Assembly (NCBI GenBank): GCA_018970445.1 | Contig: JAGWWF010000017.1 | Location: forward strand, 1-64,000 | DNA length: 64,000 nucleotides | Reading direction: 5' to 3' | DNA from: Alphaproteobacteria bacterium | Lineage (GTDB): Bacteria; Pseudomonadota; Alphaproteobacteria; Sphingomonadales; Sphingomonadaceae | Part shown: one piece after another, positions 1 to 64,000 of the stretch | Numbering within the stretch: position 1 is the stretch's first letter | How the letters are laid out: the number at the start of each line of letters is the position of its first letter | Made by a program: the position numbers and the translations under genes | The notes under the pieces: generated by a model | What the model was told of the DNA's origin: nothing | The model's input: the letters and a program-made list of their open reading frames with translations, nothing else | Databases searched by the model: none

Positions 1-168
1 GTGGGCCGCGTGCGCCAGGCCCGCGCGCCAGCGCGCTTTGGCGCGCCGCTGCCGCCGCCCGGCCCCGCGCCGCATCTGGGGCAGCACAGCCGGCAGACGC
101 TTGCCGCCCTGGGTTATGATAATGCCGCCATTGCCGCCCTGCTGGCCACCGGCGCCGTGACGGGCTGA
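1..168 (+). CDS. CaiB/BaiF family CoA-transferase, C-terminal fragment
   Basis: Only the last 55 codons lie in the window; the gene begins upstream. Frame 1 is open from base 1 to a TGA at 166-168. The end contains APHLGQHSRQTLAALGYD followed by an alanine-rich helix, which is the usual C-terminal pattern of class III (CaiB/BaiF) acyl-CoA transferases (A-P-x-L-G-Q-H then a helix). Such enzymes move CoA between carboxylic acids; the substrate cannot be told from this fragment. The GTG at position 1 is probably internal, since the family is about 380-400 residues long. Family assignment rests on this short motif alone. Confidence 0.6.
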   Translation: MGRVRQARAPARFGAPLPPPGPAPHLGQHSRQTLAALGYDNAAIAALLATGAVTG

Positions 169-231
169 TCTGTCGGCCGGGCCGGCATGGCTCTTGCATC
201 CATCGCGGGTGCGCCTGCGCTGATTCTGCCA

Positions 232-259
232 TTGCAGTGCGGCGCTGCGCCTCCCATAT
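232..259 (+). promoter_or_regulatory. possible heat-shock (sigma-32-like) promoter for lon
   Basis: TTGCAG at 232-237 is followed after 13 bases by CTCCCATAT at 251-259. This resembles the sigma-32 pattern (CTTGAA, 12-14 bases, CCCCATnT), and lon is a classical heat-shock gene. The -35 match is imperfect and no transcription start is known, so this is a suggestion only. Confidence 0.3.
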
Positions 260-304
260 CGGGTGGTGTATGGGCCGGCCGGCAGCCGCGCCAGTGGAGA
301 GACC

Positions 305-2707
305 ATGACCAACCAGACGCCACTTCCCCAGACTTTGGCCGTGTTGCCGCTGCGCGATATCGTGGTGTTCCCGCAGATGATCGTGCCGCTGTTCGTTGGC
401 CGCGAAAAATCGGTGAGCGCGCTGGAAGCCGCCATGAACGATGGCAAGACGGTGTTTCTGCTCAGCCAGAAGAACCCGGGAGACGAGGATCCCGGCGCCG
501 ACGAGCTGTATGATGTCGGCACCATCGCCACCGTGCTGCAGCTGCTGAAACTGCCCGATGGCACGGTGAAGGTGCTGGTGGAAGGCCAGAGCCGCGCCAG
601 CCTTGTGAGCCTCGATGGCGCCGGCAATCATCTGGTGGCCGAGGTGGCGGCGCGCGAGGATGTGCTGCGCGACGAGACCGAGCTGACGGGGCTGCTGCGG
701 TCTGCCCAGAAGCAGTTCGAACAATATGTGAAGCTGAACCGCAAGGTCGCCCCCGAAATCGCCAGCCAGATCGCCGCGATCGAGGAGCCGGCGCGCTTTG
801 CCGATACGGTTGCGGCCAATCTGGGCCTGAAGATCGCCGACAAGCAGAGCCTGCTGGCCGAACCCGATGTCGGGCTGCGGCTGGAGAAGGTGTTCGCCTT
901 CATGGAAGGCGAACTGGGCGTGCTGCAGGTGGAAAAGAAGATCCGCACCCGCGTCAAGAAGCAGATGGAGAAGACCCAGCGCGAATATTATCTGAATGAG
1001 CAGATGAAGGCCATTCAGCGCGAGCTGGGCGAAGAGGACGAGAAAGACGAGGCCGCCGAATTTGAAGAGAAGATCGGCAAGACCAAATTGTCCAAGGAAG
1101 CCCGCGACAAGGCGCTGGCCGAGCTGAAGAAGTTCAAGGCGATGGCACCGCAATCGGCCGAAGCCACGGTGGTGCGCAATTATCTCGACACGCTGCTGGG
1201 CCTGCCATGGGGCAAGAAATCGCGCATCAAGAAGGATATCGTCGCCGCGCAGGCCGTGCTGGACGTGGATCATTACGGCCTGGAAAAGGTGAAGGACCGG
1301 ATCATCGAATATCTGGCCGTGCAGGCGCGCACCAACAGGCTGAAGGGGCCGATCCTGTGCCTGGTCGGCCCGCCCGGCGTGGGCAAGACCAGCCTGGGCC
1401 GCAGCATCGCGAAGGCGACGGGGCGTGAATTCATTCGCCACAGCCTGGGCGGCGTGCGCGACGAGGCCGAGATCAGGGGCCACCGGCGGACCTATATCGG
1501 TTCGATGCCGGGCAAGGTGATCCAGAACCTGAAGAAGGCAGGTGCATCCAACCCCTTGTTCCTGCTGGATGAAATCGACAAGTTGGGCCAGGATTTCCGC
1601 GGTGATCCGGCGTCTGCCCTGCTGGAAGTGCTGGATCCCGAACAGAACAAGGCGTTCAACGACCATTATCTGGAGGTGGATTACGACCTGTCCGACGTGA
1701 TGTTCGTGACCACCGCCAACAGTTACAACATGCCCCAGCCGCTGCTGGACCGCATGGAGATCATCAGCCTTTCAGGCTACACCGAGGACGAGAAGGTGGA
1801 GATCGCCCGGCGGCACCTGATCGAGAAGCAATATGACGCACACGGCCTGAAGAAAGACGAGTTTGCGGTGGCCGACGAGGCCATTCGCGATCTGATTCGT
1901 TATTACACCCGCGAAGCCGGCGTGCGCAAATTGGAGCGCGAGATCGCCAAGCTGGCGCGCAAGGCGCTGCGCCGCATCCTGGAAGGCAAGGCCAGCAGCG
2001 TGACCGTGACCAGCGACAATCTGGCCGAATTTGCCGGGGTGCGCAAATTCCGCTTTGGCCTGGCCGACAGCGAAGACCAGATCGGCGCCGTCACCGGCCT
2101 GGCCTGGACCGAGGTGGGCGGCGATCTGCTGACCATCGAAGCCGTCACCTCGCCGGGCAAGGGCACGATCAAGACCACCGGCAAGCTGGGAAGCGTGATG
2201 ACCGAATCGATTTCGGCGGCGCTGAGCTTTGTGCGGGCCAGAGCCACCCATTATGGCATCAAGCCCAGCCTGTTCGAAAAGAAGGATATCCATGTGCACG
2301 TGCCGGAAGGCGCAACGCCCAAGGATGGCCCGTCGGCCGGCATCGCGATGGTGACGGCGATCATTTCCACCCTGACCGGCGTGGCCGTGCGCCGCGATGT
2401 GGCGATGACCGGCGAGGTGACGCTGCGCGGCCGGGTGCTGCCGATCGGTGGCCTGAAGGAAAAGCTGCTGGCGGCGCTGCGCGGCGGCATCGCCACCGTG
2501 CTGATTCCGGCCGAGAACGAGAAGGACCTGGCCGAAATCCCCGACAATGTGAAGCAGGGCCTGACCATCGTTCCGGTATCCCATGTCGACGAAGTGCTGG
2601 CGCTGGCGCTGACCCAGCCGCTGACCCCGATCGAATGGACCGAAGCCGATGAAAAGGCGGTGCAGCCGGCCGCAGCCGTGGTGGCCGAGCCGGCGGTGCG
2701 GCATTGA
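305..2707 (+). CDS. lon: ATP-dependent Lon protease
   Basis: An ATP-dependent serine protease of 800 residues (family about 780-820) that degrades misfolded and regulatory proteins in the cytosol. The N-terminal LON substrate-binding domain ([11 protein letters not shown] near the start) is followed by a coiled linker. The AAA+ module has Walker A GPPGVGKT (K361) and Walker B LLDEID. The C-terminal peptidase domain has the Ser-Lys dyad S677 (in KDGPSAG) and K720 (in GGLKEK), spaced 43 residues apart as in E. coli Lon. The ATG at 305 is chosen over an in-frame upstream start at 263 because GGAGAG lies just before it and the family homology begins there. It is a single gene, followed by tRNA-Val. 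Confidence 0.98.
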
Positions 2708-2803
2708 GGACGGCCTGGCCGGAAAATTCTGGCCGGGGTGTGAAGCCAGGGCTTTACAGCGCTGCGCATCTCGCCTAATCGGCCGCTCCCGAACCGGAAC
2801 AAC

Positions 2804-2878
2804 GGGCGCGTAGCTCAGCGGTAGAGCACTGCTTTCACACGGCAGGGGTCACAGGTTCAATCCCTGTCGCGCCCACCA
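2804..2878 (+). tRNA. tRNA-Val (anticodon CAC)
   Basis: A complete cloverleaf can be drawn: acceptor GGGCGCG/CGCGCCC, D stem GCTC/GAGC, anticodon stem CTGCT/GGCAG with loop TTCACAC (anticodon CAC, reading GUG), and T stem ACAGG/CCTGT with TTCAATC. The discriminator is A and the CCA end is encoded. It is 75 nt long and lies about 100 bp downstream of lon. Confidence 0.97.
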
Positions 2879-2891
2879 TGTTCCGCCAAGA

Positions 2892-2924
2892 CCCCGCAGC
2901 ACCGGCTGCGGGGTTTCTTGTTTC
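2892..2924 (+). terminator. Rho-independent terminator after tRNA-Val
   Basis: A perfect 9-bp stem, CCCCGCAGC (2892-2900) and GCTGCGGGG (2905-2913), with loop ACCG, is followed by TTTCTTGTTT. It starts 14 bases after the tRNA CCA and ends just before the ribosome-binding site of the next gene. Confidence 0.9.
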
Positions 2925-2936
2925 AAGGCCCGACCG

Positions 2937-3953
2937 ATGAACGCGCACCCGCAGCCCATGTGGCCCGATTGGCAGGCGCAGCAGCGCGCCGCGCGGATCA
3001 GCACGGCCGATCTGCTGGCCGAACTGGGCCTGGGCGAGGCGGATTTTCCGGCCGGCGTGCTGGCCGCGCCGGCGTTTCCGGTGCTGGCGCCGCCGCATTT
3101 CCGCAGCCTGATCCGGCGCGGCGATCCCGATGATCCGCTGTTGCGCCAGGTGCTGGCGCGCGGAGAGGAGGCGCTGCCGCAGCCCGGCCGGCTGACCGAT
3201 CCGCTGGCAGAGGCCGATTTTCGCGCCGCGCCCGGCCTCCTGCGCAAATATCGCAGCCGGGCGCTGCTGATCGCGTCGGGCGCCTGCGCCATCCATTGCC
3301 GTTACTGTTTTCGCCGCCACAGCGATTATGGGGCCACCATGCTGACACGGGCCGGCGAGGCGCACGCGATGGCGGCCATCGCGGCCGATGCGGCCATCGA
3401 CGAGGTGATCTTGTCGGGCGGGGATCCGCTGTCGCTGGCCGATGCCCGGCTGGCGGCCCTGGTGGCGGCGATTGCGGCCGTGCCGCATGTCACCACCCTG
3501 CGCCTGCACAGCCGCACGCTGATGGCCATTCCGGATCGGGTGACGCCGGCGCTGATCGATCTGCTGGCCGGCACCCGGCTGGCCGTGGTGATCGTGGCGC
3601 ACAGCAACCATGCTAACGAGATTTCCGACGATGTCGCCGCCGCCCTGGGCCGGCTGCGGGCGATTGGCGTCACCCTGCTGAACCAGTCGGTGCTGCTGGC
3701 CGGGGTGAATGATGATGCCGCCATCATCGCCGCCCATGCCCGCCGGCTGTTTGCGGCCGGCATGCTGCCTTATTACATGCATCTCACCGATCCGGTTGCC
3801 GGCGCGGCGCACTTTGATGTGGATGAAGGCCGCGCCCGCGCCATCGAGGCACAGGTGCGCGGCCTGCTGCCCGGTTATCTGGTGCCGCGCTTCGTGCGCG
3901 AGGTGCCGGGGCAGGCGGCCAAGACGCCCTTGTCGGCGCTGCCCGGAAGCTGA
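2937..3953 (+). CDS. epmB: KamA-family radical SAM protein, EpmB-like (EF-P beta-lysylation)
   Basis: 338 residues. It carries the radical-SAM cluster motif CAIHCRYCFRRH (CxxxCxxC), the PLP-binding and substrate regions typical of the lysine 2,3-aminomutase family, and LPYYMHLTDPVAGAAHF near the C terminus. The short length, without the extended zinc-binding C terminus of clostridial KamA, fits EpmB, which converts alpha-lysine to beta-lysine for modification of elongation factor P. CAAGG precedes the ATG. Neither epmA nor efp is in the window, so the EF-P role is inferred from subfamily resemblance; a catabolic lysine 2,3-aminomutase is the alternative. Confidence 0.82.
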   Translation: MNAHPQPMWPDWQAQQRAARISTADLLAELGLGEADFPAGVLAAPAFPVLAPPHFRSLIRRGDPDDPLLRQVLARGEEALPQPGRLTDPLAEADFRAAPGLLRKYRSRALLIASGACAIHCRYCFRRHSDYGATMLTRAGEAHAMAAIAADAAIDEVILSGGDPLSLADARLAALVAAIAAVPHVTTLRLHSRTLMAIPDRVTPALIDLLAGTRLAVVIVAHSNHANEISDDVAAALGRLRAIGVTLLNQSVLLAGVNDDAAIIAAHARRLFAAGMLPYYMHLTDPVAGAAHFDVDEGRARAIEAQVRGLLPGYLVPRFVREVPGQAAKTPLSALPGS

Positions 3954-4034
3954 ACCGGCGATAACGGACCCGTTCAGGATCGTCACAGGCCGCCTGTGCG
4001 ACAGCTTGGCTCATCAGCAGGAACGAAGGAGCCC

Positions 4035-4418
4035 ATGATGCGCCGAACGACAATCACGATGATGCCCGGCCTGATGCTGGCCAGCCTGGCACTGGCCGCG
4101 CCGGCCGCCGCCCAGTTGCCGCCGCCTGGACAATGGCAGGATGCCGGCTGGAACGATGATCGGCGCTGGGATGATCGCCGCGGCTGGGATGAACGGCGGG
4201 GCTGGGATGACCGGCGGGGTTGGGATGATGCCCGCGGTGGCCAGTATTGCCGGCGCAGCGATGGCGGCACCGGCACGCTGGTTGGCGCCGCCGTTGGCGG
4301 CGTGGTTGGTTCGGAACTGTCCCGCCGCGGCAGCCGCACGCGCGGTGCCGTGCTGGGCGCGGTGGTGGGCGGCCTCTTGGGCCGCAGCATCGATCGCGGC
4401 CGCGTGGTGTGCCGCTGA
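4035..4418 (+). CDS. secreted glycine-zipper protein with WDDRRG repeats
   Basis: 127 residues from the ATG at 4035, which follows AAGGAG; an in-frame ATG at 3996 lacks a site. The first roughly 26 residues form a signal peptide ending in AAPAAAQ. A charged middle has five tryptophan repeats of six residues (W-D/N-D/E-R-R-G). The C terminus is a glycine-zipper segment (VGAAVGGVVGSEL and AVLGAVVGGLLGRS) between two cysteines (QYCRR and VVCR). Glycine-zipper 2TM proteins usually sit in or near the envelope; the exact role is unknown. It is paralogous at its C-terminal half to the next gene, with 31 bp between them, so the pair is probably co-transcribed. Confidence 0.8.
   Translation: MMRRTTITMMPGLMLASLALAAPAAAQLPPPGQWQDAGWNDDRRWDDRRGWDERRGWDDRRGWDDARGGQYCRRSDGGTGTLVGAAVGGVVGSELSRRGSRTRGAVLGAVVGGLLGRSIDRGRVVCR
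4149..4238 (+). repeat. five 18-bp in-frame tandem repeats
   Basis: TGG codons recur exactly every 18 bases at 4149, 4167, 4185, 4203 and 4221. Each starts a unit encoding W-(D/N)-(D/E)-R-R-(G/R), the last unit being degenerate. Units differ mostly at third positions. Because the period is a multiple of three, copy-number changes would keep the frame of the secreted protein open. Confidence 0.85.
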
Positions 4419-4449
4419 ACCCCTTGATTGACCATGGAGAGGTGATGCC

Positions 4450-5076
4450 ATGACGATGCGTTTGCCGATGATGTTGCTGGCCGGACTGGCGGTTTCCGCG
4501 CCGGCCCTGGCCCATGATGATGATTGGCGCGACCGCCGCCGCGCCAGCCCGCGCGAAGTGGAGCGCAGCTGGAACCGGGTTCAGGAGGAACGCCGCGAGC
4601 TTGCCCGCGCCCAGTGGCGCGGCGACCGCGATGACATTCGCGAGGAGCGGCGCGAACTGCGCCGGGCGGAACGCGAATTCATCGAGGATCGCCGTGATCT
4701 CTATCGTTCCGGCTGGGGCGGTGGCCCCGGAAATGGCAATGGCTGGGGCCGGGGCGGCCGGCCCGGCAATGATTGGGGTTGGCGCCAGGACGGCTGGAAC
4801 CGGCCGGGCTGGCATGCCGAACATTTCTATCGCCCCGCCAATGATCGGCCGTGGGCGATGGGCTGGAACGATCCGGTGTGGCGGGGGTATGACAACCGCT
4901 ATTATTGCCGGCGCGGTGATGGCAGCACGGGCCTGATCGTCGGCGGTCTGGCGGGCGGGGTGCTGGGCAATGTGCTGGCGCCGGGTGGATCGCGCACGCT
5001 GGGCAGCATCATCGGCGGTGCCGCCGGCGCGGTGATCGGCAACAGCATCGATCGCGGCCGCGTGGTCTGTCGCTGA
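4450..5076 (+). CDS. secreted glycine-zipper protein with charged coiled segment
   Basis: 208 residues. A signal peptide (MTMRLPMMLLAGLAVSAPA then LAHDDD) leads into an Arg/Glu-rich heptad-like region (about residues 25-90, many ERRELRR-type turns) and a Gly/Trp/Asn-rich linker. The C terminus is almost the same module as in the preceding gene: YYCRRGDGSTG, two glycine zippers (GLAGGVLGNVL and GGAAGAVIGNS) and the shared ending SIDRGRVVCR. The identical end suggests tandem duplication followed by divergence of the N-terminal halves. The charged half is reminiscent of RcnB-like or other periplasmic stress proteins, but I do not assign a function. Confidence 0.8.
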   Translation: MTMRLPMMLLAGLAVSAPALAHDDDWRDRRRASPREVERSWNRVQEERRELARAQWRGDRDDIREERRELRRAEREFIEDRRDLYRSGWGGGPGNGNGWGRGGRPGNDWGWRQDGWNRPGWHAEHFYRPANDRPWAMGWNDPVWRGYDNRYYCRRGDGSTGLIVGGLAGGVLGNVLAPGGSRTLGSIIGGAAGAVIGNSIDRGRVVCR

Positions 5077-5164
5077 TCGAAACGGCGATGCCGGTCATCG
5101 GAAAAACCGGATGGACGCCATCGCCTGCCCCGCCCTATCCTGCCCGCGCAACAGGAGACAGGCG

Positions 5165-5656
<492 letters not shown>

Positions 5657-5771
5657 TCGCCCTGTCCTGCATGGCGGCGAGCCTGCAATGTGCTGCCCGG
5701 TTCTTTGATATGGCAATGGTGGCGCGTTGACATGGCCCAGATGTGTCACTTGTGTCGCATGTGGGCGAATG

Positions 5772-6899
5772 TCAGCGGCGCAGCACCGCCAGGCTGATCA
5801 GGGCCGCAACCAGGCTGCCGGCGATGATGCCCAGCTTGGCCGCCGCTTCCTGAGGGGTGCCGGTGCCAAAGGCCAGGGCGGCGATGAACAGGCTCATTGT
5901 GAAGCCGATGCCGCAGAGCATCGCCATGCCCAGGAGCTGGCGGGTGGTGGCATGAGCGGGCATGTCGACGATGTTCAGCCGCACCAGCGCCATGATGGTG
6001 CCGAAGATGCCCAGCGGCTTGCCTAGCAGCAGGCCCAGCGCGATGCCCAGCACCAGCGGATCCACAGCAGTGGCCAGTGACAGGCCGCGCAGTTCGACAC
6101 CGGCGTTGGCAAAGCCGAAGATGGGCAGGATGGCGAAGGCAACGCTGGGCGCCAGCGTGTGTTCCACCCGCAGCAGCGGGCTGTCCCGATCGTCCGCGGT
6201 GCCGGGCGTTGGGCGGATCGGCAGGGCGAGCGCGGTGATCACGCCGGCCAGCGTGGCATGGATGCCGCTGGCGTGGATGGCCAGCCACAGCCCGGCGCCC
6301 AGCAGCAGATAGGGCCACACGGCCGGCACGCGCCGCCACGACAGCAGCGCAAGCGCGGCCGTGAGGCCGGCAGCGACGGCCAGCGCCGCCAGGTCGAGGC
6401 CCTCGGTGTAGACGGCGGCTATCACCGCGATGGCCCCCAGATCGTCGATCACGGCGATGGCGGTGAGCAGCAGTTTCAGGCTGGCCGGCACCCGATCGCC
6501 CAGCAAGGCCATCACCCCCAGGGCAAAGCCGATATCGGTGGCGGTAGGAATGGCCCAGCCCGGCAGATTGGCCGGAACGGCGCGGTTGAGGGCAAGATAG
6601 ACCAGTGCCGGCACCGCCATGCCGGCCGCCGCCGCCACGCCGGGCATGATGCGGCGCGGCCAGCTGGCCATTTCGCCATCCAGCAGCTCGCGCTTGATCT
6701 CGCAGCCGACCAGCAGGAAGAACACGGCCATCAGGCCATCATTGATCCAGTGCAGCAGGCTGAGCGGGCCGATGGGCAGATGCAGCAGGTGAAAATACTG
6801 GTCTGACAGGGCGCTGTTGGCGGCGAACAGCCCGGCGGCGGCAGCCAGCATCAGCACCTGCCCACCGCTGGCCTGGCTGGCCAGCAGTTCGCGGATCAT
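5772..6899 (-). CDS. nhaA: Na+/H+ antiporter NhaA
   Basis: 375 residues with about 12 hydrophobic segments, in the inner membrane, exchanging two protons for one sodium ion to hold cytoplasmic pH and Na+. Signature stretches are WINDGLMAVFFLLVGCEIKREL and the paired essential aspartates in IAVIDDLGAIAVI, plus TDIGFALGV. The start at 6899 (MIRELLASQASGG) matches the usual NhaA N terminus; in-frame starts at 6932 (ATG) and 6947 (TTG) exist but lack a good ribosome-binding site, as does 6899 itself. It is monocistronic: dps converges from one side, and rfbB, transcribed in the same direction, lies 78 bp upstream. Confidence 0.95.
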   Translation of the reverse strand: MIRELLASQASGGQVLMLAAAAGLFAANSALSDQYFHLLHLPIGPLSLLHWINDGLMAVFFLLVGCEIKRELLDGEMASWPRRIMPGVAAAAGMAVPALVYLALNRAVPANLPGWAIPTATDIGFALGVMALLGDRVPASLKLLLTAIAVIDDLGAIAVIAAVYTEGLDLAALAVAAGLTAALALLSWRRVPAVWPYLLLGAGLWLAIHASGIHATLAGVITALALPIRPTPGTADDRDSPLLRVEHTLAPSVAFAILPIFGFANAGVELRGLSLATAVDPLVLGIALGLLLGKPLGIFGTIMALVRLNIVDMPAHATTRQLLGMAMLCGIGFTMSLFIAALAFGTGTPQEAAAKLGIIAGSLVAALISLAVLRR

Positions 6900-6977
6900 C
6901 GTGTAGCGCAAACGGAGCAGGGGCGGGCGCATGGCCCGCTGTAACAATCAAGCCCTTGCCGGCAAAGCGAAACCCGA

Positions 6978-8066
6978 TCAGCGCGTGTAGTTGGTGGCCA
7001 CCCAGTCGCGATAGCTGCCATCGATCACGGCGCGCCACCAGGCTTCGTTGGCCAGATACCAGTCGAGGGTTGCGGCAAAGCCCTGTTCGAAGCTGCGTGC
7101 CGGGGCATAGCCCAGCTCGCCGCGTGCCTTGGTTTCATCGATGGCATAGCGGCGATCATGGCCGGGGCGATCGGTGACGAAGGTCTTCAGGCTGGCTGTC
7201 GGCAGGCCCTTGGCCGCCGGCGCATCCGGAAACCGGGCGGCCAGGCCGGGATCGGCGGCAAAGGCGGCATCCACGGCAGCACACAGGGTTTCGATGACGA
7301 TCAGGTTGGGCAGTTCGGCACCGCCACCGATATTGTAGGTTTCACCGACCCGGCCCTTGAGCAGGCAGGCCTCGATCCCGCGGCAATGATCCTCCACATG
7401 CAGCCAGTCGCGGATCTGCATGCCATCGCCATAGATGGGCAGCGGCCGGCCGTGCAGGGCGTTGATCAGGAACAGCGGGATCAGCTTTTCCGGAAACTGG
7501 TAAGGCCCGTAATTGTTTGAACAATTGCTGGTGGTGACATTGAGGCCATAGGTGTGGTGCCAAGCGCGCACGAGGTGATCGCTGGCCGCCTTGCTGGCCG
7601 AATAGGGGCTGTTGGGCGCATAGGCGGTGGTTTCGCTGAAGGCCGGATCATCGGGCCCCAGCGTGCCATAGACCTCATCGGTGGACACATGATGGAAGCG
7701 ATGGGGTTTGCCGCCATCGGCCAGCCACACGGCACGCGCGGCGGTCAGCAGCGACAGCGTGCCCAGCACGTTGGTATCAACAAAGGCGGCCGGGCCGTGG
7801 ATCGAACGATCAACATGGCTTTCGGCGGCGAAATGCACGATGGTTTCGATGCCGCCATCGCGCAGCAGACGTTCCACCAGCGCGGTGTCGCGGATATCGC
7901 CGTGAACGAAATCAACGCCTTGCAGGCCATCCAGATTGGCACGATTGCCGGCATAGGTGAGGGCATCGAGCACGGTGATGGCATCGGCGGGGTGGTGGTG
8001 TCGCCAGTAATGCACGAAATTGGCGCCAATGAAGCCGGCGCCGCCGGTGACGAGCAAATGGGTCAT
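6978..8066 (-). CDS. rfbB: dTDP-glucose 4,6-dehydratase
   Basis: 362 residues, extended SDR family. It converts dTDP-glucose to dTDP-4-keto-6-deoxyglucose, the second step of dTDP-L-rhamnose synthesis, using tightly bound NAD. The Rossmann motif GGAGFIG is at the N terminus; the catalytic Tyr-Lys pair lies in YSASKAASD, and the downstream SNNYGPYQFPEKLIP stretch is characteristic of RmlB. The start ATG at 8066 overlaps the stop of rfbD (ATGA), so an in-frame start 21 bases further upstream is not used. Last gene of the minus-strand exopolysaccharide operon. Confidence 0.96.
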   Translation of the reverse strand: MTHLLVTGGAGFIGANFVHYWRHHHPADAITVLDALTYAGNRANLDGLQGVDFVHGDIRDTALVERLLRDGGIETIVHFAAESHVDRSIHGPAAFVDTNVLGTLSLLTAARAVWLADGGKPHRFHHVSTDEVYGTLGPDDPAFSETTAYAPNSPYSASKAASDHLVRAWHHTYGLNVTTSNCSNNYGPYQFPEKLIPLFLINALHGRPLPIYGDGMQIRDWLHVEDHCRGIEACLLKGRVGETYNIGGGAELPNLIVIETLCAAVDAAFAADPGLAARFPDAPAAKGLPTASLKTFVTDRPGHDRRYAIDETKARGELGYAPARSFEQGFAATLDWYLANEAWWRAVIDGSYRDWVATNYTR

Positions 8067-8914
8067 GGCTGCAGTTCTTTCAGGCAATCGATCAGTTCGG
8101 CGCGCCAGTGCCGGGCGGGGCCGGTGATGGCAAAGCTGCTGGCCTTGTCGAGCACGCTGTAGGCCGGGCGTCGGGCCGGGGTGGGATAATCGGCGGTGGC
8201 AATCGGGATGATCGGCACACAGCGGTCGAGCAGGCCCAGCCGCAGCGCTTCTTCTTGAATTGCCACGGCAAAATCATACCAGCTGGCCACGCCGGCATCG
8301 GTCCAGTGGAACAGGCCGGCCTGGCCATCCAGCGCCCAGATGGCGCGGGCCAGGCTGGCGGCGTGGGTGGGGGTGCCGATCTGATCGGCGACCACCCGCA
8401 CTTCGTCCCGTGTTGCCATCAGGCGCAGCATGGTGTGCACGAAGTTGTTGCCCTGGGCCGCATAGACCCAGGCGGTGCGGATGATCAGCGGGGCCGGGTG
8501 ATGGGCCTGTGCCGCCTGTTCGCCGGCCAGTTTGGTGCGGCCATAGGCGCTGGCCGGGGCTGGCGGCGTGGCGGGGGCATAGGGGCTGTGGCCCTGGCCA
8601 TCAAACACATAATCGGTGGAAATCTGCACGAAGCGCGTGCCCGATTTCGCCGCTGCGGTGGCCAGAAAGCCCACGGCGGTGGCATTTATGCGGTGCGCGG
8701 CGTCCTCTTCGGCCTCCGCCATGTCAACCGCGGTCCAGGCGGCGGCATTGATCAGCAGATCGGGCCCGGTTTCGGCCACCACGCGGGCGACGACATCGGG
8801 ATTGGCGATATCGAATTCGGCTTCGGGCTGGGCGATCAGGGTTGCGCCGGCCGGCACCGTGGCGGCCAGCGCCCGGCCCAATTGCCCGCCGCTGCCGGCA
8901 ACCAATATCTTCAT
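8063..8914 (-). CDS. rfbD: dTDP-4-dehydrorhamnose reductase
   Basis: 283 residues. It reduces dTDP-4-keto-L-rhamnose to dTDP-L-rhamnose with NAD(P)H, the last step of the pathway. It has the N-terminal nucleotide-binding motif GSGGQLG, the STDYVFDG motif typical of RmlD, and the YGRTK catalytic Tyr-Lys. Both ends overlap neighbours by four bases (rfbC upstream, rfbB downstream), implying translational coupling. Confidence 0.96.
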   Translation of the reverse strand: MKILVAGSGGQLGRALAATVPAGATLIAQPEAEFDIANPDVVARVVAETGPDLLINAAAWTAVDMAEAEEDAAHRINATAVGFLATAAAKSGTRFVQISTDYVFDGQGHSPYAPATPPAPASAYGRTKLAGEQAAQAHHPAPLIIRTAWVYAAQGNNFVHTMLRLMATRDEVRVVADQIGTPTHAASLARAIWALDGQAGLFHWTDAGVASWYDFAVAIQEEALRLGLLDRCVPIIPIATADYPTPARRPAYSVLDKASSFAITGPARHWRAELIDCLKELQP

Positions 8915-9456
8915 GGAAACAGCTCCGCATCGGCCAGCAGCGGGGCAATGGCATCCTTGCCCGACAACGTGGGGTCTCCATCCAGCCCCGGCCAGGCGAT
9001 GCCGATGGCCGGATCGTTCCAGCGGATGCCGCGATCGCTGGGCGGATCATAGAGGCTGGTGCATTTGTAGAGGAAGTCGGCCGTGTCGGAGAGGACGAGG
9101 AAGCCATGGGCAAAGCCGGGCGGCACCCACAGCATGCGGTGATTTTCGGCCGAAAGCTCATAGCCGACCCACTGGCCGAAGTGCGGCGAGGAACGGCGGA
9201 TGTCCACCGCCACGTCGAACACGGCCCCCTGCGTGACGCGCACCAGCTTGCCCTGCGGATTGTTCAGTTGATAGTGCAGCCCGCGCAGCACGCCCCTCGC
9301 CGAACGACTGTGATTGTCCTGCACGAACGCCAGATCAAGCCCGGCGGCGGCAAAGCTGGCGGCGTTCCAGCTTTCGAGGAAAAAGCCGCGCGCGTCGCCG
9401 AACACCCTGGGTTCGATCAGCTTGACGCCGGGCAGGGGGGTGTCGACGACGTTCAT
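8911..9456 (-). CDS. rfbC: dTDP-4-dehydrorhamnose 3,5-epimerase
   Basis: 181 residues, cupin fold, the usual size of RmlC. It epimerises C3 and C5 of dTDP-4-keto-6-deoxyglucose. Characteristic stretches are [36 protein letters not shown] (the general-base His is in GLHYQ) and the tyrosine-containing lid near FADFLYKCT-type sequence. ATGA overlaps with rfbA upstream and rfbD downstream. Confidence 0.96.
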
Positions 9457-10337
9457 CGCCCGGCCTTCAGCTGGCTGAGCAGATATTCGCCATAGCCTGA
9501 TTTGCGCAGCGGCTGCGCGATGCGGGCCAGTTGATCATCATCGATCAGGCCGCGCCGCCAGGCGATTTCTTCCGGGCAGCAGATCTTCAGGCCCTGCCGT
9601 TCTTCGACAATGCGGACATAGAGCGCAGCATCGAGCAGCGAGCCATGGGTGCCGGTATCAAGCCAGGCAAAGCCGCGGCCCATCAGTTCGACATTCAGCG
9701 CGCCGGCTTCGAGATAGAGCCGGTTGAGATCGGTGATTTCCAGTTCGCCGCGCGGGGAGGGTTTCAGGTCGCGCGCCATGGCCACGGCATTGCCGTCATA
9801 GAAATAGAGTCCCGTCACGGCATAGTTGCTCTTCGGTGCCGCCGGTTTTTCCTCGATGGTTTCGGCGCGGCCGTTGGCATCGAACGACACCACGCCATAA
9901 GCGGTGGGATCGCTGACATAATAGCCGAACACCGTGGCACCATGGTCACGCGCCGCGGCGCTGGCCAGCAATTCGGGCAGGCCGTGGCCGTGGAAGATAT
10001 TGTCCCCCAGGATCAGCACCGATGGATCATTGCCAACGAAATCCGCACCGATGTGATAGGCCTGCGCCAGCCCTTCCGGGCGCGGCTGCTGGGCATATTG
10101 GATGTTCATGCCCCAATCGCTGCCGTCGCCCAGCAGGCCGGCAAAGGCCGCCGCATCGCCCGGTGTGGTGATGATCAGCACATCGCTGATCCCCGCCAGC
10201 ATCAGCACCGACAGCGGATAATAGATCATCGGCTTGTCATAGACCGGCATCAACTGCTTGGAGACCGGCCTGGTGAGCGGATAGAGCCTCGTGCCGGAGC
10301 CACCGGCCAGGATGATGCCACGGCGTTTCGTCATCAT
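9453..10337 (-). CDS. rfbA: glucose-1-phosphate thymidylyltransferase
   Basis: 294 residues. It makes dTDP-glucose from dTTP and glucose-1-phosphate, committing sugar to dTDP-rhamnose. The nucleotide-binding signature [11 protein letters not shown] and the [16 protein letters not shown] stretch are present near the N terminus, with GDNIFHG and the EEKP segment further on. The start is one of two adjacent ATGs inside ATGATGA, overlapping the stop of the upstream FrhB-like gene. Confidence 0.96.
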
Positions 10338-11545
10338 GCGGTTCCCTTGATGAACCGGCGCACCAGGCCGGCAAAGCTTTTCACCTGGGCCATGATCGGT
10401 TCGCGCCGGGCGGCCTGGGCCACGGCCAGGCCCAGATAGCGCGGCACCGGCCGGCCCACCAGCCGCATGGCGAACAGCCGCGACAGCACCTGGCGCTTGC
10501 GCCGGGCCTGATGCGGCTGCATGCGGATGATGTCGGCCACCGGCACCGGCTGGGTGGCCAGCGTGCCGGCGGCGCGGGCGGCATCCAGCACCGCCAGGCC
10601 GGCGGCCGTGCGCGCCATCACCAGGCTGCGGCCGTCAGTTTCCTCGAAACTGGGATAGCCGCGATCATCGCCATACCAGGCATCGGCGCAGGCCACATCG
10701 GCCGCCGCGCCCACGGCATCGGCGCAGATCTTGCACCGGAACTGCACTTCCTTCGACAGGATCTGGCCCCAACTGTCGTTGTAGGTCATCTGCCGGCTGC
10801 TGCCGTCGCGCAGGCTGGCCCTGGCAAAGCCCGGCCAGCCATCGCCGCGAAAGCGGAAGGCGGCCACATCGCCGGGCGCCACCTTCAGATGATCGAGGAT
10901 GCGGCCCACCGCGCGGTCGGACGGGATGCCGGCACAGAAAAACGCCAGCATCAGTGGCACGCGCGCCGCCAGCGCCGGATCGGCCTTGGCCCGCGCCCGC
11001 AGCGCCGCCACGTCGCACGGCTTGCCAACAAAGGCAAAACGGCCCGGTCGTGCCAGCCAATCGTTCAGCCCGGCCAGCGGCGAGGACCGGGCATAGCGCG
11101 AACCGGCGGCGGTGAGGACATCATCGGGACTGGTGGAGATGCTGGTGATGTTGCCGGTGGGCTGATCGGGATCGGCGCGCACCTGCACGACAAAATCCAC
11201 CAGGCCACTGGCCAGCGCATGCACCAGCAGCGCCGAAATCACCCCGCCCGACGAGGCGGTGTGGCGCAGCAGCGGATCGCTGGCATGGCCAACGCCCGTG
11301 AAGCGTTGCGGCCCCCACAGCGGTTCGGCCGGATCATGGGGGTTGTCGCGCTGGTCAACCACCAGGCCGGGGCATGCGGCGGCAATGGCCTGATCTTCGG
11401 CGGCCGAGACCGGTCCGATCTGTTCTGGCCGGGCCCAGCCCGGCCCGGCGGCGGTGATGCGGATGCCGGGCGAAACCGCCGCGCACAGGCCGCAGCCGGT
11501 GCAGCTGTCGGCCCGTCTTACCCGCTTGAGGAAATCCGCATCCAT
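10334..11545 (-). CDS. FrhB-family (coenzyme F420 hydrogenase/dehydrogenase beta-like) iron-sulfur protein
   Basis: 403 residues. The N terminus has a ferredoxin-like cysteine set ([11 protein letters not shown]). The central part contains [12 protein letters not shown] and FFCAGIPS, and a later pair lies in [22 protein letters not shown], all features of the FrhB N- and C-terminal domains. Members in exopolysaccharide loci often sit beside pyruvyltransferases and are thought to be flavin/iron-sulfur redox enzymes acting on a glycan or its precursor; F420 use is not implied. Here the pyruvyltransferase is two genes upstream. The stop overlaps rfbA. The start has only a weak ribosome-binding site. 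Substrate unknown. Confidence 0.85.
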
Positions 11546-11611
11546 GGCTGTGCCACCGTCATCCTGCTGGCTGCCGCCGCCCCGTTCAGCCCGAAGCGGA
11601 CGGCACCCCCG

Positions 11612-12592
11612 TCACTTGGCGGCAGGCGCCGGGCTGCCGGCCTTGGCGGCACCGGCCTTGGCGCGGGCTTCCTGGGAGGCCTTGTCCTTGGCGGCGGCAG
11701 CGGCGGCCTTGTCGATCGCCTTGGCGGTGTTTTCCGGCGTGTCATAGCCGGCGGCATAGACGATCTTGCCCTTGTTCAGCTCGCGCAGGCGGGTCAGTTC
11801 GGCCTGCAGGCGCTTGGAGATTTCCTGGCGCTGGATCAGCTGCTGGGCATAGGAAATGGCGCGTTCCCCAGTGAACGGCTCGGTCTTCTGATCGCTGACG
11901 ACGTTGATGTAGACGATCGGCGCCGGCGCACCGGCGGGTTGATCGGTGAACATGAAGGGTTCGCCATTGGGTCCCTGGGCCAGCCGGACGATTTCCTTGC
12001 TCAGGCGCGGATCCAGCAGCAGCGTATCGATCTGCTGCGGCGCGCGGCGGAATTCGATGTTGGCATCCAGCAGCTGGCGTTCCACCGCCGCCATGTTCTT
12101 GGCATCGGTCAGCGGCAGCTTGTCCATCAGCGGGGTTTGCAGGAACTGGATCTGATCCAGGATCAGGATGCGGCGATCACCAAAGATGATGGCGTTTTCC
12201 TCGATGAACTTCTGCGCGGCTTCGCGCGGGGTTTCCGAAACCTTGCCGGCCACTTCGGCCTGCAGGGCCTGCACCAGCAGATTTTCATCGTTGCGGGCCT
12301 TGGCCAGCACGAACTGCGGGGATTGATCCAGCTTGCGGCGCTTGGCTTCGGCGGCCAGCATCTTGCGTTCCAGCACGCGCGCCAGGCCCACCGATTCGAT
12401 CAGCTTCTGCGACACGCCGGCGGCCTGCTGTCCCAGGCCATTGGCTTCCATCTTCATTTCATTGATGGTCACTTCCTGGCCGTCGATGGTGGCAACCACC
12501 TGGCCTTCGGGCTTGGCGCCCTTCTGGTCGCAGGCGGCCAGCGCCAGGCTGGCCGCGGCGATCAGCAGCAACTGCTTGGAAATTCTCACCAT
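11612..12592 (-). CDS. epsD: EpsD-family lipoprotein peptidyl-prolyl cis-trans isomerase
   Basis: 326 residues from the ATG at 12592. Three ATGs lie within 15 bases (12604, 12598, 12592); GGAG sits six bases before the last, which I prefer. The N terminus is a lipoprotein signal (LLLIAAASLALAAC, lipobox LAAC), so the protein is probably membrane-anchored in the periplasm. The body matches EpsD, a parvulin/SurA-like family found with exosortase-type exopolysaccharide genes, including an NDENLLVQALQAEVA helix and a PPIase-like segment in the second half. The C terminus is an Ala/Lys-rich low-complexity tail. It probably assists folding of export or secreted proteins of this locus; no activity can be proven from sequence. 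Confidence 0.85.
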   Translation of the reverse strand: MVRISKQLLLIAAASLALAACDQKGAKPEGQVVATIDGQEVTINEMKMEANGLGQQAAGVSQKLIESVGLARVLERKMLAAEAKRRKLDQSPQFVLAKARNDENLLVQALQAEVAGKVSETPREAAQKFIEENAIIFGDRRILILDQIQFLQTPLMDKLPLTDAKNMAAVERQLLDANIEFRRAPQQIDTLLLDPRLSKEIVRLAQGPNGEPFMFTDQPAGAPAPIVYINVVSDQKTEPFTGERAISYAQQLIQRQEISKRLQAELTRLRELNKGKIVYAAGYDTPENTAKAIDKAAAAAAKDKASQEARAKAGAAKAGSPAPAAK

Positions 12593-12693
12593 CGTCATCT
12601 CCATCTGATCAGCAGGAACGGCTGCAAGGGGCCGGTTGTTGCCCCCCTTTGCCGCGCTGCCCGGTTGCGGTCAATGCCGCGCCCGTGTGACAT

Positions 12694-13860
12694 TCATTTT
12701 GCAAAACGGCCGAACAGCGCGGCGAGCGCATCGACATAGGCGGCAAGGCCGGCATCGATCTGCGGCTGGGCGCGGGCGATGGCAGCGGCCAGCGCATCGC
12801 GCCGGTCGATCCCGGCCAGGATATGGGCCAGCGCCGCATCATCATCCATGTCGCGCCGCACCAGCCCGTCATAGCCAAAGGCCCCGAACAGCCCTTCGAA
12901 CTTGCGGCTGTAACTGATCGGCGCCACCGGCACGCCGCTGGAAAAGGCAGCGATGGTGGCGTGCATGCGCGCGCCGATCATGTAATCCAGGCCCGACACA
13001 AAGCCCTTGGCGGCGCTGGCCGACGGGAAATCCGGGTGGCGGTGCAGCGCGGGATATTGCGCCTTCAGCCGATCGGCCGCAGCGGCATCATCATCATTGG
13101 GCATGTGCGGCGCAATCACGTGCGGCACCAGATGGATGTCGCAATCACCGCGTTCGATCAGCGCGGTGATCAGCCGATGGGTGAGGGCGGCATAATCAAA
13201 GCCCAGGCCATATTGGTTGCCGCCGGCATAGCCGCCGTTCATCAGCAGGCCTGACACGTTGAGCCCGACCTGCAACCGGCCCGGCGTCTTTTCGCGCCGG
13301 GTGAAGGGCAGGGCAAAGGCGACATCGACCACCTGCTGCGCCGCCACGCCGGGTGCCAGGCTGGCCAGCGCCCTGATCGACAGTTCGTCGCGACTGAACA
13401 CGGCCGCGGCGCGGCGGCAGATCCAGGCGGCGATGGCGCTGTGCGGCTGGCGGCTGAACGGGCCGATGGTTTGCGGGCTGAGCACCAGCGGCGTGCCCAT
13501 CAGGATCGGAACGATCTTGGTGCCGGCGATATAGGCAAAGCGCTTGGCCGGATAGATATCGGTGAAGCTGTCGCCGGCGCTGATGTCGAGCATGATGTCG
13601 CAGGCACGGGCATCGGCCAGCAGGCCACGCGGATCGATCATGTAGCGGCCGGTGACGTCGTGCACCTCGAGATCGAGGCCGGGTTCGGCCAGTGCACCGG
13701 GATCGCGGGCGGAAATGATGACGAAGCGGGCATTCACCCCGGCCTTGGCCGCGGCCGCGCGGGCCAGCGCCAGATTGCCGGCGGTGAGCGCGCCCATGCC
13801 CAGATTGCTGGCATTGGCCGCATGCCACAACAGGCCAACCCGCAGTTCAGACGATGCCAT
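12694..13860 (-). CDS. polysaccharide pyruvyl transferase family protein
   Basis: 388 residues. The sequence shows the family pattern: N-terminal VGLLWHAANASNLGMGALT, DISAGDSFTDIY in the first domain, LSPQTIGPF in the middle and the GARMHATIAAFSSGVP motif in the C-terminal domain. These enzymes transfer pyruvate from phosphoenolpyruvate to a sugar, making a pyruvate ketal on exopolysaccharide. Gap of 42 bp to the upstream glycosyltransferase and 101 bp to epsD, so probably within the same operon. Confidence 0.9.
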   Translation of the reverse strand: MASSELRVGLLWHAANASNLGMGALTAGNLALARAAAAKAGVNARFVIISARDPGALAEPGLDLEVHDVTGRYMIDPRGLLADARACDIMLDISAGDSFTDIYPAKRFAYIAGTKIVPILMGTPLVLSPQTIGPFSRQPHSAIAAWICRRAAAVFSRDELSIRALASLAPGVAAQQVVDVAFALPFTRREKTPGRLQVGLNVSGLLMNGGYAGGNQYGLGFDYAALTHRLITALIERGDCDIHLVPHVIAPHMPNDDDAAAADRLKAQYPALHRHPDFPSASAAKGFVSGLDYMIGARMHATIAAFSSGVPVAPISYSRKFEGLFGAFGYDGLVRRDMDDDAALAHILAGIDRRDALAAAIARAQPQIDAGLAAYVDALAALFGRFAK

Positions 13861-13902
13861 GATGGTTCCTTGCAGGCACAGATCGAAGGGACAGGGCGGC
13901 CA

Positions 13903-14991
13903 TCACCGGAACGGCCGGCCAAGGGCGGCCAGCGCCAGGGCGCGGGCATTGGCGGGCTGGCGTCGCCGCAGCCGGTTGGCCAGCATGGCCCAGCACAGGA
14001 CCCAGTGCAGCGGCCACAACAGCGGGAAGAAGCGCCAGGTGAAGCGCAGGCGCGAGCGCGCCATCCAATATTCGGAAAAGGCGCTGCGCCCGCTTTTCAG
14101 GCTGCGCGAACCGATGGCGCGGCCGGCCTTGTGGAACACGGTGGCGCCATGGGCAAAGGCCGTGGCATAGGCCGCATCGCCGCGCCGCCGGTTGCGCATC
14201 GCCCAGTCGATCTCTTCGAAATAGAGGAAATAATCTTCGGACATCGGGCCGACATCGGCCAGGAACGCGCGGCTGACGGCCAGGCTGGCGCCCAGCACGA
14301 AATCGGTGGCGTCGGCCACGTCCTGCGGGCTGTAGGTGATGCTGGCCGGGTCCTCGCCGGCAATGGCACGGCCGGCCCCGGTAAAGCGGTTGAAGACATA
14401 ACCATTCAACGCCTGCAGCCGATCGGGCTGCCAGTAATGGCACACCACCGTGCCGCACATGCCGATGTTGGGTGTGGCCGCCATGCGCTGCACCAGGCTG
14501 CCGGGGGCCGATGGTGCCACCACCGTATCATTGTTGAGCAGCCAGAAATATTGCAGCCGGCGATCGCCCTGCAACAGGCGCAGGCCCAGATTGTTGCCGC
14601 CGGCAAAGCCCAGATTGGCATCGGACAGGATCAGGGTGAGCGGCGCCACCGCGCCCGGCCCGGACGGCAGCGCATCGGCGCGCAATTCTGCCATCTGCAC
14701 CGGCTTGGGCATGGCCGGGCTGGACAGGATTGCCATGTCGGCCGATTCGGCGGCGGGTTGATAGCGGCCGGCGGCCCAGTCGCGCAGTTTCTGGGCCGAA
14801 TCATCGCCGCTGCCGTTTTCCACCACCACGATGCGCAGCGGCATCGGCACGCGCAGCAGGCTTTCCAGGCATTCGATCGTATCATCGGCGCCGCGGAAAT
14901 TGACGATCACGACGCCCAGAACCGCACCGTCGCCGGACGACATCCGGTGATCGCTGCGGCGCGGCGCTGCCGTCTGGCTGGTCGCGGTCAC
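13903..14991 (-). CDS. GT2-family glycosyltransferase
   Basis: 362 residues from a GTG at 14991 whose last bases overlap the upstream gene stop (GTGA). The open frame continues upstream, but that part is antisense-like and Pro/Arg-rich, and an alternative ATG lies at 14943. The catalytic A-type fold begins GVVIVNFRGADDTIECLESL and continues with VVVENGSGDD, the NLGFAGGNNLGLR nucleotide-sugar motif, LLNNDT (metal-binding position) and FLYFEEIDWAMRNRRRG. This arrangement is typical of rhamnosyltransferase-like GT2 enzymes, which fits the rfb genes below. Acceptor and donor remain unproven. Confidence 0.9.
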   Translation of the reverse strand: MTATSQTAAPRRSDHRMSSGDGAVLGVVIVNFRGADDTIECLESLLRVPMPLRIVVVENGSGDDSAQKLRDWAAGRYQPAAESADMAILSSPAMPKPVQMAELRADALPSGPGAVAPLTLILSDANLGFAGGNNLGLRLLQGDRRLQYFWLLNNDTVVAPSAPGSLVQRMAATPNIGMCGTVVCHYWQPDRLQALNGYVFNRFTGAGRAIAGEDPASITYSPQDVADATDFVLGASLAVSRAFLADVGPMSEDYFLYFEEIDWAMRNRRRGDAAYATAFAHGATVFHKAGRAIGSRSLKSGRSAFSEYWMARSRLRFTWRFFPLLWPLHWVLCWAMLANRLRRRQPANARALALAALGRPFR

Positions 14992-15920
14992 GCCTTGTCC
15001 TTCTGCCAGTGGGCACCGGCATCCTCGCTGCCGGCCTGGGTGACCCGCAGCATTTCGGCCATGCGCATCATGCGGATGCGGGCCAGCACGGCCAGGCCGC
15101 GGCCGCGGTTGCCCAGGCCCGACAGGCGCGGGCTGGCCAGCAGGCGCAGGCCATCGACCAGCACCGATACCGGCATCAGCGCCGCCTTGCCATGCCAGCG
15201 CAACCAGCTGTGGCCGGCCGCGCGGTGTTCGGCCCAATCATGGGCGATGTGGCGTTGCCACTTGCGCCACAGTTCATCCAGCGTGGCCCGGGCCGGGTGA
15301 TAGACGCGCATCGCCTCGCAATAGGCATGGGCATAGCCGGCAGCGGTGGCGCGCAGGCCCCAATCGCGATCCTCGGCAATGCCGATGCCGGCAAAGGGGC
15401 CAACCGCGGCATGGACATCGCGGTGCATGGCCAGGTTGAGCGTGGCGGCAAAACCCTGTTGTTCGATATACATGCGCTGGCGATAGCCGAACACCGCCTC
15501 ATAGGCTTCCAGCGGCGTGAGCCGGGCCGGATCGACAACATCGATATGCACATCACCGCCCACCAGCCCGCGCGGCCCGCCGGCGCGCACGGCATTCACG
15601 GCGGCCTGCAGCCAGCCATCGCCGGCGCGGCAATCGGCATCGATGAAGGCCAGGATTGGCGCACGGGCGGCAGCGATGCCGGCGTTGCGGGCCGGGCCGG
15701 GGCCGGGCGTGGTTTCCGATATCAGCCGCACGCCGGGGAAGCGCGCCACCACCGTTTCGGGCGTGAAGCGCGAGCCATTGTCGACAACGATGATCTCCAC
15801 CGGGCCATCGACCTGTTGCGCCGCAACCGTGGCGAGGCAGCGGGCCAGGGTTTCGGGCATGTTGAAGTGCGGGATGATGACCGAAACGACCGGATCGGGC
15901 CCCGTGCTGCTGGCGATCAT
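14988..15920 (-). CDS. GT2-family glycosyltransferase
   Basis: 310 residues. The ATG at 15920 overlaps the stop of the upstream acetyltransferase (ATGA), so the longer open frame to 16025 is not used. Features: VVSVIIPHFNMPETLARCL, IIVVDNGSRF, GPGPARNAGIAAA and the metal-binding FIDADC, all standard for GT2 inverting transferases; a later GIAEDRDWGLRA holds the catalytic-base ED dipeptide. It probably adds a sugar to the lipid-linked repeat unit on the cytoplasmic face. Confidence 0.9.
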   Translation of the reverse strand: MIASSTGPDPVVSVIIPHFNMPETLARCLATVAAQQVDGPVEIIVVDNGSRFTPETVVARFPGVRLISETTPGPGPARNAGIAAARAPILAFIDADCRAGDGWLQAAVNAVRAGGPRGLVGGDVHIDVVDPARLTPLEAYEAVFGYRQRMYIEQQGFAATLNLAMHRDVHAAVGPFAGIGIAEDRDWGLRATAAGYAHAYCEAMRVYHPARATLDELWRKWQRHIAHDWAEHRAAGHSWLRWHGKAALMPVSVLVDGLRLLASPRLSGLGNRGRGLAVLARIRMMRMAEMLRVTQAGSEDAGAHWQKDKA

Positions 15921-16528
15921 GGCTGGCGGCCGATCCCGGCCAGATTGGCGGCATTGGGGTGGAACACCGCATCGGGATTGCGGCGGATCAGATCGCGCAA
16001 GGCCGCCTTGTCGAGCAGCCACCACTGGCTGGCTTCGATGGCGGCAATGGTCTCTTCATCAAAGCGCGGGCGCAGCACGCGGCCGGGCATGCCGGCGGCA
16101 ATGGCATAGCGCGGCACATCCTGGTTGATCACGGCGCCGGCCGCGATCACCGCGCCGCGCCCGATGAACTTGCAGCCCGGCAGGATGGTGGCGTTGTGGC
16201 CCACCCACACATCGTCTTCCACCATCAGCCATTGTGGTTCGGGCAGGCCCTGTTCGACCACGCCGAACCGGGGCTCGTACAGATAGGGGTGGGTGGTCAG
16301 CGCGTCGAGCGGATGGTTCTGATCGACGACGCGCACCGACCGGGCAAAGGAGCAGTAGCGCCCGATGCGGGTATGCGCCGAAATCCGCCACGGATCGAAG
16401 CAGCCATAGCTGTACAGCCCGACCTCGATCTTCCAGCGGCTGGCGAACCAGTCGCGCAGCGCCCGATTTTCATATTCGTTCCGGCGCAGCCAGACCAGCT
16501 TGAGCTTTTCGCGCACTGCAAATGCCAT
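15917..16528 (-). CDS. hexapeptide-repeat (CatB/LbH-type) acetyltransferase
   Basis: 203 residues with a left-handed beta-helix pattern: RIGRYCSFARSVRVVDQNH, then WVGHNATILPGCKFIGRGAVIAAGAVI and YAIAAGMPGRVLRPRF. The active-site His lies in DQNHPLD. The family moves acetyl from acetyl-CoA to sugars (or chloramphenicol in Cat enzymes); in this operon O-acetylation of the exopolysaccharide is the natural reading. GAGGAAG precedes the ATG. Its stop overlaps the downstream glycosyltransferase and it lies 38 bp after the AAA+ gene. Confidence 0.88.
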   Translation of the reverse strand: MAFAVREKLKLVWLRRNEYENRALRDWFASRWKIEVGLYSYGCFDPWRISAHTRIGRYCSFARSVRVVDQNHPLDALTTHPYLYEPRFGVVEQGLPEPQWLMVEDDVWVGHNATILPGCKFIGRGAVIAAGAVINQDVPRYAIAAGMPGRVLRPRFDEETIAAIEASQWWLLDKAALRDLIRRNPDAVFHPNAANLAGIGRQP

Positions 16529-16566
16529 GGCTTCCTCGTCGCGCGCTGTTGCAGCCGGCCTTGCGG

Positions 16567-17970
16567 TCAGGCGACCAGCCGCGCCATGGCGGCCGACATC
16601 ATCAGCAACGACGCGACGCCGGGATAGCCGAAGCGGAAATGCGGATCGCCGGGGCCTTCGCGGCGTTCCAGCAGATCGACAGTGTTGACGAACAGCTTGA
16701 GGTCACGTTCGATGGCCAGGGCCGAGAGGGCGCCGCCCATTTCGGCATAGACATCGTCCACCGTGAACCAGCCATCGGCCGAGCTGCCGGCGCGGGCGGC
16801 GGCCACCAGCAACTGCCAGTGCGTCTTGGCCTCCTCGCGCGACAGGTTGGACTGGACGCGGCGCGGCAGGCTGGCCTGCCATTCGCGGATCACCAGTTCG
16901 ACCGCCTTGCGGGCATCGGCTTCGTTCACCCGGTCGCGGCGGGCATCCAGCGTGATCAGCCCGGCCTGGTGGCCCAGCAGGCGCACCAGATAGGGCGAGC
17001 CGCCGGCCATCTGGCCGATGGTTTCCACCGCATCATCGCCGAACACGATGTCGGCAGCGCGTTCGCCCATGCGCAGCAGCTCGCGCATCTCGGCCTTGGT
17101 CATCGGCGTCATCGGCAGGCCGGTGATGTTGCGGCGGATCGACGGGGCATAGCCGATCAGCTCATCAAGATTGAGCGCGACGCCGGTGATGATCAGCTGC
17201 ACGCGGGCGGCACGGTCAGACAGATTCTTGATCAGTTCGGCCACATCGCGGCGGAAGTTCACATCGACCACCCGATCATATTCATCAAGGATGACGAGCA
17301 CGCGGGTGCCGACAACACCGGACAGCACATCGGCCAGTTCACGGGCACCATATTCGCCATTGGGCAGCATGATGTCGAAATTGTCGCCGGCTTCGGCTTC
17401 GGCCGAATTGGGCAGCACCGAGGTGTGGAAGATGCGCGGGATGCGGGCCAGGATCGACCGGAACATGTCCGAGAAATTGGCCGCGGTGCCGCAGCTGGCG
17501 TAGATGACGTGATAGCGGGCCTCGCGCGCGGTTTCGGCAAAGACATGCGCCAGGCTGGTCTTGCCGATGCCGCGCTCGCCATAGATCACGACATGGACAC
17601 GCTGTTCCTCGATGGCGGTGATGAGCCGGCCCATCGGATCGTGGCGCCCGGCAAAGGCTTCGCGCATCACCACCGGCTGGGAGGCGCCCAGCGCATCGCG
17701 CAGGGCCAGGCGCCGGCGCGACAGGCGGTCGGCCGAGGCCGATTCAATGTCATCGGCGGCGCTGGCGATGAAGCGCGGCAGCATCGGGCCGGGTTCCCGT
17801 GCGGTGGGATCGCGCCACAATTCGCCTTCGTTGGCCGGCCGCTCGTAAAAGGGGGTCGACGGAAAGGCTTCAACCAGGGTGACGCTGCTCTGCGTGTCCG
17901 CGACCGGAATTTCGGTTTCGGCCGCGCCGTTGGTTTCGATACTGGCTTGCGACTTGCGTTTCCAGATCAT
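16567..17970 (-). CDS. AAA+/STAND-like ATPase of the exopolysaccharide locus
   Basis: 467 residues. Residues 1-100 are low-similarity and polar. The ATPase core has Walker A GERGIGKTS (K137), a sensor-like YASCGTAANFSDMF segment and Walker B VLVILDEYDRVVD, followed by LIITGVALNLDELIG and a GGSPYLVRLLG motif resembling the lid region of ExeA/Orc1-like ATPases. The last part is helical and ends in SLLMMSAAMARLVA, mildly hydrophobic. It heads the minus-strand exopolysaccharide operon and diverges from the export genes. Exosortase-type loci often carry an ExeA-like ATPase; this may be the local equivalent, with a regulatory or assembly role. Exact function unknown. Confidence 0.8.
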   Translation of the reverse strand: MIWKRKSQASIETNGAAETEIPVADTQSSVTLVEAFPSTPFYERPANEGELWRDPTAREPGPMLPRFIASAADDIESASADRLSRRRLALRDALGASQPVVMREAFAGRHDPMGRLITAIEEQRVHVVIYGERGIGKTSLAHVFAETAREARYHVIYASCGTAANFSDMFRSILARIPRIFHTSVLPNSAEAEAGDNFDIMLPNGEYGARELADVLSGVVGTRVLVILDEYDRVVDVNFRRDVAELIKNLSDRAARVQLIITGVALNLDELIGYAPSIRRNITGLPMTPMTKAEMRELLRMGERAADIVFGDDAVETIGQMAGGSPYLVRLLGHQAGLITLDARRDRVNEADARKAVELVIREWQASLPRRVQSNLSREEAKTHWQLLVAAARAGSSADGWFTVDDVYAEMGGALSALAIERDLKLFVNTVDLLERREGPGDPHFRFGYPGVASLLMMSAAMARLVA

Positions 17971-18269
17971 CCTGTCCCCACATTCTCGTCACGGCTGCGC
18001 CAGCCAATATCGGCGGGCACGGCAAGTTACGGCACTTCATGCCGGGCGATTGCGCGCCCCTTGCCATGAGAATGTTGCAGACGCGAGAGGGAATTCACCC
18101 GATGGCGGCCAGAAGAATTGAATTTGCGTTGCCTTGGCCGGCGAAATGGTTGCCGGATGCGGGCCGGGCGTGTAGCAGGTGCCCAACATTGGTGAGCCAC
18201 CGGATGTTGTGCCGGATGGCAGCCGGACATGGGGCAGACCTGTCGAACAATGTGGAGGTGCAGGCCGGT
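17971..18269. other. 299-bp divergent intergenic region of the exopolysaccharide locus
   Basis: This gap separates the two divergent arms of the locus, so it should hold both promoters. I see no convincing -35/-10 pair, tRNA, terminator or strong inverted repeat. GGAGGT at 18254-18259 is the probable ribosome-binding site of the barrel gene. An open frame runs through the region from 18039 in frame with that gene, but the encoded sequence is not signal-like and I treat it as untranslated. Confidence 0.6.
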
Positions 18270-19655
18270 ATGAACGGACGGACGAGTGGATCAGTGGTGA
18301 CCGGGCTGCCGATTCGTTGGTGGACGTCCGCGGCTGGGTCGGCATGTGTTGTCATGCTGGCCGCACTTGCCGCAGCCAGCGCACCGGCGGCGGCGCAGAC
18401 CCTTCCCGGCCAGCCGGTTGGCGATCCGGTGCCCACCGTGGACGACAATGACGATCTGGAAACCGCCAGCGCCGGTGTGGCCGGGCTGGCCGGTTTTCCC
18501 GGCCGCGGCCTGCAGCTCAACGCCAGCTTCCTGTCACGCTATGAAGACAATCTGGCCCGGCGGCCGGTGAAGGATGATGGCTGGCGCCTGCGGCCGAGTG
18601 CCACGGCCACCTATGGCCTGGGTGCCGGCCGGCTGGGCTTCTATGCCACCGGCACCTATGGCCGCGACATCATTGTGGCCAACAATATCCTGCCGGCCAC
18701 CGATCGCCAGCGCCTTGGCGCGGGCGTGGCGGCCCAGCTGTCCCGCTGCAACATCGATGCCGGTGCCAGCTATGCCCGCAATCTGGTGCTGACCACCGAC
18801 ATCGGCCAGTTCGGCGGCATCCAGCAACGCACGACACAGGGCGGCGCCTTGCTGGCCTGCCGCTTTGGTTCCGCGTTGCGGCTGAATGCCAGCGCCACCT
18901 TTGCGGATATCGGCCTGGCGCGTGGGCCGGGCACCAGTGCCTTCGATTCCCGGCGCTGGACCTATACCAGCGGCCTGTCATTCACCCGTCCGGCGCTGGG
19001 CACGCTGTCGGTTGATGGGTCGCTGAGCGACATGAGCTTCACCGGCCGCTTTGTGGTGACGCCCACCGGCCAGGAGGAGGATGGCCTGCTGCAGCGCAGC
19101 ATCCGGCTGGGCTGGAGCCGGCAGTTCGGGTCGCGACTGACCCTGACGCTGGGTGGATCCTATCTGGATACCGGGCCAAAGAATGATGGCACCCTGATCA
19201 TCATCGATGGCATTCCCCAGGTTGCCGATCGTTCCAGCTTCAGCGGCGGCGGTTATGACGCGGCGCTGCTGTTTCGCCTGACGCCGCGACTGGCGCTGAA
19301 CGCGCGGGCGGGCCGCAGCGTGCGCGCCAACAATTTCATCGGCGCGCAGTTCAGCGTGGTCGACAATCTCCAGCTGAGCACGGTGTTCAAGCTGAAGGAC
19401 GGCATCACCATGTCGGCCGGCTGGGACCAGCTGGATTCGCGCTTCCGCAGCGTGGCGACCACGGCACTGGAACGGGTGCCGCGCAATTTCGACAAGTTCG
19501 ATCGCTATTTTGCCAACATCAATGCCCGGCTGGGGCGGCGGCTCAGGCTTGCGCTGGATGTGTCGCACAATCAAAGACGGTCTGACCCGGCCGTTTTCAA
19601 TTTCGATTCGACGGGCGTGGGCCTGACCATCGGGTTTGAACTGGGCAAGAAATAG
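18270..19655 (+). CDS. outer-membrane beta-barrel protein of the exosortase/exopolysaccharide system
   Basis: 461 residues from the ATG at 18270, preceded by GGAGGT. A long signal peptide with twin tryptophans ends near ASAPAAAQ. The mature part alternates short amphipathic strands (LQLNASFLSRYEDNLAR, LRPSATATYGLG, LSFTRPALGTLSVDG, VGLTIGFELGKK at the end), and the C-terminal strand is typical of outer-membrane barrels. It resembles the PEP-CTERM-associated outer-membrane protein family, found next to EpsE-type exporters, and may be the outer-membrane channel or a secretion accessory. First gene of the plus-strand operon, 8 bp before the export gene. Confidence 0.85.
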   Translation: MNGRTSGSVVTGLPIRWWTSAAGSACVVMLAALAAASAPAAAQTLPGQPVGDPVPTVDDNDDLETASAGVAGLAGFPGRGLQLNASFLSRYEDNLARRPVKDDGWRLRPSATATYGLGAGRLGFYATGTYGRDIIVANNILPATDRQRLGAGVAAQLSRCNIDAGASYARNLVLTTDIGQFGGIQQRTTQGGALLACRFGSALRLNASATFADIGLARGPGTSAFDSRRWTYTSGLSFTRPALGTLSVDGSLSDMSFTGRFVVTPTGQEEDGLLQRSIRLGWSRQFGSRLTLTLGGSYLDTGPKNDGTLIIIDGIPQVADRSSFSGGGYDAALLFRLTPRLALNARAGRSVRANNFIGAQFSVVDNLQLSTVFKLKDGITMSAGWDQLDSRFRSVATTALERVPRNFDKFDRYFANINARLGRRLRLALDVSHNQRRSDPAVFNFDSTGVGLTIGFELGKK

Positions 19656-19663
19656 GTGCTGCG

Positions 19664-20434
19664 ATGAAGACGATGTTTGCCTTGGCGGTGGTGGCCAGCC
19701 TGCTGGCGGCCCCCGTGGCTGCTCAGCCGGCCTATGCCGGTTATCAACTGGGCCCGGATGATGCCGTTCAGGTCATTGTCTATGGCCAGACCGAATTCAA
19801 CGTCACCACGCGGGTGAAGGCCGATGGCACCATTGTCATGCCGCTGATCGGCGTGATCAAGGCGCAGGGCGAAACCAACATCACCCTGGCCCGCCTGATC
19901 ACCGACAAGCTGGTCGCCGGCGGTTTCCTGAAGCAGCCGCTGGTGAACGTGGAAATCGGCACCTATGTGTCGCGCACCGTGAATGTGGCCGGCAATGTCG
20001 GCACACCGGGCATCTTTGCGCTCGATCGGCCGTATCATGCACTGGAACTGCTGTTGAAGGCGGGATGGGTGCGTCCGGATGGGGCCAATCATGTGTTTCT
20101 GCGTCGCCCCGGCCAGCCGGAACAGCGGCTGGAAGTGGAAAAGCTGGTGCGCGGCGCGCCCGGTGACGATCCGTTGATGATGCCGGGCGATACATTGTTT
20201 GTCCCCACGGCTGAGACATTCTTCATCTATGGCCAGATCAACGGTCCGGGCATGAAGGCGATCCTGCCGGGCATGACGATCCGGCAGGCGATCGCGCTGG
20301 CCGGCGGCGTCACGGCGTCGGGCAAGGCCGATCGGGTTGGCCTGGTGCGGGGCAACGGCAAGGAAGTCGATGTCGATCCGTCACAGAAAGTGCAAAATGG
20401 TGATGTCATCATCATCAAGGAACGACTGTTCTGA
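19664..20434 (+). CDS. epsE: polysaccharide export protein (Wza/EpsE-like)
   Basis: 256 residues. A signal peptide (MKTMFALAVVASLLAAPVAAQ) without a lipobox cysteine is followed by a poly-export domain (YQLGPDDAVQVIVYGQTEFN, then VKADGTIVMPLIGVI) and two SLBB-type domains (VSRTVNVAGNVGTPGIFAL and FFIYGQINGPGMKAILPG). It is shorter than E. coli Wza and lacks the lipid anchor and C-terminal outer-membrane helix, as is usual for exosortase-type loci, where a separate barrel is encoded next door. AGGTG precedes the ATG. Confidence 0.92.
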   Translation: MKTMFALAVVASLLAAPVAAQPAYAGYQLGPDDAVQVIVYGQTEFNVTTRVKADGTIVMPLIGVIKAQGETNITLARLITDKLVAGGFLKQPLVNVEIGTYVSRTVNVAGNVGTPGIFALDRPYHALELLLKAGWVRPDGANHVFLRRPGQPEQRLEVEKLVRGAPGDDPLMMPGDTLFVPTAETFFIYGQINGPGMKAILPGMTIRQAIALAGGVTASGKADRVGLVRGNGKEVDVDPSQKVQNGDVIIIKERLF

Positions 20435-20503
20435 TTGGCTGCGGGCCGGCATGTGCCGGCCCGTTCCGATGTTTGAGGGAGCCGGCCTCGCCGGGGGAAA
20501 TCG

Positions 20504-21898
20504 ATGAGCCTGATTCAGTTGATACGGATCCTGGTGGCGCGCCGCTGGTTGATTTCCTTTGCGGTGTTCCTGGGCCTGCTGGTGGGGGTGGCCGTTGGCA
20601 ATCTGTTGCCCGCCCGCTATCCCGCCACGGCGCGCGTGCTGATGGACAATTTCAAGCCCGACCCGGTGACGGGCACGGTGCTGAACGCATCGGGCATCAA
20701 GATGTTCATCCGCACCCAGCTGGAGCTGATCAAGGATTATCGCATCGCCGGCGAGGCGGTGGACCGGCTGGGCCTGACCGGCAACGCCAACCTGCTGGCC
20801 ACCTGGCAGGCCGAAACCGGTGGCTATGGCGATTTCCGCCGCTGGCTGGCCGATCGGATCGTCAACAACGTGCAGGTGACCCAGATCGAGAACAGCAACA
20901 TCATGGAGATCACCTATGAAGCCGGCGTGCCCGAAGTGGCGCGGCGGACGGTGAACGCCCTGCGCGATGCCTATATCGACAACAGCCTGAAATTCCGCAC
21001 CGATTCTGCTGGTCGCACCGCCGAATGGTATCGTGAGCAGGCCAGCCGTGCCCTGCGCACCCTGCAAAGCGCCGAAGCGCTGAAGACCAAGTTCGAGCAG
21101 GACAACGGCATCGTGATGACGGCCGCCGGCGAAGCCGAAACCGTGAAGCTGGCCAGCCTGCAGGCCGCGCTGACCGAAGCCCGGTCGAACGCGGGCATCC
21201 AGAATTTCGAAGCGGTGCGCCAGACCACGAGCAGCCCGGTGGTGGATCAGTTGAAGGTGCAACTGGCCACGCTGAATGACCAGATCGAGCAGGCCGCCGA
21301 ACGGCTGGGTGCCCAGCATCCGACCTACATCGCGATGATGGCGCGCCGGGCGCAGCTGGAACGCCAGCTGGTGCGTGAACAGGCCGCGGCCCGTTCCGCC
21401 GGTGCCGCCCAGCTGGGGGCGTCGCGCGGCGGCATCGCGCAGCTGGTGGCCGAATATGAGGCGCAGCGCGCCACGGTGTTTGCCATGAAGGAGAAGCTGG
21501 ACAAGCTGGGGCAGCTGACCAGCGAAGTGGAACTGCGGCGCCAGCAATATGAACAGGCCGCCAAGCGCACCAGCGAACTCCAGCTGGAATCGAACGTGGC
21601 CGACGCCGGCCTGATCGTGCTGGGCGATGCCATGGTCAGCCCGGATCCGACCTTCCCGAACTGGCGCCTGATCCTGCCGCTGGCCGGCGGCATCGGCCTG
21701 GCCATTGGGGTGCTGATGGGCCTGCTGGTGGAACTGCTGAACCGCCGGGTGCGCGGTGCCGAGGATCTCGGCTTTGCCGCGCGGGTGCCGGTGTTTGCGG
21801 TGGTGGCCGATCAGCGGCAACCCGAATGGCGGCGCGTGCTCAAGCGGCTGCTGGCCCGTCGCGGCCGCGATGCGGAACAGCTTCTGCCGGCGCAATAG
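20504..21898 (+). CDS. epsF: chain-length determinant protein (Wzz/GNVR type, EpsF-like)
   Basis: 464 residues, inner membrane with a large periplasmic coiled coil. An N-terminal Wzz domain has a membrane segment (LISFAVFLGLLVGVAVGNLL). Helical coiled segments lie at about 175-380, including the GNVR-like ERLGAQHPTYIAMMARRAQ. The C-terminal membrane segment (LILPLAGGIGLAIGVLMGLL) is followed by a short basic tail. GGGGGAAATCG precedes the ATG. It controls polymer length together with the kinase encoded next. Confidence 0.93.
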   Translation: MSLIQLIRILVARRWLISFAVFLGLLVGVAVGNLLPARYPATARVLMDNFKPDPVTGTVLNASGIKMFIRTQLELIKDYRIAGEAVDRLGLTGNANLLATWQAETGGYGDFRRWLADRIVNNVQVTQIENSNIMEITYEAGVPEVARRTVNALRDAYIDNSLKFRTDSAGRTAEWYREQASRALRTLQSAEALKTKFEQDNGIVMTAAGEAETVKLASLQAALTEARSNAGIQNFEAVRQTTSSPVVDQLKVQLATLNDQIEQAAERLGAQHPTYIAMMARRAQLERQLVREQAAARSAGAAQLGASRGGIAQLVAEYEAQRATVFAMKEKLDKLGQLTSEVELRRQQYEQAAKRTSELQLESNVADAGLIVLGDAMVSPDPTFPNWRLILPLAGGIGLAIGVLMGLLVELLNRRVRGAEDLGFAARVPVFAVVADQRQPEWRRVLKRLLARRGRDAEQLLPAQ

Positions 21899-21941
21899 GC
21901 CCTGCCGGGGCATGACGTGACGGCTGCGCAAGGATTGGTGA

Positions 21942-22862
21942 ATGGACAATAACGAACAGGAAGTCCCCTTCGAGGACGTCGAGCCCGGTGTTGTCGAACG
22001 GGTTCGGGTGGCCGGTGGCGAGCGTTACGATGCGCCGATCCGCGATGTGTTGACGCGGCTGGGCTTTCTCACGCCCGATCAGGTCATGCATGTGACGGCG
22101 CATGCCGCCGAACGTGGGCTTGATTTCGATCAGGCGGCGTTGGAAATCGGTTATCTCACCACCGAGGAACTGGATCGGGCCCGCGAACAGCTGATCAACG
22201 CCATGGCGTTGCAGAATGTCGTGCGGCGGCCGACGTCGGACGAACTGATCGTCATTTCCGATCCCGGTTCGGTGCGGGCGGAATCGATCCGCATGTTGCG
22301 CACCCAGATCATTGCCCAGCACATCAAGAACGGCCGGCGTGGCCTGGCGGTGGTGTCCACCGCCGATGGCCATGGTTGTTCCTATGTCTGCGCCAATCTG
22401 GCGGTCGCGCTGGCCCAGGTGGGTTACAAGATCCTGCTGGTGGATGCCAACATGCGCAGCCCGCGCCAGGATCAGATCTTTGGCCTTGATCCCAATGCGC
22501 CCGGCCTGTCCAGCTTTCTGGCGCTTCAGGTCGCCCGGCCGGAACGGGTGGTGAATGCCAATGTGCTGCCCGGCCTGGCGGTGATCACCGCCGGCCCGCC
22601 GACCAGCCGGCCGCAGGAACTGCTGTCGGGCAACCGCTTCCGCGATGGCGTGAACAGCCTGCTGCGCGAATATGATCTGGTGCTGTTCGATACACCGGCG
22701 GCCAACACCAGTGCCGATGCCTTGAACATCGCAGGGGCCGCGGCCTATGCCCTGATCGTCGGGCGCACCAACCAGAGCTATTACAAGGATGTCAGCCTGC
22801 TGGCGGACCAGTTGGCCTCGTCGCGCTGCGCCGTGGTCGGTTCCGTGCTGAATGACTTCTGA
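21942..22862 (+). CDS. epsG: EpsG-like BY-kinase homologue with altered Walker A
   Basis: 306 residues. Residues about 20-90 resemble the MshE/GspE N-terminal fold (VLTRLGFLTPDQV and LEIGYLTTEELDRA). The ParA/MinD-like kinase fold follows: SIRMLRTQI, the P-loop region STADGHGCSYVCANLAVAL, Walker A' LLVDANMR and Walker B LVLFDTPA. The P-loop lysine expected after GxG is a cysteine (C146); EpsG relatives often carry arginine here. There is no C-terminal tyrosine cluster. It may therefore be a regulatory ATPase without autokinase activity. AAGGA precedes the ATG; the stop overlaps the exosortase gene by 11 bases. Confidence 0.85.
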   Translation: MDNNEQEVPFEDVEPGVVERVRVAGGERYDAPIRDVLTRLGFLTPDQVMHVTAHAAERGLDFDQAALEIGYLTTEELDRAREQLINAMALQNVVRRPTSDELIVISDPGSVRAESIRMLRTQIIAQHIKNGRRGLAVVSTADGHGCSYVCANLAVALAQVGYKILLVDANMRSPRQDQIFGLDPNAPGLSSFLALQVARPERVVNANVLPGLAVITAGPPTSRPQELLSGNRFRDGVNSLLREYDLVLFDTPAANTSADALNIAGAAAYALIVGRTNQSYYKDVSLLADQLASSRCAVVGSVLNDF

Positions 22863-23748
22863 AGTTCGCCTGGCTGCCGTTCCGGTCTGGCCGGACTGGC
22901 GTGGTTTCGTGCGCGGCCACTGGCCGTTGGCGGCCGGGCTGGCGGCTCTGGCGCTGCCCACGCTGTTCAGCCTTGCCAATGGGCCCTGGCAGGAAGAATC
23001 GGGCGTGCATGGGGTGATCGTTCTGGTCACTGGCCTGTGGCTCGTCGTGCGGCGCTGGGGCGACATCGTGGCACGGGCCCGGCCGGGCAATCCGATCGTC
23101 ACCGGGGCGCTGATGCTGCTGGCGTTGCTGTTCTATGTGGCCGGGCGGGCATTTGAATTCATCAGCGTCGAAACCGCAGCGCTGCTGTTGGTTATGGTGG
23201 CAGTGATCCAGCAATATTGGGGCTTTGCGGTGCTGCGGCTGCTGTGGTTCCCGATCTTCTATCTTGGCTTTGTCATACCCTTGCCGGGCTGGTTTCTGGA
23301 TCAGATCACGCTGCCCTTGAAGGAATTCGTTTCGCAACTGGTGACCGACAGCCTGGTCGGTCTGGATTACCCGATCGCGCGCATGGGCGTGACGCTGTAT
23401 GTTGGTGCCTATCAATTGCTGGTCGAAGATGCCTGTGCCGGGCTCAATTCGCTGGTCAGCCTGTCGGCGATCGGGCTGTTCTATGTCTATCTGCTGCGCG
23501 GCTCCAACCCGGCCTATTCGATGCTGCTGCTGGGCATGGTGATTCCGATTGCCATTATCGCCAATTGCGTGCGGGTGGCAGCGCTGGTGCTGATCACCCA
23601 TCATCTCGGCAATGCCTGGGCGCAGGGCTATCTGCACAATTTTGCCGGCATGGTGACATTCGTTTCGGCATTGCTGCTCATCTTCGTGCTGGATTGGGTG
23701 TTGACCCCGCTGCGCAGCCGGCTGGAGCCAAAGGGAACGCCGGCATGA
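22852..23748 (+). CDS. xrtV: exosortase (V type, XrtV-like)
   Basis: 298 residues with about eight hydrophobic segments. The three conserved exosortase catalytic residues are present: C195 in EDACAGLNSL, R241 in NCVRVAAL and H262 in GYLHNFAG. Exosortases are inner-membrane cysteine transpeptidases that recognise PEP-CTERM tails and release or attach proteins. The V type is suggested by the neighbouring EpsI and small accessory protein and by the sphingomonad context; the subtype is an inference. The ATG lies inside the end of the kinase gene (11-base overlap) and the stop overlaps epsI (ATGA). A candidate substrate lies at 55642-56292. Confidence 0.93.
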   Translation: MTSEVRLAAVPVWPDWRGFVRGHWPLAAGLAALALPTLFSLANGPWQEESGVHGVIVLVTGLWLVVRRWGDIVARARPGNPIVTGALMLLALLFYVAGRAFEFISVETAALLLVMVAVIQQYWGFAVLRLLWFPIFYLGFVIPLPGWFLDQITLPLKEFVSQLVTDSLVGLDYPIARMGVTLYVGAYQLLVEDACAGLNSLVSLSAIGLFYVYLLRGSNPAYSMLLLGMVIPIAIIANCVRVAALVLITHHLGNAWAQGYLHNFAGMVTFVSALLLIFVLDWVLTPLRSRLEPKGTPA

Positions 23749-24452
23749 GCGGCCCGACCCGGCGCGACTTTCTGCTCGGCGGGGCACTTGTGGCAGGCTC
23801 CATGGGCGCCGTTGCGTTGACGCCGCGCGGGCGGCTGGTGCTGATGCCGGAAGGCAGGACGCTGAACGAGATCGTGCCTACCCAGATTGGCGACTGGGCG
23901 GAGGTGCCGTCGGCCCAGATCGTGCTGCCCAAGCCCAAGGAAGGGTCCCTGGCCGATCGCCTGTATGGCGACCAGCTCGCACGCCTGTATGAATCGCCGA
24001 CCAGCCTGCCGATCTTTCTGGTGATGGCCTATGGCGAGGTCCAGAACGATGCGCTGCAGTTGCACCGGCCTGAAGTCTGTTATTCGGCCGTGGGCTTTTC
24101 GATCGAGGACGTGCGCATGTCCACGCTGGAAGTGCAGCGCGGGCTGCAATTGCCGGTGCGCGATCTGGTTGCCCGGTCTGAAAGCCGGGTGGAAACCATC
24201 ACCTACTGGACGCGCATCGGCGATGATCTGCCCACCAGCGGCACCGAACAGCGGCTGGTCAAGCTGCGCCAGCAATGGGACGGGTTCATTGCCGACGGCA
24301 TATTGGTGCGTTTGAGCATCCCGGCAGAGCCGTCGCCGCAGGTGCTGGAGACCATGCGCAACTTTGCCCGAACCATGTTGCAATCGGTCAACCCGGTCGA
24401 ACTGCCCACCCTGATCGGCCGCAGATATGCCGACGCGGCAGGTGCCCGGTGA
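23745..24452 (+). CDS. epsI: EpsI-family exosortase-associated protein
   Basis: 235 residues from an ATG overlapping the exosortase stop (ATGA), preceded by AAGGGAA. The open frame continues upstream only as a shadow of the exosortase. The N terminus has a twin-arginine-like signal, TRRDFLLGGALVAGSMG. The EpsI domain contains the conserved HRPEVCY (C112) after VMAYGEVQNDALQL. In many bacteria EpsI is fused to the C terminus of the exosortase; here it is a separate, secreted-looking protein. Its biochemical role is unsettled, but it is needed for exopolysaccharide production in other exosortase loci. Confidence 0.9.
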   Translation: MSGPTRRDFLLGGALVAGSMGAVALTPRGRLVLMPEGRTLNEIVPTQIGDWAEVPSAQIVLPKPKEGSLADRLYGDQLARLYESPTSLPIFLVMAYGEVQNDALQLHRPEVCYSAVGFSIEDVRMSTLEVQRGLQLPVRDLVARSESRVETITYWTRIGDDLPTSGTEQRLVKLRQQWDGFIADGILVRLSIPAEPSPQVLETMRNFARTMLQSVNPVELPTLIGRRYADAAGAR

Positions 24453-24493
24453 TCGCCACCCGCATCGCCGTCACCCTGCCGGTTGGCAATGGA

Positions 24494-24751
24494 TCAATTC
24501 TGATCGAAGGGCTTGAGCACGCGCCAGATGAAACCCACTGTGCCGACGAACAGCAGAACGGCGCCGCCGTGCAGGGCAATCTCACCACTTTTCATGGCCT
24601 CGTTGCCGATGTAATTGGTGACGGCGCAGCCGATGGACGCCACCAGATATTGCCAGAGGTGATCGCGCGGTTCGCCCTGGCTGCGCTGCAGGAACAGCAC
24701 GATCAGGCCGGCAAACGCCATCACCGTCAACCAATCATATGGCGTTTCCAT
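24494..24751 (-). CDS. XrtV sorting-system accessory protein (small membrane protein)
   Basis: 85 residues from the ATG at 24751, eight bases after AAGGAG. The open frame extends upstream, but without a site. It has two or three hydrophobic helices (WLTVMAFAGLIVLFLQRSQ, YLVASIGCAVTNYIGN and the segment around GGAVLLFVGTVGFIW) and short polar ends. Proteins starting METPxDWLTV with an FLQRS-EPRD-LWQY core are known as XrtV system accessories in sphingomonads; I assign it from that remembered pattern and from its position. It is convergent with epsI (41 bp) and divergent from the sugar transferase. Confidence 0.8.
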   Translation of the reverse strand: METPYDWLTVMAFAGLIVLFLQRSQGEPRDHLWQYLVASIGCAVTNYIGNEAMKSGEIALHGGAVLLFVGTVGFIWRVLKPFDQN

Positions 24752-24864
24752 CCCAATCACTCCTTTGTCGCTGCCTCTATACAAGCCGGGCGGGTGTGGC
24801 CATGCTGAATCGGGCGGCGGCTGCGAGAACCAGTAAATTTTTCTTAGCAAAGTTCCAGTGCTAA

Positions 24865-26328
24865 ATGAATTCCGAAAGACCCATTTTGCAGCAATCTGCA
24901 CCTGATGCCGTCGGCAGCCGCAAGGGCGTGCCGCTGGGCCTGGCGATCACGTTGGGCCGGGTGGTGGAGTTTCTGGCGGTTGCGATCTCCGGCCTGTTGC
25001 TGATTGCGCTGGGCATCTGGGATTTCGGCAGCACGCTCGATACCCACAGCCGCGTGGTGCTGGTGGGGGCGGCGGCCTACGCCGTGCTGGCCGAAAGCAT
25101 GGGCGCCTATGACATTGATGCGCAGTTTTCGGTGCGCAAGGGCTGGACCCGGGTGATCATGGCCTGGCTGCTGACGGCGGTGTTTCTGGTCACGCTGGGC
25201 TATCTGCTCAAGGAATCGGATCAGGTTTCGCGCGGCTGGGCGATCAGCTGGGTGGGGCTGGCCAGCGCGTCCCTGTGCGTCGCGCGCGCTGCTGGCGTGA
25301 TCGGCGTGCGGCGGCTGAAAACCCGCGGCACCTTCAACGAACGGGTGGCGATCTTTGGCACGGGCCAGCAGGGCCTGCGCTTTGCCCAATATGTCCAGTC
25401 GCATGACCGGTTGACGATCACACTGGTCGGCATGTTCGACGATCGCTCCCCGGAACGGCTGCCGCCCGATGTGGCCGGGGTGCCGGTGCTGGGCAATCTT
25501 TCGGCGCTGATCGAGATGATCCGCGAAGGCCTGGTCGATCAGGTGGTGGTGGCACTGCCCTGGGCGGCGGAACAGCGGTTGCAGGATGTGGTGACGCGCC
25601 TGGCGCTCACCCCGGTGAAGGTCCGGCTGGCGCCCGATCTGGCCGCCTTCACCTATGCCCGCCAGCCGGTGGTGATCCTGGGCGACGTGCCGGTGATGAC
25701 CCTGTTCGACCGGCCGATCAGTGGCCTTTCGGCGCTGATCAAGACCATCGAGGACAAGCTGCTGACCACCCTGATCCTGGCGATGATCTGGCCGATCCTG
25801 GCGTTGATCGCCATTGCCATCAAGCTGGATTCATCGGGGCCAGTGCTGTTCCGCCAGCCGCGCGAAGGCTTCAACAACAGCACGTTCAACTGCTTCAAGT
25901 TCCGATCAATGTATCACAACCAGCTGGAATTCAAGAATATCAACCAGGCCACGCGCGACGATCCGCGCGTGACGCGGGTGGGTCGCTTCCTGCGCAAGAG
26001 CAGTCTGGATGAGCTGCCGCAGCTGTTCAACGTGCTGCTGGGTGACATGAGCCTGGTTGGCCCGCGCCCGCACGCGCCATCAACCCGTGCCGGTGGCCGG
26101 CTGTTTTCCGAAGTGGTGCAAAGCTATGCCGCGCGTCACAAGGTGAAGCCCGGCATCACCGGCTGGGCCCAGGTGTGCGGCTGGCGCGGCGAAACCGATA
26201 CCGAAGACAAGCTGATCAAGCGCTTCGAGCATGACCTTTATTATATCGACAACTGGTCGATCTGGCTGGATTTCTACATCCTGGTCCGCACCGTCGGTGC
26301 GGTGCTGCTGCCCAAGAACGCCTTTTGA
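24865..26328 (+). CDS. undecaprenyl-phosphate glucose phosphotransferase (WcaJ-type)
   Basis: 487 residues. Four N-terminal membrane helices (about 20-155) are followed by a CoA-binding-like Rossmann region ([15 protein letters not shown]) and one more membrane segment. The C-terminal bacterial sugar-transferase domain has [34 protein letters not shown] and [18 protein letters not shown]. It starts exopolysaccharide repeat units by moving hexose-1-phosphate to undecaprenyl phosphate. An AT-rich stretch (24829-24864) precedes it, and no clear ribosome-binding site is visible before the ATG at 24865, so a later start cannot be excluded. Confidence 0.93.
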
Positions 26329-26342
26329 CCGGCGCGCGCCGG
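26329..26342. repeat. 14-bp perfect palindrome after the sugar transferase stop
   Basis: CCGGCGCGCGCCGG begins at the base after the TGA of the sugar-transferase gene. It is self-complementary without a loop and has no T run after it, so terminator function is doubtful. Confidence 0.5.
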
Positions 26343-26408
26343 CTGCCATTGGCAGCAGGGCGGGCAGAATGTCGCATCAGCATGAAAATGTCCGTTATGG
26401 TATTGGCG

Positions 26409-26425
26409 GTGACATAATATTTCAC
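26409..26425. promoter_or_regulatory. AT-rich dyad upstream of propionyl-CoA synthase
   Basis: GTGA (26409-26412) and TCAC (26422-26425) flank the nine-base ACATAATATT-type centre, which contains a TAATAT resembling a -10 box. This is the most AT-rich part of the 176-bp gap before the large gene and lies about 80 bases before its start. The arms are only four bases, so a regulator site is a guess; a promoter location is plausible. Confidence 0.3.
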
Positions 26426-26504
26426 TAAGCGCGGGCTCCATACAGTTTTCCTTTCCGTTGGTGTCGCCATGCCGCGCCGCCGACAGTTGGCAGAGGGCAA
26501 AGCC

Positions 26505-29500
26505 ATGTACGATCCCGCCACTCCGTTGCGTCCCCCGGTGCCCCGGCCCGAACACAACCCGGTGCGGACCCGTGCCGACTGGCAGGCCATGCGCGCGGCC
26601 GTGCTGGCCGATCCGGGCGCGTTCCACGGCAGGATTGCCGCGCGCAACCTGCACTGGCTGGTGGACATGGACGGCCGCAAGGCGTGGGTGAGCCATGAAG
26701 GCGATGGCCGCTGGGCCGGCTGGGATGCCGAGACGGCGGCCCCGGTGGCCGCCGATCTGGGTGTCGATTTTGCGCCCTGGGCCCGCGCCTTCAACGCCGA
26801 TGATGCGCCCAATTTCCGCTGGTTCGAAGGCGGGTTCACCAATGCCGCCTTCAACGAACTGGATCGGCACGTGCTGGCCGGCCATGGCGCCGAAGCCGCC
26901 TTCATCTTTGAAGGCGATCGCTGGGATCTGGCCGCCAACAACGGCCGCGGTGCGCCGGTGGATTGCCTCACCGTCTCCCGCCGGCAGCTGCTGCTGGAAG
27001 CGGCCAAGTGCGCCATCGCGCTCACTCGGCTGGGCCTGAAGGCGGGTGATCGCATCGCGCTGAACATGCCAAACGTGCCGGCGCAGCTGTACTGGAGCGA
27101 GGGCGCAAAGCGCATCGGTGTGATCTACACGCCGGTGTTCGGCGGCTTTTCCGACAAGACCCTGTCGGACCGGATCCACGATGCCGGCGCCCGCATCGTC
27201 ATCACCGCCGATGGTGGCTATCGCAACGCGCAGGTGGTGCCGTTCAAGACGGCCTATACCGATCCGGCGCTGGACAATTATGTGCCGGTGACCGTGGCCC
27301 TGCGCCTGCTGGCCGAGCGGCTGGACGGCAGCGATCTTGGCTTGCCGCAGGCCACCCGCGCCGCCATGGCCGGCATCGTTGCCACGGCGCTGCAGGGCGA
27401 AGTGACGGTGGAGCGCGGCGACGTGATGCGCGGCCTGGGCCGGGCGCTGGCCGAACTGGGCAAGGACGGCCTGGTGGATGCCGCCCAATCGGCGCGCATC
27501 CGCATCGCCATTGCCGAAGCGCTGGTGAGCACCCCGCCGCGCGTGGAGGCGGTGATCGTTGCCAATCACACCCATGTGCCCGATCTGGTGTGGCGGGATC
27601 GCGACGTGTGGGGCCATGATCTCACCAATGCCGCGCTGGCCGAGATTCTGGCCGCCGCCGGCCTGGCTGACGAAGCGGCGCTGCACGCGCTGGACGATGA
27701 AGCCTTTGTGGCGGCGCTGTGGAAAGCGTCGAAGCCGCTGCCGGTCGATGCCGAATATCCGTTGTTCTTCATCTACACGTCGGGTTCCACCGGCAAGCCC
27801 AAGGGCGTTGTCCATGTCCATGGCGGCTATGCCAGCGGCATCATGGAAACCATGACCGTTGCCTTTGATGCGCGCCCCGGCGACACGATCTTCGTGGTGG
27901 CCGATCCGGGCTGGATCACCGGCCAGAGCTACATGATCGCGGCGGCGCTCTTGTCCCGCGTGACCACCGTGCTGGCCGAAGGCTCCCCGGTGTTCCCGCA
28001 CGCCGGGCGCTTTGCCGCGATGATCGAGAATCACGGTGTGACGATCTTCAAGGCCGGGGTCACCTTCCTGAAGGCGGTGATGACCGATCCGCAGAATCTG
28101 AAGGATATCCAGGGGTACGATCTGTCGAAGCTCAGGGTCGCCACCTTCTGTGCCGAACCCTGCTCGCCGCCGGTGCAGGCCTTCGGCATGGATCATGTCA
28201 CGCCGCAATATATCAACAGCTATTGGGCGACCGAGCATGGCGGCATCGCCTGGACGCATTTTTATGGCAATGGCGATTTCCCGCTGGCCGCCGATGCCCG
28301 CACCTTCCCGCTGCCGTGGATCGTTGGCGATGTGTGGGTGGAGGATGAGGCCGGCGACAAGGCCGCGCGCGTGCTGCTGACCCGCGAGGGCAGTGACGGC
28401 GTGACGTGGCGCAAGGCCGGACAAGGCGAGAAGGGCGAGATCATCATCGCCGCCCCCTATCCCTATCTGGCGCGCACCGTGTGGGGCGATGCCGACAATT
28501 TCCGGGTGGAGGGCGGCCGCGTGGCTGGCGGCTGGGCCGGCGATGCGTCGCGCTGGCGCGATGGTTACTGGGGCCGCTGGCAGGGCGTGTGGGCCTATAC
28601 CCAGGGCGATTTTGCGGTGCAGGGCGATGATGATGGCTTTTCGCTGCACGGCCGCAGCGATGATGTGATCAATGTTTCCGGCCACCGCATGGGCACGGAA
28701 GAGATTGAGGGCGCGATCCTGCGCGACAAGGCGCTGAATCCGGAAAGCCCGGTGGGCAACGTGCTGGTGGTGGGCGCGCCGCACCGCGAAAAGGGCCTCA
28801 CCCCGCTGGCCTTCATCACGCCCGCACCGGGGCAGGTGATCACCCGCGACGACGAACGCCGGCTGGCCGATCTGGTGCGCAGCGAAAAGGGTGCCGTGGC
28901 GGTGCCGGGCGACTTCCTGACGGTGAGCCAGTTCCCCGAAACCCGCAGCGGCAAATATATGCGCCGCATGGTCCGCGCGCTGGTGGAAGGCACGGCGCTG
29001 GGCGATGTGACAACCCTGAAGAACCCGGAAAGCCTGGACGAGCTGCGCCGCGTGATCGGTGCGTGGGAACGCAAGCAGCGACTGTCCGAAGATCAGGACA
29101 TCTTTGATCGCTACCGTTATTTCCGCATCCAGTATAATCTGGTCGCACCGGGCAGGAAGGTGGCGACGGTGTTCATCACCAACCCGCCGGTCAATGCGCT
29201 GAACGAGCGCGCCATCGATGAACTGGTGATCGTGGTGGAACATCTGTCGCGGCGCGAGGATGTGGCCGCGGTGGTGTTCACCGGCGACGGCACCGCCAGC
29301 TTTGTGGCTGGCGCCGATATCCGCCAGTTCCTGGAGGAAATCCACACGGTTGAGGAAGCCCGCGTGTTGCCGGCCAACGCCCAGTTGGCGTTCGGCAAGA
29401 TCGAGCAGATGGGCAAGCCCTGCGTGGCGGCCATCCAGGGTGTGGCGCTGGGCGGCGGCATGGAATTTGCGCTGGCCTGCCATTATCGGGTGGCCGAAAG

Positions 29501-31997
29501 CCATGCGCGCTTTGGCCAGCCGGAAATCCGCCTGCGCCTGTTGCCCGGTTATGGCGGCACCCAGCGGCTGCCGCGCCTGCTCACCGATCGGCGCGGGCCG
29601 GACGGGATGCTGGATGCGCTTGATCTGATCCTGGGTGGGCGCAGCGTGGCAGCTGCCGATGCGCTGGAAATGGGCGCGATTGATGCAGTGGCCGATGGCG
29701 CGACCGATGCGCTCAGCCTTGCCCATGCCGCGGTGCGCGAATTTGTCCGGCTGGGCGATACCAGCCATCTGGGCCGGGCCTGGGCCGAACGGCGCAAGGC
29801 GGCAAGGACCGCCTGGCAACATGAAGGCCATGTCGATCTGGATCATGCGCTGGCCGATGCGCACGTGCAGCGCATCCTCAAGCAGCTGGACTGGGCCGGT
29901 CGTGGCCAGGCCGGCGCGCGGGCCATCGATGCCATCCGCACCGGCTGGACGCAGGGCATGGCGGCCGGCCTTGCCCGTGAAGCCGAATTGTTTGCGCAGG
30001 CCGTGGTGGATCCCGATGGCGGCAAGACCGGCATCCGCCTGTTCATGGACAAGAAGGCACCGCCGTTGCCGGTGCGCCGCGATGGCGTGCATGTCGAGGC
30101 GGAGTTCCAGGCACGCGCCACGCGGCTGGAAGCCGCCGGCGATCTGCTGCCGGTGGGTGCGCCCTTCTTCCCGGGGGTGACACCGATTCCGGGCCATCAA
30201 TATGGCTTTGGCATCGCGCGCAACCCGGAAACCGGCGCGCCGCAGTTTGGCCCGCCGGCCAGCCATGAAAAGCAGCTGATCGTGCCAACGCCGCAGCCGG
30301 AGCCGAACGAGGCGCTGGTCTATCTGCTCAGTTCCGAAGTGAACTTCAACGATATCTGGGCCTTGACCGGCATTCCCGTCTCCCCGTTCGACAATCATGA
30401 AGAGGATGTGCAGCTCACCGGTTCGGGCGGCCTGGCGCTGGTCGCGGCGCTGGGCAGCGAGGTGCGCGCGCAAGGCCGGTTGAAGGTGGGCGACATGGTG
30501 GCGGTCTATTCCGGCACCTCTGACCTGCTTTCCCCGCAGGCCGGGCGCGATCCGATGTATGCCGATTTCGCCATCCAGGGTTATGAGACCAAATCGGGCA
30601 GCCATGCCCAGTTCCTCACCGTGCAGGCGCCGCAGCTGCATCCCGTGCCCGGCGATCTGACGCTGGAACAGGCCGGTTCCTATATCCTCAACCTCGGCAC
30701 CATCTGGCGCTGTCTCTACACCACGCTGGAGATTGTGGGCGGCAAGACCATCTTCATCGAAGGCTCGGCCACCGGCACCGGGCTGGATGCGCTGAAATCG
30801 GCCAAGGCCAGCGGCCTTGCGGTGACCGGCCTAGTTTCGAGCCCGACTCGCGCCGAATATGTGAAGGGCAAGGGCGCGGTGGGCGCGCTCGACCGCACCG
30901 ATCCGCGGTTCAAGGCGCTGTTCACGCCGGTGCCCGATGGCACGAAGGCGGATTGGGCGGCGTGGGAAGCCGCCGGCGAGGCACTGGTGGCCGAATACAA
31001 GGCGATCAATGGCGGCAAATTGGCTGATTATGCCGTGTCCCACGCTGGTGAAACCGCCTTCCCGCGCAGCTTCCAGCTGCTGGGCAATGGCGGCGTGCTG
31101 GCCTTTTATGGCGCGTCTTCTGGCTATCACCTCAGCTTCATGGGCAAGCGGGGCGGTTCCGATCCGGTCAGCATGCTGGCCAGGGCGGGGGCCCGCGGCG
31201 GTGAGGCCGTGCTGATCTTCTATGGCCCCGGCACCAGGGCGCTGGCCGACGAGACGGGGCTGGAGATGATCGAGGCGGCGCGCGGGCTGGGCTGCCGCAT
31301 CGTGGTTGTCACCAGCACCGACGGCCAGCGCGAGTTCATCCTGAGCCTGGGTTTTGAGGATGCGGTGGCCGGCGTGGTCAGCCTGGAAGGCATCAAGCGG
31401 CGGGAAGGGGCCAATTTCGAATGGCCCGACACCATGCCGCGCCTGCCGGTGGCGCGCGAGGATATCGAAGCCTTCCGCGAAGCCGTGCGCCAGTTCCAGG
31501 ACAAGACGCTGAAACCCTTTGGCAATGCAGTGGGCAAGCTGCTGCGCAGCCCCGACAATCCGCGCGGCAACCCGGACATCGTGCTGGAACGGGCGGGGCA
31601 GGACACGCTGGGCGTGACCACCGCCATGGTGAAGCCATTCACCGGCCGCGTGGTTTACTGCGAGGACATGGCCGGGCAGCGTTACAATTTCTATGCCCCG
31701 CAGGTGTGGACGCGCCAGCGCCGCATCATCATGCCGGTGGCGGAAATTCGCGGCACCCACCTGTGCAACGCCTATGAAGTCACCCGCATGAACGACATGA
31801 TCGCCGCCGGCATCCTGGACGTGACCGAGCCGACGGTGGTGCCGTGGGAGGGCCTGCCGGACGCCCACCAGAGCATGTGGGACAATCGCCACACCGGGGC
31901 GACCTATATCGTCAACCACGCGTTGCCGGCCATGGGGCTGCGCGGGCGTGATGAACTCTATGAGGCGTGGGCCGCAACCCAGGGGCAAGGGGAATGA
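26505..31997 (+). CDS. pcs: trifunctional propionyl-CoA synthase
   Basis: 1830 residues from the ATG at 26505 (GAGGG seven bases before; the in-frame ATG at 26469 has no site). Three fused domains: (1) acyl-CoA synthetase, about 1-860, with YTSGSTGKPKG from Y424, YWATEHGG, GRSDDVINVSGHRMG and the A10 lysine K817 in SGKYMRR; (2) enoyl-CoA hydratase, about 880-1190, with FVAGADIRQF (933-942) and paired catalytic glutamates E987 and E1007 spaced as in crotonase; (3) enoyl-CoA (acrylyl-CoA) reductase of the zinc-free MDR type, about 1270-1830, with GSATGTG near 1420. The order and length match Chloroflexus propionyl-CoA synthase, which turns 3-hydroxypropionate, CoA, ATP and NADPH into propionyl-CoA. 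The stop overlaps mcr (ATGA). Confidence 0.95.
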   Translation: MYDPATPLRPPVPRPEHNPVRTRADWQAMRAAVLADPGAFHGRIAARNLHWLVDMDGRKAWVSHEGDGRWAGWDAETAAPVAADLGVDFAPWARAFNADDAPNFRWFEGGFTNAAFNELDRHVLAGHGAEAAFIFEGDRWDLAANNGRGAPVDCLTVSRRQLLLEAAKCAIALTRLGLKAGDRIALNMPNVPAQLYWSEGAKRIGVIYTPVFGGFSDKTLSDRIHDAGARIVITADGGYRNAQVVPFKTAYTDPALDNYVPVTVALRLLAERLDGSDLGLPQATRAAMAGIVATALQGEVTVERGDVMRGLGRALAELGKDGLVDAAQSARIRIAIAEALVSTPPRVEAVIVANHTHVPDLVWRDRDVWGHDLTNAALAEILAAAGLADEAALHALDDEAFVAALWKASKPLPVDAEYPLFFIYTSGSTGKPKGVVHVHGGYASGIMETMTVAFDARPGDTIFVVADPGWITGQSYMIAAALLSRVTTVLAEGSPVFPHAGRFAAMIENHGVTIFKAGVTFLKAVMTDPQNLKDIQGYDLSKLRVATFCAEPCSPPVQAFGMDHVTPQYINSYWATEHGGIAWTHFYGNGDFPLAADARTFPLPWIVGDVWVEDEAGDKAARVLLTREGSDGVTWRKAGQGEKGEIIIAAPYPYLARTVWGDADNFRVEGGRVAGGWAGDASRWRDGYWGRWQGVWAYTQGDFAVQGDDDGFSLHGRSDDVINVSGHRMGTEEIEGAILRDKALNPESPVGNVLVVGAPHREKGLTPLAFITPAPGQVITRDDERRLADLVRSEKGAVAVPGDFLTVSQFPETRSGKYMRRMVRALVEGTALGDVTTLKNPESLDELRRVIGAWERKQRLSEDQDIFDRYRYFRIQYNLVAPGRKVATVFITNPPVNALNERAIDELVIVVEHLSRREDVAAVVFTGDGTASFVAGADIRQFLEEIHTVEEARVLPANAQLAFGKIEQMGKPCVAAIQGVALGGGMEFALACHYRVAESHARFGQPEIRLRLLPGYGGTQRLPRLLTDRRGPDGMLDALDLILGGRSVAAADALEMGAIDAVADGATDALSLAHAAVREFVRLGDTSHLGRAWAERRKAARTAWQHEGHVDLDHALADAHVQRILKQLDWAGRGQAGARAIDAIRTGWTQGMAAGLAREAELFAQAVVDPDGGKTGIRLFMDKKAPPLPVRRDGVHVEAEFQARATRLEAAGDLLPVGAPFFPGVTPIPGHQYGFGIARNPETGAPQFGPPASHEKQLIVPTPQPEPNEALVYLLSSEVNFNDIWALTGIPVSPFDNHEEDVQLTGSGGLALVAALGSEVRAQGRLKVGDMVAVYSGTSDLLSPQAGRDPMYADFAIQGYETKSGSHAQFLTVQAPQLHPVPGDLTLEQAGSYILNLGTIWRCLYTTLEIVGGKTIFIEGSATGTGLDALKSAKASGLAVTGLVSSPTRAEYVKGKGAVGALDRTDPRFKALFTPVPDGTKADWAAWEAAGEALVAEYKAINGGKLADYAVSHAGETAFPRSFQLLGNGGVLAFYGASSGYHLSFMGKRGGSDPVSMLARAGARGGEAVLIFYGPGTRALADETGLEMIEAARGLGCRIVVVTSTDGQREFILSLGFEDAVAGVVSLEGIKRREGANFEWPDTMPRLPVAREDIEAFREAVRQFQDKTLKPFGNAVGKLLRSPDNPRGNPDIVLERAGQDTLGVTTAMVKPFTGRVVYCEDMAGQRYNFYAPQVWTRQRRIIMPVAEIRGTHLCNAYEVTRMNDMIAAGILDVTEPTVVPWEGLPDAHQSMWDNRHTGATYIVNHALPAMGLRGRDELYEAWAATQGQGE

Positions 31998-34900
31998 ACG
32001 CGATGACCAAGACCGAGGGCGGGGTGCCGGTGCCGGCCCCCGAGGCTGAACGCCACGGCCGGCTGGCCGGCAAGGTGGCACTGATCACCGGCGCTGCGGG
32101 CAATCTGGGCGGCAGCATCGTGCGGCGTTACCTGGCCGAAGGCGCCACCGTGGTGATGAGCGGCCGCGACGCCAAGCGCACCACCGCCGCGATGGAAGCC
32201 GCCGTGGCCGATGCCGGCGGCGCTGAAGGGTTCGCAGGGGCCAGCATCGTCACCATGGACGGTGCCGACATCGAATCGGTGCGCGCCGGCATTGCCGAAG
32301 TGGTGGCCCGCCATGGCCGCATCGACATATTGGTGAACAATGCCGGTTCGGCCGGGCCCAAGCAGGTGCTGGGCGCGCTGCCGCTGTCGGCGCAGGAACT
32401 GGACGGCACGCCCGACAGCGAGACGGTGGGCGATGCCGCCCGCAACATCATGGTGGTCGCATGGAATCTGGTGCGCGCCGCCGCCCCGGCCATGGGCGAG
32501 GGTGGCAGCATCATCAATGTCTCCACCATCTTTTCGCGCACCGATTATTTCGGCCGCGCCGCCTATACGGTGCCGAAGGCGGCGCTGAACATCCTGTCGA
32601 AGCGGCTGGCGCGCGAACTGGGGCCGCGCGGCATCAGGGTGAACACGCTGTATCCCGGCCCGATTGCTTCGGAACGCATCCGCACCGTGTTTGCCGCCAT
32701 GGATGGCCTGAAGGGCGATGCGCCCGGCAGCACCGCCAATCAGTTCTTTGACCTGATGGCGCTGGAGCGCAGCGTTGCGGGCGAAGCCAAGGCCAAGACC
32801 TTCCCGACGCCGGCCGATATCGCCAACGCCTGTGTGTTCCTGGGATCGGACGAAAGCGCCGCCTTTGCCGCGCATGATTTCGAAGTGACGCACGGCATGG
32901 CTGTGCCGCAGGAATCGGCATCGGAATTCCTGCACCGGCCCGACATGCGCGCCATCGATGGCGATGGCCGTTCCATCCTGGTCGCCGCCGGCAACCAGCT
33001 GGATGATGGCCTGGCCATCGCTGGCCTGTTCGCCGGCCAGGGCGCGCGCGTGCTGCTGGGTTATCATGCCCAATCGGCGCTGGATGATGCGCAGGACCGG
33101 CTCCCGGCCGGGGTGACGGCGGTGCGCTTTGCGCGCCACGATCATGTTGCCATGGATGCGGCGCTGGCGGAATTTTCGGCGGGCGGGGCCATTGATGGCG
33201 CGGTGATCCTGCCCACGCGCGGCCCCGGCTATTTTACCGGTGCGCTGGGTGCGGCGACCGATGCCGATGTCGAACGCTTTGTCGACGATGAACTGGAAGG
33301 CGCGATCGCGCTGGCGCGCACGCTGGATCGTTACTGGCAGCGCGCCACCGATCTGGCCGCCGATCCGCGCGTGCTGTTCATCACCAACGGCGATGATGGC
33401 GCCGGCAATCTGTGGGCCGATGTGGAACGCGCCGCCATCGAGGAACTGTTGCGCGTGTGGCGCGACGAGGCCCGCGTGGCCCATGCGCAGGGCAAGACGC
33501 CACGGGTGATCTGGGGCAACCAGATCGTGCGTTATGGCAATGGCGAGGTGGAAAACCGCGATTTCGCTGCCGGCCATGCCGCCCGCCTGCTGTTGACCGA
33601 CCGGCAGGTGGAACCGATCAATCTCTATCTGCCGGCCAGCATCGCCAAGGCCACCGGCGCCCGCCGCGCGCTGGTGGGCACGGCCGAGAACATCACCGGG
33701 CTGCATCTGGGCAAGGTGGCGCTGATCACCGGCGGTTCGGCCGGCATCGGCGGTGCCCTGGCGCGGCTGCTGGCCCTGGCCGGGGCCAAGGTGATGATGG
33801 TGGCCCGCCGCGAATCCGAACTGGATGCCGCGCGGGATCGGATCGTGGGCGAATTGCAGGACATCGGCTTTGCCGGGGTGGAACGCCGGGTGCGCACCCT
33901 GGCCGGCATCGACGTGGCCGACATGGCCTCCCTGCGCCGCGCCGTTGATGAAACGCTCAAGGCCTTTGGCCGCATCGATTATCTGATCAACAATGCCGGC
34001 ATTTCGGGCGCCGAGGAGATGGCGGTTGACATGGACGTGGGCGCGTTCCGCCACACCCAGTTCGCCAATCTCATTTCCAACTATGCCCTGATGCAGATGG
34101 TGGTGCCGCTGATGCGCCAACAGGGCAGTGGCTATATCCTCAATGTTTCCAGTTATTTCGGCGGGGAAAAATTCCTTGCCGTGTCCTATCCCAACCGCAC
34201 CGATTATGCCGTTTCCAAATCCGGCCAGCGCGCGCTGGTCGAATCCATGGCCCGGCATCTGGGCCCGCAGATCCAGATCAACGCCATCGCCCCCGGCCCG
34301 GTGGATGGCGACCGGTTGGCCGGGCTGGGCGGCAAGCCCGGCCTGTTCGATCGGCGCGGGCGGTTGATCCTGGAAAACAAGCGGCTGAATGCCGTGCACG
34401 CCGCCGTGATCAAATCGGTGCGCGGCGGCGCAGCCGTGGCGCAGGTGCTGGCCCGGCTGGCCCGCAACGACAGCGTGCAGCTGAGCCATGACCGGTCAAA
34501 CCCGCAAGCCCTGCGCGATCTGGCGCTGGCCTGCGCCCGCGAGGGTGATGAACGCTGCTGCTGGGACCGGTTCATCCTGACGCCGGTGCTGGCGGCCAAG
34601 CTGCTGAAGCGGTTGCGGCTGGGCGGCTGGTTGATCGGCACCGATTGGCAGGCGCGCGATGAAAACGACTGGCTGCTGCGCGTGCCGCCCGATGATGTGC
34701 CCTGGCTGCCGGTGGCGCAGATCGGGCGCGAGGCGGCCAAGGTGCGCGGCGGCGTCTTGAGCCAGCTGCATCTGGGCAAGATGCCGACCGAAACCGAAGT
34801 GGCGCAGGCGACCGTGTTCTTCCTGGCGGACCGCGCCGTGTCGGGTGAAACCTTCATGCCGTCGGGCGGCCTGAATGTGGAGCGCAGCCACACCGAACGC

Positions 34901-35653
34901 GAGTTGTTCGGCAGCCCCAAGGCCGAACGGCTGGCCCAGATGGGCGGCAAGACCGTGTGGCTGATCGGTGAACATCTGGCCGATTATCTGGGCGCGGCCG
35001 CGCAGGGTTTTCTGGATACCGATGTGGCGCGCGTGGTGTTGATCACCGCCAGCGCGGCCGGGGCCGAAGCGATCCGCAGCCATATCGGCCAGGGCGGCAG
35101 CCGGGTGGAAACCCTGGTGATCGATGGCGACATCGAAACCGCGATGGATCAGGCGTTGGCCAGTTGGGGCCACCCGACCACCATTGTTTCAACGCCGCTC
35201 GCCGCGCTGCCCGACCGGCTGTTCGACGGCGATGCGCCGCTGGATGGCGCCGGCTTTGCCGAGGTGGTGGAGCAGAATCTGACCCATCATTTCCGGATCA
35301 GCCGCAAGGTGTCGCTGTTCGATAATTGCCAGCTGGTGCTGGTGTCGCCCGATGTGCCGATGGGCGAAGGGGCCAAGGGCGCGTTTGCCCTGGCCAATTT
35401 CGTCAAGACGACGCTGCACGCCTTCACCGCCACCATCGCGGTGGAGAATGAGCGGCTGGTGCACGAAGTGGCGGTGAACCAGATCAACCTGACGCGCCGG
35501 GTGCGTTCGGAAGAACCGCGCAGCGACGCCGAACACAGCGAGGAGGTGCGCCGCTTTGCCCGTGCCGTGCTGCTGGCTGGCGCGCCGCTGCCCGATGCCG
35601 AAGACAGCCGTTATCGCAGCCGCATCTATCGCGGCATGAGCCTGACGGTGTGA
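31994..35653 (+). CDS. mcr: bifunctional malonyl-CoA reductase (malonyl-CoA to 3-hydroxypropionate)
   Basis: 1219 residues from an ATG overlapping the pcs stop (ATGA). It contains two extended SDR halves. The N-terminal half has GAAGNLGG (G33-G40), NVSTIF, Y191 and K195 (malonate-semialdehyde reductase half in the known enzyme). The C-terminal half has GGSAGIGG from G580, NVSSYFGG, Y738 and K742 (the CoA-releasing malonyl-CoA reductase half). Each half is followed by an SDR-like pseudo-domain without a catalytic triad. Length and arrangement fit the Chloroflexus-type bifunctional enzyme and not the unrelated archaeal malonyl-CoA reductase. It uses NADPH twice. With pcs it forms a two-gene unit; the next gene is convergent. 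Confidence 0.94.
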   Translation: MNAMTKTEGGVPVPAPEAERHGRLAGKVALITGAAGNLGGSIVRRYLAEGATVVMSGRDAKRTTAAMEAAVADAGGAEGFAGASIVTMDGADIESVRAGIAEVVARHGRIDILVNNAGSAGPKQVLGALPLSAQELDGTPDSETVGDAARNIMVVAWNLVRAAAPAMGEGGSIINVSTIFSRTDYFGRAAYTVPKAALNILSKRLARELGPRGIRVNTLYPGPIASERIRTVFAAMDGLKGDAPGSTANQFFDLMALERSVAGEAKAKTFPTPADIANACVFLGSDESAAFAAHDFEVTHGMAVPQESASEFLHRPDMRAIDGDGRSILVAAGNQLDDGLAIAGLFAGQGARVLLGYHAQSALDDAQDRLPAGVTAVRFARHDHVAMDAALAEFSAGGAIDGAVILPTRGPGYFTGALGAATDADVERFVDDELEGAIALARTLDRYWQRATDLAADPRVLFITNGDDGAGNLWADVERAAIEELLRVWRDEARVAHAQGKTPRVIWGNQIVRYGNGEVENRDFAAGHAARLLLTDRQVEPINLYLPASIAKATGARRALVGTAENITGLHLGKVALITGGSAGIGGALARLLALAGAKVMMVARRESELDAARDRIVGELQDIGFAGVERRVRTLAGIDVADMASLRRAVDETLKAFGRIDYLINNAGISGAEEMAVDMDVGAFRHTQFANLISNYALMQMVVPLMRQQGSGYILNVSSYFGGEKFLAVSYPNRTDYAVSKSGQRALVESMARHLGPQIQINAIAPGPVDGDRLAGLGGKPGLFDRRGRLILENKRLNAVHAAVIKSVRGGAAVAQVLARLARNDSVQLSHDRSNPQALRDLALACAREGDERCCWDRFILTPVLAAKLLKRLRLGGWLIGTDWQARDENDWLLRVPPDDVPWLPVAQIGREAAKVRGGVLSQLHLGKMPTETEVAQATVFFLADRAVSGETFMPSGGLNVERSHTERELFGSPKAERLAQMGGKTVWLIGEHLADYLGAAAQGFLDTDVARVVLITASAAGAEAIRSHIGQGGSRVETLVIDGDIETAMDQALASWGHPTTIVSTPLAALPDRLFDGDAPLDGAGFAEVVEQNLTHHFRISRKVSLFDNCQLVLVSPDVPMGEGAKGAFALANFVKTTLHAFTATIAVENERLVHEVAVNQINLTRRVRSEEPRSDAEHSEEVRRFARAVLLAGAPLPDAEDSRYRSRIYRGMSLTV

Positions 35654-35672
35654 GGCTGTGCGGGTGGAGCGG

Positions 35673-36386
35673 TCAGGCCGAGAGCCGCCGCTCCACCGCC
35701 GCCCACAGGGCATTGATGGCGGTGGCGGCCGGCCCGCTGGCGACGGGCTGGCGGCTGGCGGCCATGGCTTCGACCGCGCTGGCATAAGGGATGACCGGCC
35801 ATTCGGGATGGGCCGCCAGCGCCGCCTTGTGCAGCGCCTTGCGGCGATCGGCCATGGAAAACACCGGCAGCAACGGCGGCGGTGATTTCATTTCGTCGGC
35901 CAGATGCGCCTCCAGCTGGGCCAGGGCCCGGCCGGAAAGCGGCGATGGAATGGCCGGCACCACGATCAGATCGGCGGCGCGGAACATCTGATCCGCCAGC
36001 TCGGTCAGGCCGGGCGGGCAATCAAGGATGACCCGGTCATAGCGGTCTTCCAGCGGTTTCAGCGCGCGTTTCAGGCGCTTCTCGCTGTCTTCGCCGGCCA
36101 GATCGGCCTCCAGCCGGCGCAGCGAGCGATCAGCGGCCAGCACATCAAGATTGGCAAAGGCCGATGGCTGCACCAGATCGGCCAGGCTGGCGGCGGCCAG
36201 GTGCTTGCGGGCCTTGGCCCCGGCCTTGGGTTCAACGCCCAGCAGCCAGCCCGATGCGCCCTGCGGGTCCAGATCCCACAACAGGGTGCGGCGGCCGCTG
36301 CGGGTGGCGGCGCCATGGGCCAGGCTGGCGGCAAGCGAGGATTTGCCCACCCCGCCCTTGGCGCTGAACAGGGCGATGACCTTCAT
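35673..36386 (-). CDS. ParA/MinD-family ATPase
   Basis: 237 residues. Deviant Walker A SAKGGVGKSSLAASL with the signature lysine, Walker A' LLWDLDPQGASGW and Walker B VILDCPPGLTELAD. Such ATPases dimerise on DNA or membranes to place cargo; without a partner ParB or cargo gene the role is open. It is the last gene of the minus-strand cluster plsX-fabH-ihfA-merR, six bases after merR, and converges on mcr with a 19-bp gap. It differs from the MipZ homologue at 48583, so the cell has at least two such ATPases. Confidence 0.88.
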   Translation of the reverse strand: MKVIALFSAKGGVGKSSLAASLAHGAATRSGRRTLLWDLDPQGASGWLLGVEPKAGAKARKHLAAASLADLVQPSAFANLDVLAADRSLRRLEADLAGEDSEKRLKRALKPLEDRYDRVILDCPPGLTELADQMFRAADLIVVPAIPSPLSGRALAQLEAHLADEMKSPPPLLPVFSMADRRKALHKAALAAHPEWPVIPYASAVEAMAASRQPVASGPAATAINALWAAVERRLSA

Positions 36387-36392
36387 CGCCGG

Positions 36393-36731
36393 TCAGGCCA
36401 GCAGCGCGGCGGCAAGCCGGTTGCGGATGACCAGCAGGGCCTGGCGGTCGATCCCGCTGGCCGCGGCTGGTGCCGCAACGGCCGCTGTGGCCCTGGCGGC
36501 CAGCGCCAGTTGCGCGCCGCGGATCGTCATGCCCTGATCCTGCAAGAGCGCCTTGATCCGGCGCAGCAGCGCCATGTCGGCCGGGCGATAATAACGGCGG
36601 CCACCGGCGCGCTTGAGCGGCTGCAATTGCGGGAAGCGGCTTTCCCAGAAGCGCAGCACATGGGCGGGCACGCCCACATCATCGGCGGCTTCGGAAATGG
36701 TGCGAAATGCGCTGTCGGCCTTTGCGCTCAC
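36393..36731 (-). CDS. MerR-family transcriptional regulator
   Basis: 112 residues, GTG start two bases after the ihfA stop. The winged-helix domain is at the N terminus: [25 protein letters not shown] then [17 protein letters not shown]. The C-terminal 40 residues are alanine-rich and short, without metal-binding cysteines, so it is not a typical metal sensor. This MerR protein directly after ihfA is a common alphaproteobacterial arrangement. Target unknown. Confidence 0.9.
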
Positions 36732-36733
36732 GA

Positions 36734-37039
36734 TCAGCCGCGATTGATGGCTTCGCGCAGCAGCTGGCTGGGCCGGAAGGTGAGCACGGTGCGCGGCTCG
36801 ATCGGCACTTCCACCCCGGTCTTGGGGTTGCGACCAACCCGCAGGCCCTTCTTGCGCAGCACGAAGCTGCCAAAGCTCGAAATCTTGACGTTGGATCCAG
36901 CGATCAGGGCATCGGAAATGCGGTCCAGCACGGATTCGACCAGCATGGCCGATTCGGTTCGCGACAGACCAATTTCGCGATGCACGGCATCGGCCAGATC
37001 AGCCCTGGTGACACTGCCGGCGCTTGCCTTGCTTGCCAT
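36734..37039 (-). CDS. ihfA: integration host factor subunit alpha
   Basis: 101 residues from the ATG at 37039, which follows GGGGGAGAG; the open frame extends upstream only as noncoding sequence. It shows the HU/IHF fold: [17 protein letters not shown], a dimer helix, [12 protein letters not shown] and the DNA-bending arm [12 protein letters not shown], ending in [13 protein letters not shown]-like sequence. IHF-alpha and IHF-beta bend DNA at defined sites in transcription and recombination. The position after fabH supports the alpha subunit. Confidence 0.93.
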
Positions 37040-37156
37040 ATGCTCTCCCCCAACCCTGCGCGCGCCAGCCGGTTCATGGATGGTGACTGGCACCGCCGCC
37101 GGGCACGATTCTACGCGGCTTTCATCGATTCGCCACTGGAAAGTTTCACGAAAATG

Positions 37157-38146
37157 TCACCAGCGCACGGCGGCCGCGCCCCAGGTGAAGCCGCCGCCCA
37201 TCGCCTCCAGCAGCAGCAGATCACCGGGCTGGATGCGGCCATCGCGCACCGCGGTGTCCAGCGCCAGCGGCACCGAGGCCGCGGACGTGTTGGCGTGCGC
37301 GTCAACCGTGACCACCACCTGGCCCGGATCAAGGCCAAGTTTCTTCGCCGTCGCTTCGAGGATGCGCAGATTGGCCTGGTGCGGCACCACCCAGGCCACA
37401 TCGGCAGCTTGCAACGATGCCGCATCAAGAACTTCGCCCATCACGCTGGAAAGATTGACAACGGCGTGACGGAACACCTCCTTGCCCTTCATGCGCAGAT
37501 GGCCGGTGGTGCCGGTGGACCCCGGCCCGCCATCGACATGGAGCAGATCATTGTAGCGCCCGTCGCTGTGCAGCCTGGTGGCCAGAACGCCGCGATCCTG
37601 ATTGGTGCCGGGCTGCATCTGTGCCTCCAGCACGATGGCGCCGGCACCATCGCCAAACAGCACGGCGGTGGTGCGATCATCCCAATCGAGCAGGCGGGAA
37701 AAGGTTTCGGCGCCAATCACCAGGGCGCGATTGTGCGCGCCGGTGGCCAGCAGCGCATCGGCGACGGTGAGGGCATAGAGAAAGCCGGAACAGACGGCGG
37801 CCACATCGAAGGCCACCCCGTGCGTCATGCCCAGCTTGTGCTGGATCACGGTCGCGACGGCCGGAAAGGTCTGATCCGGGGTGGCGGTGGCAACGACGAT
37901 CAGATCGATGTCGGCCGGGGTGATGCCGGCGGCGGCGAGGGCCCGGCGCGCGGCCTCGCTGCCCAGATCAGAGGTGAACTCCCCTTCGGCGGCAATGTGG
38001 CGGCGGCGGATGCCGGTGCGTTCGATGATCCAGTCATCCGACGTGTCGAGCCGGGCAGCCAGATCGGCGTTGCTCAGCACGGTTTGCGGCAGATAGCTGC
38101 CGGTGCCGGTGATGACCGAGCGACGACGGGCGGTTGGACTGATCAT
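37157..38146 (-). CDS. fabH: beta-ketoacyl-ACP synthase III
   Basis: 329 residues. It condenses acetyl-CoA with malonyl-ACP to start fatty-acid synthesis. The triad is visible: Cys119 in [11 protein letters not shown], His in VPHQANLRI and Asn in HANTSAAS. Other family marks are [14 protein letters not shown] near the N terminus and GGGFTWGAA at the end. The ATG overlaps the plsX stop (ATGA), so the two are translationally coupled; 117 bp separate it from ihfA downstream. Confidence 0.96.
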
Positions 38147-39204
38147 GCGGCGTCGGGTTCCGGGGTGCGGGTCTGGCCCATGGCAATGCCGGCCAGATCG
38201 GCGCTGATGCGGCGGCTGACATCGTCGCGCACCAGATCATGCGCCACGCCGATGGCATTGGCCAGACCGCGCGCGTTGGCGCTGCCATGGCTTTTCACCA
38301 CCAGCCCGTTCAGGCCCAGGAACACCGCGCCGTTGTGGGCGTTGGGATCAAGGTGGTTGCGCAGGGTCTGCAAGGCACTGCGGGCGATGAAATAGCCCAG
38401 CTTGCCCCAGATCGACGAGCGGAAGGCATTGCCGAGCAGGCCGGTGACAAGGCGGCTGGTGCCTTCGGCGGTCTTCAGCGCGATGTTGCCGGAAAAGCCA
38501 TCGGTGACGACGACATCGATGTCGCCGGTGCCGATCTTGTCGCCTTCGATGAAGCCGACAAAGTCCATCGGCAGGCTGGCCGCCTTCAGGATGGCGGCGG
38601 CCTGGCGAATCTCTTCGGTGCCCTTCAATTCCTCTTCGCCGATGTTGAGCAGGCCAAGGCGGGGCCGTTCCAGGCCGAGCACCGTGCGCGCAAAGGCCGC
38701 GCCCATCACGGCGAACTGCACCAGATTGGTGGCGTCGCATTCGGTGTTGGCGCCCAGATCGAGCATGACCGATTCGGATTTGAGCGTCGGCAGGATCGCG
38801 GCCAGCGCCGGGCGATCAATGCCGGCCATGGTGCGCAGCGCAAACAGCGCCATCGCCATCAGCGCACCGGTGTTGCCGGCCGACACGGCGGCATGCGCCT
38901 GTCCCTGTTTCACCGCATCGATGGCCAAGCCCATCGACGTGGTGCGGGCGCGGCGCAGCGCCTGACTGGGCTTGTCGCGCATCGAGACCACATCGTCGCT
39001 GTTGACGATGCGGGCGCGGCCGGCGAGCCGGGGGTGACGGGCCAGTTCCGGCGCAATGGCGGTTTCCTGGCCGAACAGCAGGAAGGTCAGGCGGGGATAG
39101 CGTTCTGCGGCGATGTCAGCCGCAGCAACAGCTTCTGCCACGCCGGATTCGCCGCTCATCACATCGAGGGCGATGACCGGGCCGGCCTGGGGCGTGGCTG
39201 TCAT
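38143..39204 (-). CDS. plsX: phosphate acyltransferase PlsX
   Basis: 353 residues from the ATG at 39204 ([16 protein letters not shown]); the open frame runs further upstream but becomes Arg-rich and is not family-like. It makes acyl-phosphate from acyl-ACP for phospholipid synthesis. Conserved parts: [58 protein letters not shown]. It is situated between rpmF and fabH, the standard order. No strong ribosome-binding site is seen, consistent with coupling to rpmF 32 bp upstream. Confidence 0.96.
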
Positions 39205-39236
39205 GACTGGCGGGCCAAGGCGGCGATCGCCAGCTG

Positions 39237-39416
39237 TCAGGCTTCGGCGGCGACGACTTCGCGGCCGTTGTAGAAACCGCACGCCCCGCACACATTGTGC
39301 GGCAGCTTCAGTTCACCGCAGTTGGAGCATTCCTGGAACTGGGTGGCGGTGAGCGCATGATGGCTGCGCCGCATGTTGCGACGGGAAGGCGAGGTCTTGC
39401 GCTTGGGAACGGCCAT
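39237..39416 (-). CDS. rpmF: 50S ribosomal protein L32
   Basis: 59 residues: [20 protein letters not shown] at the start and a zinc ribbon made by CSNCG and CGACG. The start at 39416 is fixed by the family; the upstream frame is noncoding. It is the first gene of the rpmF-plsX-fabH cluster and lies divergent from recN. Confidence 0.96.
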
Positions 39417-39522
39417 GGGGCACCTGTCTTGATCGATCTGGTTCAGCGAAATTCCGGGCACCGATGCAAACCTGGCCAGCTTGCGCAGCGGCCATGCGAC
39501 ATGGCCGGGCCCGATCATCCCG

Positions 39523-39537
39523 GAACAACGGAAGAAG
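39523..39537. promoter_or_regulatory. possible LexA-like box between rpmF and recN
   Basis: GAAC, seven bases, GAAG. The alphaproteobacterial SOS box is a direct repeat GAAC-N7-GAAC (or GTTC-N7-GTTC), so one base differs. recN, a typical SOS gene, starts about 130 bases downstream. One mismatch in eight defined bases makes this weak. Confidence 0.22.
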
Positions 39538-39666
39538 CACGCGCCTATATTCGATTTTCCTGCCGATGCAAGCAGGAATGCCGCCCGCTGCCGTGATTGC
39601 CGGCGTGATGGCCGGGCCTGAAAATGCCGCTCGCTTGGGCGGGCGGCTATCGGCTAACAAGGCGGG

Positions 39667-41319
39667 GTGCTGACCGGGCTTGCCATACAGAATATCGTGC
39701 TGATCGAAGCGCTGGCGCTGGAGTTCGCGCCTGGGCTGGTGGTGCTGACCGGCGAGACCGGGGCGGGCAAGTCCATCCTGCTTGATGCGCTGGGGCTGGT
39801 GCTGGGCAATCGCGCCGATGCCGCGCTGGTGCGGGCCGGCACCGAAACCGCGCGGGTGGTGGCAACATTCGAGGTGGCCACCGATCATCCGGCGCGGGCG
39901 CTGCTGGCCGCCAACGCGCTGGATGATGATGGCCCGATCATCGTGCGCCGCCAGCTGAAGGCCGATGGCGGCAGCCGGGCCTTTGTGAATGATCAGCCGG
40001 TTTCGGCGGCGCTGTTGCGCGAACTGGGCGGCGCGCTGGTGGAAATCCATGGCCAGCATGATGAACGCGGCCTGTTGAGCCCACGTGGCCACCGGGCGCT
40101 GCTGGATCAGTTTGGCGGGCTGGTGGAAGCACTGGCGGCGTGCCGGGCCGCCTGGGCCACATGGCAGGCCGCTGCGGCGGCCGCCGAGGCGGCGCAGGCC
40201 CGGCTGGCCGCCGACCAGCGCGATCGTGACTGGCTGGATCATGCCGTGGCCGAATTGCAGGCGCTGGCAGCGCAGCCGGGCGAGGAAGCAGAACTGGCGC
40301 TGGCCCGCGCTGCCATGCAAAAAGGTGCCCGCATTGCGGATGATCTGGCCGCCGTAGCCGGTCAGCTGCACAACGGCAGCGCCGCGCTGGCTCAGGCGGC
40401 GCGGCGGCTTGACCGGATCAGCGCCGAGCATGATCTGCTGGCCGATGCGCTCGCCGCGCTCGACCGGGCGCTGGTGGAGGCGGGCGAGGCCGAAACCAGA
40501 CTGGCCCAAGCGACACGGGCGCTGGAAGCCGATCCGGCCCGGCTGGAAGCGGTGGAAAGCCGCCTGTTCGAATTGCGGGCGATGGCGCGCAAGCACAAGC
40601 TGGAGGCCGACGCGCTGCCGGCGCTGGCAGAGACGCTGGCGGCGCGCGCCGCAGCGCTGGCGGCAGGCGAGGATGGGCTGGCGGCGCTGGCAGCAGCAGT
40701 GACGGCCGCGCAGGCCGGCTATGGCCGGGCGGCGGCAGCCTTGTCGGCAGCGCGGGCGGCGGCGGCGGCGCGGCTGGATGCGGCCGTTGCGGGCGAACTG
40801 GCGCCGTTGAAGCTGGATGCGGCCCGGTTCCGCACCGCCATCACGCCGCTGCCGGCCGCCGACTGGGGGCCAGACGGGCAGGAACGGGTGGAGTATGAGA
40901 TCGCCACCAACCCCGGTGCCGATTTTGCGCCCTTGCTGAAGATCGCATCGGGTGGGGAATTGTCCCGCTTCATTCTGGCGTTGAAGGTGGCGCTGGCCAG
41001 TACGGGCAGCGCCGGCACGATGATCTTTGACGAGATTGATCGCGGTGTGGGCGGTGCTGTCGCATCGGCCATCGGAGAGCGGTTGGCGCGCCTGGCCGGC
41101 CAGGCCCAGGTGCTGGTGGTGACGCACAGCCCGCAGGTGGCGGCCCGCGGCCACAGCCATTGGCGCATCGAAAAGTCCAGCGCCGGCGGCACCGCCCGCA
41201 CCAACCTGCGCCTGCTTGACGCCGGGTCAAGGCAGGAAGAGATTGCCCGCATGCTGTCGGGCGCGGATGTCACGCCAGAGGCCCGCGCGCAGGCGCTGCG
41301 CCTGTTGGAAGGGGATTGA
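39667..41319 (+). CDS. recN: DNA repair protein RecN
   Basis: 550 residues, SMC-like ATPase used in double-strand-break repair. N-terminal Walker A GETGAGKSILLDALGLVLG, then an alanine-rich coiled-coil (about 150-380). The C-terminal half has SGGELSRFILALKVAL (ABC signature) and MIFDEIDRGVGG (Walker B) with VVTHSPQVAARG. GTG start with AAGG before it; MLTGLAIQNIVLIEALALEF is the usual RecN opening. The following gene starts one base after its stop. Confidence 0.96.
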   Translation: MLTGLAIQNIVLIEALALEFAPGLVVLTGETGAGKSILLDALGLVLGNRADAALVRAGTETARVVATFEVATDHPARALLAANALDDDGPIIVRRQLKADGGSRAFVNDQPVSAALLRELGGALVEIHGQHDERGLLSPRGHRALLDQFGGLVEALAACRAAWATWQAAAAAAEAAQARLAADQRDRDWLDHAVAELQALAAQPGEEAELALARAAMQKGARIADDLAAVAGQLHNGSAALAQAARRLDRISAEHDLLADALAALDRALVEAGEAETRLAQATRALEADPARLEAVESRLFELRAMARKHKLEADALPALAETLAARAAALAAGEDGLAALAAAVTAAQAGYGRAAAALSAARAAAAARLDAAVAGELAPLKLDAARFRTAITPLPAADWGPDGQERVEYEIATNPGADFAPLLKIASGGELSRFILALKVALASTGSAGTMIFDEIDRGVGGAVASAIGERLARLAGQAQVLVVTHSPQVAARGHSHWRIEKSSAGGTARTNLRLLDAGSRQEEIARMLSGADVTPEARAQALRLLEGD

Positions 41320-42657
41320 ATGATGCAGGCTGTTGATCGTCGCCAGTTGTTGCAGGCCATTGCCGTGGCGGCCGCCGGAACCGGTGTGGCCGGTGCCGGC
41401 TTTGGCCGGGCCGCAGCGCAAGTGCCGCTGCCCCGGCTGGCCCCGCTGCGCCACGATGCGGTGCAGGCGCTGATCGATGATTATGTGGCGCGTGGGCGGG
41501 TGCCCGGTGCCGTGGTGGCGCTGCTGGAGCCGGGCAGGCACCGGCCGGTGTTCGTTTCGGCCGGGGTGACGGCCTTTGGCGGCAGCATCAAGGCAACGCC
41601 GGACACGCTGTGGCGGGTCTATTCCATGTCGAAGCCAATCACGGCCATGGCGATCATGCAGCGGGTGGCCACCGGCGAATTGAAGCTGGATCAGCCGATT
41701 GCCGACATCATGCCGGAATATCGCGACATGAAGGTGGCAATCGATCCGGCCAAGGGGCTGGAATCGCGGCCTGCGGCCCGGCCGATCACGGTGCGCCACC
41801 TGCTGACGCACACGGCCGGATTTTCCTATTCGATCAACGGCAACGGCCCGTTGGAAAAGGAATACAAGCGCCTGGGCATTCAGCCCGGCAGTGTGCCTGC
41901 GTTCCTGCAGCCGGGGGAAGGGGCCTTGCCCGATCTGCAGGTGATGGCCGCCGCGCTGGCCGGCCTGCCGCTCGCGCTCGATCCCGGCACGGCGTGGAAA
42001 TATTCGGTGAGCCTTGATGTGGCCGGCGCGCTGCTGGAACGGCTGACCAGCATGACATTCGATAAAGTGCTGCAACAGCAGTTGTTTGGGCCGCTGGGCA
42101 TGAAGGACACCGGCTTCTGGGCGCAGGACAGGGCGCGGCTGGCGGCCAATTATCTGTGGACGGCACCGGGCACCACCAAGCTGCTGGACAAGCCCATTCC
42201 GATTTCCACCCTGGAACGCGATGGCTTCACCACCCGGCCCCGGCTGCTTTCGGGCGGCGGCGGGCTGGTGAGTTCGGCGCGGGATTATGCAAAATTCGCG
42301 CAAATGGTTCTGAATGAAGGCGAATTTGAAGGCCGCACGATCATTCCGCGCGGCACGGCGCGGCTGGCGACCAGCAATCTGATGCCGCCCGGCGTGTTTT
42401 TCGATGGCAGCAACGGCTTTGGCGCCGGCGGGCGAGTCACCCTGTTCGACACCCGCAGCGGCACCCCGGCCGGATCAAGCTGGGGCGGCGGCACCGCCGA
42501 TGCCTATGGCTGGGGCGGGGCGGCCGGCACGCTGTTCATGGCCGATCGAGTGCGACAGTTCGGCGTGGTGCTGATGCTGCAGACCATGGGCGATTCCAGC
42601 CTGCCGCGGGACAAGGATCTGTCGGCGGCGTTGGCCAGGGATGCCGATGGGCGGTAA
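41320..42657 (+). CDS. serine hydrolase of the class C beta-lactamase/esterase family
   Basis: 445 residues. A twin-arginine-like leader (RRQLLQAIAVAAAGTGVAGAG) suggests export. The catalytic SxxK motif is S102-M-S-K105, the YxN-equivalent appears as KYSVSLD, and the GWGGAAGT stretch near the C terminus replaces the KTG box. Family members are esterases, peptidases or beta-lactamase-like enzymes; a resistance role should not be assumed. The ATG follows the recN stop directly, with GGAAGGGG upstream, so it may be co-transcribed with recN although functionally unrelated. Confidence 0.9.
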   Translation: MMQAVDRRQLLQAIAVAAAGTGVAGAGFGRAAAQVPLPRLAPLRHDAVQALIDDYVARGRVPGAVVALLEPGRHRPVFVSAGVTAFGGSIKATPDTLWRVYSMSKPITAMAIMQRVATGELKLDQPIADIMPEYRDMKVAIDPAKGLESRPAARPITVRHLLTHTAGFSYSINGNGPLEKEYKRLGIQPGSVPAFLQPGEGALPDLQVMAAALAGLPLALDPGTAWKYSVSLDVAGALLERLTSMTFDKVLQQQLFGPLGMKDTGFWAQDRARLAANYLWTAPGTTKLLDKPIPISTLERDGFTTRPRLLSGGGGLVSSARDYAKFAQMVLNEGEFEGRTIIPRGTARLATSNLMPPGVFFDGSNGFGAGGRVTLFDTRSGTPAGSSWGGGTADAYGWGGAAGTLFMADRVRQFGVVLMLQTMGDSSLPRDKDLSAALARDADGR

Positions 42658-43048
42658 TGCCCGCGCCGTTGCGCGGGCCGTGCTGGCGCTCGCCTATGTG
42701 GCGGTGGGGTTCATCCATCTGAAAAGCCCGGACAATTTCCTGCCGATCATGCCCGATTGGGTGCCGGCCCCGCGCGAGGTGGTGCTGGCCACCGGAGTGG
42801 CGGAGATTGCCGGCGCCATCGGCCTGATGATCCCGCGGCTGCGCCAGGCGGCGGCCTGGGGGCTGGCGGCCTATGCGGTGTGCGTCTTCCCGGCCAACAT
42901 CAAGCATGCCGTGGACGGCATCGCCATCAATGGCCAGACCCTGGGCTGGGGCTATCACGGCCCGCGCCTGCTGGCGCAGCCGCTGATCGTCTGGTGGGCG
43001 CTGTGGGCGGGTGGCGTGATTGCGTGGCCGTTTCGCGCCGCGCGGTGA
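42647..43048 (+). CDS. DoxX-family membrane protein
   Basis: 133 residues from the ATG at 42647 (AGGG six bases before); an ATG at 42641 is the alternative. Four hydrophobic helices with VGFIHLKSPDNFLPIMP and GVAEIAGAIGLMIP match the DoxX-like family, whose members often associate with membrane oxidoreductases; function is poorly defined. It overlaps the end of the serine hydrolase gene by 11 bases. Confidence 0.85.
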   Translation: MGGNARAVARAVLALAYVAVGFIHLKSPDNFLPIMPDWVPAPREVVLATGVAEIAGAIGLMIPRLRQAAAWGLAAYAVCVFPANIKHAVDGIAINGQTLGWGYHGPRLLAQPLIVWWALWAGGVIAWPFRAAR

Positions 43049-43122
43049 CCAAACAGGCGCGCGCTGTGGCCGAAAACCCATGCGCGCGTGGCCGATTTCG
43101 GCGCCAGGCCGTGGTTGGCAGG

Positions 43123-43157
43123 TCAACCCCGGCCGGCGGGGGCGGCCGGCCGGGGTT
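43123..43157. repeat. 13-bp perfect hairpin between convergent genes
   Basis: AACCCCGGCCGGC (43123-43135) and its exact complement (43145-43157) enclose a nine-base G-rich loop. It lies between the doxX-like gene (plus) and the small peptide gene (minus), both pointing at it. There is no T run, so it could be a weak bidirectional terminator or an RNA-stabilising hairpin. Confidence 0.6.
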
Positions 43158-43163
43158 GCGCCA

Positions 43164-43271
43164 TCAACCGCGGGTGAGCATCGGGTGGGGCGGCACGCCG
43201 GTGGCCGAAGTGGCCACCGCCGTCACCGAGGCACTGATGATGATCGCCAGCGTCAGGGCAAGGATACGCAT
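43164..43271 (-). CDS. 35-residue putative secreted or membrane peptide
   Basis: Not recognised by family. A 36-codon frame starts with ATG at 43271, six bases after GGAG, and ends in TGA. The peptide begins MRILALTLAIIISASVTAVA, a convincing signal or membrane segment, followed by 15 residues (TSATGVPPHPMLTRG). Ribosome-binding site, hydrophobic start and the hairpin just beyond its stop support a real gene. Otherwise the 390 bp between the doxX-like gene and tetR hold nothing else I can name. Confidence 0.5.
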   Translation of the reverse strand: MRILALTLAIIISASVTAVATSATGVPPHPMLTRG

Positions 43272-43438
43272 TTGCTACTCCATCACAGGTGCCGGCTGTC
43301 GCGGATGGCCAGAGTGGGGTGGCCGTCCGCGACCCGCCGGCTGTGGAAACGGGGGGAAACCACAGCGGGCGGTGCCGGCTGACCGGTAGATAATTACGGA
43401 TATGTAATGTTCAAGCCGGGGTGCGACAGCCTGTCCGT

Positions 43439-44065
43439 TCAGCGGCGCGGGGCCAGCCCGTCGCTGATCAGGGCGTGGGCGGCCGCCGCAATCTCGGCCG
43501 TGGGGCGGCCTTCATCCCACACGCCGAATTTCAGGCCCAGGAACACGTTCATGCCCATGATCGCCCAGGCCCGCACCTGCCAGTCGCCATCGGATACCAC
43601 GCCCTTGCCAAAGGCCTGTTCCAGGCTGCTGGCATAGCCGGCCGCCACGCTGACATAATGGGCGCGATAGGCGTCTTCGGCGACGAAGGCGCTTTCATCG
43701 ATGATGCGATACAGCGCCTTGTGGGTGCGCACAAAGTCCAGAAAGGCGGCCAGCCCGGCGCGTTCGCCGGCCAGCCGGTCGGGCGCGGCCAATATGTGCG
43801 GCACCACCGCTTCGCGCACCTGCCGGCTCATGTCGGCCACCAGGGCGCGGAACACCGCCTCTTTCGAATCGAACCATGTGTAGAAGCTGCCGATCGCCAC
43901 CCCGGCGCGCTGGGCGATGCGGGCGATGCTGCCCTCATGATAGCCGCGCTCGCCAAATTCGGCCGCCGCGGCATCCAGGATGGCGCGCACCGTGCGCTGG
44001 CCGCGCGCGGTGCGCGGCGTCTTGTCGGCCACGGGGGCCGCCAGCGCTTGTTGCGTCAAAGTCAC
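43439..44065 (-). CDS. TetR-family transcriptional regulator
   Basis: 208 residues from a GTG at 44065. GGAGG lies only two bases before GTG and eight before an in-frame TTG at 44059, so the TTG may be the true start; the longer frame to 44161 runs over the putative operator. The N-terminal HTH is clear: AILDAAAAEFGERGYHEGS then IAQRAGVAIGSFYTWFDSKEAVF. The C-terminal ligand domain has RIIDESAFVAEDAYRAHY. Divergent from the TonB receptor, it is likely the local repressor of that gene and of itself. Confidence 0.92.
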   Translation of the reverse strand: MTLTQQALAAPVADKTPRTARGQRTVRAILDAAAAEFGERGYHEGSIARIAQRAGVAIGSFYTWFDSKEAVFRALVADMSRQVREAVVPHILAAPDRLAGERAGLAAFLDFVRTHKALYRIIDESAFVAEDAYRAHYVSVAAGYASSLEQAFGKGVVSDGDWQVRAWAIMGMNVFLGLKFGVWDEGRPTAEIAAAAHALISDGLAPRR

Positions 44066-44126
44066 ATCCTCCGCCAAATCCGGCCCCCATAACCGCAATA
44101 ATCGCGCCTGTCGCGGTACAGAGTTG

Positions 44127-44150
44127 AATACTGGTTCAGGTTTCAGTATT
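44127..44150. promoter_or_regulatory. probable TetR operator (7-bp inverted repeat)
   Basis: AATACTG (44127-44133) and CAGTATT (44144-44150) are exact inverted copies separated by ten bases, in the space between the divergent tetR and TonB-receptor genes. Size and spacing fit a TetR-family dimer site. It stands out as AT-rich in GC-rich sequence. Confidence 0.6.
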
Positions 44151-44214
44151 GCAAGCCACAAGCAGAAACAAGCCCGGCCCGCACACCCGGCCCGGCCATG
44201 GTGGGGAGAATGAC

Positions 44215-46527
44215 ATGATCCAGACCAGCACCCGAATCGCGCTTCTGGCCGGCATCAGCCTGCTGGCATCGCTGCCGGCCGCCGCCCAGACCGCAACCGC
44301 AGCCGATGCGGCGATGGAATCGGCCGAAATCATCGTTTCGGCCCGCCGCCGCGATGAAAAGCTGATCGATGTGCCGGTGGCCGTCACCGCCTTTTCCCAG
44401 GCCGACTTGCAGAAATTCCAGGCGGTCGATCTGTCGGGCCTGCAGGCCGCGGCCCCCAATCTCAACCTGGTGCAGGGCCGCGGTTCGGCGGCCAGCGCCA
44501 ATATCTTCATCCGCGGCATCGGCCAGCCCGATGCGCTGCAAACCTTCGATCCGGCCGTGGGCATCTATGTCGATGGTGTCTATCTGTCCCGCATCCAGGG
44601 CGCGCTGCTCAACCTGTTCGATGTGGAACGGATCGAGGTGCTGCGCGGGCCGCAGGGCACGCTCTATGGCAAGAACACCACCGGCGGCGCGCTGTCGATC
44701 GTCAGCCGCAAGCCCAGCTTCACCGACAGCAAGGCCGAAGCCTCCATCCAGTATGGCAGCTACAACCAGTGGGTGCTCAACGGCTATGTCAGCTCGCCGC
44801 TGGCCGGGGACAAGCTGGCGCTCAGCCTGGCCGGCCAGTGGGACAAGCGCGACGGGCTGGTGACCGATCCGCGCACGGGCCGCGAATATAATGATCGCGA
44901 CAGCCTGACCTTCCGGGGCATCCTGCGCGCCCAGCCGACCGAGCGGCTGGAGCTGCTGCTGTCTGGCGATTACAACCGCCAGCGCAACGCCCTCACCCTG
45001 GGCTATCCCACCGCGCCGCTGTTGCAGACCAGCCTGTTCCCGGCCGGCGTCACCACGCTGGTGCAGCCCGAACCCTATGGCCGCTATGATTTTCGCGCCT
45101 CCACCAGCTTTCGCGGCAATGAAGGCCAGCGGCTGGATCACTGGGGCCTGAACGCCACCGCCAACTGGACGCTGACCGACGACATCACCCTGACCAGCAT
45201 CACCAGCTGGCGCAGCCTTGATCCCGATCTGTTCATCGACATCGATGCCAGCCAGGCCGAGCTGGGCGATGTGTTCGTGGGCATTGATCAGCGCCAGTTC
45301 AGCCAGGAAGTGCAGCTGAAGTGGAACAGCGATCGGTTTTCCGGCGTGTTCGGCCTGTTCTATCTGAATGAACGGGTGCGATCGCACCAGGAAGCCTATG
45401 CCGATGATCTGTTCACCTTCCTGGGCGGGCCGGTGACATTCACCCGTTTCATCGACGATGCGCAGACCACCAAGAGCTATGCCGCCTTTGGCCAGGCCAG
45501 CTACAAGCTCACCGACGCGCTCAGCTTCACCGCCGGCCTGCGCTACACCTGGGAAGAGCGGACCTACAACCGCCTGACCGTCACCGCCTCTTCGTTCGCC
45601 GGGCTGAACAATCTGAGCTTCCGCTTTCCTGACAATCTGCCGGCGCCGTTCAATCTGGACAACAAGGCCGAATATGGCGCGTGGACGCCCAGCTTCACCC
45701 TGTCCTACAAGCCCGATGCCGACAGCCTGGTCTATGCCTCGGCCAGCCGCGGCTTCAAATCGGGCGGCTTCAACGGCCGCGCCAACAGCGCCAATGATCT
45801 CACCCTGGTGGTCAACGGCGCGCCCACGCTGGTGACGCGCTTTGATCCCGAAACGGTCTGGACCTATGAAACCGGCGCCAAGGGCAGCTTTGCCGGCGGC
45901 GCGCTGTTCCTGTCGGGCACTGTGTTCTACAGCGATTTCCGCAACTTCCAGGCGCGTGTGGGCGGCGGCACGGTGGGTTCCACCGGCGTGTTCCCGGTGC
46001 TGAACGCCGGCCAGCTTTCGATCTGGGGCATCGAACTGGAAGCCACCGCCAAGCCGACCAAATATTGGACGCTGCGCGGCAGCCTGGGCTATCTGGATGC
46101 GCAATATGATGTGTTCAACGATGGCCGCCGGGTGCCGCCGCAAAGCTTCAGCTGCAACCCCACCGGCACCGCCGTCACCTGCGAGCCGGCATTCGCGCCG
46201 CCGATCACGCTGAATCTAGCAACCGATTATCGCATCCCGGTGGGCGATGGCGCCATCACCCTGGGGGTGGACGCCCGCCGTGTCGGCAAGCATTTCCTGA
46301 GCGTGGACAACCGCCCCGGCCTGACCGAGCCGGGTTACTGGCTGGCCAATGCGCTGGTGCGTTATGATGCCGGCAGCGGCCGCTGGTATGGCCAGGCCGG
46401 CGTGAAGAACCTGTTTGACCGGCTGTATCGCACCGACGGGCAGGAATTCAGCTCGGTGGGGAATATCCAGACGGTCTATTATGGCGATCCGCGCACGTTC
46501 AGCGTGATGGTTGGCGTGCGGTTCTGA
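44215..46527 (+). CDS. TonB-dependent receptor
   Basis: 770 residues from the ATG at 44215, behind GGGGAG. Signal peptide to about LPAAAQT. A TonB-box-like EIIVSARRR is followed by the plug domain (VPVAVTAFSQADLQ, NIFIRGIGQPD, VERIEVLRGPQGTLYGKNTTGG) and a long beta-barrel ending in a terminal phenylalanine (SVMVGVRF). It imports a ligand across the outer membrane using TonB energy. Sphingomonad receptors of this type often take up organic substrates as well as siderophores; the ligand cannot be told, though the divergent TetR gene suggests induction by a small organic molecule. Confidence 0.94.
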   Translation: MIQTSTRIALLAGISLLASLPAAAQTATAADAAMESAEIIVSARRRDEKLIDVPVAVTAFSQADLQKFQAVDLSGLQAAAPNLNLVQGRGSAASANIFIRGIGQPDALQTFDPAVGIYVDGVYLSRIQGALLNLFDVERIEVLRGPQGTLYGKNTTGGALSIVSRKPSFTDSKAEASIQYGSYNQWVLNGYVSSPLAGDKLALSLAGQWDKRDGLVTDPRTGREYNDRDSLTFRGILRAQPTERLELLLSGDYNRQRNALTLGYPTAPLLQTSLFPAGVTTLVQPEPYGRYDFRASTSFRGNEGQRLDHWGLNATANWTLTDDITLTSITSWRSLDPDLFIDIDASQAELGDVFVGIDQRQFSQEVQLKWNSDRFSGVFGLFYLNERVRSHQEAYADDLFTFLGGPVTFTRFIDDAQTTKSYAAFGQASYKLTDALSFTAGLRYTWEERTYNRLTVTASSFAGLNNLSFRFPDNLPAPFNLDNKAEYGAWTPSFTLSYKPDADSLVYASASRGFKSGGFNGRANSANDLTLVVNGAPTLVTRFDPETVWTYETGAKGSFAGGALFLSGTVFYSDFRNFQARVGGGTVGSTGVFPVLNAGQLSIWGIELEATAKPTKYWTLRGSLGYLDAQYDVFNDGRRVPPQSFSCNPTGTAVTCEPAFAPPITLNLATDYRIPVGDGAITLGVDARRVGKHFLSVDNRPGLTEPGYWLANALVRYDAGSGRWYGQAGVKNLFDRLYRTDGQEFSSVGNIQTVYYGDPRTFSVMVGVRF

Positions 46528-46594
46528 AGCGCGGCGCGGCGCGTGGCTATCGCATTGCGATAGCCACCGACTCGCGCAAGCTCGGCCGGCGACC

Positions 46595-46624
46595 AAAAAG
46601 GGCAGCCCTCAGGCTGCCCTTTTC
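46595..46624. terminator. bidirectional Rho-independent terminator
   Basis: AAAAGGGCAGCC (46596-46607), loop CTCA, GGCTGCCCTTTT (46612-46623). The A and T tracts on either side let it stop transcription of the TonB-receptor gene (plus) and of the phosphomannomutase gene (minus). Confidence 0.92.
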
Positions 46625-46715
46625 GTGTGTCGTCCGACGGCGCGGCTTTGCCGCGCCCTTTCTCCCCTGACTTGTTCCGCACAGCGCAAAGGGGCCAGCA
46701 CCGGCGGACGCGCGG

Positions 46716-48095
46716 TCAGTGCCCCACGCTCACCGCGGCCACGCCCGACAGCGCCAGTTGTTCGTGCAGTTCCGCCTCCAGCCGGGCCAGGGCATCGGCG
46801 TCGCGGGCTTCGGCGCGGGCGACCAGCACATCCTGGGTGTTGGAGGCGCGCAGCAGCCACCAGCCATCGGCGCGCATCACCCGCGCGCCATCGGTTTCGT
46901 TGACCGTGGCCCCGGCCGCCTGCAGCCGGGCCAGCACTTCGGCGACCACGGCAAACTTGCGGTCTTCCGATGACTGGAAACGCATTTCGGGGGTGTTGAT
47001 CATCGCCGGCATGGCATCCTTCATGGCGGCGAGCGAGATGCCGGCGGCGTGCACCGCCTCCATCAGGCGGACCGCGCCCAATATGCCGTCGTCCACGCCA
47101 TACCAGCGGTGGGCAAAGAAGATGTGGCCGCTCATCTCGCCGGCGATGGGGGCGTGCACTTCCTTCATCCTGGCCTTGATCAGGCTGTGGCCGGTCTTCC
47201 ACATCATCGGCGTGCCGCCCAGCTGCGCGATGCGATCGAACAACGCCTGGCTGGCCTTCACATCGGCGATCACCGTGGCGCCGGGCACATCCTTGAGCAC
47301 CGGTTCGGCCAGGATGGCGACCAGCTGATCGCCCCACACCACCCGGCCCTGGCCATCGACGGCACCGATGCGATCGGCATCGCCATCAAAGGCGACGCCG
47401 AAATCGCAGCCCTGTTCCAGCACCACGCGCTTCAGATCGGCCAGATTGGCCTCCACCGTGGGATCGGGGTGATGGTTGGGGAAATTGCCATCAACCTCGG
47501 TAAACAGCAGATGGTGCGTGCCGGGCAGGATGCGGGTGAGGCGTTCCACCACCGGCCCGGCAACGCCGTTGCCGCAATCCCAGGCGATGGTGAAGGGGCC
47601 GCCGCGAAAATCCTGCGCCAGCCGTTCGACATAGCGATCCATGATGGCCAGCGAGCGCGATGATCCGCTGCCGCTTTCCCAATCGCCGGCGGCGGCAAGG
47701 GCGCCCAGGGCGCGGATATCGGCGCCAAAGAAGGGCCGATCCTTCAACATCATCTTGCAGCCGTTCCAGTTGGGCGGATTGTGGCTGCCGGTGACCATCA
47801 GTCCGGCATCGGCCCCGCATTCGAACACGCTGAAATAGAGCATGGGCGTGGGGCCCAGGCCGATATCGATGACATCGCAGCCGGCCGCCATCAGGCCATC
47901 GGCCACGGCCGCCGCCAGCGCAGGGGAGGATTCGCGGCCATCGCGGCCCAGCATCACCAGCCGGCCGCCGCCCCGCCGCACGGCGGTGCCGAAACTGCGG
48001 CCCACGGCGCGGGCATCGGCCTCGGTCAGGCTGTCGCCCACGATGCCGCGGATATCATATTCCCTCAGGGCAGTGGGGTGGAACTGGTGGGTCAC
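46716..48095 (-). CDS. phosphomannomutase/phosphoglucomutase (AlgC/ManB type)
   Basis: 459 residues from the GTG at 48095 ([17 protein letters not shown]), with AAGG upstream; a TTG farther up is unlikely. It interconverts hexose-6-phosphate and hexose-1-phosphate. The phosphoserine loop [11 protein letters not shown], the metal-binding DGDADRIG and the sugar loop GEMSGHIFF are all present. It can supply mannose- or glucose-1-phosphate for the exopolysaccharide made by the locus at 7-26 kb, including the glucose-1-phosphate used by RfbA. Confidence 0.95.
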
Positions 48096-48172
48096 GGCGG
48101 CGCCTTTGCAATTGTGAGACAGGGTTGGCACGTTGATGCCAAGCAATTGTTGCATTTGCAATTACGGCCGGT

Positions 48173-48583
48173 TCAGCCGCTGGTGTCGCGGCGTTTTTCG
48201 GCCGCGCCGATCAACAGGTCGCGCGCGGCGGTGAGGGCCTGGGCCTGATCGTCGCTGCCGCCGGCATCGGGGTGGGCGCTGGCCATCTTCTGCCGCCAGG
48301 CCTGCCAGATCACCTCGGAAGGCGCATCGGCGGGCACGCCCAGCAGGCGGGCGGCCGAGGCCAGCCGCTGGGTGCCGCCGGCCGCCTTGCCGTGCCAGTG
48401 CCACCAGCCCAGCGCGATGGCCCCGGCCAGGGCGGCCGCCAGGATGCGCCCGCTGGTGAGGAAGCGCACGGCCAGCAGGCCGGCCGCTGCCGTGCCGCCC
48501 AGCCGGACAAGATTGGGCAGCAGCAGCCCTTCGCGGTGCAGCCACCAGGCCAGGGCGGCGACGGCAAGGACGGCCAGCAGCAT
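48173..48583 (-). CDS. membrane-anchored J-domain protein
   Basis: 136 residues; the ATG at 48583 overlaps the mipZ stop (ATGA). Two hydrophobic segments near the N terminus (MLLAVLAVAALAWWLHREG and ILAAALAGAIALGWWHW) are followed by a C-terminal J domain with RLLGVPADAPSEVIWQAWR and the HPD motif in SAHPDAGG. This is the DjlA-like/TIM14-like layout of alphaproteobacteria, a J-domain at the inner membrane that recruits DnaK. Confidence 0.87.
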   Translation of the reverse strand: MLLAVLAVAALAWWLHREGLLLPNLVRLGGTAAAGLLAVRFLTSGRILAAALAGAIALGWWHWHGKAAGGTQRLASAARLLGVPADAPSEVIWQAWRQKMASAHPDAGGSDDQAQALTAARDLLIGAAEKRRDTSG

Positions 48584-49362
48584 CAGGCCGCCAGCTCGAT
48601 GCTGCCGGGCAGGTTGAGGCCGGCGATCAGCGCGCGCAATTCGCTGCGGGCCGCAACGTGGGAGAGGGAGAATTCGGGCAGGGCGGCGCGATCGAGCAGG
48701 GTGAGGCCGCGCGGGAAGAATTCGCGGTAGATCACCCGTTCCGACAGGCCGGGCAACACGCGAAAGCCGATGCGGGCAGACAGGCTGTCGAGCGCCGAAC
48801 CGACGCGCTGCTTGTTGCGGGCATCGATGGCCGAAAGCCGGTTCCGGAGCACCACCCAATCCATCTTCTTGCCCTGGTCGCGGGCGCGGCGCGTGCGGGC
48901 TTCCCAGACGAGTTCGGCGTAGAAGCTGGGTTTCGTCACCGCGAATGTTTCGCCATCCACTTCGCCGATCAGATCGAAATCGACGAAACTGTCGTTGATC
49001 GGTGTCACCAGCGTATCGGCGCGGGCCATGGCGGCGCGGGCCAGGGCCGAATCGCGGCCGGGCGAATCGACGATGATGAAATCCAGCACCCCGGCCTGAT
49101 CGAAGCGCAGCGCCAGTTCATCCACCGCCGCATTGCCATCGGACACCACGGCCACATCGGGGGCGGGCAGGGCAAGGCCGTGGCGCTGGCCATGGTGCCA
49201 GCGGTTTTCCAGATAACGGGTGGCGGTGCGCTGGCGGCCATCCAGATCGATCAGCGCGGTGCGCCGCCCGGCCAGCGCCAGCGCCACGCCAATGTGGATG
49301 GCCGTGGTGGATTTGCCGGTGCCGCCCTTTTCATTGGCCAGCACGATCACATGCGCCGTCAC
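48583..49362 (-). CDS. mipZ: division-plane positioning ATPase MipZ
   Basis: 259 residues from the GTG at 49362, with AAGGGG nine bases before. ParA-type Walker A NEKGGTGKSTTAIHIG, Walker A' LIDLDGRQRT and Walker B FIIVDSPGRDS. The segment VIYREFFPRGLTLLD near the C terminus is typical of MipZ, as is RNRLSAIDARNK. In alphaproteobacteria MipZ forms a bipolar gradient from ParB and blocks FtsZ away from midcell. Divergent from panC. Confidence 0.93.
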   Translation of the reverse strand: MTAHVIVLANEKGGTGKSTTAIHIGVALALAGRRTALIDLDGRQRTATRYLENRWHHGQRHGLALPAPDVAVVSDGNAAVDELALRFDQAGVLDFIIVDSPGRDSALARAAMARADTLVTPINDSFVDFDLIGEVDGETFAVTKPSFYAELVWEARTRRARDQGKKMDWVVLRNRLSAIDARNKQRVGSALDSLSARIGFRVLPGLSERVIYREFFPRGLTLLDRAALPEFSLSHVAARSELRALIAGLNLPGSIELAA

Positions 49363-49457
49363 GTTCGCCCCTTGCTGTCGCCTGCTGTTGTCGCTTGCAA
49401 CTGGCGTGTGTATCGCCCACAGCCCGGCGCGCAAGTCAAACCCGCGTGAAGATTTCG

Positions 49458-50306
49458 ATGACCAGCCCCTTGCCCATCGTGCGAACCCCGGCCGAACTGC
49501 GCGGGGCCGTGCGGGCCTGGCAGCAGGCCGGCCGGCGGGTGGCCTTTGTGCCCACCATGGGCGCGCTGCACGCCGGCCATCTGGCGCTGGTGACCAAGGG
49601 GCTGGAACAGGCCGATGTGGCCGTCGCCTCCATCTTCGTGAACCCCAAGCAGTTTGGCGAAGGCGAGGATCTGGCGCGTTACCCGCGCGACGAGGCCGGC
49701 GATGCGGTGAAGCTGGCCGGGGCGGGGTGCAGCCTGCTCTATGCCCCCGATGTGGCGACCATGTATCCGCCGGGCTTTGCCAGCTTCGTGCGGGTGGGCG
49801 GCCTGCCCGATCTTTTGTGCGGCCGGGTGCGGCCGGGGCATTTCGATGGCGTGGCCACCGTGGTGGCGAAATTGCTGGGCGCGGCGCAAGCCGATGTGGC
49901 GGTGTTCGGCGAGAAGGACTGGCAGCAGCTGGCCATCGTGCGGCGCATGGCGGCCGATCTGGACATCGCCACGCGGATCATCGGTTGCGGCATCGTGCGT
50001 GACGATGATGGCCTGGCGCTGTCCAGCCGCAATGCCTATCTGTCGGCCGATGAACGCGCCCGCGCGCTGGCGCTGCCCCGCGCCCTGCTGGCGACGCGCA
50101 GCGCCATTCTGGCCGGGATGCCGGTGGCCGCCGCGCTGGCCGCAGGGGAACGCAGCATCAAGGCTGCCGGTTTTGCCCGGCTGGATTATCTGGAACTGGT
50201 GGATGGCGAGACGCTGCACAGCCTGGGCAGCCCGGCCCCGGCGGCGCGGCTGATGGCGGCCGGCGTGATCGGCACCACCCGCCTGATCGACAATATCGCG
50301 CTTTAA
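49458..50306 (+). CDS. panC: pantothenate synthetase
   Basis: 282 residues from the ATG at 49458. It joins pantoate and beta-alanine with ATP, in CoA synthesis. Signature segments: VPTMGALHAGHLALV (HxGH nucleotide motif), IFVNPKQFGEGEDL, VFGEKDWQQL and LALSSRNAYLS. The open frame extends upstream but without a site. Its TAA overlaps the convergent hypothetical gene by four bases. Confidence 0.96.
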   Translation: MTSPLPIVRTPAELRGAVRAWQQAGRRVAFVPTMGALHAGHLALVTKGLEQADVAVASIFVNPKQFGEGEDLARYPRDEAGDAVKLAGAGCSLLYAPDVATMYPPGFASFVRVGGLPDLLCGRVRPGHFDGVATVVAKLLGAAQADVAVFGEKDWQQLAIVRRMAADLDIATRIIGCGIVRDDDGLALSSRNAYLSADERARALALPRALLATRSAILAGMPVAAALAAGERSIKAAGFARLDYLELVDGETLHSLGSPAPAARLMAAGVIGTTRLIDNIAL

Positions 50307-50797
50307 CGGCGGCGGCGGCGCGGCGGCAGGCCCGGGCCAAAGCCGGCAAAGCCGGGCTGGAACAGGCCGGGATTGCTGATGTCGGCAGCAAGATTGCGGC
50401 CGGCAGCGCCGGTGGCAAAGCCGAAGCCAAAGCCGCTGATCGGGCCGAAGCGGCTGGTGCCCTGCATGAACGACAGGGCGGCGCTGCCACTGTTGCCCAC
50501 CGGCAGCACGGCGGTGCCGGCCACGCCAAAGGTGCCGCCGCTGCCGGCAAACATCGTCATTTCGCCGTGCACCCTGCGATCATTGATGGGCGGGCCATCG
50601 GCGGCGAAAAATTCCGGATAGAGCGGCCGGTCAAGCACGGACGGGCGCGCGGCTTGCAGCGGGGTGAGCACGGCCGGCCGTTCCGGGCCATTGGCGGCTG
50701 CGGTGATCACGGCGTCGCGCTGCGCGTCGGTCAGGCGAACCACCTCGGTCGCGGTGGCAGGGGTGGCCAGCACGGCCAGCAGGAGGGCGATTCGCAT
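50303..50797 (-). CDS. putative periplasmic protein of unknown function
   Basis: 164 residues. It is preceded by AAAGGGGG and begins with a signal peptide (MRIALLLAVLATPATA). The first half contains a conserved-looking TDAQRDAVITAAANGPERP segment; the second half is Gly/Phe-rich and ends in five arginines (PGLPPRRRRR). No family recognised. It lies 15 bp after the FemAB-like gene and converges with panC. Confidence 0.7.
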   Translation of the reverse strand: MRIALLLAVLATPATATEVVRLTDAQRDAVITAAANGPERPAVLTPLQAARPSVLDRPLYPEFFAADGPPINDRRVHGEMTMFAGSGGTFGVAGTAVLPVGNSGSAALSFMQGTSRFGPISGFGFGFATGAAGRNLAADISNPGLFQPGFAGFGPGLPPRRRRR

Positions 50798-50812
50798 CGC
50801 CCCCTTTAGCAG

Positions 50813-51952
50813 CTATTCGCCTTGCCGCTGCCTGAACGGGCCATGGGCATCCAGATATTCGATTTCCTCGATCATGGCCTGGGTTTCGCGGGCCAGATAA
50901 TCGGCCACCGCCTGGCGGAAGCCGGCATTGGCGATGAAGTGGGCCGAAATCACACGCGTGGGGCGATAACCGCGCGCCAGTTTGTGCTGGCCTTGCGCGC
51001 CAGCCTCCACGCGGGCGCGGCCATTGGCGATGGCCCATTCGATCGCCTGGTAATAGCAGAGTTCAAAATGCAGGAAGGGCACATCCTGGGTGCAGCCCCA
51101 ATAACGGCCATAGAGGCATTCATCGCCAATGAAGTTGAGCGCGCCGGCAATCGGCCGGCCGGCGGCACAGGCGAACATCAGCAGCACGCGATCCCCCATG
51201 GTTTCGCCGATCTGGCTGAAGAAGCCGCGTTTCAGATAGGGCTGGCCCCATTTGCGCGCGCCCGTGTCCTGATAGAAGGTCCAGAACGCATCCCAGTGGC
51301 TTTCGGTGATGTCGCGCCCGGTCAGGTGGATGATGTCCAGGCCCGCCACGGCCCGTTCGCGTTCCTTGCGGATCATCTTGCGGCGCGACGAGGACAGGGC
51401 GGCCAGAAAATCCTGAAAATCGCGATAGCCGTCGTTCTGCCAGTGGAATTGTTCGCCCATGCGGATCAGCCAGCCGGCATCGCGGAACAGCGCCTGTTGC
51501 TGCGGCGTGATGAAGGTGGCGTGGGCGCTGGAAAAATTGTTGGCCTGGGTGATCTGTTGCGCCGCCGCGATCAGGGCGGGGGCGCAATCGGGGTCGCGCA
51601 GCAGCAACCGGGGCCCGGTGGCCGGCGTGAACGGAAAGGCCGCCTGCAACTTGGGATAATAGCGCCCGCCGGCGCGTTCCAGCGCATCGGCCCAGGCGTG
51701 ATCGAACACATATTCGCCCTGGCTGTGGGTTTTCAGATAGCAGGGCAATATGCCGGCCGGGCGGCCATCATCGCCGTCGGCGACCAGATGCACCGGTTGC
51801 CAGCCGGTGCGCGCGGCGGCGCTGCCCGAATCCTCCAGCGCGCGGAAGAATTCACCTTGCGCAAAGGGGTTGGCGGGGCCGGCACAGGCGTTCCAGTCGG
51901 CCAGCGCGATCTCGCTGGCCCTGCCCACCACTCGCACGGCCACATCCGGCAT
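50813..51952 (-). CDS. FemAB-like/DUF482 GNAT-fold acyltransferase
   Basis: 379 residues. The family pattern is visible: NPFAQGEFFRALEDSGSA near the start, RKMIRKERERAVAGLDI, TGARKWGQPYLKRGFF and the strongly conserved EAGAQGQHKLARGYRP. Members have paired GNAT folds and were proposed as peptidoglycan-type aminoacyl transferases, but their activity is unproven. The ATG overlaps the RidA stop (ATGA). Part of a minus-strand run DUF3572-HAD-RidA-FemAB. Confidence 0.88.
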   Translation of the reverse strand: MPDVAVRVVGRASEIALADWNACAGPANPFAQGEFFRALEDSGSAAARTGWQPVHLVADGDDGRPAGILPCYLKTHSQGEYVFDHAWADALERAGGRYYPKLQAAFPFTPATGPRLLLRDPDCAPALIAAAQQITQANNFSSAHATFITPQQQALFRDAGWLIRMGEQFHWQNDGYRDFQDFLAALSSSRRKMIRKERERAVAGLDIIHLTGRDITESHWDAFWTFYQDTGARKWGQPYLKRGFFSQIGETMGDRVLLMFACAAGRPIAGALNFIGDECLYGRYWGCTQDVPFLHFELCYYQAIEWAIANGRARVEAGAQGQHKLARGYRPTRVISAHFIANAGFRQAVADYLARETQAMIEEIEYLDAHGPFRQRQGE

Positions 51953-52410
51953 CAGGCGATCTCGATCACCGCATCCACTTCCACGGCCACGCCGCGCGGC
52001 AGCACGGCCACGCCCACGGCGGCGCGGGCGTGGCGGCCGGCATCGCCGAACACCGCGACCATCAGATCGGATGCGCCATTGCCCACTTCGGGCTGATCGG
52101 TGAAATCGGGGTGCGAAGCGACGAACACGCCCAGCTTCACCACGCGCTTGACGCGCGACAGATCGCCCAGCGCCTGGCTCATCTGGGCGATCAGGCCCAC
52201 GGCACAGCGGCGCGCGGCGGCCTGGCCAAAGGCGACATCGACCGTATCGCCCAGCCGGCCCTTCATCAGGCTGCCATCCTCGGCAAAGGGGATCTGGCCG
52301 GAAATGTGCATCAGAGTGCCGGCGATCACGGTGGGCACATAATTGGCCGCCGGCGCGGCGGCGCTGGGCAGGGTGATGCCAAGATCGGCGAGTTTCTGTT
52401 CCGGGGTCAT
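51952..52410 (-). CDS. RidA-family protein
   Basis: 152 residues, of the slightly longer YjgF/RidA subgroup (MTPEQKLADLGITLP at the start). ISGQIPFAEDG and the VVKLGVFVAS turn are family features. Canonical RidA hydrolyses reactive enamines and imines from PLP enzymes with an Arg in a C-terminal loop; here the expected CxxR-type region reads VGVAVLPRGVAVEVDA, with the arginine replaced or shifted, so enamine hydrolysis is uncertain. Four bases after the HAD gene. Confidence 0.88.
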   Translation of the reverse strand: MTPEQKLADLGITLPSAAAPAANYVPTVIAGTLMHISGQIPFAEDGSLMKGRLGDTVDVAFGQAAARRCAVGLIAQMSQALGDLSRVKRVVKLGVFVASHPDFTDQPEVGNGASDLMVAVFGDAGRHARAAVGVAVLPRGVAVEVDAVIEIA

Positions 52411-52414
52411 GCGA

Positions 52415-53026
52415 TCAGCCTTTCAGGATGGTTTCGATGTGGGCCAGCATCGCCGGCCAGTCATCATGGCGGGCGTGGGCATCGGGCGTGGCGGGGATCA
52501 GGTGGCGCACTTCGGTTTCGGCCACCATGTGCAGGCGGTGGACATGCGGCACATGCGCCTTCACCGATGTGTGGTTGGGCGGCAGATCATCGATGAAGAT
52601 GGCCTCGCTGGGCTGAAATTCATCGAGCAGCTTCTTCAGCGGCGCGCCCTTGCCGCCCTGGTTGCCGATGACGCGATAGGGCATGCCCAGCCGGGCCAGT
52701 TCGGCGGTGCGCCGCGCCGCGTGATGATCGGCGATGTTGGTGAGCACCACCACGTCGCAATCGCGCGCCAACTGGCCCAGCGCATCGGCAGCGCCCATGA
52801 TCGGATGCTGGTTGTGCATCCAGTCGGCAAAGAAGCCATCGAGCAGCGGCGGAAACTCCTGCGGCGCCACCGCGCTGCCATCGGCGCGCTTCACATTGCC
52901 GGTCAGCGCAAAACTGTCCATGCGCAGGCTCAGGCCATGGGCCTCGCGCAGATAGTCGATGAAGGGCGCGATGAAGTGCAGCAGCACGCCATCGCAATCC
53001 GAAACGATCAGCGGGCGTTGTTTCAC
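52415..53026 (-). CDS. HAD-superfamily hydrolase-like protein
   Basis: 203 residues from a GTG that overlaps the DUF3572 stop (GTGA). Motif I reads VSDCDGVLLHF (DxDGV, catalytic aspartates), motif II LTN in VVVLTNIA, and motif IV lies in AIFIDDLPPN. These are HAD phosphatase marks; the lysine of motif III is probably in NQGGKGAPLKK. Substrate unknown. Confidence 0.85.
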   Translation of the reverse strand: MKQRPLIVSDCDGVLLHFIAPFIDYLREAHGLSLRMDSFALTGNVKRADGSAVAPQEFPPLLDGFFADWMHNQHPIMGAADALGQLARDCDVVVLTNIADHHAARRTAELARLGMPYRVIGNQGGKGAPLKKLLDEFQPSEAIFIDDLPPNHTSVKAHVPHVHRLHMVAETEVRHLIPATPDAHARHDDWPAMLAHIETILKG

Positions 53027-53301
53027 CAGTCACTCCCCAGGCGGCGGGCGGCCTGCGCCAGCGCTTCGGGCTGCACGCCGATGGCCTGGGCCGTGGCCAC
53101 CAGATCATGTTCATTGGCCATCAGATAATCCAGCAGGGCCGTGAGCGTTTCCGGCCTTCCGGCATTGGCGCGCAAGGCGTCGGCATCCATGCCGGTGAGC
53201 GCCAGGAAGCGCGGCCCCATCGCCTCGTCACCCGCGACATGGGCGAGCGCCTGCAGCGCCAGCACGGCCGGATCGGCGAGGGAAGGGCGGTCGCGAAGCA
53301 C
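53023..53301 (-). CDS. DUF3572 family protein
   Basis: 92 residues from a GTG at 53301 with AGGG seven bases before; a TTG at 53307 is the alternative. DPAVLALQALAHVAGDE and MGPRFLALTGMDADALRA are typical of this small helical alphaproteobacterial family without known function. First gene of the run with HAD, RidA and FemAB-like genes. Confidence 0.82.
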   Translation of the reverse strand: MLRDRPSLADPAVLALQALAHVAGDEAMGPRFLALTGMDADALRANAGRPETLTALLDYLMANEHDLVATAQAIGVQPEALAQAARRLGSDW

Positions 53302-53355
53302 AATCAAGCCCTAAGGCGTGGCGGGCAGGCTGCCAAGCGGCGAAGCTGCCGCAAC

Positions 53356-53387
53356 GCAAAAAGGGCCGGCGTTGCCGCCGGCCCTTC
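53356..53387 (-). terminator. Rho-independent terminator of rpmG
   Basis: Read on the minus strand, AAGGGCCGGC, loop GGCAAC, GCCGGCCCTT is followed by a run of T (the A tract at 53358-53362). It lies 26 bases after the rpmG stop. Confidence 0.88.
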
Positions 53388-53412
53388 TGGTTCGTTCGGC
53401 GCTGCAGGGAGC

Positions 53413-53580
53413 TTACTTGATCTTGGCTTCCTTGAAGTCCACATGCTTGCGGGCGATCGGGTCGAACTTGCGGAACGACAGCTTCTCGGTCTTGGTGCGC
53501 GGGTTCTTCTTGGTGACATAGAAATAGCCGGTGTCGGCAGTGGACACGAGCTTGATCTTGATGGTTGTCGGCTTGGCCAT
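53413..53580 (-). CDS. rpmG: 50S ribosomal protein L33
   Basis: 55 residues, [20 protein letters not shown] and [18 protein letters not shown], full length for L33. The form lacks zinc-binding cysteines. GGAAACG precedes the ATG; a longer open frame upstream is noncoding. Monocistronic with its own terminator. Confidence 0.96.
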
Positions 53581-53739
53581 GGTTTCGTTTCCGCGTAAAT
53601 CAGGTGGCGCGCAGACAGCATGGCCGCCGCGACGAAGGCGGTCCCAATGCGAGAAACAGGGGAGAGAGTCAAGCGCTCTGGCCCGGCTTTTCATGGCTGG
53701 CCATTGGCAGGGCGGGGACAAGGCCCTATTTCAGCCGGC

Positions 53740-54537
53740 ATGAAGCCCATCATCCTTGAAGATCGTGCCGTCCTGTCGGTTGCCGGCGCTGATGCCGCGG
53801 CCTTTCTGCAGGGCATGATCACCCATGATGTTGCCCTGCTGGCCCCCGGCCGCGCGGTCTTTGCCGGGCTGCTCAGCCCGCAGGGCAAGGCGCTGTTCGA
53901 TTTTCACCTGCATGCCGGTGACGATGGCGAAATCTTCATCGATGTGGCCGAGGCAAAGGCCGATGCGCTGTTGAAACGGCTGTCGATGTACAAGTTGCGC
54001 AAGGCGGTCACGCTGGTGCGCCGTGATGATCTGGCGGTGCTGGCCAGCTGGCCCGGCGGCGAACCGATGGATGCGCGTGGGCCCACGCTGGGCGCGCGCT
54101 GGATCGGGCCGGCCGGCAGCGCGGCCGCGGGCGCGCAGGCTTATGACGCGCATCGCCACGCCGTGGGCGTGCCCGACAGTGCGGATATCGGCCAGGACGA
54201 GTTGTTGTGGCTGGAAACCGGGGCCGATCTGCTGGGCGGGGTGAGTTTCACCAAGGGCTGTTATGTGGGCCAGGAAAACACCGCGCGCATGCACCACAGA
54301 GACAAGGTGCGCCGCCGGCTGGTGCCGGTGACGATCAGCGGCGATGCCGGCGATGCGCTGGAGGTGAAGGACGAACAGGGCCGCGCCTGCGGCAAGCTGC
54401 GCAGCCGGGCCGGCGATGCCGCCATCGTGCATCTGCGGCTGGAAACGGCGGCCGGGCCGTTGTTCCTGGGTGATGCCAGGGTGGTGGTGCGGCGGCCGGC
54501 TTGGCTGGCCCCGGCCCTTGCGGACATGATGGCGTGA
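53740..54537 (+). CDS. ygfZ: YgfZ/GcvT-domain folate-binding protein
   Basis: 265 residues from the ATG at 53740. The hallmark YgfZ motif K-G-C-Y-x-G-Q-E is present in FTKGCYVGQENTARMHH, after LETGADLLGGVS. YgfZ binds tetrahydrofolate and helps maintain iron-sulfur enzymes such as MiaB; this cell has several radical-SAM and iron-sulfur proteins, including the one at 2937. The stop and the next start overlap as TGATG. Confidence 0.93.
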   Translation: MKPIILEDRAVLSVAGADAAAFLQGMITHDVALLAPGRAVFAGLLSPQGKALFDFHLHAGDDGEIFIDVAEAKADALLKRLSMYKLRKAVTLVRRDDLAVLASWPGGEPMDARGPTLGARWIGPAGSAAAGAQAYDAHRHAVGVPDSADIGQDELLWLETGADLLGGVSFTKGCYVGQENTARMHHRDKVRRRLVPVTISGDAGDALEVKDEQGRACGKLRSRAGDAAIVHLRLETAAGPLFLGDARVVVRRPAWLAPALADMMA

Positions 54538-55661
54538 TGGCCGATCCGGTTGGCCGCGCCGGGGCCAGGATCGAGGCGTCGCTGGGCGAAAGCTGGCAGT
54601 GGCTGACACAGGACAGCGGCGAGGCGCTGTTCGGCGCCGGCATTGCGCTGGCGATCTTTGCCGGGCTGGAACTGCTGCTGTGGCTGGCGCGGCGGCTGTT
54701 GCCCCGCCGGGCACCGGGCTGGCGCGGGCTGGCCGGAGAGATTGTCCACCGCACCTTCAGCCTGTTCCTGCTGGCCGCGGCGCTGGATGGGGCCACCCAC
54801 GCCATCGCGCCGCCGGGGCCGCTGCTGCGGCTGGTGGATGGCCTGTTCACCATCGCCATCGCCGTGCAGGGCGCGCTGTGGCTGCGCGAACTGGTGCTGG
54901 GCCTGGTGCGCCGCCGGGCCGATGCCAGCCCCGAAGATGCCCGCGCGCTGGGCAGCGCCATGGGCGTGATCACCGTGCTGGTGAATGTGGTGGTCTGGCT
55001 GCTGGCGGCGATCCTGATCCTCGACAATCTGGGCGTGAACGTGACGGCGCTGGTGGCCGGCCTGGGCGTGGGCGGCATCGCCATCGGCCTGGCCGCACAG
55101 GGCATATTTGCCGATCTGTTCGCCGCGCTGGCGATATTGTTCGACCGGCCGTTCCGGGTGGGCGACGTGATCAGTTACGGCACGTCCACCGGCACCGTGG
55201 AGCATATCGGCCTGAAGACCACGCGCATCCGGGCGATTTCGGGCGAGCAGCTGGTGATGGCCAACACAAAGTTGCTGGAACAGCAGGTGGCAAACCTGCG
55301 CCGCATCGAGCAACGCCGCGTGGTGCTGACATTCGGCATCATCTATCAGACGCCGCCCGACGTGCTGGAGGCGCTGCCCGGCGAATTGCAGCGGCTGGTG
55401 GAACAGGTGGCCGATACCCGCTTTGAACAGGCGGTGTTCACCGGTTTTGGCGCATCCAGCCTGGATTTCGAACTGTCCTTCTTTGTGACGGTGCCGGCCT
55501 ATTCGGCGATGCTGGCCGCACGGCAGGCGGTTGGCTTTGCCATGCTGCGCCGCCTGGCCGAACTGGGGGTGGGCTTTGCCTATCCCACCCAGACCAGCTT
55601 CACCGCCGCCCCCGATGGCCGGCTGGTGGACCCGACGCAGATCAGCGGGCGGGCACCCTGA
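54537..55661 (+). CDS. MscS-family small-conductance mechanosensitive channel
   Basis: 374 residues. Four or five N-terminal membrane helices, then the pore helix ALVAGLGVGGIAIGLAAQGI with the alternating Gly/Ala packing of MscS TM3, and the beta domain (FDRPFRVGDVISYG, GTVEHIGLKTTRIRAISGEQLVMANT). The C-terminal vestibule domain has DFELSFFVTVP. It releases solutes on osmotic down-shock. Its 3' end overlaps the convergent PEP-CTERM gene by 20 bases. Confidence 0.93.
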   Translation: MADPVGRAGARIEASLGESWQWLTQDSGEALFGAGIALAIFAGLELLLWLARRLLPRRAPGWRGLAGEIVHRTFSLFLLAAALDGATHAIAPPGPLLRLVDGLFTIAIAVQGALWLRELVLGLVRRRADASPEDARALGSAMGVITVLVNVVVWLLAAILILDNLGVNVTALVAGLGVGGIAIGLAAQGIFADLFAALAILFDRPFRVGDVISYGTSTGTVEHIGLKTTRIRAISGEQLVMANTKLLEQQVANLRRIEQRRVVLTFGIIYQTPPDVLEALPGELQRLVEQVADTRFEQAVFTGFGASSLDFELSFFVTVPAYSAMLAARQAVGFAMLRRLAELGVGFAYPTQTSFTAAPDGRLVDPTQISGRAP

Positions 55662-56292
55662 CCATCGGCTGGCGCTGCCGGCGGGTGGCAGCGCCAACAA
55701 GGCCGAAACCGGCGATCAGCAGCGCCCAGCTTGATGGTTCGGGCACGGCATTCGCGGCGATGCTGTCGAATTCAAACGCCACGCCGCGCGCGATGAAGCG
55801 CAGGCCGCCGATATCGCTGTTGCCCAGCGCCCGGAACTGCACGCGGCGGTTGGTGAGGGTGGCGCTCCAGTTGCCGTTGGCCGGGGTGAAATTGTTGCCA
55901 TCCAGGGTGAGCAGAGTCTGCCCGGCGGTGCCCAGCAGCTGCACCCGGTTGTGGGCATCGATGCTGCCCCAATAGAAGCTGATCGAATTGAGTGCCGGGG
56001 TGCGCAGCGTGGCAATTCGGGGCCGCCCGGCCTGGGTGGAGACAAAGCCGAAGCGGCCGGTGACGCCGGCCGGCGCGGCGGCCTGGCCCGACACACTGCC
56101 GATGCGGGTGGCGGGCGCGCCATCCCACACAAAACCGGCGGCATTGGCGGCATCAAAGCTGACCGCCAGCCGTTCGCCCGGCAGCGGGCCGGGATCGGGC
56201 GCCCCCAGGCGCGGCGCGATGACGATGGTGGCGCCGGCCGGCAGGGCGATGCTGGCAGCCAGCAGGGCGGGGAGGAGGCGATGGGCGATCAT
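55642..56292 (-). CDS. PEPxxWA-CTERM sorting-domain protein (probable exosortase substrate)
   Basis: 216 residues. A signal peptide (MIAHRLLPALLAASIALPAGA) is followed by a beta-rich extracellular-looking domain of about 160 residues without cysteines. The C terminus carries the tripartite sorting tail: VPEPSSWALL, a hydrophobic helix (IAGFGLVGAA) and the basic cluster TRRQR. It differs from many tails in having a further nine residues after the basic cluster (QPMVRVPAR). It should be processed by the exosortase at 22852. It diverges from the MaoC gene over an AT-rich region with inverted repeats. Confidence 0.92.
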   Translation of the reverse strand: MIAHRLLPALLAASIALPAGATIVIAPRLGAPDPGPLPGERLAVSFDAANAAGFVWDGAPATRIGSVSGQAAAPAGVTGRFGFVSTQAGRPRIATLRTPALNSISFYWGSIDAHNRVQLLGTAGQTLLTLDGNNFTPANGNWSATLTNRRVQFRALGNSDIGGLRFIARGVAFEFDSIAANAVPEPSSWALLIAGFGLVGAATRRQRQPMVRVPAR

Positions 56293-56346
56293 GGGCGGGC
56301 ATCCGGTGTGGGTGGTGGGATGCCCAACCCTCTAAGCCACTGATAT

Positions 56347-56391
56347 GGTTAATAAAAGATAACCACTGGGTTAACAGGACTTTGTTAACCC
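56347..56391. promoter_or_regulatory. paired GTTAA inverted repeats between PEP-CTERM and maoC-like genes
   Basis: Two dyads follow one another. GGTTA (56347-56351) pairs with TAACC (56360-56364). GGGTTAAC (56368-56375) pairs with GTTAACCC (56384-56391), eight bases apart. The region is much more AT-rich than its surroundings and lies between divergent genes, 55-99 bases upstream of the PEP-CTERM start and 71-115 bases upstream of the dehydratase start. A dimeric regulator site is likely; the regulator is unknown. Confidence 0.5.
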
Positions 56392-56461
56392 TGATTCTGG
56401 CAGGTTGACGCAAACGGAAGCGGCGGCCTAGGGTTGCCGCCATAAATCTGGGGAGAGAAGC

Positions 56462-56926
56462 ATGGCTGGAAAATCGCTGACGCTGGACGAATATCGCGCC
56501 CTGGTGGGCCAGGAAGTGGGCGTTTCGGACTGGATCGCCGTGCCGCAGGACAAGATCGACGCCTTTGCGCACGTGACGGGCGATCACCAGTTCATCCATG
56601 TCAACCCGGAACTGGCGGCGCAGACGCCGTTCGGCACCACCATTGCCCATGGCTATCTCACGCTCAGCCTGCTCAGCGTGATGGCCTATTCGGCGATGCC
56701 GGGCATCAAGGGCACGCGCATGGGCGTGAACTATGGCCTGAACAAGGTGCGGTTCATGGCGCCAGTGAAATCGGGCAAGCAGGTTCGCGGCCGCTTCACC
56801 ATTGCCGACGTGACGCAGCGCCCGGACGGCGCGTGGCAGACCACCGTGAACGTGACCGTCGAGATCGATGGTGAGACCAAGCCGGCGCTGGCCGCCGAAT
56901 GGATCACCCTGGCGTTTGTCGGCTGA
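56462..56926 (+). CDS. MaoC-family (R)-specific enoyl-CoA hydratase-like protein
   Basis: 154 residues, hot-dog fold. The hydratase-2 motif is complete: AFAHVTGDHQFIHVNPELA with catalytic Asp and His, followed by GTTIAHGYLTLSLL and GVNYGLNKVRFMAPV. It is close in size to NodN/PhaJ-type dehydratases and adds water to trans-2-enoyl-CoA. GGGGAGAGAAGC precedes the ATG. A thiolase gene follows after 35 bp, so the two probably serve one acyl-CoA pathway. Confidence 0.92.
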   Translation: MAGKSLTLDEYRALVGQEVGVSDWIAVPQDKIDAFAHVTGDHQFIHVNPELAAQTPFGTTIAHGYLTLSLLSVMAYSAMPGIKGTRMGVNYGLNKVRFMAPVKSGKQVRGRFTIADVTQRPDGAWQTTVNVTVEIDGETKPALAAEWITLAFVG

Positions 56927-56961
56927 ACCGCCGCTCCATTTTCCTTTGAAAGGACAAGATC

Positions 56962-58137
56962 ATGCGTGAAGCCGTCATCGTTTCCACCGCCCGCACACCG
57001 ATTGGCCGCGCCTATCGCGGTGCGTTCAATGCCACCCCGTCGCCCACGCTGGCCGGCCATGCCATCGCCCACGCCGTGAGCCGAGCCGGCATCGAGGGTG
57101 CCGAGGTGGATGATGTGGTGATGGGCTGCGCCCTGCAACAGGGCGTGCAGGGCGGCAACATCGCCCGCACGTCGCTGCTGCGCGCCGGCCTGCCGGTCAC
57201 GGTGTCGGGCCAGTCGATGGACCGGCAATGTTCATCGGGCGTGATGGCGATCGCCACGGCTGCCAAGCAGATCATCGTTGATGGCATGAGCATCTGCGTT
57301 GGCGGCGGCGTGGACAGCATTTCGATGGTGCAGAACGACAAGATGCGCGTGGGTTCCGATCCCAGCCTGGTGGCCATGCACCCCAATATCCACATGCCGA
57401 TGCTGCAAACCGCCGAAGTGGTGGCCAGGCGCTACAATGTCAGCCGCGACCGCCAGGATGAATATGGCTATCAAAGCCAGATGCGCACTGCCGCTGCCCA
57501 GGCCGCCGGCAAGTTTGACGATGAAATCGTGCCGATGACCGCCACCATGGCCATGGTGAACAAGGAGACCAAGGAGGTTTCCACCCACGAGATCACCCTG
57601 ACCAAGGATGAAGGCAACCGCCCGGAAACCACGCTGGAGGGCCTGATGGGCCTGAAGCCGGTGATCGAAGGCGGCTGCATCACCGCCGGCAACGCCAGCC
57701 AATTGTCGGACGGTGCCGCGGCCAGCGTGCTGATGGAAGCCAAGGAAGCCGCGCGCCGCGGCCTCACCCCGCTGGGTGCCTATCGCGGCATGGCGGTGGC
57801 CGGCCTGGAGCCGGACGAAATGGGCATCGGCCCGATCTATGCCATTCCCAAGCTGCTGAAGGCCAATGGCTTGACCATGAACGATATCGGCCTGTGGGAG
57901 CTGAACGAAGCCTTTGCCGTGCAGGTGCTGCACTGCGCCGATGTGCTGGGCATTGATCCCGATCTGCTCAACGTCAACGGCGGCTCCATCTCCATCGGCC
58001 ACCCCTATGGCATGACCGGCGCGCGCTGCACCGGCCACGCCCTGATCGAAGGCAAGCGCCGCGGCGCGAAATATGTCGTTGTCACCATGTGCGTGGGCGG
58101 CGGCATGGGCGCGGCCGGTCTGTTCGAAGTCTATTGA
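56962..58137 (+). CDS. acetyl-CoA C-acyltransferase (thiolase)
   Basis: 391 residues. All thiolase catalytic residues are seen: C90 in RQCSSG, H347 in GHPYGMTG and C377 in MCVGGGMGA; the N terminus [20 protein letters not shown] is standard. Catabolic (FadA-like) and biosynthetic thiolases cannot be told apart here; [10 protein letters not shown] and the pairing with a MaoC hydratase lean to fatty or branched acyl-CoA breakdown. AAAGGAC precedes the ATG. Confidence 0.93.
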
Positions 58138-58145
58138 GGTTCCTG

Positions 58146-58172
58146 GCTCCCCTCCCTCCACGGGAGGGGAGC
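58146..58172. repeat. 11-bp GC-rich hairpin after the thiolase gene
   Basis: GCTCCCCTCCC (58146-58156), loop TCCAC, GGGAGGGGAGC (58162-58172). It begins nine bases after the thiolase stop. The next T-rich stretch (CTTTTGG) is about ten bases away, so termination is uncertain; such purine/pyrimidine-strand palindromes also occur as dispersed repeats. Confidence 0.65.
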
Positions 58173-58214
58173 AGCCGATTCGCCTTTTGGCAGCATTTGC
58201 GCCATAGGCCGGCG

Positions 58215-59930
58215 ATGACAATGGAATCACTCCCTGCGCCGCTGGCCCAGGCGATTGCCGCGCGCGGCTATGAGGAACTCACCCCCGTCCAGTCCGCCGT
58301 GATCGCCGAAGAGGCGCGCGGCCGCGATCTGCTGGTGTCCGCCCAGACCGGTTCGGGCAAGACGGTCGCCTTTGGCCTGGCCATGGCCGATGAGCTGCTG
58401 GCCGGCGCGGAAACCCTGGCCCATGCCGGCCGGCCGCTGGCGCTGGTGGTGGCGCCCACCCGCGAACTGGCCCTGCAGGTGGCCAAGGAACTCACCTGGC
58501 TCTATGGCCCGGCGCGCGGGCGCATCGCCACCTGCGTGGGCGGGATGAATCAACAGGTGGAACGCCGCGCGCTGGCCGCCGGCGCCCATATCGTTGTGGG
58601 CACTCCCGGCCGCCTGCGCGACCATCTGGAACGCGGCGCACTGATGCTGGACAGCCTGCGCGCCGTGGTGCTGGATGAAGCCGACGAAATGCTGGACATG
58701 GGCTTTCGCGAGGATCTGGAGGAAATCCTGGATGCCGCCGCCCCCAGCCGCCGCACCCTGTTGTTTTCCGCCACCATGCCCAAGGGCATCGCCGAGCTGG
58801 CCCGCGATTACCAGACGGACGCGCTGCGCCTGGCCACTGCCGGCCGGGCCGCCGCCCATGCCGATATCGCCTATCAGTGCGTGACGGTGGCGCCGGCCGA
58901 TATCGAGGCGGCCGTGGTGAACCTGCTGCGCCTTCACGAAGCGCCCACCGCCATGCTGTTCTGCGCCACGCGCGACAATGTGCGCCGCCTGCACGCATCG
59001 CTGGTGGAGCGTGGCTTTGCCGCCGTGGCGCTTTCGGGCGAGCATAGCCAGTCGGAACGCAACCAGGCATTGCAGGCGCTGCGCGACCGCCGCGCCCGGC
59101 TGTGCGTGGCCACCGACGTGGCGGCGCGCGGCATCGATCTGCCGGGATTGAACCTGGTGATCCATGTCGAACTGCCGCGCGATCCCGAAACGCTGCAACA
59201 CCGGTCGGGCCGCACCGGCCGGGCGGGATCGAAGGGCACCGCCGTGCTGGTGGTGCCCTATCCGGCGCGGCGGCGGGTGGAGCGCATGCTGCACAGCGCC
59301 GGTGTGAAGCCCGAATGGCTGCCGGTGCCGTCGCTGGAGGCGATTGCCGCCCAGGATCGCACCCGCCTGCTTGAATCGATCGGCGAAGGAATTGGCGGTC
59401 TGGACGACGAGGACAAGCGCCTGGGCGAGGAGCTGCTCACCCGGCACGGTGTGGACGAGATTGCCGCCGCGCTGGTGCGCATGCACCGTGCCCGTCTGCC
59501 GCAGGCCGAGGAGCTGGTGGACGCCGGCCCGGCACCACGCGCCGAACGGCCGGAGCGCCGCCAGGGCAATGATGCCGGCCCCGGCCCCAACCGGGGCGGC
59601 AACGACAATGGCGGCGGCGTGTGGTTCCGGCTGGATGTTGGCCGGCGCGACAGTGCCGATCCGCGCTGGATCATCCCGTTGTTGTGCCGGCGCGGCGGCG
59701 TGACCAAGCCCGACATCGGCGCCATCCGCATTTTCCCCACCGAGACATTGGTGGAAATCGCGCCCGACATGGCGGAACGCTTCATGGTGGCGCTGAAACG
59801 CCACGCGACGCGCAAGGGCAACAGCGCCGAGGATCAGATTGCCATCATCCCGGCCGGCGGACCGCCGCGGGCACCGGAACGCCGCGGCCCGCCACCGGCC
59901 CGGCGCGGCCCGCCCCCGCCACGGCGTTAG
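58215..59930 (+). CDS. DEAD-box RNA helicase (DbpA/CsdA-like C terminus)
   Basis: 571 residues from the ATG at 58215; the open frame upstream runs through the hairpin. Helicase motifs in order: Q motif TPVQSAVI, I AQTGSGKT, Ia PTREL, II VLDEADEM, III SAT, V ATDVAARGIDLPGL and VI HRSGRTGRAG. The C-terminal domain (WFRLDVGRRDSADPRWIIPL and onward) is a DbpA-type RNA-binding fold, and the tail is Arg/Pro-rich. It probably acts in ribosome assembly or mRNA turnover. The stop overlaps the convergent DUF2891 gene by four bases. Confidence 0.94.
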   Translation: MTMESLPAPLAQAIAARGYEELTPVQSAVIAEEARGRDLLVSAQTGSGKTVAFGLAMADELLAGAETLAHAGRPLALVVAPTRELALQVAKELTWLYGPARGRIATCVGGMNQQVERRALAAGAHIVVGTPGRLRDHLERGALMLDSLRAVVLDEADEMLDMGFREDLEEILDAAAPSRRTLLFSATMPKGIAELARDYQTDALRLATAGRAAAHADIAYQCVTVAPADIEAAVVNLLRLHEAPTAMLFCATRDNVRRLHASLVERGFAAVALSGEHSQSERNQALQALRDRRARLCVATDVAARGIDLPGLNLVIHVELPRDPETLQHRSGRTGRAGSKGTAVLVVPYPARRRVERMLHSAGVKPEWLPVPSLEAIAAQDRTRLLESIGEGIGGLDDEDKRLGEELLTRHGVDEIAAALVRMHRARLPQAEELVDAGPAPRAERPERRQGNDAGPGPNRGGNDNGGGVWFRLDVGRRDSADPRWIIPLLCRRGGVTKPDIGAIRIFPTETLVEIAPDMAERFMVALKRHATRKGNSAEDQIAIIPAGGPPRAPERRGPPPARRGPPPPRR

Positions 59931-60916
59931 GCCATCAACGCCAGCAGTGCGAAGGTCGCCAGCCAATGTTCGCCGGCATAATCGCCGGCAATATGGGGCA
60001 GGGCGGCGGCCAGATGCGCTTCGGCGGTGGCGCGCAGCACCGGGCTGGTGGCATCGCGCGGGCCCAGCGCGGCAGCGATGCGCCGGAAGGCCCAGGCGCG
60101 CGACAGGTTGAGGCCATCGAGATGGGCGATCTTGCCGTCGCTGCGGTCTGACACCATGGCCGGTGTGAACAGGCTGGCCGGCTGGCGCTGGCCGGCGGCC
60201 GGCAGGAACGCCTTGAACCAGGTGCGGAATTCAGGTGCCGGCAGCAGCGTGGCCATGGCCAGGGCCTGCATCAGGGTGGGCGACAGGAAGGCATCGCCAT
60301 CCGGTTCCCAGGCCTGGGCGGCCTTGTCGGCCCCATACCAGGCGCGTGCGCGGGCCTGCATCAGGCCCAGAAGCGGCCGATCATGATCGTCCGCCCAATG
60401 GCTGATCAGCACCAGGGCAAAGGCGGTGTTGGCATGGGCGCCGGTGCGGATCGGATAGGTGAGCAGCGGCAGATGCGCGCGCCAGGCCGCAGCGAAATCT
60501 TCGGCCAGCGGCTGAAAAACCGCCGCCAAAGGATTGTTGGCACGTGACAATTCTGCATGCAGCATCAGGATCCACGCCCAGCCATAGGGCCGTTCGAACC
60601 CCTTGGCGCTGGGACGGGCGAAATAGGCGCGTTCGGCCGCGATCTTTTCGGGCGTGAAGCTGGCGGCGGCCAGGGCGCGGGTTTCGGCGGCGCGGGCATG
60701 GCCGGGAAATTTGTGCAACAGCCGGAACAGCAGCCACCAGCCGTGCACACAGCTGTGCCAATCGAAACTGCCGAAGAAGATCGGGTGCAGGGCGCGCGGG
60801 GCTTGCGCATCGCCATCGCCGGACAGCACATGATCCAGCTTGTGCGGATATTCGCGCGCCACATGGCCCAGGGCGATGCCGGCCATGCGGGCGGCCTGTG
60901 CGTCATCAACAATCAT
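59927..60916 (-). CDS. DUF2891 family protein
   Basis: 329 residues from the ATG at 60916, which overlaps the DUF979 stop (ATGA). HPIFFGSFDWHSCVHGWWLLFRLL near residue 45-70 and the YGWAWILMLHAEL stretch are typical of DUF2891, an all-helical family resembling glycoside-hydrolase-type toroids, with conserved Asp, His and Trp residues. No signal peptide is seen. It is the last gene of an operon with a hydantoinase/oxoprolinase-type enzyme and two membrane proteins; its activity is unknown. Confidence 0.87.
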   Translation of the reverse strand: MIVDDAQAARMAGIALGHVAREYPHKLDHVLSGDGDAQAPRALHPIFFGSFDWHSCVHGWWLLFRLLHKFPGHARAAETRALAAASFTPEKIAAERAYFARPSAKGFERPYGWAWILMLHAELSRANNPLAAVFQPLAEDFAAAWRAHLPLLTYPIRTGAHANTAFALVLISHWADDHDRPLLGLMQARARAWYGADKAAQAWEPDGDAFLSPTLMQALAMATLLPAPEFRTWFKAFLPAAGQRQPASLFTPAMVSDRSDGKIAHLDGLNLSRAWAFRRIAAALGPRDATSPVLRATAEAHLAAALPHIAGDYAGEHWLATFALLALMA

Positions 60917-61854
60917 CGGAAGGCGGCTCCCCAGATCAAGGCGGTGTTGAACAGCCACAACAGTGCGGCCGTTGGCCATTGCGCGCGGATGACGGCATAA
61001 CGATCGGGCAGGTTCAACAGCGCGGCCGGCACGATGTTGAAATTGGCTGCCATCGGCGACAGCAGGGTGCCGCAGAAACCGGCCAGCATGCCCACCGCGC
61101 CCACCACCACCGGATCGCCGCCCATGCCCTGCACCAGCACCGGCAGGCCGATCCCGCCCATCAGCACCGGAAAGGCAGCAAAGGCATTGCCCATCACCAG
61201 CGTGAAGATGGCCATGCCGCCGGTGAAGGCCAGCACGGCGGCCAGCCGGTTGCCATCGGGGATGGCCAGCGGCGCCAGCGCGCCGACGATGTCGCCCACC
61301 CCGGCCAGCGCAAACACCAGCCCCAGGCTGGCCAGCATTTGCGGCAGGATCATCGCCCAGCCCACGCCTTCGGCCAGCCGCCGCCCTTCATGCACGGCGG
61401 CGCGGGCCGGCGGGCGCAGCCAGATCAGCAGCGTGGCCACCGCGATGATGGCACCCAGGCCCAGGCTGACCAGCGTGACCTGCCGGGGATCGACCAGCTG
61501 GCCAAGCCGCGGGAAGATGAAGGTGCCGGCCAGCGCCACGCCCGGCACGATCAGGGCCGGCAGGAACAGGCGGTTGCCATGGGCGGCAAGGCTGGCAGCG
61601 CGATCGGCGTCGCTGCTGGTGGCGGGCGTGCCCTTGCCCGGCGCACCGGCCAGGGCCAGGGCAACAATGGCCAGCAGGATGACGCCATTTTCAAAATCGG
61701 TGAAGCCGTCGCCGGCCAGAAATTCCAGCGAAATCAGGCCCCAGAAGCCGAATCCGCGCAGCCGGGCCGCGTGCTGGCGATCCAGCAGCGTGGCGATGGC
61801 CCAGCCGCCAAACACCAGCCCGGTGAGGGCATAAAGCTGCGCCAGGCCGATCAT
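60913..61854 (-). CDS. DUF979 family membrane protein (putative permease subunit)
   Basis: 313 residues from the ATG at 61854 inside an ATGA overlap with DUF969. About nine hydrophobic segments, with GVGDIVGALAP, FTGGMAIFTLVMGNAFAAF and GTLLSPMAANFNIVPAALL typical of DUF979. DUF969 and DUF979 are almost always encoded together and are thought to form one transporter, plausibly for the substrate of the linked enzyme. Confidence 0.9.
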   Translation of the reverse strand: MIGLAQLYALTGLVFGGWAIATLLDRQHAARLRGFGFWGLISLEFLAGDGFTDFENGVILLAIVALALAGAPGKGTPATSSDADRAASLAAHGNRLFLPALIVPGVALAGTFIFPRLGQLVDPRQVTLVSLGLGAIIAVATLLIWLRPPARAAVHEGRRLAEGVGWAMILPQMLASLGLVFALAGVGDIVGALAPLAIPDGNRLAAVLAFTGGMAIFTLVMGNAFAAFPVLMGGIGLPVLVQGMGGDPVVVGAVGMLAGFCGTLLSPMAANFNIVPAALLNLPDRYAVIRAQWPTAALLWLFNTALIWGAAFR

Positions 61855-62519
61855 CGCCGTCGCCCCATCCGCCACAGCCGCACCCCGTGCACGGCAAAGG
61901 CGGTGAGCGCCGTTGGAATGGCCCAGACCGACAATTGCAACGGTTCCACCACGATGCCAGCGCCTTCGAGGAAGCCCTTGATCAGCAGGATTGAGGCGAT
62001 GGCGAGGAAGATATCCTCGCCAAAGAACAGGCCGACATTGTCGGTGGCCGCCGCCATGGCCTTCACGCGGTTGCGGCCGGCGTCATCCAGGGCCGGATCG
62101 TCACGCACGGCGGCGGCTTCGGCCATGGGCGCGATCAGCGGGCGCACGCTTTGGGCATGGCCGGCAATCTGGGTGAGGCCCAGGGCGGCGGTGATCTGAC
62201 GAAAGCCCAGATAGATCAGAAGGATGCGCGCCGATGTTGCGCTGCGTGTGCGTTCGATCAGGGCGCGCCCGGCCTCCTGCAGACCGGCCCGTTCCATCAG
62301 CCCGATGACCGGCAGCACCAGCCAGGGCACCGAAACATAGCGGTTCTGCACAAAGGCCTTGCCCAGCGCGGCGATGATGTCGGGCACCGCCATGCCGGCA
62401 CCCAGACCAGCGCCGAAGGCCGCCGCAACCACCACGGCCAGCGGATTGGCGCGCACGGCGAAGCCGGCCACCACAAGGGCGATGCCGGCCAGCGGCCACA
62501 GGCTGGGCAGGGTGGTCAT
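61851..62519 (-). CDS. DUF969 family membrane protein (putative permease subunit)
   Basis: 222 residues from the ATG at 62519, overlapping the stop of the hydantoinase-B gene (ATGA). About five membrane helices. VPWLVLPVIGLMERAGLQE, GLTQIAGHAQSVRPLIAPM and ATDNVGLFFGEDIF are conserved in DUF969. It forms a pair with the DUF979 product. Confidence 0.9.
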   Translation of the reverse strand: MTTLPSLWPLAGIALVVAGFAVRANPLAVVVAAAFGAGLGAGMAVPDIIAALGKAFVQNRYVSVPWLVLPVIGLMERAGLQEAGRALIERTRSATSARILLIYLGFRQITAALGLTQIAGHAQSVRPLIAPMAEAAAVRDDPALDDAGRNRVKAMAAATDNVGLFFGEDIFLAIASILLIKGFLEGAGIVVEPLQLSVWAIPTALTAFAVHGVRLWRMGRRR

Positions 62520-64000
62520 GCGCCGAAACCGCCGCCGCCCGGCGTTTCGATGATGATGGCATCGCCGGCCGCCAGGCTGACACGCGCACAGGGGCCAAGG
62601 ATTTCGCATGTTCCGTCAACGCGTTGCACCCGTGCTGTGCCGGGCTGGGCCGGGCCGCCGCCATGAATGCCGAACGGCACGGTGGCCCGGCGGCCCGACA
62701 GCAGGGAGGCCGTCATGGCGGTGCGGGCGGTGATGTGGCGGATGCAGCCATCACCGCCCGGCCAGCGCCCGGCCCCGCCCGAGCCAGGGCGCACGGCAAA
62801 GCGGGTGACCAGCACCGGGAAGCGGCTTTCCAGCACTTCGGGATCGGTCAGGCGGCTGTTGGTCATGTGGGTCTGCACTGCGCTGGCACCGGCAAATCCA
62901 TCACCCGCGCCAGCACCACCGCAGATGGTTTCATAATATTGGAACGCATTGGTTCCAAACGTGAAATTGTTCATCGTGCCCTGCGATGCGGCCAGTTTGC
63001 CCACCGCGCCGAACAGGGCATCGGTGATGATCTGGCTGGTTTCGACATTCCCGGCCACCACCGCGGCCGGGGCCGACGGGCGCAGCAGGCAGCCATCGGG
63101 CACGATCAGCGTGAGCGGCCGCATGCAGCCATCGTTCATCGGCAGATCATTGCCGGCAAGACAGCGGAAGACATAGAGCACGGCGGCCTGGGCGACGGCA
63201 AAGGGCGCATTGAAATTGTTGGGCAATTGCGGCGAAGTGCCGGTGAAATCGATGGTGGCGGCCTGTGCGGCGTGATCGATGCGCACGGCCACCCTGATGG
63301 TGCCGCCGCAATCCATGGCGACGCTGGATTCGCCATTCGCAAGGCCGGAAATGGCTTTGCGAACAGCGGCTTCGGCATCATCCTGCACATGGGACATGAA
63401 GGCGGCGACGGTGGCCGCCCCTTCCATGGCGCACAGGGCCTGCAAGGCGGCGGCCCCGCGGGCGCAGGCGGCGGCCTGGGCCTGAAGATCGCCCAGGCAG
63501 CGGGCCGGATCGCGCGCCGGCCACGGGCCGGAGCCGAGCAGGGCGAGCATTTCGGTTTCCAGAAATTTTCCCTGATCGATCAACAGCTTGTTGTCGATCA
63601 TGACACCTTCTTGTGAAATGTCTGTGCTGTCGGGCGGCATCGAACCCGGCGTGATGCCGCCGATATCGGCCTGGTGGCCGCGCGCTGCCACCCAGAAGGC
63701 GGCCGCTGTGCCGCCATCCAGAAAAACTGGTGCAACAACAGTCACATCGGGCAGATGGGTGCCGCCGGCATAGGGGTTATTGAGCAGGAACATGTCACCG
63801 GTGCGGATGCCGCGCGTGCTGTTCTGCCAGCCCTGCATCACGGTGCGCACGCTGTCGCCCATGCTGCCCAGATGCACCGGCATGTGCGGGGCATTGGCAA
63901 CCAGATGCCCGGCCGCATCAAAGATTGCGCAGGAAAAATCCAGCCTTTCCTTGATGTTGACCGACCATGCGGTGGTTTTCAGCGCCTCGCCCATATCCTC
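62516..64000 (-). CDS. hydantoinase B/5-oxoprolinase-type subunit (5' end outside window)
   Basis: The C-terminal 495 residues or so are visible; the frame is still open at base 64000, so the true start lies beyond. Typical features: [65 protein letters not shown] and the glycine-rich end with [13 protein letters not shown] and [13 protein letters not shown]. The family, with its A subunit, cleaves hydantoins or 5-oxoproline using ATP. The ED residues before the in-window ATG show the gene continues. It may be a stand-alone B subunit or the C-terminal half of a fused 5-oxoprolinase. Confidence 0.92.

What the first reader, a model, noticed from the sequence alone, without database searches (positions are those of the whole stretch)
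26505..35653. Complete two-gene malonyl-CoA to propionyl-CoA module (pcs-mcr) in a sphingomonad
Seen: a three-domain 1830-aa protein (acyl-CoA synthetase, crotonase, MDR reductase) and a two-SDR 1219-aa protein overlap by ATGA, and the catalytic residues I could check are present (K817, E987/E1007, Y191/K195, Y738/K742). Known: these architectures are propionyl-CoA synthase and bifunctional malonyl-CoA reductase of the Chloroflexus 3-hydroxypropionate bi-cycle; from memory, homologues occur in some marine erythrobacters and gammaproteobacteria. Inferred: the host can reduce malonyl-CoA to propionyl-CoA, using about four NADPH in total, for CO2 co-assimilation, redox balancing or as a source of propionyl-CoA, without the full bi-cycle. 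Physiological role in such hosts is not settled.
Basis: partly seen in the sequence, partly recalled or inferred. Interest (0 to 1): 0.88.

Follow-up and report, generated by a model that had tools for sequence, protein, structure and literature searches.

The report
Phototroph-linked malonyl-CoA to propionyl-CoA genes
The window carries an intact pair of known enzymes that turn malonyl-CoA into propionyl-CoA in a light-harvesting freshwater bacterium, and in a sample of its bacterial order the pair was seen only in species that also have photosynthesis genes, which points to a light-fed way of building cell carbon from acetyl-CoA and CO2.

Summary
In detail: pcs (26505-31997) and mcr (31994-35653) overlap by ATGA, are intact, and match solved propionyl-CoA synthase (6eqo) and bifunctional malonyl-CoA reductases nearly end to end, with catalytic residues aligned. 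The host is a Sandarakinorhabdus-like phototroph: pufL/M, propionyl-CoA carboxylase, epimerase and methylmalonyl-CoA mutase are present; isocitrate lyase and crotonyl-CoA carboxylase/reductase were not found. The pair is a known kind, already reported in Erythrobacter, Porphyrobacter and other proteobacteria. What I add: of 386 sampled genomes of the order, mcr occurs in 32, all 32 with a photosynthetic reaction centre; 0 of 310 without one have it. An RpoB tree needs about nine gains or losses, pcs sits upstream of mcr in 32 of 32, the two gene trees agree at genus level and both reject one genus as a single clade, so the pair probably moved as a unit. In 20 of 32 genomes accA, a subunit of the enzyme making malonyl-CoA, lies downstream of mcr. 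Best role: light-powered acetyl-CoA plus CO2 assimilation into succinyl-CoA, not autotrophy. Nothing was assayed.

The parts
26505..31997 (+). pcs: propionyl-CoA synthase, 1830 aa; acyl-CoA synthetase about 89-848, crotonase about 885-1145, MDR enoyl-CoA reductase about 1220-1827
   Evidence: (6eqo_A, residues 21-1827, 2817 bits)
31994..35653 (+). mcr: bifunctional malonyl-CoA reductase, 1219 aa; N half alcohol dehydrogenase (T178, Y191, K195), C half CoA-acylating reductase (Y732, R735, Y738, K742, R774, L784, R788, R1154)
   Evidence: residue roles from PMC10470521 abstract and passages; positions matched by eye on the printed alignments
31994..31997 (+). ATGA stop-start overlap of pcs and mcr
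26403..26428 (+). block 5' of pcs similar by eye in the five mcr-bearing genomes of the host's genus code; possible promoter/operator; function unknown
   Evidence: upstream sequences; only match in window
24865..26328 (+). upstream neighbour: undecaprenyl-phosphate glucose phosphotransferase, beside an exopolysaccharide/exosortase V cluster; not part of the pathway
35673..36386 (-). downstream convergent neighbour: ParA/BcsQ-like ATPase; no same-strand third gene follows mcr directly here

Best explanation
pcs and mcr form a two-gene unit that carries out the first half of the 3-hydroxypropionate route. MCR reduces malonyl-CoA with two NADPH to 3-hydroxypropionate; PCS activates it with ATP and CoA, dehydrates and reduces it (one NADPH) to propionyl-CoA (reactions recalled from the known enzymes). 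The host's propionyl-CoA carboxylase, epimerase and B12-dependent mutase then give succinyl-CoA. Net: acetyl-CoA plus two CO2 to a C4 acid, an anaplerotic and CO2 co-assimilating route that costs ATP and NADPH. Shown here: intact genes, homology, aligned active sites, purifying selection, presence of the downstream enzymes, no detected isocitrate lyase or crotonyl-CoA carboxylase/reductase in the host, and restriction to phototrophs in the sample. Inferred: that light-derived energy pays for it and that acetyl-CoA is the main substrate.
For: Near end-to-end matches to solved PCS and MCRs and aligned residues. Host has pufL/M, PCC alpha with the PCC_BT domain plus beta, MCM with its B12-binding domain, epimerase above cut-off; no isocitrate lyase at E <= 1e-30; no crotonyl-CoA carboxylase/reductase above cut-off, the best of two sub-threshold matches being the PCS reductase domain itself. 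32 of 32 mcr genomes are reaction-centre positive against 44 of 354 others. mcr needs 9 changes on an RpoB tree of 79 genomes, 8 forced by starred branches; the one sampled congener without a reaction centre, G339, also lacks mcr. accA lies downstream of mcr in 20 of 32 genomes from five genus codes. In print: a Porphyrobacter strain raises its 3-hydroxypropionate genes by day (PMC10674011, passages).
Against: No direct regulatory link: PpsR-like TGT-N12-ACA in 0 of 32 upstream regions, shuffles 1.1. accA is not beside mcr in the window's own group (5 genomes), in g10 (3), in g39 (1), or in three g3 genomes. Three mcr genomes also have isocitrate lyase, and 33 of 76 phototrophs show none of mcr, isocitrate lyase or crotonyl-CoA carboxylase/reductase, so the pair is neither needed nor the only answer. 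mcr against isocitrate lyase is not a significant exclusion (Fisher p 0.23; 0.34 among phototrophs). The Fisher value for mcr against reaction centre ignores relatedness, and the tree holds only 4 reaction-centre-negative genomes, so no relatedness-corrected test of the link was made. No activity was measured.
Confidence: 0.68

Rival explanations
1. Redox valve: the pair's main job is to burn excess NADPH and acetyl-CoA from phototrophic or carbon-rich growth, with propionyl-CoA a by-product that is stored, for example in polyhydroxyalkanoate with odd-chain units, or excreted.
For: Three NADPH consumed per turn (recalled) and restriction to phototrophs fit equally well.
Against: The host holds the propionyl-CoA to succinyl-CoA enzymes, and accA near mcr in 20 of 32 genomes looks like biosynthetic supply. 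These tools cannot separate sink from assimilation; polyhydroxyalkanoate genes were not searched.
Confidence: 0.17
2. Full autotrophic 3-hydroxypropionate bi-cycle as in Chloroflexus.
For: First-cycle enzymes and PCC, epimerase and mutase are present; a paper on cyanobacterial bloom aggregates attributes a 3-hydroxypropionate bicycle to such phototrophs (PMC11089705, passages).
Against: [quoted passage not shown] The host's only HpcH/CitE-family match is a 288-aa CitE-like protein, 161 bits to citE (cut-off 443), 132 to RipC (375) and 46 to a haloarchaeal malyl-CoA lyase model (500). PMC10674011 states that a relative with the same key enzymes lacks a full pathway (passage). Mesaconyl-CoA transferase and hydratase were not tested here.
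Confidence: 0.07
3. Assimilation or detoxification of external 3-hydroxypropionate, or of acrylate, by PCS, with MCR working in the oxidative direction towards malonate semialdehyde or malonyl-CoA.
For: PCS takes up 3-hydroxypropionate and passes through acryloyl-CoA (recalled).
Against: MCR is kept with PCS in 32 of 32 and accA, a subunit of the malonyl-CoA-making enzyme, is the recurrent third gene; the phototrophy link would be unexplained.
Confidence: 0.05

Closest known systems
Propionyl-CoA synthase of Erythrobacter sp. NAP1 (PDB 6eqo; that 6eqo is the NAP1 enzyme is recalled, the table names the molecule acetyl-coenzyme A synthetase)
   Same: Same three fused domains, residues 21-1827, 2817 bits; same ligase lysine and hydratase glutamates
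   Different: Sequence divergence only; no architectural difference seen
Bifunctional malonyl-CoA reductase of Porphyrobacter dokdonensis (PDB 6k8s-6k8w; that these entries are this enzyme is recalled; PMC10470521 discusses its two half-structures)
   Same: Both halves match along their length
   Different: None noted beyond sequence
Roseiflexus and Chloroflexus MCR and PCS of the 3-hydroxypropionate bi-cycle
   Same: Full-length matches 8hi4 and 8hjw and the same catalytic residues (which entry is which species is recalled)
   Different: In Chloroflexus aurantiacus mcr (Caur_2614) and pcs (Caur_0613) are far apart in locus numbering (PMC3150298, passage), here they overlap; second cycle not shown in the host
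Porphyrobacter sp. ULC335 and Erythrobacter NAP1 partial 3-hydroxypropionate route
   Same: Partial pathway in an aerobic anoxygenic phototroph, proposed for CO2 co-assimilation (PMC10674011, passages)
   Different: Host here is Sandarakinorhabdus-like; no accA beside mcr. Gene order in those two strains was not examined

Membership tests
Propionyl-CoA synthase (trifunctional) | Fused acyl-CoA synthetase, enoyl-CoA hydratase and MDR enoyl-CoA reductase in one chain | tested here: met
Propionyl-CoA synthase (trifunctional) | Ligase lysine and both hydratase glutamates | tested here: met
   K817, E987, E1007
Propionyl-CoA synthase (trifunctional) | Converts 3-hydroxypropionate to propionyl-CoA with ATP, CoA and NADPH | not testable with these tools
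   needs an assay
Bifunctional malonyl-CoA reductase | Full-length tandem SDR arrangement with catalytic SDR1 and SDR3 | tested here: met
Bifunctional malonyl-CoA reductase | SDR1 Thr-Tyr-Lys, SDR3 Tyr-Arg and Tyr-Lys, substrate residues equivalent to R785, L795, R799, R1164 of Roseiflexus | tested here: met
   T178, Y191, K195; Y732, R735, Y738, K742; R774, L784, R788, R1154; against PMC10470521 (abstract and passages)
[quoted passage not shown]
   needs an assay
Complete autotrophic 3-hydroxypropionate bi-cycle | PCC, epimerase and mutase downstream of propionyl-CoA | tested here: met
Complete autotrophic 3-hydroxypropionate bi-cycle | Malyl-CoA/citramalyl-CoA lyase | tested here: inconclusive
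   one HpcH/CitE-family match, a 288-aa CitE-like protein below the cut-offs of three named families; best solved matches are citrate-lyase beta-like chains, malyl-CoA lyase 4l9y fourth
Complete autotrophic 3-hydroxypropionate bi-cycle | Mesaconyl-CoA C1-C4 transferase and mesaconyl-CoA hydratase | not tested
   no search spent on them
Glyoxylate bypass or ethylmalonyl-CoA pathway as alternative | Isocitrate lyase or crotonyl-CoA carboxylase/reductase in the host | tested here: not met
   no isocitrate lyase at E <= 1e-30; no crotonyl-CoA carboxylase/reductase above cut-off in G000

The most novel reading that the evidence does not exclude
pcs-mcr, often with accA, is a transferable cassette of aerobic anoxygenic phototrophy in Sphingomonadales: it is gained and lost repeatedly but only where a reaction centre is present, because only light-fed cells can afford to carboxylate acetyl-CoA twice and reduce it with three NADPH, in place of the glyoxylate or ethylmalonyl-CoA routes. 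It would be a phototrophy-dependent anaplerotic pathway and not a remnant of an autotrophic cycle.
Probability: 0.4. Interest if true: 0.62.

Novelty: new member of a known kind. Interest (0 to 1): 0.42.

Why it matters
The enzymes are known, but why aerobic phototrophs that are not thought to grow autotrophically keep half of the Chloroflexus cycle is unsettled. A link to the reaction centre without exception in the sample (32 of 32 mcr genomes have one; 0 of 310 genomes without one have mcr), repeated gain or loss, probable transfer as a pair and a frequent accA partner turn this into a testable claim: light pays for CO2-dependent acetyl-CoA assimilation. Sandarakinorhabdus, with a species cultured from cyanobacterial aggregates (cited in PMC11089705, passage), would be a tractable place to test it.

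Tried and rejected
PpsR control of pcs: TGT-N12-ACA in 0 of 32 upstream regions, no sign of direct regulation. Shared promoter motif across genera: AT-rich blocks with GCA...TGC near -100 recur in several g3 genomes and palindromic GCAATAATATTGC in G105 and G233, but no pattern I tried covers the set; left open. Replacement of isocitrate lyase by mcr as a rule: not supported. Hitchhiking with the photosynthesis genes: where mcr and pufLM lie on one contig (12 of 32 genomes) they are 75-131 kb apart in 4 and over 1.2 Mb apart in 8, so no tight linkage, though loose clustering in those four is not excluded (a binomial estimate gives 0.011, with a threshold chosen after seeing the data). Plasmid carriage: no match in the plasmid collection at 1e-60. 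Spread outside the order: in a phylum-wide draw of 398 genomes only two, both of the host's family, match at 1e-100; the draw contains no carrier outside the family, though print reports gammaproteobacterial ones. Dedicated second accA: not decided; the mcr-side AccA of G105 and the one accA found in the host (C37) group together, the host's on a long branch, and I had no genome searches left to look for second copies.

One search, a first RpoB tree, was wrong (16 rows on a branch of 6.17, which I put down to reading the opposite strand) and is discarded, where strands were taken. Its count of 12 changes is not used. One genome of the 80 asked (G002) gave no rpoB and is absent from the tree. 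The tree holds the other 75 reaction-centre-positive genomes of the draw but only 4 negative ones, so it counts mcr changes among phototrophs and does not by itself test the link. G297 (accA in two pieces) was dropped from the AccA tree. The single lyase was first scanned as its 208-aa matched stretch and, on checking, again as the whole 288-aa frame; the conclusion did not change.
Full report
What is there. Two forward genes, 26505-31997 and 31994-35653, overlap by ATGA and translate without internal stops to 1830 and 1219 residues. Pfam finds AMP-binding, ECH_1 and zinc-type ADH domains in the first and two adh_short stretches in the second. phmmer against the PDB gives 6eqo_A (2817 bits, residues 21-1827) for the first and full-length 8hi4 and 8hjw plus the 6k8s and 6k8v halves for the second. 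K817, E987 and E1007 of PCS and T178, Y191, K195, Y732, R735, Y738, K742, R774, L784, R788 and R1154 of MCR align, read by eye, with the catalytic and binding residues of solved enzymes (residue roles of Roseiflexus MCR from the abstract and passages of PMC10470521; those of PCS-type ligases and hydratases recalled). dN/dS against four congeners is 0.09-0.15.

Host. The window is C27 of a 3.03 Mb, 45-contig assembly. The host carries pufL/M. It has PCC alpha with the PCC_BT domain and PCC beta in one locus and a mutase with its B12-binding domain, and an epimerase above the family cut-off (77 of 80 genomes examined do). It has no isocitrate lyase at E <= 1e-30 and no crotonyl-CoA carboxylase/reductase above cut-off, its two weaker matches being the PCS reductase domain (154 bits) and an 81-bit stretch with a stop inside. 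One HpcH/CitE-family lyase is present; as a whole 288-aa frame it stays below the cut-offs of citE, RipC and a malyl-CoA lyase model, and its best solved matches are citrate-lyase beta-like chains with malyl-CoA lyase 4l9y fourth. RuBisCO, mesaconyl-CoA transferase and mesaconyl-CoA hydratase were not searched.

Distribution. In 386 genomes drawn from the order, MCR (E <= 1e-120) occurs in 32, the Photo_RC family in 76 and isocitrate lyase (E <= 1e-30) in 69. All 32 MCR genomes are Photo_RC positive; 44 of the 354 others are (naive Fisher 4.5e-26, which ignores relatedness). PCS lies directly upstream of MCR in 32 of 32. The same-genus genome G339 lacks both Photo_RC and MCR. On an RpoB tree of 79 genomes (the 76 Photo_RC-positive ones less G002, which gave no rpoB, plus 4 negatives; quick search, SH-aLRT only) MCR needs 9 changes, 8 forced by starred branches, and 8 when only Photo_RC-positive rows are counted. 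MCR and PCS trees agree at genus level: both place g3's G205, G207 and G284 beside g10 and the other 14 g3 genomes with g2 and g16, while RpoB holds the 17 g3 genomes together; within g3 the fine branching differs between the trees. An AU test rejects g3 as one clade for both genes (p 8e-6 and 7e-7). That is best read as transfer of the pair as a unit at least once; old paralogy with loss is not excluded. Among the 76 phototrophs 32 have MCR, 11 isocitrate lyase (3 shared), 3 crotonyl-CoA carboxylase/reductase, and 33 none of these, so MCR is one of several solutions. In a phylum-wide draw of 398 genomes only 2, both from the host's family, match.

A third gene. accA lies downstream of mcr in 20 of 32 genomes from genus codes g3, g2, g16, g28 and g14: in 19 the aligned stretch starts between -3 and +29 nt from the mcr stop, in G105 about 2 kb on; in G297 it is in two pieces. 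The two copies scanned, from G280 and G105, score above the NCBIfam accA cut-offs of NF004344 and TIGR00513. It is not within the fetched stretch in the five genomes of the host's group, the three of g10, g39, or G205, G207 and G284. AccA is a subunit of the enzyme that makes malonyl-CoA, the MCR substrate, so the arrangement supports flow from acetyl-CoA. Whether it is a second copy was not tested. One paper search for accA with malonyl-CoA reductase, propionyl-CoA synthase and operon returned only the Chloroflexus genome paper; that does not show the arrangement to be unpublished.

Regulation. No PpsR-type site lies in the 350 bp upstream of pcs in any of 32 genomes. The five mcr genomes of the host's group share a similar block (26403-26428 in the window) of unknown function. 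A published Porphyrobacter strain raises 3-hydroxypropionate genes by day (PMC10674011, passages).

Prior knowledge. Erythrobacter NAP1 PCS is characterised (cited in PMC11599936, passages; the primary paper is not held). PMC9802188 (passages) notes detection of MCR and PCS in alpha- and gammaproteobacteria, and Burkholderiales genomes with the pathway and predicted photosynthesis. PMC10239486 (passages) reports association of anoxygenic photosynthesis with the 3-hydroxypropionate cycle across communities and names a Sandarakinorhabdus bin as potentially mixotrophic. PMC11089705 (passages) attributes the bicycle to bloom-associated phototrophs with one marker missing. Nine paper searches were made, in an open-licence library only. 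So the finding is a new member of a known kind; restriction to phototrophs across repeated gain or loss and the accA partner are the additions, and I did not find them stated in the listings and passages I saw.

Verdict. Identity of the two enzymes: very likely. Role: most likely light-supported acetyl-CoA and CO2 assimilation to succinyl-CoA, with a redox-valve role as the main rival. Autotrophy by a full bi-cycle is unlikely but not fully tested.

Noticed in passing
L081 12671-13594; likewise in the mcr loci of 19 other genomes: accA downstream of mcr in 20 of 32 genomes (5 genus codes), not in the window's own group; in two pieces in G297.
   Followed up: partly
window 19664-26328: Genes resembling EpsE/F/G exopolysaccharide proteins, exosortase V (XrtV, above cut-off) and an undecaprenyl-phosphate glucose phosphotransferase upstream of pcs.
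   Followed up: no
window 35673-36386 (-): ParA/BcsQ-like ATPase gene converging on mcr, 20 bp from its stop.
   Followed up: no
window 26403-26428: Block upstream of pcs, similar by eye in the five mcr genomes of the genus group, holding an imperfect palindrome GTGACATAATATTTCAC; only match in the window.
   Followed up: partly
genomes G281, G065, G203, G207: mcr lies 75-131 kb from pufLM in these four, over 1.2 Mb away in the eight other genomes with both on one contig.
   Followed up: partly
L060 11093-11674: A HicB-family gene sits just downstream of methylmalonyl-CoA mutase in the host.
   Followed up: no
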